From a virus, in the IMG/VR virus record IMGVR_UViG_3300040960_000961, positions 1-21,301 of that record: DNA of 21,301 nt; one strand, written 5' to 3'. Positions 1 through 21,301 of this stretch are shown piece after piece. The notes below the pieces were generated by a model. That model saw only the letters and a list, made by a program, of their open reading frames with translations. It did no database searches and was not told the DNA's origin. Each line of letters starts with the position of its first letter. The stretch's first letter is position 1. Both the position numbers and the translations under genes were made by a program.

Positions 1-78
1 AATATATTTAATATAGTAGCAATCAGAGAAGAGAATAAGGATTACATGATATTAGAATGTGTGAATTATGAGTATTAA
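1..78 (+). CDS. Head-closure / head-tail joining protein, C-terminal end (partial)
   Basis: The first frame is open from base 1 to a TAA at 76-78 and gives the last 25 residues of a gene that starts outside the window. The readable tail runs FNIVAIREENKDYMILECVN. This has the shape of the C-terminal strand pair of SPP1 gp16/HK97 head-tail joining proteins, where an I-x-G/A-V/I-R-E segment is followed by a hydrophobic strand. The position directly before a gp10-like gene is where head-closure proteins sit in siphovirus tail operons. It overlaps the next start by 11 bases, which indicates translational coupling. The identification rests on very little sequence plus context. Confidence 0.5.
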   Translation, partial: NIFNIVAIREENKDYMILECVNYEY

Positions 79-589
79 GGTTATAGGTATACAAGACTTA
101 AATAGACGTTTGAAGGAAGTCAGTAAATTTATGACTAAAACTGAAAAGCGTAAAGTAACTTTTGGTGCTGCTAAACCACTTGTTAGTGCTGGTCGTAGAA
201 TAACTCCAAAACGTGAGCATCCAGATAAACATAGGCATCCATTTCAAAATCCAAGATATTACAAAAAGAAGATACAAGCATATTATATACCTGGAAACTT
301 ACAAAAGAGTTTTGCTAGAGTAGCACAAAAAAGATTAAAGCGGACTACAGATACATTTGTGGGGGCTAACTTTGCTAGAATTAAACAATTAATATATGGT
401 ACTACTGTTCCAAGGTCAGATGGATATTATGCTCACATGGCTTTTGGTAAAGACAGTAACTCAAAAAAATATAGAGAGAAAGTAATTATGCCAACAATAG
501 CGAAAGCTGGTCGACAATCATTAAGGGCTATGGAAATTGCTACAGTAAAGGTATGGGCAAAAGCTAAAACAAGATTAAAGTTTAAGTAA
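68..589 (+). CDS. HK97 gp10-like tail completion / minor structural protein
   Basis: This 173-aa, strongly basic protein has many Lys and Arg residues, especially at residues 42-75 and at the C-terminus. It begins with the I-x-G-I-x-D-L-N-R-R-L pattern typical of the N-terminus of the HK97 gp10 family, where a short 'gl..l...l..l' helix opens the protein. Family members act at the head-tail joint or tail end during siphovirus assembly. It lies between the end of a probable head-closure gene and a tail-terminator-like gene, the usual slot for gp10. The stop overlaps the next start in a TAATG joint. The family call is from pattern and synteny; no catalytic motif is expected. Confidence 0.65.
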   Translation: MSIKVIGIQDLNRRLKEVSKFMTKTEKRKVTFGAAKPLVSAGRRITPKREHPDKHRHPFQNPRYYKKKIQAYYIPGNLQKSFARVAQKRLKRTTDTFVGANFARIKQLIYGTTVPRSDGYYAHMAFGKDSNSKKYREKVIMPTIAKAGRQSLRAMEIATVKVWAKAKTRLKFK

Positions 590-981
590 TGGAGATAGGG
601 AAGGTATTATATAGTTTATTAAGTGCAGATTCTGCATTAACCACATTGATGGGAACTAATAAAATCTATCCATCATTTGCTCCAGATAAAACTGAATTTC
701 CCTTTATTGTATATAAGACTAGAAGTGCTGATCCAGTTGTTACAAAGAATGGTATTGCTGACAATGTTACTTTTATTGGTTATATTAATGTATATAGTCG
801 TAAGTATGACACATTAAGAGATATTACTGATGCAGTTAAGAATGCAATAAATAATTATAGTGGCACGGTTGAAGGTGTTACAGTTAAAAGAATTGGATAT
901 TTAGATGAGGAAGAGTTTTTTGATTTCGACATTGATGTCCATTTTATAGAATTATCTTATAGAATTAGATTAGAAAATTAA
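589..981 (+). CDS. Tail terminator / tail completion protein (DUF3168-like)
   Basis: This 130-aa protein has the layout of DUF3168/lambda gpU-type tail terminators. An N-terminal helix with 'LYSLLSADSALTTLMG' is followed by 'KIYPSFAPDKTEFPFIVYKT', a mid-protein strand-helix unit reading 'INVYSRKYDTLRDITDAVKN', and a C-terminal beta strand ending in 'HFIELSYRIRL'. Such proteins cap the tail tube and form the interface with the head. The start codon shares bases with the previous stop (TAATG). The major tail protein follows 11 bases later, the normal order in siphoviruses. The family assignment is from these recognisable segments and from position. Confidence 0.72.
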   Translation: MEIGKVLYSLLSADSALTTLMGTNKIYPSFAPDKTEFPFIVYKTRSADPVVTKNGIADNVTFIGYINVYSRKYDTLRDITDAVKNAINNYSGTVEGVTVKRIGYLDEEEFFDFDIDVHFIELSYRIRLEN

Positions 982-992
982 ATTAAAAAATT

Positions 993-1433
993 ATGCCAAG
1001 TACTGGATTTATAGACGGAACATTGCTACGGCTTACTTTAAGTAGCACACAAGGTAGTGAGATAGAAATCTTTCACGCTACTGAATCTTCAATTTCATTT
1101 TCATTAGATGTTACAGATATTACTACTAAAGATAGTGGAAGTGGAGGATGGAGAGAAATTTTCCCTAAAACAAAGTCTGCTTCTATTTCTTTTAGTGGTT
1201 TAGTAAGATATGATGAAACTTCTAGTGAAGATAATATGAGTGGATTGTTAGGTTACTTTAATGGAAGAACACAGATATATTGGGTAATGGCTACTTCAAC
1301 AAGTGGAGATGTACAGTTAAGTGGAAGTGGTTACATTACTGCTTTAAGCCAAACTGCTACTGCTGATACTGAAGTTGCCTTTGATGGAACAATTGAGGTA
1401 AGTGGTGCGGTTACTGTAGGAACTGTAGCTTAA
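993..1433 (+). CDS. Major tail (tube) protein
   Basis: This 146-aa beta-rich protein has the compositional signature of phage tail tube subunits: abundant Ser, Thr and Gly, few Lys, and alternating hydrophobic strands. The segments 'TESSISFSLDVTDITTKDSG' and 'GGWREIFPKTKSASISFSGL' match the conserved portion of TP901-1/Phage_tail_2-type tube proteins, in which a D-x-T-x-K-D-S-x-G-W-x-E motif precedes 'G..S.S.SF.G'. The C-terminus ('VAFDGTIEVSGAVTV') is the typical closing strand. Located between the tail terminator and the tail assembly chaperone, it should be the most abundant tail protein. The start follows an A-rich leader without an obvious Shine-Dalgarno sequence. Confidence 0.85.
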   Translation: MPSTGFIDGTLLRLTLSSTQGSEIEIFHATESSISFSLDVTDITTKDSGSGGWREIFPKTKSASISFSGLVRYDETSSEDNMSGLLGYFNGRTQIYWVMATSTSGDVQLSGSGYITALSQTATADTEVAFDGTIEVSGAVTVGTVA

Positions 1434-1451
1434 AACTAAAATAAAAGACAG

Positions 1452-1805
1452 ATGTACAAAGAACTAAAAATACCAGGAAGAACTCTCTATGTGTCATTCA
1501 ATTTGCGAGTTGTTTTACAATTTCAAAAAGAATTTGCTAAAGAGGGTTCTTCCAATATTGACATAGAAAAATTAATCTCAGAAGTGGGATTAGAAGGTCA
1601 AATGAAGTTGTTCTATTTAGGATTAAAAGAAGGACACAGAAAAGCAAAGAAAGATTTTGACATGGAGTTTGATCCAGACTTCTTTGACTTTTTAGATGAC
1701 CATCCAGAGGCAATAGAGCAGATAGCTTCTGCTTTTAATGATAGTGTTCCTCAAGGAGATGGAGAACAAAAAAAAAGACAGACGAGAGCGAGAAAGAGCC
1801 AATAA
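1452..1805 (+). CDS. Tail assembly chaperone, short form (gpG-like)
   Basis: This 117-aa protein sits between the major tail protein and the tape measure gene, the slot of lambda gpG and its analogues, which bind the tape measure and recruit tube subunits. It has a helical acidic body ('FLDDHPEAIEQIASAFNDSV', about residues 77-97) and then a short hydrophilic, basic end (QKKRQTRARKSQ). That end is encoded just after a nine-A run at 1768-1776. The next reading frame (-1) is open through this region and continues into a second ORF, so the protein is expected in two forms: this one, and a frameshifted 244-aa form. The assignment rests on synteny and the slippery site, since these chaperones diverge quickly. 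Confidence 0.75.
   Translation: MYKELKIPGRTLYVSFNLRVVLQFQKEFAKEGSSNIDIEKLISEVGLEGQMKLFYLGLKEGHRKAKKDFDMEFDPDFFDFLDDHPEAIEQIASAFNDSVPQGDGEQKKRQTRARKSQ
1768..1776 (+). promoter_or_regulatory. Programmed -1 ribosomal frameshift site (A9 run)
   Basis: Nine consecutive A residues give the slippery pattern A-AAA-AAA in the frame of the upstream gene (CAA AAA AAA AGA). Slipping one base back at codon 1773-1775 resumes at AAG (1775-1777). From there the -1 frame has no stop until 2185. The in-frame product stops only ten codons after the run. The downstream ORF has no ATG near its beginning and no ribosome-binding site, so a frameshift is the natural way to express it. The layout copies lambda G/G-T, where a -1 shift fuses the two chaperone domains. 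Confidence 0.8.
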
Positions 1806-2185
1806 CAGAGGATTGGTTACAAAGAAAGTTGCTTGGGGAGTTGGGTTGGAGTATTGATGATTTTTATGATGCAGACTTTAGGATGGCTACAAATGCTATT
1901 ATAGGTATGATGAATGCAAGGTTTGAAGATATAAAAAATCAATACGAGATTGCGAGGTATAATGCAGCGTTAAATATTAATGTACATTTACCGAAAGGTA
2001 AGAGTATTAAGAATCCTAAAGAATTAGGAGAGTTTTCATGGGAAAAACCTACATCAAAGAAGAAAAACTTAACAAAAGAACAATTAGATAGTATTATGGA
2101 GAAAATGGAATCTCCAAAAATTGTTAAAAAAGAAAAGCTAGATGGCAGGGAACTTTCGAGATTTACTAATACGACTAGGACTTGA
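1775..2185 (+). CDS. Tail assembly chaperone, frameshifted extension (gpT-like)
   Basis: This -1 frame extension adds about 136 residues to the 108 residues read before the slip, giving a predicted 244-aa fusion. Right after the slip the sequence reads ESEKEPITEDWLQRKLLGEL, then GWSIDDFYDADF and a helix containing 'MATNAIIGMMNARFEDIKNQ'. 'LGELGWSxxDFYxxxF' is the kind of motif seen in the T domain of tail chaperones that contacts the tape measure protein. A separate start at 1829 would need TTG with no Shine-Dalgarno sequence and would cut off the conserved beginning. The end overlaps the tape measure start by 44 bases. Confidence 0.72.
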   Translation, partial: KTDESEKEPITEDWLQRKLLGELGWSIDDFYDADFRMATNAIIGMMNARFEDIKNQYEIARYNAALNINVHLPKGKSIKNPKELGEFSWEKPTSKKKNLTKEQLDSIMEKMESPKIVKKEKLDGRELSRFTNTTRT

Positions 2186-5165
2186 TGACAAAGAGTTTGT
2201 TGCCAAGTTTAACAAAGTTGAACGCCAATTAGTTAGTTTTAGCAATAATGCTCGTGATTTAGGCAAAACATTATCTACTAATTTAACACTTCCATTAGGA
2301 CTTGCTGCTGGAGCAGCAGTTAAGACATTTGCAGATTTTGATAGACTAGAGAAGGGTTTAGACGTTTTTGCAGACACATCTACATCTGGAGCAGAAGAAT
2401 TAGAGAAGTTGTTAGATGTTGTTAGAGATGCAAGAACTACTTTAGATTTAAAGAGTGCTGCTTCTGCCTCATTACAATTACAAGCGGTTGGTATTAGTGC
2501 TGATAGAGCAAGAGAAACTATTAAACAGTTAGGTATTGCTGCTACTGTTAGTGGATCTCAAGCGGAGGATATTGGGGAAATAACAAGACAGTTTGCCCAG
2601 GCATTATCTGTTGGTAGAGTATTGGAGCAAGATTTAAGGATTATTAAGTCAAGGATTCCAGCGATTGGTAAAGTATTACAAGAAGAGTTTGGTACAGTTA
2701 CTGCTGAAGGTTTAAGAGAGGCTAATATTAGTGCAGATGAATTTGTAGATAGACTTACTAGAGCAATTGCTTCTAATGAACAGTTCCAAAACGTACAAAT
2801 ATCATTAGCAAAAGCTATTGAAACATTTGGGATTAATACACAAATTGCTGCAAGTAAATTAGGTCAATTAATATCAGAAACACTTGACTTACCTAATTTA
2901 TTAAACAATATTACAAATCAAATAGATAGATTAACTAACTTCTTTACATCATTAAGTGAGCAACAGAGAAAGTCTATAGTTAATTTTGGATTACTTTTGG
3001 CTGCAATTGGGCCAGTAGTTTATACTGTAGGTACACTTGCTAAAGGAATAAGAATACTTTACAGAGGCATGATTGCTTTAGGATTAACTTCTTTAAATGT
3101 TATAAAGTATTTTAAAACATTAAATAGAGCATTAGTAATATTAACTACTACAACGAGGATTACTACAAGAGCTATGGTTGCATTTAACGTGATTGCTAGT
3201 CAATTACTTTTACCTTTAATTGCAATTGTAGGTGCGGTTACATTAGGTAAGGCTGCTTATGATAATTTTAAGAATAGTGTTGCTCAAGCTAACAGAGCAT
3301 TAGATGCTATAAATAAGGCAAATGAAGAGGCTAAATTAAGACATAATGAGGCTAGAGATTCTATTGCTGAATACATTACAGTTTTAGAAAGTTCTACTAC
3401 CTCTATTAATGATAAAATATTGGCATTAGCCGAATTAAATAGAATTACTAATAATCAATTTACTAGTGTTAGAATATTAGAGTCTGGAGTTGAGGGCTTA
3501 AAGGAAGCACAAGATTCTTATTTTAAGTCATTAGAAAATGTAGAGAAACTACGCATATTAAGCCAAGCACAACAAAAGTTAAAGGAAGATATAGAGCAGA
3601 CAAAGTTAAGTATGGAGTCTGCTACTGTAACTACAGAAAACTTTAAAACTGGTTTACAATTTGGTGCAGTTGCTGGTTCTACATTTACAAAGTCATTACA
3701 AGGATTAGGTAAAAAAACAAATAATGATTTAAAAATTTTAGAAGATAATCTAAAAAAGATTAATGAACAAATAGAGGTATTAGGCAAACAAAAAGCAGTT
3801 GAAAAATTTAAAAAAGATGCAGAGGAACTAGCAAAAAGTGTAGAAGAGGTTTATCGGAATTTAAGTGAATCATTAAATACAAAAGAAAGTTTAGGCTCAA
3901 TATTAGTTGTAGATAATATAGATACTGTTAAAGCACAAATTAAAGATGTTGAGAAAGCAATAACAGATGCATTTTCTAACAAAGAATTAAGAAAAACCAA
4001 TGTCATTCAAAAGCTACAAGTAATACTTGAAGATTTAAACAAAAAACTAAAAGAATTAGAGGCTAGAGAAAAAATTGTAAGAATATTTGAAGATTTAGAT
4101 GCTGAAATAACAACTTTAGAAAAGATAAGAGATATTCTTGGAGAAGATACTACAGAAAATATAAAAAAACAAATAGAGGCAGTTGGTAGTTCATTAGAAA
4201 AGGCAATAGAAGCTGGTGCATCTAAAAAAACTATAAATAAATTAAAACAAAGATTAGATGGATTAAGGGAATCTTTAAAACCATTATATCTTAAAGACCC
4301 TACAGTAATAGACAATCTACTTGTTTCATTTAACAACCTTAAAAAACCAACACTTGAAGTAGTAAGTAATGCTAATCAATTAGATTTTGAGTATAAAAAC
4401 GTAAATGGCACATTAGTAAAAGTTGCAAAAGGAACAAAAGAAGTCGCTGACTTAACTGCAAAAGCACAAGAATCTGCAAAAGAAACAGAGGAATCATTTA
4501 ATAGATGGTATAACGGACTAAATAAAGTAAATCAGTTTTTAGTAAGTAATATTGATGCAATAAAAAGATTTGCTGGTAGTATTTCAAGTGGATTAGTAGA
4601 TACAATAAGTGAAGCGTTTACGTTAAGAGCAGAGGCAAAACAAGAGTTAGTAGATGCAACAGAGAAGTTAAGGGCATTAAGAGCAAGTGGAGAGGCAAGT
4701 GCAAGTGAGATACAGAATGTACAAGACAGAATAATTGAGTTAAATCAAACAATTCAAGAAAATGACTTTTTTAGTGCTATAGGGCAGTCAATAAAGAAGT
4801 TAGTAATAGAGATTGGTAAAGCAATTGCTAAAGCATTAATTTTTGCTGGTTTACTTACTTTAATTGGAACTATATTTCCAGTATTTGGAGCAAGTATTGG
4901 AGTAGGAACAAAGGGTAATTTCTTAAAGTTATTTAGGGAGGGTTTACCTTTTGCTAATGGTGGATTAGTATATGGCCCAGTCAATGCGTTGATTGGAGAA
5001 GGACAAGGTACAAATAGAAGAAACCCAGAGGTTGTTGCTCCATTGGATAAGTTAAAAGGAATATTAGCAGAGAGTGGTGGAGGAAACATGGTATTAACTA
5101 GTAGGTTAAGTGGATCGGATTTATTATTGTCTGTAGAACGTGCAAAAAGAAATAGAGATAGATAA
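2142..5165 (+). CDS. Tape measure protein
   Basis: This 1007-aa protein is by far the longest of the tail module and sits directly after the chaperones. Residues 1-60 begin with 'FRDLLIRLGLDDKEFVAKFN', followed by the Ala/Gly-rich 'LTLPLGLAAGAAV' hydrophobic segment typical of tape measure N-termini. Residues 64-215 match the TIGR02675-type tape measure domain ('QAVGISADRARETIKQLG', 'SVGRVLEQDLRIIKSRIPAI'). Hydrophobic stretches lie at about 281-300, 350-370 and 895-925, with long charged coiled-coil helices between them (about 375-720 and 825-865). The C-terminus carries the common 'NGGLVYGP...LIGEGQG...NPEVVAPL' motif. It acts inside the tail as ruler and is probably ejected with the DNA. 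Its length implies a tail of roughly 150 nm by the usual 0.15 nm per residue rule (inference). Confidence 0.93.
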   Translation: MAGNFRDLLIRLGLDDKEFVAKFNKVERQLVSFSNNARDLGKTLSTNLTLPLGLAAGAAVKTFADFDRLEKGLDVFADTSTSGAEELEKLLDVVRDARTTLDLKSAASASLQLQAVGISADRARETIKQLGIAATVSGSQAEDIGEITRQFAQALSVGRVLEQDLRIIKSRIPAIGKVLQEEFGTVTAEGLREANISADEFVDRLTRAIASNEQFQNVQISLAKAIETFGINTQIAASKLGQLISETLDLPNLLNNITNQIDRLTNFFTSLSEQQRKSIVNFGLLLAAIGPVVYTVGTLAKGIRILYRGMIALGLTSLNVIKYFKTLNRALVILTTTTRITTRAMVAFNVIASQLLLPLIAIVGAVTLGKAAYDNFKNSVAQANRALDAINKANEEAKLRHNEARDSIAEYITVLESSTTSINDKILALAELNRITNNQFTSVRILESGVEGLKEAQDSYFKSLENVEKLRILSQAQQKLKEDIEQTKLSMESATVTTENFKTGLQFGAVAGSTFTKSLQGLGKKTNNDLKILEDNLKKINEQIEVLGKQKAVEKFKKDAEELAKSVEEVYRNLSESLNTKESLGSILVVDNIDTVKAQIKDVEKAITDAFSNKELRKTNVIQKLQVILEDLNKKLKELEAREKIVRIFEDLDAEITTLEKIRDILGEDTTENIKKQIEAVGSSLEKAIEAGASKKTINKLKQRLDGLRESLKPLYLKDPTVIDNLLVSFNNLKKPTLEVVSNANQLDFEYKNVNGTLVKVAKGTKEVADLTAKAQESAKETEESFNRWYNGLNKVNQFLVSNIDAIKRFAGSISSGLVDTISEAFTLRAEAKQELVDATEKLRALRASGEASASEIQNVQDRIIELNQTIQENDFFSAIGQSIKKLVIEIGKAIAKALIFAGLLTLIGTIFPVFGASIGVGTKGNFLKLFREGLPFANGGLVYGPVNALIGEGQGTNRRNPEVVAPLDKLKGILAESGGGNMVLTSRLSGSDLLLSVERAKRNRDR

Positions 5166-7096
5166 TGCCAGTAAAATTTAACAGTACATTCTATAGTGAC
5201 AAAGGAGCAGAATATATAATAGAGATTCATCAATCTACTTTTGTGGGCACTCCTACTGAATTTACTTGTCAAGGCATTGATATAAAATACGATGTGGGAG
5301 GAGATGAGGACAATAGATTTAATACTATAATTAGTAGTGAGGCATCTATAAGTATGCTAATTAACAATTCTACTTTAAATACTTTTGTAGAGGATTTGGT
5401 TAGTAGTTATGATGACACTTATTTTTTATATGTAAGAACGAATCAATTAAATTCAGAAACTACTTATAAATGGGTTGGTTATGTTTTAGTAGATTTAGTT
5501 ACTATTGAAGATATAAAGTTAGATGTAGGTTACACTTTTGTTTTAAGAGCAAAAGATGGATTGAATACATTAAAAACAATTGACTATAATAATGATGGTG
5601 TTCCATATACTGGCAAAGCTACTATATTTACTCATCTATATAATGTATTTTTAAAATTAGGAAGCGTAATTTATGCTTATACAAGTTTTACTGATCCTTT
5701 ATTTAGTGCGGTTATTAATTGGCACTCACAAGAATACACTTACTCCTCCACAAACACAGTATTAACTAAAGCAAGGATTCCACATAGAGCATTTTATCAC
5801 GTTGATACAAAGGGTAATTACGTTTACAAAAATTGCTATGAGGTTTTAGATGAGATATGTAAAGCATTTGGTTGTAGAGTTGTTGCATCGTCTACTGGTT
5901 ATTACATTACTCAAATAAACGAATACTTAAATGCAAATAATGTTTATGAGTATAATTATGTTGTTTTAGGTTCTTTAAGTGGTGGCAGTAAAGACTACAG
6001 TATTGACCATGACCAAACAGACATAATAAATACAGAAGTATATAGAGAGGGTGGTAGTGTATTTGAGTTCTTTAGTCCATTACAATATTCAAGAGTAGAG
6101 TATGAACATATAGCAACAAGAAATTTATTGAGTGGTGCGTATTGGGATTATAATTTTGAGGGGACTTATGACATAGAAGATATTGCTAGTAATAATTTAG
6201 ATTCTATTATTCAATTTGATTTTACACTTGCTTATTATACTGCATTTACGCAAACAGTAGCTACTACAGTTTGGAATAGGCATTATGTTATATATAGAAT
6301 ACAGATTGCATTAGAAGATTCATTTGGAAATACGCATTATTACCAAAACGATTTTACATGGCAACGGAGTAAAGTAAAAGAAGATGGGTTGAGGAATCAA
6401 AGATGGAGTACAACTGAAGGGTATTATTACATATATCAATTAGTAGAAGATCCAAGTCAACCAGAAAGAATAGAAAATATTCAATTGATTATACCCAATG
6501 TACCAGTTGATGGAGATATGACTGTAAAGTTTGAGTTTTACAGAGTTTATATAGAAAATTATATCGACCCAGCTGCTGCTATATTGCAAGGTGGGTCAGT
6601 TCCTGTTCTTCAAGATTATTACACAGTAACGTATCAAGTTGCAAACACTTTTATGCAATACATTCATACTGGTTTCTTTACTGACCAAAACGATATTATT
6701 AGATTCCAGGCTGACAATGACAATAAAGCATATAAAACTTATGAGGTTACTACAATAATAGGAGATGGCCCTAACTTAAACAGTCCTGGGCATTTAGAAG
6801 TTAAGAATGATTCTGATGAATGGGTAATTGCAGAGAATGGATGGAAGGTTGGTAATAGTGGAGATGCAAAGAATATTAGTCAATTATTGTGTAATGAAGT
6901 AATAAAGGGTCAGTTAAAGCCAGTCCGTAAGTTTATGGAAACTACATTTGTTATGACTAATCCAGATACAAGATTTCTTCAGCCACATTACGCAATTAAT
7001 TATAATGGTAATTATTGGGTGTTTCATGGAGGTAGATACAACTTAGCAGATGATAGTGTAACTGGTGTATGGTATCAAATTAAAGAGGACGAATAA
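5165..7096 (+). CDS. Distal tail / tail-tip (baseplate) structural protein
   Basis: This 643-aa soluble, beta-rich protein lies immediately after the tape measure gene, where the distal tail protein (Dit) and tail-associated lysin/hub (Tal) are encoded. It is rich in Tyr, Asn and aromatic residues. The N-terminal 120 residues ('KFNSTFYSDKGAEYIIEIHQ', then 'YKWVGYVLVDLVTIEDIKLD') have an alternating-strand pattern like the beta-sandwich of distal tail proteins. No peptidase or lysozyme motif is visible. It shares TAATG-type junctions on both sides with the tape measure and the repeat protein, so the three are translationally coupled. The exact role (Dit, hub or fused both) is not resolved from sequence. 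Confidence 0.6.
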   Translation: MPVKFNSTFYSDKGAEYIIEIHQSTFVGTPTEFTCQGIDIKYDVGGDEDNRFNTIISSEASISMLINNSTLNTFVEDLVSSYDDTYFLYVRTNQLNSETTYKWVGYVLVDLVTIEDIKLDVGYTFVLRAKDGLNTLKTIDYNNDGVPYTGKATIFTHLYNVFLKLGSVIYAYTSFTDPLFSAVINWHSQEYTYSSTNTVLTKARIPHRAFYHVDTKGNYVYKNCYEVLDEICKAFGCRVVASSTGYYITQINEYLNANNVYEYNYVVLGSLSGGSKDYSIDHDQTDIINTEVYREGGSVFEFFSPLQYSRVEYEHIATRNLLSGAYWDYNFEGTYDIEDIASNNLDSIIQFDFTLAYYTAFTQTVATTVWNRHYVIYRIQIALEDSFGNTHYYQNDFTWQRSKVKEDGLRNQRWSTTEGYYYIYQLVEDPSQPERIENIQLIIPNVPVDGDMTVKFEFYRVYIENYIDPAAAILQGGSVPVLQDYYTVTYQVANTFMQYIHTGFFTDQNDIIRFQADNDNKAYKTYEVTTIIGDGPNLNSPGHLEVKNDSDEWVIAENGWKVGNSGDAKNISQLLCNEVIKGQLKPVRKFMETTFVMTNPDTRFLQPHYAINYNGNYWVFHGGRYNLADDSVTGVWYQIKEDE

Positions 7097-8214
7097 TGAG
7101 TTTTACAGAGAAATCACTAGTTTATTTGTCTAAAGAATATCGAATTGTTCCAAATTATGGGGCAGTAGGATCAAGTGCATCTGCTGGTGGTGCGGTTGTT
7201 ACCGATAATGAAGTAGTACAAACACCTCAATCGCCTGGCTTTATATACCAAGAAGTATTTATTGCTGATGGTGTAAATAAGTCATATACAGTAACAGAGA
7301 ATGGAGGTCAGTTATCAGAAGTAAGTACAGATATTAATGTATACAGAAATGGTTTGTTGTTAAATGATACATACATTTCTTCTCTTGATTCAGTAAACGG
7401 AACATTTGAGTTGACATTTATTCCAGATTTAGATGATAGAATTAGTGTAGTTTGGTTTGTTAAAAACACTACAGTTGAGGGTAATATTTTCCAAGAGGTA
7501 TTTACTGCTAATGGTTCTACTGCTACATTTACTGTTACAAAGAATGGAGGATTAATACCTACACGAAAGCAAGAGTTGTTTATATATATAAATGGTATCT
7601 TTTTAGATTATGAAAAAGTAACTACATATAGTCCAAGTTTAGGTCAGTTTACGTTAAACTTTACACCAGGTGGTGATGACACATTAGCTGCGGTTTGGTT
7701 TGTAGATATTCCACAAAATGTAAAGATTATTCAAGAACAGTTTATTGCTGATGGAACACAAACTACTTTTACTGTCACAAAGAATGGAGGAGAGTTAGCA
7801 AAAACTAAAGATGCTATTTTATTAATGAGAAATGGTCAGCATATTAATAATGACTATATAACTGGTATAAATACAAGTAGTGGAACAATTACTTTAACGT
7901 TTGCTCCGGATCAAGGAGATGATATTACTTTAATTTGGTTTGTTGAAGAAATAGTTACTCCTACAAATAGCAATGCTTTTGCTATGTTCCAAGAAGAATT
8001 TACTGCGGATGGTATTAGCCCAACATTTACAGTTACACAAAATGAAGGCAAATTACCAGAGTTGTTATCTAGTATTATGATATATAGAAATGGTCAGTAC
8101 ATATCTAATAGTTTTATTAGTTCGCATGATTATATTAGTGGAAGTATAACTTTTGGGTTTATTCCAAGAAGTGGAGAAAAAATAACAATAGTATGGGTAT
8201 TAAGCAATTTATAA
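7096..8214 (+). CDS. Four-repeat tail protein (fibre shaft or receptor-binding candidate)
   Basis: This 372-aa protein has a 48-residue Gly/Ala-rich lead followed by four homologous units of about 75 residues, at residues 50-123, 131-203, 211-283 and 297-369. Each opens with (I/M)-[FIY]-Q-E-x-F-x-A-[DN]-G, then 'FTVTKNGG', a central Y/L-R/I-N-G turn, and ends with D-x-[IL]-x-[VLI]-[VI]-W-[FV]. The units look like small all-beta domains of the kind used as tail-tip ornaments or sugar-binding modules. An AGAGGA-like sequence 9 bases before the ATG is one of the few Shine-Dalgarno-like elements in the window. The gene overlaps the next one by 22 bases. The function is inferred only from architecture and its place between tail tip and fibres. 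Confidence 0.6.
   Translation: MSFTEKSLVYLSKEYRIVPNYGAVGSSASAGGAVVTDNEVVQTPQSPGFIYQEVFIADGVNKSYTVTENGGQLSEVSTDINVYRNGLLLNDTYISSLDSVNGTFELTFIPDLDDRISVVWFVKNTTVEGNIFQEVFTANGSTATFTVTKNGGLIPTRKQELFIYINGIFLDYEKVTTYSPSLGQFTLNFTPGGDDTLAAVWFVDIPQNVKIIQEQFIADGTQTTFTVTKNGGELAKTKDAILLMRNGQHINNDYITGINTSSGTITLTFAPDQGDDITLIWFVEEIVTPTNSNAFAMFQEEFTADGISPTFTVTQNEGKLPELLSSIMIYRNGQYISNSFISSHDYISGSITFGFIPRSGEKITIVWVLSNL
7243..8202 (+). repeat. Four tandem ~240-base protein-coding repeats
   Basis: The four units encode the 'QEx-F-x-A-D/N-G ... FTVTKNGG ... VWF' domains described for the host gene. Repeat periods are about 80-86 codons, including 7-13 codon linkers. The units differ clearly at the nucleotide level, so the duplication is old and held by selection on protein structure rather than by recent slippage. 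Confidence 0.85.
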
Positions 8215-10229
8215 GTAAGTTTAAATTAGTTTTAATTCTGTTAGGGTTCGTTCCTTTATTCGTAACTGGGCAGAATTATCCGCGATTCGAATTATACCAG
8301 TTAAAACAAGGTACGGATAGTGGGCAATTTATCGTAACTGGATTAGATTCGAATTTAGCATTTAATAACATATTGCGATTTCGAAGTGCTGACAGTACGC
8401 TATTAATTGGGTTGGATACGGTTGCCGTTAAATCTGATATTATATCAAGTTCGTTTATTTTCGATGCTGGATTGGGTATTGAGATTGAACAGGATGGTGA
8501 TACTTATTTATTTGAATCGCTTTCGATTGAGGATTCGATTAAAAACCAGACAGGAACATTAATTGAAAAAGGTACGCCACTATATGCAACAGGAGTTCAA
8601 GGCAACTATTGGACAGTTGCTCCAGCAGACGCTTCCGATCCGAACAAGATGCCAGTCGTAGTAATTGCTGGAGAAGATATTGCAGATGGTGGTACTGGAT
8701 TGGGTTTAATTAAAGGTCACATTAAGCAAGTATCTACTACTGGATTAGCGGATGGAGCTGAAGTGTATGTAGCGAGTGGGGGTGGTTATACGAGTACAAA
8801 ACCGACTGCGGAAGGAGTTATAATTCAGAGATTGGGTACGGTAATTAAAGGTAATAGTGCGAATGGTTCTGGTATAATTAATTTAGGAGACGAGGCGTAT
8901 TGGAATGATTATGTAGATAGGACAGAATTAGGAGATAGTTTAACTATAATTAGAGCAGATATACCATCTTTAACTGGTGTAGTGTTGACAACAACAGACC
9001 AATCTATTAGCGGAGTTAAATCTTTCCAAGATGATGTTAGTATTGATGGTGCATTGGATATTGCATATAGAGGCAATACATATTTAGGCAATTATGCTGG
9101 TAATGGAATAAGACAAGATTTAACAACTGCAAGAAATGTAATTATTGGAACAGAAGCGTATTTCACAGAAAATTATGCTAATGATAATGTTGTAATTGGG
9201 TATTTTGCTGGAAGAAATACAGAGTATGGTAGTAATGTAATTATTGGAAGCAAAGCAAATTATTTTACAAGTCCTTCCTATGTAATAGCTTCTAATGCAG
9301 TTGTAATTGGTAAGAGTGCAAAAACTACTACATCGCAGAGTGATAATTCAATTGTAATTGGGGCTAATGCTACTGGGTTGGGAGATGATACGGCAGTAAT
9401 TGGAGATGGGCAAATGACTAAATTAAATTCAAATAAATATACATTTAATGTTGACCAAGATACAACAGGGAAAAATGGTTATTTATTAGGTTTAAACAGT
9501 AGTAGTGGTGAGATTGAATTGCAAAGTTTAGGGGGAACGGCAGTATTAACAACAACTGACCAAACAATAGATGGAGTTAAAACTTTTAATGATACTATTG
9601 TAGGTATTATAGATAATGCAGCAGCAGTAGATATTCAATATGTATCAAGTGAAAGTTATTATCCAGCATTAATTAGTAATAATATAGGACAAAATTTTGT
9701 TCGCCTTAATACTAACATTAAATACGACATGACTAATAATGAGTTCACTATGGATAACTATGTATTTGATGTTGATGAAACATTAACAGGGAAACAAGGT
9801 CAAGTATTAACATTAAACTCAAGTGATGTAATTGAATTATCTCCTATAACATCTTATCATACATTAACCGCTACAATAAGAGATCAAGCATCCGATAGTG
9901 TAGTTATAATGACAATACCAACAGAATATATTGGATGTCAAATAGTAGAAACAACACAGTCATATTTTGCTGACAATTGGACTGGAGCAAGTGCGGTTAC
10001 TTTAGGTTCTATATCTGGTTCAACTTATACTAATAATGGTAATTTAATAACTGAAGTAGTTAGTAATGCTACTGGTTACAATTCTTTAGTCAGAAATACT
10101 ACTGGAGGAGTTTATGTTTATCCATACACAATTACAAGTACGGCTAAATATATTAAAATGAATCGCCCAGCATCTACTAGCGGAAGCGTAAAAACAATAA
10201 CAAATGCTATTACAATTAAATGTAATTAA
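8193..10229 (+). CDS. Secreted-type tail fibre / adhesin 1
   Basis: This 678-aa protein begins with a clear signal peptide: basic MGIKQFISKFK, hydrophobic LVLILLGFVPLFV, then TGQ at residues 25-27. Residues 28-85 form a segment related to the next two proteins. Residues about 119-217 resemble DUF2190-type phage decoration/fibre modules ('GTLIEKGTPLYATGVQGNYW'). Two 'VLTTTDQ(S/T)I-x-GVK(S/T)F' fibre repeats sit at about 264-278 and 450-464. YadA/Hia-head-like N-V-[VI]-I-G repeats lie at about 314-405, and a beta-rich C-terminal domain with two Cys closes the protein. Trimeric fibre architecture is likely. The start overlaps the upstream gene by 22 bases and no other ATG is close, so the leader is probably real. 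Why a virion fibre would carry an export signal is unclear. Confidence 0.7.
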   Translation: MGIKQFISKFKLVLILLGFVPLFVTGQNYPRFELYQLKQGTDSGQFIVTGLDSNLAFNNILRFRSADSTLLIGLDTVAVKSDIISSSFIFDAGLGIEIEQDGDTYLFESLSIEDSIKNQTGTLIEKGTPLYATGVQGNYWTVAPADASDPNKMPVVVIAGEDIADGGTGLGLIKGHIKQVSTTGLADGAEVYVASGGGYTSTKPTAEGVIIQRLGTVIKGNSANGSGIINLGDEAYWNDYVDRTELGDSLTIIRADIPSLTGVVLTTTDQSISGVKSFQDDVSIDGALDIAYRGNTYLGNYAGNGIRQDLTTARNVIIGTEAYFTENYANDNVVIGYFAGRNTEYGSNVIIGSKANYFTSPSYVIASNAVVIGKSAKTTTSQSDNSIVIGANATGLGDDTAVIGDGQMTKLNSNKYTFNVDQDTTGKNGYLLGLNSSSGEIELQSLGGTAVLTTTDQTIDGVKTFNDTIVGIIDNAAAVDIQYVSSESYYPALISNNIGQNFVRLNTNIKYDMTNNEFTMDNYVFDVDETLTGKQGQVLTLNSSDVIELSPITSYHTLTATIRDQASDSVVIMTIPTEYIGCQIVETTQSYFADNWTGASAVTLGSISGSTYTNNGNLITEVVSNATGYNSLVRNTTGGVYVYPYTITSTAKYIKMNRPASTSGSVKTITNAITIKCN

Positions 10230-10230
10230 A

Positions 10231-12174
10231 ATGAAACGAATATTAATCATATTAGGTCTATTCGCATCGGTAACAACCTTTGCCCAATCGCCCAGGATCA
10301 AACTGAATCAGATTACAAAAGACACGGTTAAAGGTTCGGTTCTAATTAGCTCTCCATCCGATTCTGGAATGGTTTATTCACGAGATTTTTATGTCGCATA
10401 CGGAGCGGATACGGTTCTGATTCTGTACGGAGACACATTAGCAGCCACATCTGGAATAATTAGTTCGGTTTTATCCGATGGTGTGACCATTACCGGGGAC
10501 GGAACGAGTGGGAATGAATTGAAGGTGGATACGGCTACGGTTATAAGTACGATACAAGGCTTGGTAGATTCTTTATCTAATTACGTTACTTTATCTGGAA
10601 CAGAAACGATTTCAGGAGCAAAGACCTTTACATCGGATTTAAATGTAGATGCCAAGATAGCGTTGAATGCTGGAGATGACAATATCGTAATCGGAGATGG
10701 TGCTGGTGCGAGTTTAGTTAGTGGTCAAGCATTAGGGAATTTGTTAGTTGGAAAGGGTGCTGGTGCTGCAATAAATAGTGGGGATTATAACGTAGCAACT
10801 GGTTATGAAGCGTTATATTCCGCAACAACAGCTTCTAATAACACAGCGAACGGTTTTCAAGCGTTATATTCCACCACAACAGGGAGTGATAATGTAGCTA
10901 ATGGTTATTATGCATTACGTTCCAACCTATCCGGAGATCGTAATTTAGCCAACGGTTGGGTAGCTTTGTATAACCTCAATTCTGGTTCAGACAACCAAGG
11001 CTACGGTTTTCAAGCTGGTCGATATTTATTTGATGGCACTACTGCATTAACAACTGCCAACGGTTCATTATTTCTTGGTAATAACACAAGAGCATCCGCA
11101 AATGGAAACAGTAACGAAATAGTCATAGGTACGGATGCGATAGGTAATGGAAGTAACTCTGTAACAATAGGTAATGATGGAACGATAGGTACTGCTACAA
11201 GTAAAACTATATTGAATGGTAACATAGGAATTGGTACGACAACTAATAATGGTGCTAAAGTTGTATTTAAAGGGGCAAATGCAATACCTGCTACAACAGG
11301 AACTACAACAACTGCAATTTTAAGATTATCAAGCGGAACAGGTTTATACAATGTTTTAGATTTTGGAACAAATGAAGCAGAAGATTATTCTTGGATACAA
11401 TCAACGAGAGCAAATAGTTTAGCAATTTATGATAGATTATTAATTCAGCCAAATGGTGGTGCAGTTAGAATAGGCGGAACAGCTGCAACATCTTACAAAT
11501 TACTTGTTGATGGGACACTTGGAGTTACAGGAGCAGCTACCTTTTCGAGTAATGTTACGGCAAACGGCAACGTAGGAATTGGTACTAGTAGTCCTCAAGC
11601 TATACTTCATGTTTCAAATGGAGGGGCTGAAGGCATTGAATTTGGTTCAGGATATGTACCCGGTGCAAACTTATTTCAGAATTATAATAGGGCAACAAGT
11701 CAATTTGTTAAAGAAGTGCATTATGCTTCTGAATATCAATTTTGGACTGGCAACGTAGGAATTGAAACGACTTCACCATCCTACAAACTTCATGTTAATG
11801 GTTCTGTTGCAGGTGTAGGAGCATATAATAACTTATCTGATGTTAATTATAAAAAGAATATAAATGATTTAGAATTAGGATTAGATATAGTTAAACAGTT
11901 AAGACCGATAACATATAATTGGATTAATGAAGAATATGGTACAAGAACTAATATTGGTTTTATTGCCCAAGAAGTAGAATCTGTATTACCTAACATAGTA
12001 ACAACAGCTGATGATAATGTTAAATCTATGGCTACAACAGATTTAATACCAATACTAACTAAAGCTATTCAAGAACAACAAACGATTATAGAAACCCAAG
12101 AACAAAAGATACAAGAATTAGAAACTCTACTACAAACTTTAGTAAGTAGAATAGAAACATTAGAAAATAAATAA
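10231..12174 (+). CDS. Secreted-type tail fibre 2 with S74 intramolecular chaperone
   Basis: I choose ATG 10231 rather than the in-frame ATG at 10204. It lies two bases after the previous stop and begins a perfect Bacteroidota signal peptide, MKRILIILGLFASVTTFAQ. The product is 647 aa. A 'SGTETISGAKTFTSDLNV' fibre repeat (about 122-139) follows the N-terminal domain. YadA-head-like repeats 'N-x-A-x-G-x-x-A-L-Y-x-x-x-T/N' fill about 151-317, and 'GNVGIGTSSPQ' fibre repeats come later. The end is a Peptidase_S74 (endosialidase-type) chaperone starting at Ser536. The sequence SDVNYKKN keeps the Ser and the Lys five residues later that make the self-cleavage dyad. A C-terminal coiled coil (about 610-647) would trimerise the chaperone. 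Confidence 0.8.
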   Translation: MKRILIILGLFASVTTFAQSPRIKLNQITKDTVKGSVLISSPSDSGMVYSRDFYVAYGADTVLILYGDTLAATSGIISSVLSDGVTITGDGTSGNELKVDTATVISTIQGLVDSLSNYVTLSGTETISGAKTFTSDLNVDAKIALNAGDDNIVIGDGAGASLVSGQALGNLLVGKGAGAAINSGDYNVATGYEALYSATTASNNTANGFQALYSTTTGSDNVANGYYALRSNLSGDRNLANGWVALYNLNSGSDNQGYGFQAGRYLFDGTTALTTANGSLFLGNNTRASANGNSNEIVIGTDAIGNGSNSVTIGNDGTIGTATSKTILNGNIGIGTTTNNGAKVVFKGANAIPATTGTTTTAILRLSSGTGLYNVLDFGTNEAEDYSWIQSTRANSLAIYDRLLIQPNGGAVRIGGTAATSYKLLVDGTLGVTGAATFSSNVTANGNVGIGTSSPQAILHVSNGGAEGIEFGSGYVPGANLFQNYNRATSQFVKEVHYASEYQFWTGNVGIETTSPSYKLHVNGSVAGVGAYNNLSDVNYKKNINDLELGLDIVKQLRPITYNWINEEYGTRTNIGFIAQEVESVLPNIVTTADDNVKSMATTDLIPILTKAIQEQQTIIETQEQKIQELETLLQTLVSRIETLENK

Positions 12175-12186
12175 ATTAATATACTT

Positions 12187-12882
12187 ATGAAAACAGCATT
12201 TCACATCGTTATTTTTACTGTTCTTTTTCTTATTACGTCTACTGTAAAAGGACAGATTCCTGACACAATTTATATAGAATCTTATAACTCTGAAAGTTCT
12301 GTTGTGTTAGGTTTATTACAGTCATCGGGAACATCTGATGCTACTATATCTTCTGATTATTATATTTTGTATGAAGGTACATACTATCCAAATATAGAGC
12401 AGACTGTAATATCTCCTATTGATAGAAGGTTTACAACACAACAGGCTGTAGATTATTTAGTTAAGTTGATAGAAACGGTAGAGAGTAGGATTTGGTATAA
12501 CCAAGCCACAGTCTTAAAAAATTTAGATGTGAATGAGATATACCCAACGGTTAATAGATTATTAGATTCTTTGGGTAGTAGTGGTTATTATGCTGTTATG
12601 GCTGATAAGTACGGTAGTAATTTTGATGGAATTTGGCAGGTAGATGTAGGGGATGTTAGTTATTATTTAGATTTTACTGAAACAGGAGTTGTTACTGAAG
12701 TAGATAGTAGTTTTGTTCCGCTCCCCCAAAAAAGTGCGGGAGCGTACCTCATAAAAACTTTAGGAAGATTTGTACTAACTAATATAGAAGGTTTACCAAC
12801 CCCTATAACCTTTACAAAAAGTTTAGATAGTAGTTTTTACTACAATGAAACTAAAACTATTAAAATACAAAAATTACTGTAA
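12187..12882 (+). CDS. Secreted-type protein 3 of the fibre cluster, unknown function
   Basis: This 231-aa protein has a signal peptide (MKTAFHIVIFTVLFLITSTVKGQ) and then a segment (residues about 25-75) of the same general pattern as the start of the two preceding fibres: a Ser-rich stretch followed by '(S)SDYYILYEG'. The middle has a helix 'QQAVDYLVKLIETVESRIWY' (about 79-99), and the rest is beta-rich. No S74 chaperone or fibre repeats are present. Residues about 178-188 are encoded by an unusually GC-rich palindromic stretch. It may be a short accessory fibre tip or a secreted effector. I do not recognise the family. It ends three bases before the next gene. Confidence 0.6.
   Translation: MKTAFHIVIFTVLFLITSTVKGQIPDTIYIESYNSESSVVLGLLQSSGTSDATISSDYYILYEGTYYPNIEQTVISPIDRRFTTQQAVDYLVKLIETVESRIWYNQATVLKNLDVNEIYPTVNRLLDSLGSSGYYAVMADKYGSNFDGIWQVDVGDVSYYLDFTETGVVTEVDSSFVPLPQKSAGAYLIKTLGRFVLTNIEGLPTPITFTKSLDSSFYYNETKTIKIQKLL
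12719..12744 (+). repeat. GC-rich 7-bp inverted repeat inside a coding region
   Basis: CGCTCCC (12719-12725) is the exact reverse complement of GGGAGCG (12738-12744), separated by 12 bases. It stands out in a very AT-rich gene and uses codons (CTC, CCC, GCG) rare elsewhere here. There is no T-tract behind it, so it does not look like an intrinsic terminator. Confidence 0.6.
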
Positions 12883-12884
12883 CT

Positions 12885-12903
12885 ATGACAAAATACAGAA
12901 TTT
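12885..12903 (+). repeat. 19-bp direct repeat, copy 1
   Basis: ATGACAAAATACAGAATTT at the start of the 69-aa gene is identical to 18806-18824. The two copies flank the long-fibre, second-fibre and glycosyltransferase block. Confidence 0.8.
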
Positions 12904-13094
12904 ACAAACAACTAATACCTGCCCCATTTAATGCTAATGACCCTCATTGGGCAAAAAGACAGGTATGGGTACAGAAACTAAATAGTACAGATACGATAGA
13001 TGAGTTTGATACAGAGGCAGAGGCACAAGCCTATGCCGATGAACTAACACAGGCAGACCCGACCTCTCGTATTTATGAGATACGTCAAGTGTAA
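12885..13094 (+). CDS. Small conserved-type phage protein, unknown
   Basis: This 69-aa soluble protein starts MTKYRIYKQLIPAPFNANDP and contains HWAKRQVWVQKL, then an acidic helix 'EFDTEAEAQAYADELTQADP' and a closing strand 'SRIYEIRQV'. The strand-helix-strand order suggests a small compact domain. It lies between the secreted-type fibre cluster and the long fibre. The first 19 bases of the gene recur exactly at 18806-18824 at the start of a nine-codon remnant. I do not recognise the family. A role as a small fibre-linked accessory protein is inferred only from location. Confidence 0.55.
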   Translation: MTKYRIYKQLIPAPFNANDPHWAKRQVWVQKLNSTDTIDEFDTEAEAQAYADELTQADPTSRIYEIRQV

Positions 13095-13112
13095 AATGTG
13101 CGGGAGAGGCTC

Positions 13113-13120
13113 TATTTATA
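13113..13120 (+). promoter_or_regulatory. Promoter-like TATTTATA box upstream of the long fibre
   Basis: TATTTATA followed by TATAAAA lies in the 46-base gap before the 1049-aa fibre gene, 20 bases ahead of its ATG. The same octamer recurs at 18852, 19193 and 19683, each time in an intergenic gap. Its role as a promoter is inference from this distribution and its -10-like character. Confidence 0.4.
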
Positions 13121-13140
13121 TATAAAACAAACTATACCGT

Positions 13141-16100
13141 ATGCGTACCATAGGTAATCTAACAATATCAGGTTCATTAAATACAAGTGGTTCTATAAGA
13201 GCAACTACCTTTATAGGAGTTGTGAGTTCTTCTGCCCAACTTTCTACAGAGATATCAGGAGCATTTACGTCTACCTCTGCCTCACTTGCTTCTGATATAC
13301 AGAACAATGATACACGATTATCTACCTTGGAGGGTAAGACCTTGGTGAGTTCTTCTGCACAAATATCTTATACAGGTATTACAGATATACCTAATGGGAT
13401 TGTGAGTTCTTCTGCCCAACTTTCTATAACAGAATCCCAAATAAGTGATTTAACTCATTATACTAACTCCGATACTTTATCTTATATTAATAGTATAGGA
13501 GTTGTATCAGGTTCTGCTCAAATAACTCTTTCTTCTGCTACAGGTAATTTAACAGCAGTAAGAATATCAGATTTTGATACAGAGGTTTCTAATAATACTT
13601 CTGTAGTTGCAAATACAGCAAAAGTAGGTTATACAGATGCTTTAGTTAAAGCAAAACTGAATACAGAGTCTGTTTTAAGTGGTTCTATTACATCTGCTAA
13701 AATAACAGATGTAGATGCATTTTCACAATCAGGAACTTATGCTAATTTAAGAGCGCAAGGAACTACAGCATCTGATGTTGGTTTAGGTAATGTTACAAAC
13801 GAGTCTAAGGCAACGATGTTTACAAATGCTGCTTTGACAGGAAATCCAACAGCACCTACCCAAACAGGAACTGACGATTCTACTAAAATTGCAACAACTG
13901 CATTTGTACAGGGTAGAATTGATACTATAATAGGAACTGCGGGTTCTGCATTAGATACGTTAGGAGAACTGTCAGCTTCGTTATCTAATGACCAAGATGC
14001 TTTAGTTTCACTTACCACTACGGTAGGTACTAAATTAGCAAAATCTTCAAACTTATCAGATTTAACAAATGTTGTAACAGCAAGGACAAACTTAGGATTA
14101 GGTACTGCTGCAACAACAAATTCTACCGCTTATGCTACGGCAGCTCAAGGTACTAATGCTGATACTGCTTACAGTTGGGGAGACCATTCTTTAGAAGGAT
14201 ACACAACTTGCATAGGTGATATAACAGGAGTAACAGCAGGAACAGGACTCACAGGAGGAGGTACAAGTGGAACAGTAACCGTATCTCACGCTGATACGTC
14301 TACATTAACAGGTGCGCAAGGTAGTGCAGGTATAGCATCTATCACAGTAGATGCTTTAGGTCACGTTACGGCTGTAACAACAGCAACATATTGCACTACA
14401 GACACTAATACCACTTATACCGCAAATGAAATGCTTACTTGCATTAAGACTGTGGATGGAGCAGGTAGTGGACTTGATGCGGATACTTTGGATGGTTTAG
14501 ATTCTTCTCAATTTTTGAGAAGTGATACTTCTGATACGTTCAATGGAACTCTATCTGTATCGGGTAATATTGAATCATCAAATCAAATATCTGTTAATAA
14601 CAGAACAGCTATTTCAGTTGCACATTGGTCAGCTCCTTCGACAACTACAGGTGCTATAAAAATACAAATACCTGGTTTGCATATTGGCAATTATAGTATG
14701 TTAGTATTGAGAATTACTGTATATGAATATAACTCAACAGCTGCTACAATTTACTATGTTTCAGGACATGATTGGACATCAGGATGGTATAATAATGGAG
14801 TTATAAAAATCGGTAATGGAAACAAAGATATAAGTTTAGGTTATGATTCTAATTATGATTATATTATAGTAGGTGATACATCATCTTCTTGGTCTTATGG
14901 GCATGTAACCGTAGATGTAATGTCTCATCCAAGTTTCTATAGTAGCCTGATGGATATTACATCAGGATGGAACATAACCCAAGAGACATCACTATCAGGC
15001 ATTACAACTCAGAGTGTAATAAATAAAAGAGTGCTTACAACATCAGATGAAGGGTCAGGAAATGGACTTGATGCAGACTTATTAGATGGACAACAAGGTT
15101 CTTATTATTTAGATTATAATAACTTTACTAATAAACCTACAATACCCACCAATAACAACCAACTTACGAATGGGGCAGGGTACTGTACAACAGATACTAC
15201 TTATACCGCAAATGAAATGCTTACTTGCATTAAGACTGTGGATGGAGCAGGTAGTGGACTTGATGCAGATTTGTTGGATGGTAATCAAGCAAGTGCGTTT
15301 TATTTAGCTACAAACCCAAGTGGATACACAACTTGTACAGGAACTCTAACAGGCACAGGAACATCAGGATATATATCAAAGTGGAATGGAAGTACATCTC
15401 AAACTAATTCTGTTATTTATGATAATGGTACAAACGTAGGAATTGGTACGACTAATCCTTTATCTAAATTGCAAGTTGGTACAAGAGGAACTAATAGTGC
15501 TTTATCGCTTGGGCTTACTGATGCTATTTTATTTGATTTTTACAATGATAATTCTCCTTTTAAAAGACACGGAGTAATAATATCTCAAGCTGCAGACGCA
15601 AGTGAGTCTGTTTTGGATTTTAATACAAAAGCAGCCAACGGAACAAATACCACTAAGATGACTATTTTAGGAAACGGCAACGTAGGGATAGGTACTACTA
15701 CTCCTGCTGCGAACTTGGATGTAAATGGGAGTGGTAGATTCAACGGTAGCTTAATAGTAAATACTGGTAATATACTTAGTTTAGACCAAAATTATAATGT
15801 GCATGGATATCTAAAATTCTCAGTTACCGACTTTGGAAGTGAAAATTCTTTTGGAATGTATGGTTATTATGGCCTTGCTTTTCAGACAAGGCAAGGCATA
15901 GGAATTGTACTTAAAGGAAACTCTAACAACGTAGGTATAGGTACTACGTCTCCATCCACCAAACTTGAAGTGAACGGTACAGCTACAGTTACTACCATTG
16001 TAGAAACATCTGCATTAAGATTTAAGGAAAATATAAATACTATAGAAGATACATCTATTATAGATAAGTTAAGACCTGTCTCTTTTGATTGGAAAGACTC

Positions 16101-16290
16101 TAAAGAAACAGAATATGGGTTTATAGCAGAAGAAGTTTATGATTTAGATACTACTCTTGTTACAAAAAGTGGGGAAGATGAACTACAAGGTGTAAAGTAC
16201 ACAAAACTAATACCTCTACTTGTTAAAAAAGTGCAGGAGCAGGACAAACAAATAAATAAACTAAAAGATTTACTAAATGGCAACACTTAA
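13141..16290 (+). CDS. Long tail fibre with S74 intramolecular chaperone
   Basis: This 1049-aa repetitive fibre has no signal peptide. Residues about 27-130 carry 'VSSSAQ(L/I)' repeats, the first two encoded by 27-bp identical stretches. Residues about 195-360 contain standard phage fibre units such as 'DVGLGNVTNESK', 'NAALTGNPTAPTQTGTDDST', 'LGLGTAATTNST' and 'TAYSWGDHSLEGYTT'. Repeats with regularly placed Cys follow, at about 360-475 and 675-755 ('YCTTDT', 'EMLTCIKTVDGAGSGLDAD'), and then three 'N-V-G-I-G-T-T-x-P' repeats. The C-terminus is a Peptidase_S74 chaperone from Ser957 (SALRFKEN), which keeps Ser and Lys five residues apart, followed by 'GFIAEEVYDLD' and a terminal coiled coil. 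It should trimerise and self-cleave. It overlaps the next gene by 14 bases. Confidence 0.85.
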   Translation: MRTIGNLTISGSLNTSGSIRATTFIGVVSSSAQLSTEISGAFTSTSASLASDIQNNDTRLSTLEGKTLVSSSAQISYTGITDIPNGIVSSSAQLSITESQISDLTHYTNSDTLSYINSIGVVSGSAQITLSSATGNLTAVRISDFDTEVSNNTSVVANTAKVGYTDALVKAKLNTESVLSGSITSAKITDVDAFSQSGTYANLRAQGTTASDVGLGNVTNESKATMFTNAALTGNPTAPTQTGTDDSTKIATTAFVQGRIDTIIGTAGSALDTLGELSASLSNDQDALVSLTTTVGTKLAKSSNLSDLTNVVTARTNLGLGTAATTNSTAYATAAQGTNADTAYSWGDHSLEGYTTCIGDITGVTAGTGLTGGGTSGTVTVSHADTSTLTGAQGSAGIASITVDALGHVTAVTTATYCTTDTNTTYTANEMLTCIKTVDGAGSGLDADTLDGLDSSQFLRSDTSDTFNGTLSVSGNIESSNQISVNNRTAISVAHWSAPSTTTGAIKIQIPGLHIGNYSMLVLRITVYEYNSTAATIYYVSGHDWTSGWYNNGVIKIGNGNKDISLGYDSNYDYIIVGDTSSSWSYGHVTVDVMSHPSFYSSLMDITSGWNITQETSLSGITTQSVINKRVLTTSDEGSGNGLDADLLDGQQGSYYLDYNNFTNKPTIPTNNNQLTNGAGYCTTDTTYTANEMLTCIKTVDGAGSGLDADLLDGNQASAFYLATNPSGYTTCTGTLTGTGTSGYISKWNGSTSQTNSVIYDNGTNVGIGTTNPLSKLQVGTRGTNSALSLGLTDAILFDFYNDNSPFKRHGVIISQAADASESVLDFNTKAANGTNTTKMTILGNGNVGIGTTTPAANLDVNGSGRFNGSLIVNTGNILSLDQNYNVHGYLKFSVTDFGSENSFGMYGYYGLAFQTRQGIGIVLKGNSNNVGIGTTSPSTKLEVNGTATVTTIVETSALRFKENINTIEDTSIIDKLRPVSFDWKDSKETEYGFIAEEVYDLDTTLVTKSGEDELQGVKYTKLIPLLVKKVQEQDKQINKLKDLLNGNT
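13220..13246 (+). repeat. 27-bp direct repeat in long fibre, copy 1
   Basis: This stretch, encoding the VSSSAQLS unit, is identical to 13400-13426. The spacing is exactly 180 bases (60 codons), and a degenerate third unit lies near 13345. It reflects duplication of a shaft module. Confidence 0.8.
13400..13426 (+). repeat. 27-bp direct repeat in long fibre, copy 2
   Basis: Second exact copy of 13220-13246, in the same reading frame, encoding VSSSAQLS in the long fibre. Confidence 0.8.
14413..14480 (+). repeat. 68-bp direct repeat in long fibre, copy 1
   Basis: This stretch encodes the TYTANEML-TCIKTVDGAGSG-LDA unit and is identical at all 68 positions to 15199-15266. Perfect identity against otherwise diverged fibre repeats points to recent duplication or gene conversion. 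Confidence 0.85.
15199..15266 (+). repeat. 68-bp direct repeat in long fibre, copy 2
   Basis: Second exact copy of 14413-14480, in the same frame and 786 bases downstream (262 codons). Recombination between the copies would delete an in-frame shaft segment. Confidence 0.85.
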
Positions 16291-17134
16291 AAATACCGTT
16301 GTAAATGATACAGGATATTTAAAATTACCCGCAGGTACAGATGCACAAAGACCTGGTACACCACAAGCAGGTATGATGAGATGGAATACTACATCAAGTG
16401 GTGTAGAGGTATATAATGGAACATCTTGGAGTGGTGTAGGTAGTAGTGATGCAGATACTTTAGATGGCATCGACAGCACAGGGTTTGTTAAAAATAACTG
16501 CAGCCAAACTAATCATGTCCTAATGTTTGGTGCTGGATATAACACAAGTCACGGTGATTGCGCCTACGCCATATTTCAGGAAGGTGGAACTTGGTCATAC
16601 CCCTACCCTGACCTGAGAATCGCATACCACACTGGCATTAAAATAGGAGCGAATACAAGTTACCAAGGCACCAGGTTTTACAATGACTACAATATGGCAA
16701 CTGAGTTGTTCAGCGTAGGTAACGGAGATAACAACGTCAGAGTAGCTTATAACCTATATGCTCCTATCTTCTATGATTCAAACAACACTGGGTATTATGT
16801 AGACCCTGCAAGTACATCTAACTTTAATACAATATGTGCTGCTAATTATTGTGGATTACCTGCAAGTGGCGGTGGTCAATGTCAATATTGCATTGTTGTA
16901 AACGGTTTTTCAAGCTGTACAGTAAGTCCAGGTAAAAGTTTATTTGTAAGCATTAATAACAGTAATTATGATACGGGGTTTGTTAATGCAGATAATTATA
17001 TGGCTACATATGTTAGCAACAATGGTTGGTCTAATTACAATTACTTACGATTACGTTGTATTAGTAGTACATCTACATCAATTACTGTTTGTAGACAATG
17101 TGCTGGTGATACTTGGTTTTATGTAAAATATTAA
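16277..17134 (+). CDS. Cysteine-rich tail fibre / adhesin tip protein
   Basis: This 285-aa protein starts inside the last codons of the long fibre (14-base overlap). The N-terminal 70 residues contain the common virion-fibre segment 'QRPGTPQAGMMRWNTTSSGVEVYNGTSWSGVG' in broken form, then 'DADTLDGIDSTGFVK' as also seen in the long fibre. The middle ends in 'FYDSNNTGYYVDPASTSNFN' (165-184), a motif I associate with marine phage fibres. The last 100 residues hold eight of its ten Cys (187, 192, 202, 205, 214, 261, 272, 275), including two C-x-x-C pairs, and look like a compact beta tip domain. It probably attaches to or follows the long fibre. Disulfides or a metal site are possible. Confidence 0.72.
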   Translation: MATLKNTVVNDTGYLKLPAGTDAQRPGTPQAGMMRWNTTSSGVEVYNGTSWSGVGSSDADTLDGIDSTGFVKNNCSQTNHVLMFGAGYNTSHGDCAYAIFQEGGTWSYPYPDLRIAYHTGIKIGANTSYQGTRFYNDYNMATELFSVGNGDNNVRVAYNLYAPIFYDSNNTGYYVDPASTSNFNTICAANYCGLPASGGGQCQYCIVVNGFSSCTVSPGKSLFVSINNSNYDTGFVNADNYMATYVSNNGWSNYNYLRLRCISSTSTSITVCRQCAGDTWFYVKY

Positions 17135-17137
17135 ACT

Positions 17138-17533
17138 ATGTATATAAAAATAGAAAATAATATAATAACTGAAATACATCAAACAGAAGTAGAAAACAGC
17201 TACTTTATTGAGGATGGTGTTATGTTAGAAGTAGGGTGGACAGTAGGGTTATGGGATGAAGGTAAACCTATAGGTTTTGGAAGTTCATCAATACCCTCTA
17301 CTGCTGAACAAATACAGCAAGCTGAATATGATAATACTATAGAAGAAGTAAATAATAAGAGAAATATACTACTTCAAGAAACTGATTGGATAGTAATCAG
17401 AGCAGTAGATACCAGTACACCTATGCCTGTATATTGGCAAGTATACAGACAGGCTTTAAGAGATATTACTACTCATGCTAATTATCCTTTTTTACAAGAT
17501 GAAGATTGGCCTATTAAACCACAAAATATATAA
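17138..17533 (+). CDS. Tail fibre assembly chaperone-type protein (Phage_tail_APC domain)
   Basis: This 131-aa protein has an N-terminal strand-rich half ('MYIKIENNIITEIHQTEVEN') linked by a helix (about 56-76) to a C-terminal Phage_tail_APC-like motif. The motif reads RNILLQETDW at 75-84, then WQVYRQALRDI at 100-110, and WPIKP at 124-128. That spacing, with 'R..LL..TDW', 'W..YRQALRDI' and 'WP..P', is characteristic of proteins encoded directly after fibre genes and involved in fibre assembly. Three bases separate it from the fibre upstream, and two from the gene downstream. The motif match is strong. The chaperone role is family knowledge and not proven for this member. Confidence 0.75.
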   Translation: MYIKIENNIITEIHQTEVENSYFIEDGVMLEVGWTVGLWDEGKPIGFGSSSIPSTAEQIQQAEYDNTIEEVNNKRNILLQETDWIVIRAVDTSTPMPVYWQVYRQALRDITTHANYPFLQDEDWPIKPQNI

Positions 17534-17535
17534 AA

Positions 17536-17868
17536 ATGAATATTACATATAGTTGGAAAATAATTAGTTTATTTAAGCAAACAGTAGATAGTTTGCAAGA
17601 TGTAGTCATTAGAGTAAAATATCATTACGTTGGAATTGATAGTGTTAGTGGAGAGCAAGGTAAGTTTGAAGGAGTAAGTCCTTTACCAACACCTACACAA
17701 GAAGGATTTATACCATTTGACCAATTAACAGAACAAAACGTTATAGAGTGGTTAATAGCAAATGTAGACCCAACACACATGCAGACAAGAATAATTAGAG
17801 AAATAGAAAGAAAATTAAACCCAGAACAAGAAGTAGATTCTTTGCCTTGGGATATTGGTAATTTATAA
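17536..17868 (+). CDS. Small phage protein, DUF7936-like
   Basis: This 110-aa protein begins with 'ITYSWKIISL', then 'LQDVVIRVKYHYVGIDSVSG' (20-39), a short insert, and 'FIPFDQLTEQNVIEWLIANV' (58-77). The order Y-x-W-x-I ... D-V-V-x-x-V ... G-x-F ... F-x-x-L-T-E-x-x-V-x-x-W matches a family often found after phage fibre genes (DUF7936-like; no biochemical function known to me). The C-terminus is a charged helix with 'RIIREIERKL'. It follows the fibre-assembly-type gene by two bases and probably shares its mRNA. Confidence 0.6.
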   Translation: MNITYSWKIISLFKQTVDSLQDVVIRVKYHYVGIDSVSGEQGKFEGVSPLPTPTQEGFIPFDQLTEQNVIEWLIANVDPTHMQTRIIREIERKLNPEQEVDSLPWDIGNL

Positions 17869-17879
17869 ATTAATATAAT

Positions 17880-18794
17880 ATGAGTTTTGACAGTCAAGAA
17901 AAGTTTGTAATTTTCCACATTGCAGGTGGAGTAGGTAAACATATTGCAGCAACAGCTGTGTTAGAAGGTATTAATGATAAATACCCAGACAGAAAACTAA
18001 TTGTAGTATGTGCTTGGACAGAAGTATTTGAATTTCATCCATTAGTAGATAGAGTTTATCAGTTAGGTAATACCGATTACTTTTATCAAGATTATATTGA
18101 AGGTAAAGATGTTGTAATACTTATGCACGACCCTTATCATGTTACAGGACATATAAAACAGGAACAGCACTTGATTAAAAGTTGGTATGAATGTTTAAAT
18201 CTTGACTATAATAACCAACTACCTAAGTTGTACAGTTCTTATAGAATAAGAGAAATTGTATTGCAGAAGTTTAGAAGAAACAAGCCTATTATGCTTATTC
18301 ACAGTAATGGTGGTATGATACCTAATGATAATGAAGTTAATCCTTACAACATTAAAAGTTGGGCAAGAGATATGCCTTTAAGTCTTGTACAGAAATTAGT
18401 AGATAAATATAAAGATACATATCATATTATGCAGGTTTGTAAGCATAAGAATAACTTAGTACAGGGTGCAGAGTATGTACAAACACACTCTTTATTAGAG
18501 TTGTTTACTTTGTTAAGATTGACTACTAAAAGAATTTTAATAGACAGCTCTTTGCAACATGCAGCAGCTGCTTATCAGTTACCTTCTGTTGTTTTATGGA
18601 ATACAACATCACCTAATGTATATAGCTATGATATACATAAGAATGTTTTATCTAATAAAGAAAAACTAACAGCAAAAAATAGAACAACCTATTTCGAAGA
18701 GTATGCAATAGATGGCAACCCTTTACAATGTCCTTATGAAGATGAGGATATATTTGATTTTGAAGAAGTTACAGAACTCGTAGATAAATTATAA
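17880..18794 (+). CDS. Glycosyltransferase family 9-like (heptosyltransferase-type) protein
   Basis: This 304-aa protein has the two-lobed GT-B pattern of ADP-heptose:LPS heptosyltransferase relatives. Residues 10-30 read 'VIFHIAGGVGKHIAATAVLE', corresponding to the GT9 N-terminal G-(D/G)-x-[LIV] acceptor-side loop. Residues 137-145 contain 'IMLIHSNGG'. 'SWARDMPLSLVQKLVDKY' (160-177) matches the K-x-W-x-x-x-x-x-x-x-L family segment. The nucleotide-sugar site appears as 'IDSSLQHAAAAYQLPSVVLW' at 221-240, in the place of GT9 'D-[ST]-x-x-x-H-x-A-[AG]-A'. It may glycosylate virion fibres or alter host surface glycans. The donor and acceptor cannot be read from sequence. It follows the fibre-assembly genes closely and ends before a 138-base gap. 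Confidence 0.72.
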   Translation: MSFDSQEKFVIFHIAGGVGKHIAATAVLEGINDKYPDRKLIVVCAWTEVFEFHPLVDRVYQLGNTDYFYQDYIEGKDVVILMHDPYHVTGHIKQEQHLIKSWYECLNLDYNNQLPKLYSSYRIREIVLQKFRRNKPIMLIHSNGGMIPNDNEVNPYNIKSWARDMPLSLVQKLVDKYKDTYHIMQVCKHKNNLVQGAEYVQTHSLLELFTLLRLTTKRILIDSSLQHAAAAYQLPSVVLWNTTSPNVYSYDIHKNVLSNKEKLTAKNRTTYFEEYAIDGNPLQCPYEDEDIFDFEEVTELVDKL

Positions 18795-18797
18795 AAC

Positions 18798-18812
18798 TTG
18801 TCAAGATGACAA
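18798..18812 (+). other. Small perfect hairpin after the glycosyltransferase gene
   Basis: TTGTCA and TGACAA are exact reverse complements around a 3-base AGA loop, starting four bases after the stop codon. There is no U-tract, so it is at most an mRNA-end stabiliser. Its right arm overlaps the start of the 19-bp repeat. Confidence 0.4.
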
Positions 18813-18835
18813 AATACAGAATTTCTAATTTATAG
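18806..18835 (+). pseudogene. Nine-codon remnant duplicating the start of the 69-aa gene
   Basis: ATG ACA AAA TAC AGA ATT TCT AAT TTA TAG encodes MTKYRISNL. Its first 19 bases are identical to the start of the 69-aa gene at 12885. Similarity stops abruptly after that. It looks like the truncated end of a duplicated or exchanged segment rather than a functional gene, although a translated leader peptide cannot be ruled out. Confidence 0.5.
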
Positions 18836-18932
18836 AATGGGATATTAGGATTATTTATAAAAAGTTTGCGAGAAGCCTAAAAAACTAAAACAGTTATATA
18901 CTTATATAGACATAACCAAACTATTAATTATT
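18836..18932 (+). promoter_or_regulatory. Leader of the lipoprotein gene with TATTTATA box
   Basis: This is the only gap of more than 100 bases in the window (18795-18932). It carries TATTTATAAAAAG at 18852-18864, 73 bases before the next ATG. The rest is an A-rich leader without a Shine-Dalgarno sequence. Promoter function is inferred from the recurring box. Confidence 0.35.
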
Positions 18933-19151
18933 ATGAAAACACTACTTAAACTATTAGTAGTTACAGTAGTTTTATCCTCTTGTTCAACTTATCGTTCTGC
19001 TTATCACTATGAACCTATGTACTATTACTCACGATTACCTATGAGTACAAAACAGCAGTATAGTATAGCACAAGAGTATTTTAACCAATTAACTAACTCT
19101 AAAAAACCTACGGTTACTATCGTAGAAAAAGTTGGGGAGAAGCAACCCTAA
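18933..19151 (+). CDS. Small predicted lipoprotein
   Basis: This 72-aa protein opens with MKTLLKLLVVTVVLSSC, a typical lipoprotein signal: two early Lys, a hydrophobic core, and the lipobox L-S-S-C with Cys17 as lipidation site. The mature part is short and rich in Tyr and Ser ('YRSAYHYEPMYYYSRLPMST'), with a polar helix before a Lys/Glu C-terminus. Phage-encoded lipoproteins are often superinfection-exclusion or spanin (Rz1-like) factors. It lacks the Pro-rich body of Rz1 and has no Rz-like partner next to it, so I do not assign either. It follows a promoter-like box and precedes another, suggesting it is expressed apart from the fibre operon. Confidence 0.65.
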   Translation: MKTLLKLLVVTVVLSSCSTYRSAYHYEPMYYYSRLPMSTKQQYSIAQEYFNQLTNSKKPTVTIVEKVGEKQP

Positions 19152-19192
19152 AAATTAATACCCCCTTAACACTCTTTTCTAAAAAACATATC

Positions 19193-19205
19193 TATTTATA
19201 ATAAA
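19193..19205 (+). promoter_or_regulatory. Promoter-like TATTTATAATAAA box upstream of the EF-hand gene
   Basis: The 13-base sequence is identical to the one at 19683-19695 and contains a perfect TATAAT. It lies 39 bases before the EF-hand ATG, followed by a C/A-rich leader without a Shine-Dalgarno sequence. It is the best candidate for the start of the separate EF-hand unit. Confidence 0.5.
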
Positions 19206-19244
19206 GGAACTTAATTATTATAACAAAACAAAACAAATAAAACT

Positions 19245-19610
19245 ATGTCTACTATTGGTATCGAAAAATTAACACCTACTATCAGAACAGTTGCACAACT
19301 TATCACAGCATTAACTAAAATTGATGCTAATAAGGATGGTAACATCGACACAGCAGAAATCTTTGCAATCGTACAAGTATTTGTAATGAAGGTTGTTGCT
19401 GTATACGGCTCACTACCTGCTGCACTTGCTGAACTAAAGGATGTTGATTCTACCGAAAGAAAAGAACTTGTTAAGGTATTTAACGAAGAGTTTGACTTGA
19501 GTAATGATGTGTTGGAAGGTCTTATCGAAGAATGGTTGGTCATTGTTGACCAATTAGTAACTTTAGGATTAAAGACAGCTTCTCACTTTAAAACAGAACC
19601 TCAAGCGTAA
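19245..19610 (+). CDS. EF-hand calcium-binding protein
   Basis: This 121-aa, mostly helical, acidic protein has one canonical 12-residue EF-hand loop, DANKDGNIDTAE, at residues 27-38. Asp, Asn, Asp, Asn and Asp stand at positions 1, 3, 5, 7 and 9 and Glu at 12. Long helices flank it ('TVAQLITALTKI' before, 'IFAIVQVFVMKVVAVYGSLP' after). Residues 62-113 form two or three further helices without a second recognisable loop. There is no signal peptide or clear membrane segment. Codon use has more C-ending codons (ATC, TAC) than its neighbours. With its own promoter-like box and a strong terminator behind it, it appears to be a monocistronic, well-expressed gene. Its role is unknown: Ca-responsive virion or host-interaction protein are both possible. 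Confidence 0.7.
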   Translation: MSTIGIEKLTPTIRTVAQLITALTKIDANKDGNIDTAEIFAIVQVFVMKVVAVYGSLPAALAELKDVDSTERKELVKVFNEEFDLSNDVLEGLIEEWLVIVDQLVTLGLKTASHFKTEPQA

Positions 19611-19640
19611 GAACTGAACCCCGACCAACCCCGCTTTTTG

Positions 19641-19668
19641 AAACCCTGTCTTCGGATGGGGTTTTTTT
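19641..19668 (+). terminator. Intrinsic terminator with UUCG tetraloop
   Basis: AAACCCTGTC pairs with GATGGGGTTT over ten base pairs (two of them G-T) around a C-TTCG-G tetraloop, followed by a T-tract (19662-19668). It lies 31 bases after the EF-hand stop and just before the promoter-like box of the next gene. It is the clearest terminator in the window. Confidence 0.9.
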
Positions 19669-19682
19669 GTTTACAAAGATTA

Positions 19683-19695
19683 TATTTATAATAAA
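19683..19695 (+). promoter_or_regulatory. Promoter-like TATTTATAATAAA box upstream of the neck-type gene
   Basis: Identical over 13 bases to the box at 19193. It lies immediately after the terminator and only five bases before the ATG at 19701. If the internal TATAAT acts as a -10 element, transcription would begin at or within a few bases of the start codon, giving a nearly leaderless mRNA. Confidence 0.45.
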
Positions 19696-19700
19696 AGATT

Positions 19701-20858
19701 ATGGCAGACATACCAATATGGCCAGGATCAGCATCTTTCTTCCCAGGAGACACTCCTTTTGGGTATTATGATGATGACTATTCTTTTCAGCAAGATGCTG
19801 ACACAGTAGCGGTATGGTGCGCTAGAAGATTGGGATATCCTATTGTAGATGTAGAATTACAGCAGACTAATTTCTTTGCTGCTTTTGAGGAGGCTATATC
19901 TGAGTACGGTAATCAGGTAAATACTTATGTAAGTAGAGATAACTTACTGTATTTATTAGGTGCTAATACTGGATCTGAAAGTTTATCTCAGGAGTTTGTA
20001 GATCCTACAAATGCTTCTGTTTTTGATTTATCTGAGCATTATGGTACTTCTGTAGGTGTTGGAGGTAATGTAACTTATTATACAGGAAGTATAGAGGTAA
20101 AGAAGGACGTACAAGTTTATGACTTTACAAAAAACAATACAGTACAACTAGAGTCTGGATCTTTTCAGACTGATAAATTTACTATAAGAAAAGTACATCA
20201 TTATCCTATGCCAGCCTTGATAAGGTATCAAGATCCTTATGCTGGGACTGGTTTAGGTATGCAAGGTTTGTTAGAAGGTTTCGAGTGGGGAGGTTATACA
20301 CCTGCTGTTAGTTTTGTATTGTATCCTTTAAATCACGATCTTCTCAGAATACAGGGTATAGAGTTTAATGATTTAATTAGAAAGAGTGCTTATAGTTTTG
20401 AGTTGATAAATAATAGACTAAAACTATTCCCTATACCTACTAGAGACTACACACTACACTTCGAGTATACTCTAGATAATTTAGAGAGAAATCCTTTAAA
20501 GAGAGGTAAGGGTAGAGTCAGTGACTACTCCAATGTACCTTACGGTAATATGGTTTACTCTAGAATTAACTCTATGGGTAAGCAGTGGATTAAAAGATAT
20601 ACTTTGGCTATAGCTAAAGAGATGTTAGGGTATGTAAGAAGCAAGTACTCTTCTATACCTATACCTGAGTCTGATATAACTTTAAATGGAGATGCTCTTT
20701 TGAGTGCTGCTGAATCTGAGAAGACTGCTTTAATAGAAGAGTTAAGAGAAATTCTCAATGAGTTCTCTAGGCAGAGTTTATTGGAGAGAAAGCAGGCTGA
20801 GTCTGATGCTTTACAAAATGAGATTAACAAAGTACCTTTAAGATTTTATATAGGATAA
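19701..20858 (+). CDS. Virion structural protein, neck/connector-type candidate
   Basis: This 385-aa soluble protein has a Gly/Pro/aromatic-rich N-terminus ('SFFPGDTPFGYYDDDYSFQQ'), followed by 'DTVAVWCARRLGYPIVDVEL' and 'TNFFAAFEEAISEYGNQVNT' (about 34-75). This combination resembles, from memory, structural proteins of marine tailed phages placed beside neck genes, in which a helix 'C.RLGYP..DVEL....FY.AFE.A..EY' recurs. The central part is beta-rich, and the end is helical with a long coiled-coil-like tail (about 325-375: 'ESEKTALIEELREILNEFSR'). It follows a terminator and a promoter-like box and precedes another structural-type gene by one base, so it begins a new operon. The precise role is not established. 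Confidence 0.55.
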   Translation: MADIPIWPGSASFFPGDTPFGYYDDDYSFQQDADTVAVWCARRLGYPIVDVELQQTNFFAAFEEAISEYGNQVNTYVSRDNLLYLLGANTGSESLSQEFVDPTNASVFDLSEHYGTSVGVGGNVTYYTGSIEVKKDVQVYDFTKNNTVQLESGSFQTDKFTIRKVHHYPMPALIRYQDPYAGTGLGMQGLLEGFEWGGYTPAVSFVLYPLNHDLLRIQGIEFNDLIRKSAYSFELINNRLKLFPIPTRDYTLHFEYTLDNLERNPLKRGKGRVSDYSNVPYGNMVYSRINSMGKQWIKRYTLAIAKEMLGYVRSKYSSIPIPESDITLNGDALLSAAESEKTALIEELREILNEFSRQSLLERKQAESDALQNEINKVPLRFYIG

Positions 20859-20859
20859 T

Positions 20860-21301
20860 ATGGCACTATTTGGCGGCTCTAGAGATGTTAGCTTAGTTAG
20901 AAGAATAAATAAGGAGTTAATAAATGATATTATTAACACTCAAGTTGTCGTGTATAAGATTGCTACACAGTATACAAAAATAAATATTTACGGAGAATCT
21001 TCTAAAAAAGTATTCTTTAATCCTTTAAAGTTTAACTGTCTAATAACTAGGGATGCTAAAGATTTTGCGGGAGATGACTATACAACATTTGCTAAAACTA
21101 TTAGATTTGCTTTCTTAAGAGATGAGTTAAAAGAAAAAAACTTTGTATTAAAAGAAGGAGATATTGTAAAGTGGGATGCTGAGTACTATGAGTTAAACTT
21201 AATAACAATTAATCAATTGTGGACAGGAAGAAATCCAGAAACTTTACCTATAACAGTAGATGATGGATCAGATGAATTTGGGTATAATGTATCTATAGTA
21301 G
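20860..21301 (+). CDS. Neck / head-tail connector-type protein (partial, runs off window)
   Basis: ATG at 20860, one base after the previous stop, opens a frame with no stop to the window end (147 codons seen). It begins MALFGGSRDVSLVRRINKEL, followed by 'INDIINTQVVVYKIATQYTK' and 'INIYGESSKKVFFNPLKFNC'. Later segments are 'IRFAFLRDELKEKNFVLKEG' and 'DIVKWDAEYYELNLITINQL'. The 'EGDI..W...YYE' element is typical of small phage head-completion or neck proteins that bind at the portal-tail interface, and I associate this arrangement with neck-type proteins of marine phages. An AGGA sequence lies just upstream of the start. The family name is uncertain because the C-terminus is missing. Confidence 0.5.
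   Translation, partial: MALFGGSRDVSLVRRINKELINDIINTQVVVYKIATQYTKINIYGESSKKVFFNPLKFNCLITRDAKDFAGDDYTTFAKTIRFAFLRDELKEKNFVLKEGDIVKWDAEYYELNLITINQLWTGRNPETLPITVDDGSDEFGYNVSIV

Follow-up and report, generated by a model that had tools for sequence, protein, structure and literature searches.

Genes at the locus

The window, by which we mean the whole 21,301-nucleotide stretch of viral DNA analysed here, contains three consecutive plus-strand genes (P1, P2 and P3) whose predicted products each begin with a leader resembling a signal peptide. They follow P4 (7096..8214, plus strand), a leaderless tail protein with four repeats of about 75 amino acids (QEVFIADG..FTVTKNGG), the last of which forms the protein's end. 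The end of the P4 gene overlaps the start of P1 by 22 nt.

P1 (8193..10229, plus strand) is a leader-bearing fibre protein of 678 amino acids with the mature start QNYPRFELYQL. Residues 117-240 (8541..8912, plus strand) correspond to a domain also present in leaderless fibres, with 50% identity to the leaderless gp052 of Flavobacterium phage immuto and 43% to a 474-aa leaderless fibre of the myophage contig L019. This domain also has a weak match to a PHROG head-decoration family (E 0.0067). A structure model of the N-terminal region of P1 was of low confidence (pLDDT 37).

P2 (10231..12174, plus strand) is a leader-bearing fibre of 647 amino acids with the mature start QSPRIKLNQI and fibre repeats. 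Its leader ATG lies at 10231, and the mechanical ORF start at 10204. A Peptidase_S74 (endosialidase chaperone) domain is present at its C terminus (11836..12000, plus strand; Pfam PF13884, E 1.6e-16), which bears out an earlier sequence-only reading of this DNA that had assigned an S74 chaperone to one of the three genes. Within the window, neither P1 nor P3 gave an S74 match.

P3 (12187..12882, plus strand) encodes a leader-bearing, non-fibre protein of 231 amino acids with the mature start QIPDTIY. It shares 22-30% identity with 12 relatives, and in most of these the gene directly precedes the holin gene. PD[ST]I is present at the mature start in 12 of 12 P3 sequences listed. The third gene had been taken to be fibre-like, but this assignment does not hold: P3 matches no family in Pfam, NCBIfam or PHROG, and the predicted structure consists of helices and a small beta barrel. 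Among viral models, the P3 model has one match (A0A516L8Z3, E 1e-6, TM 0.41, rmsd 20.4). A related N-terminal segment had also been proposed for all three proteins. This proposal survives for P1 and P2, whose segments match each other weakly by BLAST, and fails for P3, whose segment has no BLAST match to either.

Two phages are joined within the window at about 11770, inside P2. From its start to 10707, P2 DNA matches the siphophage contig L002; from 10708 to about 11770 it has no long match to either phage; and beyond that point it matches the myophage. Within this middle stretch, the protein is 53% identical to the L002 P2 up to residue 336. From the join onwards the window sequence equals that of the myophage contigs L019 and L020, with 2 mismatches between 12174 and the window end. 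The join is most likely an assembly chimera, and intact P1/P2/P3 trios are present in other contigs. The myophage side also includes a leaderless S74 fibre (13141..16290, plus strand), which serves as a contrast case to the leader fibres.

Leaders of the three genes

The sequence-only reading reported Bacteroidota-type signal peptides ending in VTGQ, TFAQ and VKGQ on three consecutive genes, and our analysis confirms these leaders. Cleavage is predicted between VTG and Q in P1 (leader of 26 amino acids, 8193..8270, plus strand; MGIKQFISKFKLVLILLGFVPLFVTG, followed by Q), between TFA and Q in P2 (18 amino acids, 10231..10284, plus strand; MKRILIILGLFASVTTFA, followed by Q) and between VKG and Q in P3 (22 amino acids, 12187..12252, plus strand; MKTAFHIVIFTVLFLITSTVKG, followed by Q). 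In a rule-based test, all three conform to the Bacteroidota Q-rule for signal peptidase I, i.e., a positive n-region, a hydrophobic core, a small residue at -1 and Gln at +1.

After the leader ATG, no in-frame ATG, GTG or TTG occurs before mature residue +35 in P1, +29 in P2 and +18 in P3. Mis-called starts are therefore ruled out for the window genes, which have no in-frame start codon close to the cleavage site. Some relatives have nearer start codons, e.g., P1 of L024 at +8 and an L053 gene of 1188 amino acids at +2.

None of the three proteins has a lipobox Cys at the cleavage site; the P1 proteins of L002 and L021 have a lipobox-like SC preceding the Q. Searches for a type IX C-terminal domain returned nothing for P1-P3 in NCBIfam (E up to 10), nor in Pfam for P1 and P2 (E 0.1) or P3 (E 10). 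We found no signal for crossing the outer membrane.

Conservation of the leader in relatives

The leader is kept in related phage genes. A leader with Q at +1 occurs in 41 of 42 genes of the leader type (window and related contigs, including near-duplicates). Among the remaining ORFs with a minimum length of 70 amino acids, 2 of 286 have one, and both are tape-measure genes for which the reading began at an internal start. Some leader-like start, mostly lacking the Q, was present in 22 of these 286 ORFs, and a leader with Q at +1 arose in 39 of 8400 shuffled N termini. The test uses rules that we set ourselves, with a preference for Q; P3 of L024 and the gene in L093 were not flagged, and we judged both by eye to have leaders.

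Leader length varies from 15 to 28 amino acids, while the mature start stays conserved. With cleavage sites placed by hand, conservation in P1 was 0.44 for the leader and 0.78 for the first 30 mature residues, the leader being lower in 75 of 78 pairs. The corresponding values were 0.53 and 0.67 in P2 (47 of 55 pairs) and 0.64 and 0.69 in P3 (41 of 66 pairs). Searches with the mature part only, in which the patterns for P1 and P3 contained the mature Q, led to loci with a leader in 12 of 12 cases for P1, 6 of 6 for P2 and 15 of 16 for P3, where the L024 leader was judged by eye and L062 is cut by the contig end. A search based on the holin gave 16 loci, of which 11 were on contigs already known and 5 were new. 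A leader fibre is present in three of the new loci, namely L093 (by eye) and L099 and L100, which are overlapping duplicates; in the other two, L094 and L103, the relevant place lies outside the contig.

A glycosylation motif in the mature proteins

Bacteroidota O-glycosylation occurs at a motif defined as D[ST][AILVMT] (PMC12871550 and PMC8729774, in the portions available). We compared its observed number with that in shuffled sequences. The 15 non-redundant mature leader proteins contain 100 motifs versus 49 when shuffled, and 25 leader proteins contain 206 versus 101. By contrast, 34 leaderless tail and fibre proteins contain 93 versus 100, and a further 173 ORFs, all 150 amino acids or longer, contain 230 versus 208. 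The 25 leader and 34 leaderless proteins were chosen by hand, and some stop at contig edges. The reversed motif was not enriched (51 versus 48). However, other control motifs are also raised among the non-redundant proteins, namely D[AV][ST] 1.96-fold, E[ST][AILVMT] 1.57-fold and D[NG][AILVMT] 1.35-fold, so strand sequence may account for some of the excess. The L019 leader fibre taken alone has 1 motif versus 3.3 in shuffles, i.e., no enrichment. We regard the doubled motif as a second sign of export, and it is probable that the leader fibres are O-glycosylated.

Phage lineages and exchange of fibre parts

Leader fibres were found in four phage lineages, between which the head and tail proteins that we tested have no BLAST similarity. 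The leader genes adjoin tail-tip genes and often lysis genes, and in two lineages they lie between the tail tip and the holin. In the siphophages, the L019 myophage and a third lineage, the gene preceding the first leader fibre ends in a P4 repeat. In L053 and L054 the P4 repeat is within the leader protein itself, while the gene preceding the leader fibre in L058 does not end in one. The myophage encodes leaderless fibres alongside its leader fibre.

One close pair of contigs, L004 and L036, gives a signal of fibre swapping. Here, identity is high for the tail tube (0.99), the tape measure (0.87), the baseplate (0.99), P4 (0.98) and P3 (0.95), but low for P1 residues 1-240 (0.55), the distal part of P1 (0.35) and the distal part of P2 (0.44). 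Between the window and L002, the distal part of P1 (0.83) is similar in conservation to the tail proteins (0.84-0.91). Between L036 and L039, the N-terminal tag of the leader proteins is conserved at 1.00, P4 at 0.50 and the baseplate at 0.44. The tag and P3 occur in both siphophage and myophage, and their conservation exceeds that of the tail tip. For the tag, higher conservation than in the proteins to which it would dock fits a partner in the host, or P3, as well as or better than docking to the virion.

Isolates yielded no relatives in tblastn searches with the window's P3 (E up to 10), with P3 of L024 or L053 (E up to 1), or with the N terminus of L053 P2, the L024 baseplate protein and the 195-aa protein of L055. 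Two of the queries gave one chance-level match each. Likewise, none of the fibre or tail genes that we inspected has a Q-leader in seven isolates that served as controls: immuto (90000-160410 of 160410), Cellulophaga phi38:1 (1-50000 of 72534), phi18:1 and phi12:1 (whole), P12024L (1-35000 of 35652), P2559S (1-40000 of 44988) and P12002L (1-45000 of 48689). On other ORFs, phi38:1 and P2559S have one Q-leader match each, and phi18:1 and phi12:1 have the same weak match.

Possible roles of the leader fibres

Judged by sequence, the relatives carrying the N-terminal domain have a predicted cleavable leader of the Bacteroidota type, fibre modules, often with S74, appear behind it, and fibre parts appear to be exchangeable. 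P1 and P2 very probably leave the cytoplasm by Sec export. The export of fibre-like proteins suggested in the sequence-only reading is well supported because the leaders are conserved and follow the Q-rule, and because the O-glycosylation motif is doubled in the mature proteins. We infer that P3 is exported together with P1 and P2 as a partner or helper.

The reading we prefer is that the host Sec pathway carries the phage fibres P1 and P2 out of the cytoplasm. Signal peptidase I would then cut the leader, the newly exposed N-terminal Gln would be cyclised, and the protein would be O-glycosylated and trimerised in the periplasm. At lysis, the matured fibres might meet released virions and dock via a short conserved N-terminal strand (PR-h-x-h-x-Q-h), and could then serve as strain-specific receptor-binding fibres; these last two steps are the least certain. 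We assign the whole chain, from export to receptor binding, a probability of roughly 0.4. A slightly more tentative generalization is that several lineages of Bacteroidota phages pass variable fibres through Sec and signal peptidase I and have them O-glycosylated with host glycans, the fibres joining the virion only at lysis, which would amount to a host-sugar-coated, swappable slot with an export tag. The fibres may acquire host sugars before they act.

A different fate for the exported fibres, only a little less likely in our view, is that they stay in the periplasm or on the outer membrane of the infected cell, where they would occupy or alter receptors, block re-adsorption of progeny and adsorption of rivals, or act as cell-cell adhesins; the decoy or receptor-blocker role raised in the sequence-only reading may thus apply. 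The export signals, the location that two lineages show, with the tail tip on one side and the holin on the other, and the N-terminal tag and P3, which exceed the tail tip in conservation and occur in siphophage and myophage, all agree with residence in the envelope, which has a working analogue in the periplasmic lipoprotein Llp of T5 that jams FhuA (PMC9586334, available in part). However, masking the phage's own receptor predicts fixed fibre parts wherever the tail tip is fixed, and it is in these parts that L004 and L036 differ despite 98-99% identity of P4 and baseplate (one pair), and the window genes have neither a lipobox nor a detected type IX signal. An exported set with a separate task, such as an inhibitor or surface modifier with P3 as effector and the fibres as carriers, is improbable. 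The P3 model may resemble small exported barrels of eight strands (Inh/I38 or lipocalin-like), the metalloprotease inhibitor Inh among them, with Z up to 7.8 at an rmsd of 3.9 over 83 residues. However, these Z values are within the tool's usual background, and a Foldseek search of the PDB came back empty at E <=0.001.

The leaders are of the type used by the host phylum, in which secreted S74 proteins are common; both points favour an origin of the genes from secreted S74 or adhesin proteins of Bacteroidota, with a host function retained. Yet two exact-pattern scans, which could miss remote relatives, detected no relative of P3 or of the P2 N-terminal domain in genome_contigs, a P1 fibre domain matches leaderless phage fibres, and several lineages keep the genes at a constant position next to tail genes. 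The recent capture of host adhesin genes raised in the sequence-only reading is therefore unlikely, as is, to a still greater degree, its idea of a hydrophobic peg, in which the uncut leader would be kept in the virion as an anchor or membrane-piercing element. A hydrophobic N terminus on tail-encoded proteins is compatible with a peg, but it is disfavoured because the leader varies in sequence and length while the next residue, Q, and the mature start are fixed; moreover, the Q-rule fits signal peptidase I and the motif of exported proteins is enriched. Least probable is a translation artefact, i.e., wrong start codons, or a P4-P1 frameshift fusion making the leader an internal linker. The P4-type gene and the first leader fibre do overlap consistently, by 13-22 nt in one frame relation (loci with correctly set starts), and the near start codons in relatives noted above also point this way, but the three window genes lack a usable start near the cleavage site, and P2 and P3 of the window do not overlap P4. 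The fusion was rejected because in L019 the P1 frame is already closed 2 codons before the ATG and because there is no common slip site.

The combination of a conserved, phylum-specific leader with an enriched host glycosylation motif would mean that either some virions are completed outside the cytoplasm or fibre adhesins are displayed on the infected cell. Either outcome would change the interpretation of host range and superinfection in phages of Bacteroidota. Annotating the leader fibres as ordinary cytoplasmic fibres would mislead.

Comparison with known systems

Ordinary phage tail fibres fold and assemble in the cytoplasm. P2 and several relatives resemble phage S74 tail fibres in their C-terminal S74 domain and fibre repeats, but the right-hand S74 fibre of the window and those of the inspected isolates have no leader. 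Among the matches listed from the openly readable literature (preprints excluded), none concerned Sec leaders of phage tail fibres.

The accessible portion of one study reports Q-rule signal peptides on five genes of unknown function in Porphyromonas gingivalis prophages (PMC10367356). Like those genes, the genes described here are phage encoded and have a Bacteroidota signal peptidase I leader with Gln at +1; unlike them, as far as that portion goes, they have fibre modules with S74, occur in four lineages and are enriched in the glycosylation motif. T5 Llp (PMC9586334) is similar at most in how it works, as an exported phage protein acting on a receptor from the periplasm. In the part of that source available, it is a small lipoprotein for superinfection exclusion, whereas the proteins here have about 200-2733 amino acids and the window genes have no lipobox. 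The leader fibres share with Bacteroidota O-glycosylation substrates an over-representation of the D-S/T-hydrophobic motif in predicted non-cytoplasmic proteins (PMC12871550, PMC8729774), although those substrates are bacterial and a count of the word "phage" in the main texts of the two papers gave 0 for each. Finally, the leader fibres are comparable to the DGR tail proteins of Bacteroides phages, which the available part of PMC6199706 presents as variable binding proteins of Bacteroidota phages.

Leader-bearing genes of the window

The window is a single linear IMG/VR contig of 21,301 bases. Three of its consecutive genes, P1 (8193-10229, 678 aa), P2 (10231-12174, 647 aa counted from the leader ATG) and P3 (12187-12882, 231 aa), each begin with a short basic stretch; a hydrophobic core comes next, and then a small residue with Gln directly after it. 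Gln at position +1 after the predicted signal peptidase I cleavage site corresponds to the Q-rule described for Bacteroidota (PMC5837995), and the hosts are therefore most likely Bacteroidota.

The sequence-only reading had described three adjacent fibre-like proteins with leaders. The leaders are present on all three, but the fibre-like character does not extend to P3. P2 has a clear S74 (endosialidase chaperone) domain (PF13884, 1.6e-16) and tail-fibre PHROG matches are numerous; in P1, a fibre motif and a head-decoration match are both weak. P3 is a non-fibre protein, for which no family was found in Pfam, NCBIfam or PHROGs. Its AlphaFold2 model (mean pLDDT 81, pTM 0.71) consists of helices and a C-terminal barrel, and the closest PDB look-alikes are small exported barrels that do not rise above background (Inh, Z 7.8, rmsd 3.9, 83 residues). 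The mature start of P3 reads PD[ST]I in 12/12 listed genes, with S and T interchanging.

A junction of two phages

Window bases 1-10707 share 85% identity with contig L002, a siphophage; for L021 the identity is 92%, over bases 1-8441. From 11732 to the end, the window matches the myophage contigs L019 and L020 at 99.9%, with 2 mismatches from 12174 onwards. The stretch from 10708 to about 11770 has no long DNA match to siphophage or myophage contigs; P2 up to residue 336 shares 53% protein identity with P2 of L002. On the left side of the window, the tail terminator, the major tail protein and the tape measure are of siphophage type. A tail sheath (E 8e-6) is found in L019 together with a major head protein (E 1e-57), from which we read this contig as a T4-like myophage. 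The switch point, at about 11770 in P2, is a sharp change to myophage sequence within a fibre repeat, shortly before the S74 domain.

This join is probably an assembly chimera and less likely a recombinant formed at the S74 module common to both phages. The join does not weaken the leader finding: complete leader trios are present in L002, L004, L024, L036 and L053/L054, and a leader fibre of 889 aa stands immediately upstream of P3 in the myophage itself.

Two further genes lie on the right side of the window. One (17880-18794) is related to L019 2235-3209 (64.6% DNA identity over 746 columns); both belong to a PHROG without assigned function and, by eye, look like a heptosyltransferase-type glycosyltransferase. 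The product of the other (18933-19151) has 72 aa, a lipoprotein-like leader (LSSC) and only a weak match, to a PHROG without assigned function (E 0.061); it could be an outer-membrane lysis protein.

Conservation of the leaders

Of the 42 genes of this type (near-duplicate contigs included), 41 passed a rule-based leader test that requires Gln at +1. So did 2 of 286 other ORFs (22 of the 286 show some leader-like start) and 39 of 8400 shuffled N-termini. In searches with the mature parts only, the leader was present at 12/12 P1, 6/6 P2 and 15/16 P3 loci, where the sixteenth P3 locus is cut at the contig end, the leader of the L024 P3 was read by eye, and the P1 and P3 search patterns contained the mature Q. 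Using the holin as query recovered 16 loci, of which 11 lie on contigs already known. Among the 5 new ones, 3 have a leader fibre (L093, by eye, and the overlapping duplicates L099 and L100) and 2 do not span the place.

Leaders range in length from 15 to 28. Cleavage sites were placed by hand for the comparison of leader with mature start, in which pairwise identity averages 0.44 versus 0.78 for P1 (leader lower in 75/78 pairs), 0.53 versus 0.67 for P2 (47/55) and 0.64 versus 0.69 for P3 (41/66). The leaders are real and conserved in presence, but their sequences drift more than the mature starts do. No ordinary start codon occurs in the window between the leader ATG and mature residue +35 (P1), +29 (P2) or +18 (P3); some relatives have a closer one, e.g., at +2 in a 1188-aa gene of L053. 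In the P1 relatives at L002 9744 and L021 13029, the leader ends in a lipobox-like SC right before Gln, and these two might be lipoproteins instead of signal peptidase I substrates.

Leaderless relatives provide a built-in control. The domain at P1 residues 117-240 recurs in leaderless fibres, for example gp052 of the Flavobacterium phage immuto (50% identity) and a 474-aa fibre of L019 (43%). It is also present in 12 ORFs of contigs L006-L017 that are leaderless or cut at the N-terminus. The leader tracks the N-terminal domain (PR-h-x-h-x-Q-h, then G-Q/S), not the fibre modules. A Q-leader was not found on the fibre and tail genes inspected in immuto and six other isolates (whole or partial genomes).

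Gene order and lineages

The siphophage genes run from the tail tip through P4 (a leaderless tail protein whose repeats number three or four) to one or two leader fibres and P3. A holin comes next in most contigs, identified in L024 by PHROG (E 9.3e-05) and in the others by alignment. A 195-aa Q-leader gene without a Pfam or NCBIfam match follows P3 in place of the holin in L055 (1575-2162), L056 (1171-1758) and L062 (631-1218). An amidase lies farther downstream in L054 (PHROG) and, by eye, in L058 and L059.

Outside the siphophages, leader fibres are also encoded by the myophage, by L053/L054 and by a lineage whose portal and head proteins are different (L093, L099/L100 and L108; the last has leader fibres of 2733 aa and at least 848 aa). 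By BLAST, none of the head, portal, sheath and tail proteins compared matched across these four lineages, three of which have the holin in common. In three lineages, the P4 repeat forms the end of the gene that directly precedes the first leader fibre, and this gene overlaps the fibre start by 13-22 nt; in L053/L054 the repeat is located inside a leader protein. In L058 the corresponding gene, truncated by the contig start, has no such repeat at its end.

Other small leader-type genes were also seen. One stands right after the presumed major head protein in L003 (482-919), L024 (3368-3808) and L088 (9920-10378), with Gln at +1 in L088 only. Two more small Q-leader proteins are encoded on a 102-kb myophage contig (L084 14243-14647, L087 14837-15232).

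O-glycosylation motif and fibre variation

Bacteroidota are described as O-glycosylating exported proteins at D-S/T followed by A, I, L, V, M or T (PMC8729774, PMC12871550). This motif occurs 206 times in 25 mature leader proteins versus 101 in shuffles, and 100 versus 49 times (z 7.3) in 15 non-redundant ones. The counts are 93 versus 100 in 34 hand-picked leaderless tail or fibre proteins, and 230 versus 208 in a set of 173 other related-contig ORFs with a length of 150 aa or more. The residue following D[ST] belongs to the motif set in 100/156 cases, compared with 669/1690 following other S/T, and the reversed motif is not enriched (51 versus 48). Against this, D[AV][ST], E[ST][AILVMT] and D[NG][AILVMT] are up 1.96-, 1.57- and 1.35-fold in the same set, G[ST][AILVMT] is raised in leader and leaderless sets alike (1.22 and 1.45), and one counter-case, the leader fibre of L019, has one motif only. 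We regard the enrichment as a second, sequence-level sign of export. The 2733-aa L108 fibre (354-8555) has 44 motifs, the most in the set, and a C-terminus that is S74-like by eye.

L004 and L036 are nearly alike in tail tube (0.99), tape measure (0.87), baseplate (0.99), P4 (0.98) and P3 (0.95), but their fibres differ (P1 residues 1-240, 0.55; P1 distal part, 0.35; P2 distal part, 0.44). In this one pair, the divergence is as expected for receptor-binding proteins. The P1 distal identity between the window and L002 is 0.83. Conversely, the tag, i.e., the conserved start of the mature fibre, and P3 stay alike where the tail tip differs: L036 and L024 share 0.90 in the P2 N-terminal domain and 0.88 in P3, but 0.34 in the baseplate and 0.49 in P4, and L036 and L039 share 1.00 in the tag versus 0.50 in P4.

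Possible destinations of the fibres

Leader type, leader conservation, motif enrichment, modular fibres and gene order are established from the sequences, and we propose the following route. The fibres would leave the cytoplasm by Sec export, the leader would be cleaved and the new N-terminal Gln would become pyroglutamate. O-glycosylation and folding would take place in the periplasm late in infection, and the fibres would join virions at lysis. This last step is favoured because fibre parts are exchangeable and the neighbouring gene ends in the P4 repeat, and because the gene lists of the siphophage contigs, which are incomplete, showed no further fibre-like gene. Alternatively, the exported fibres could mask the receptor or be displayed on the cell surface, via a host-envelope partner or P3. 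The tag is more conserved than the tail tip and is present in phages with unrelated tails, hence this slightly less favoured reading, for which Llp, a periplasmic lipoprotein of phage T5, offers a working analogue (PMC9586334). We lean slightly towards virion joining at lysis over an envelope role.

Prophages of P. gingivalis have already been reported to carry Q-rule leaders on genes of unknown function (PMC10367356); among the papers listed in searches of the open-access literature, we saw no report of them on phage tail fibres. S74 fibres, Q-rule leaders and the O-glycosylation motif are each known. What appears to be new is their combination, which conflicts with the usual view of fibre assembly.
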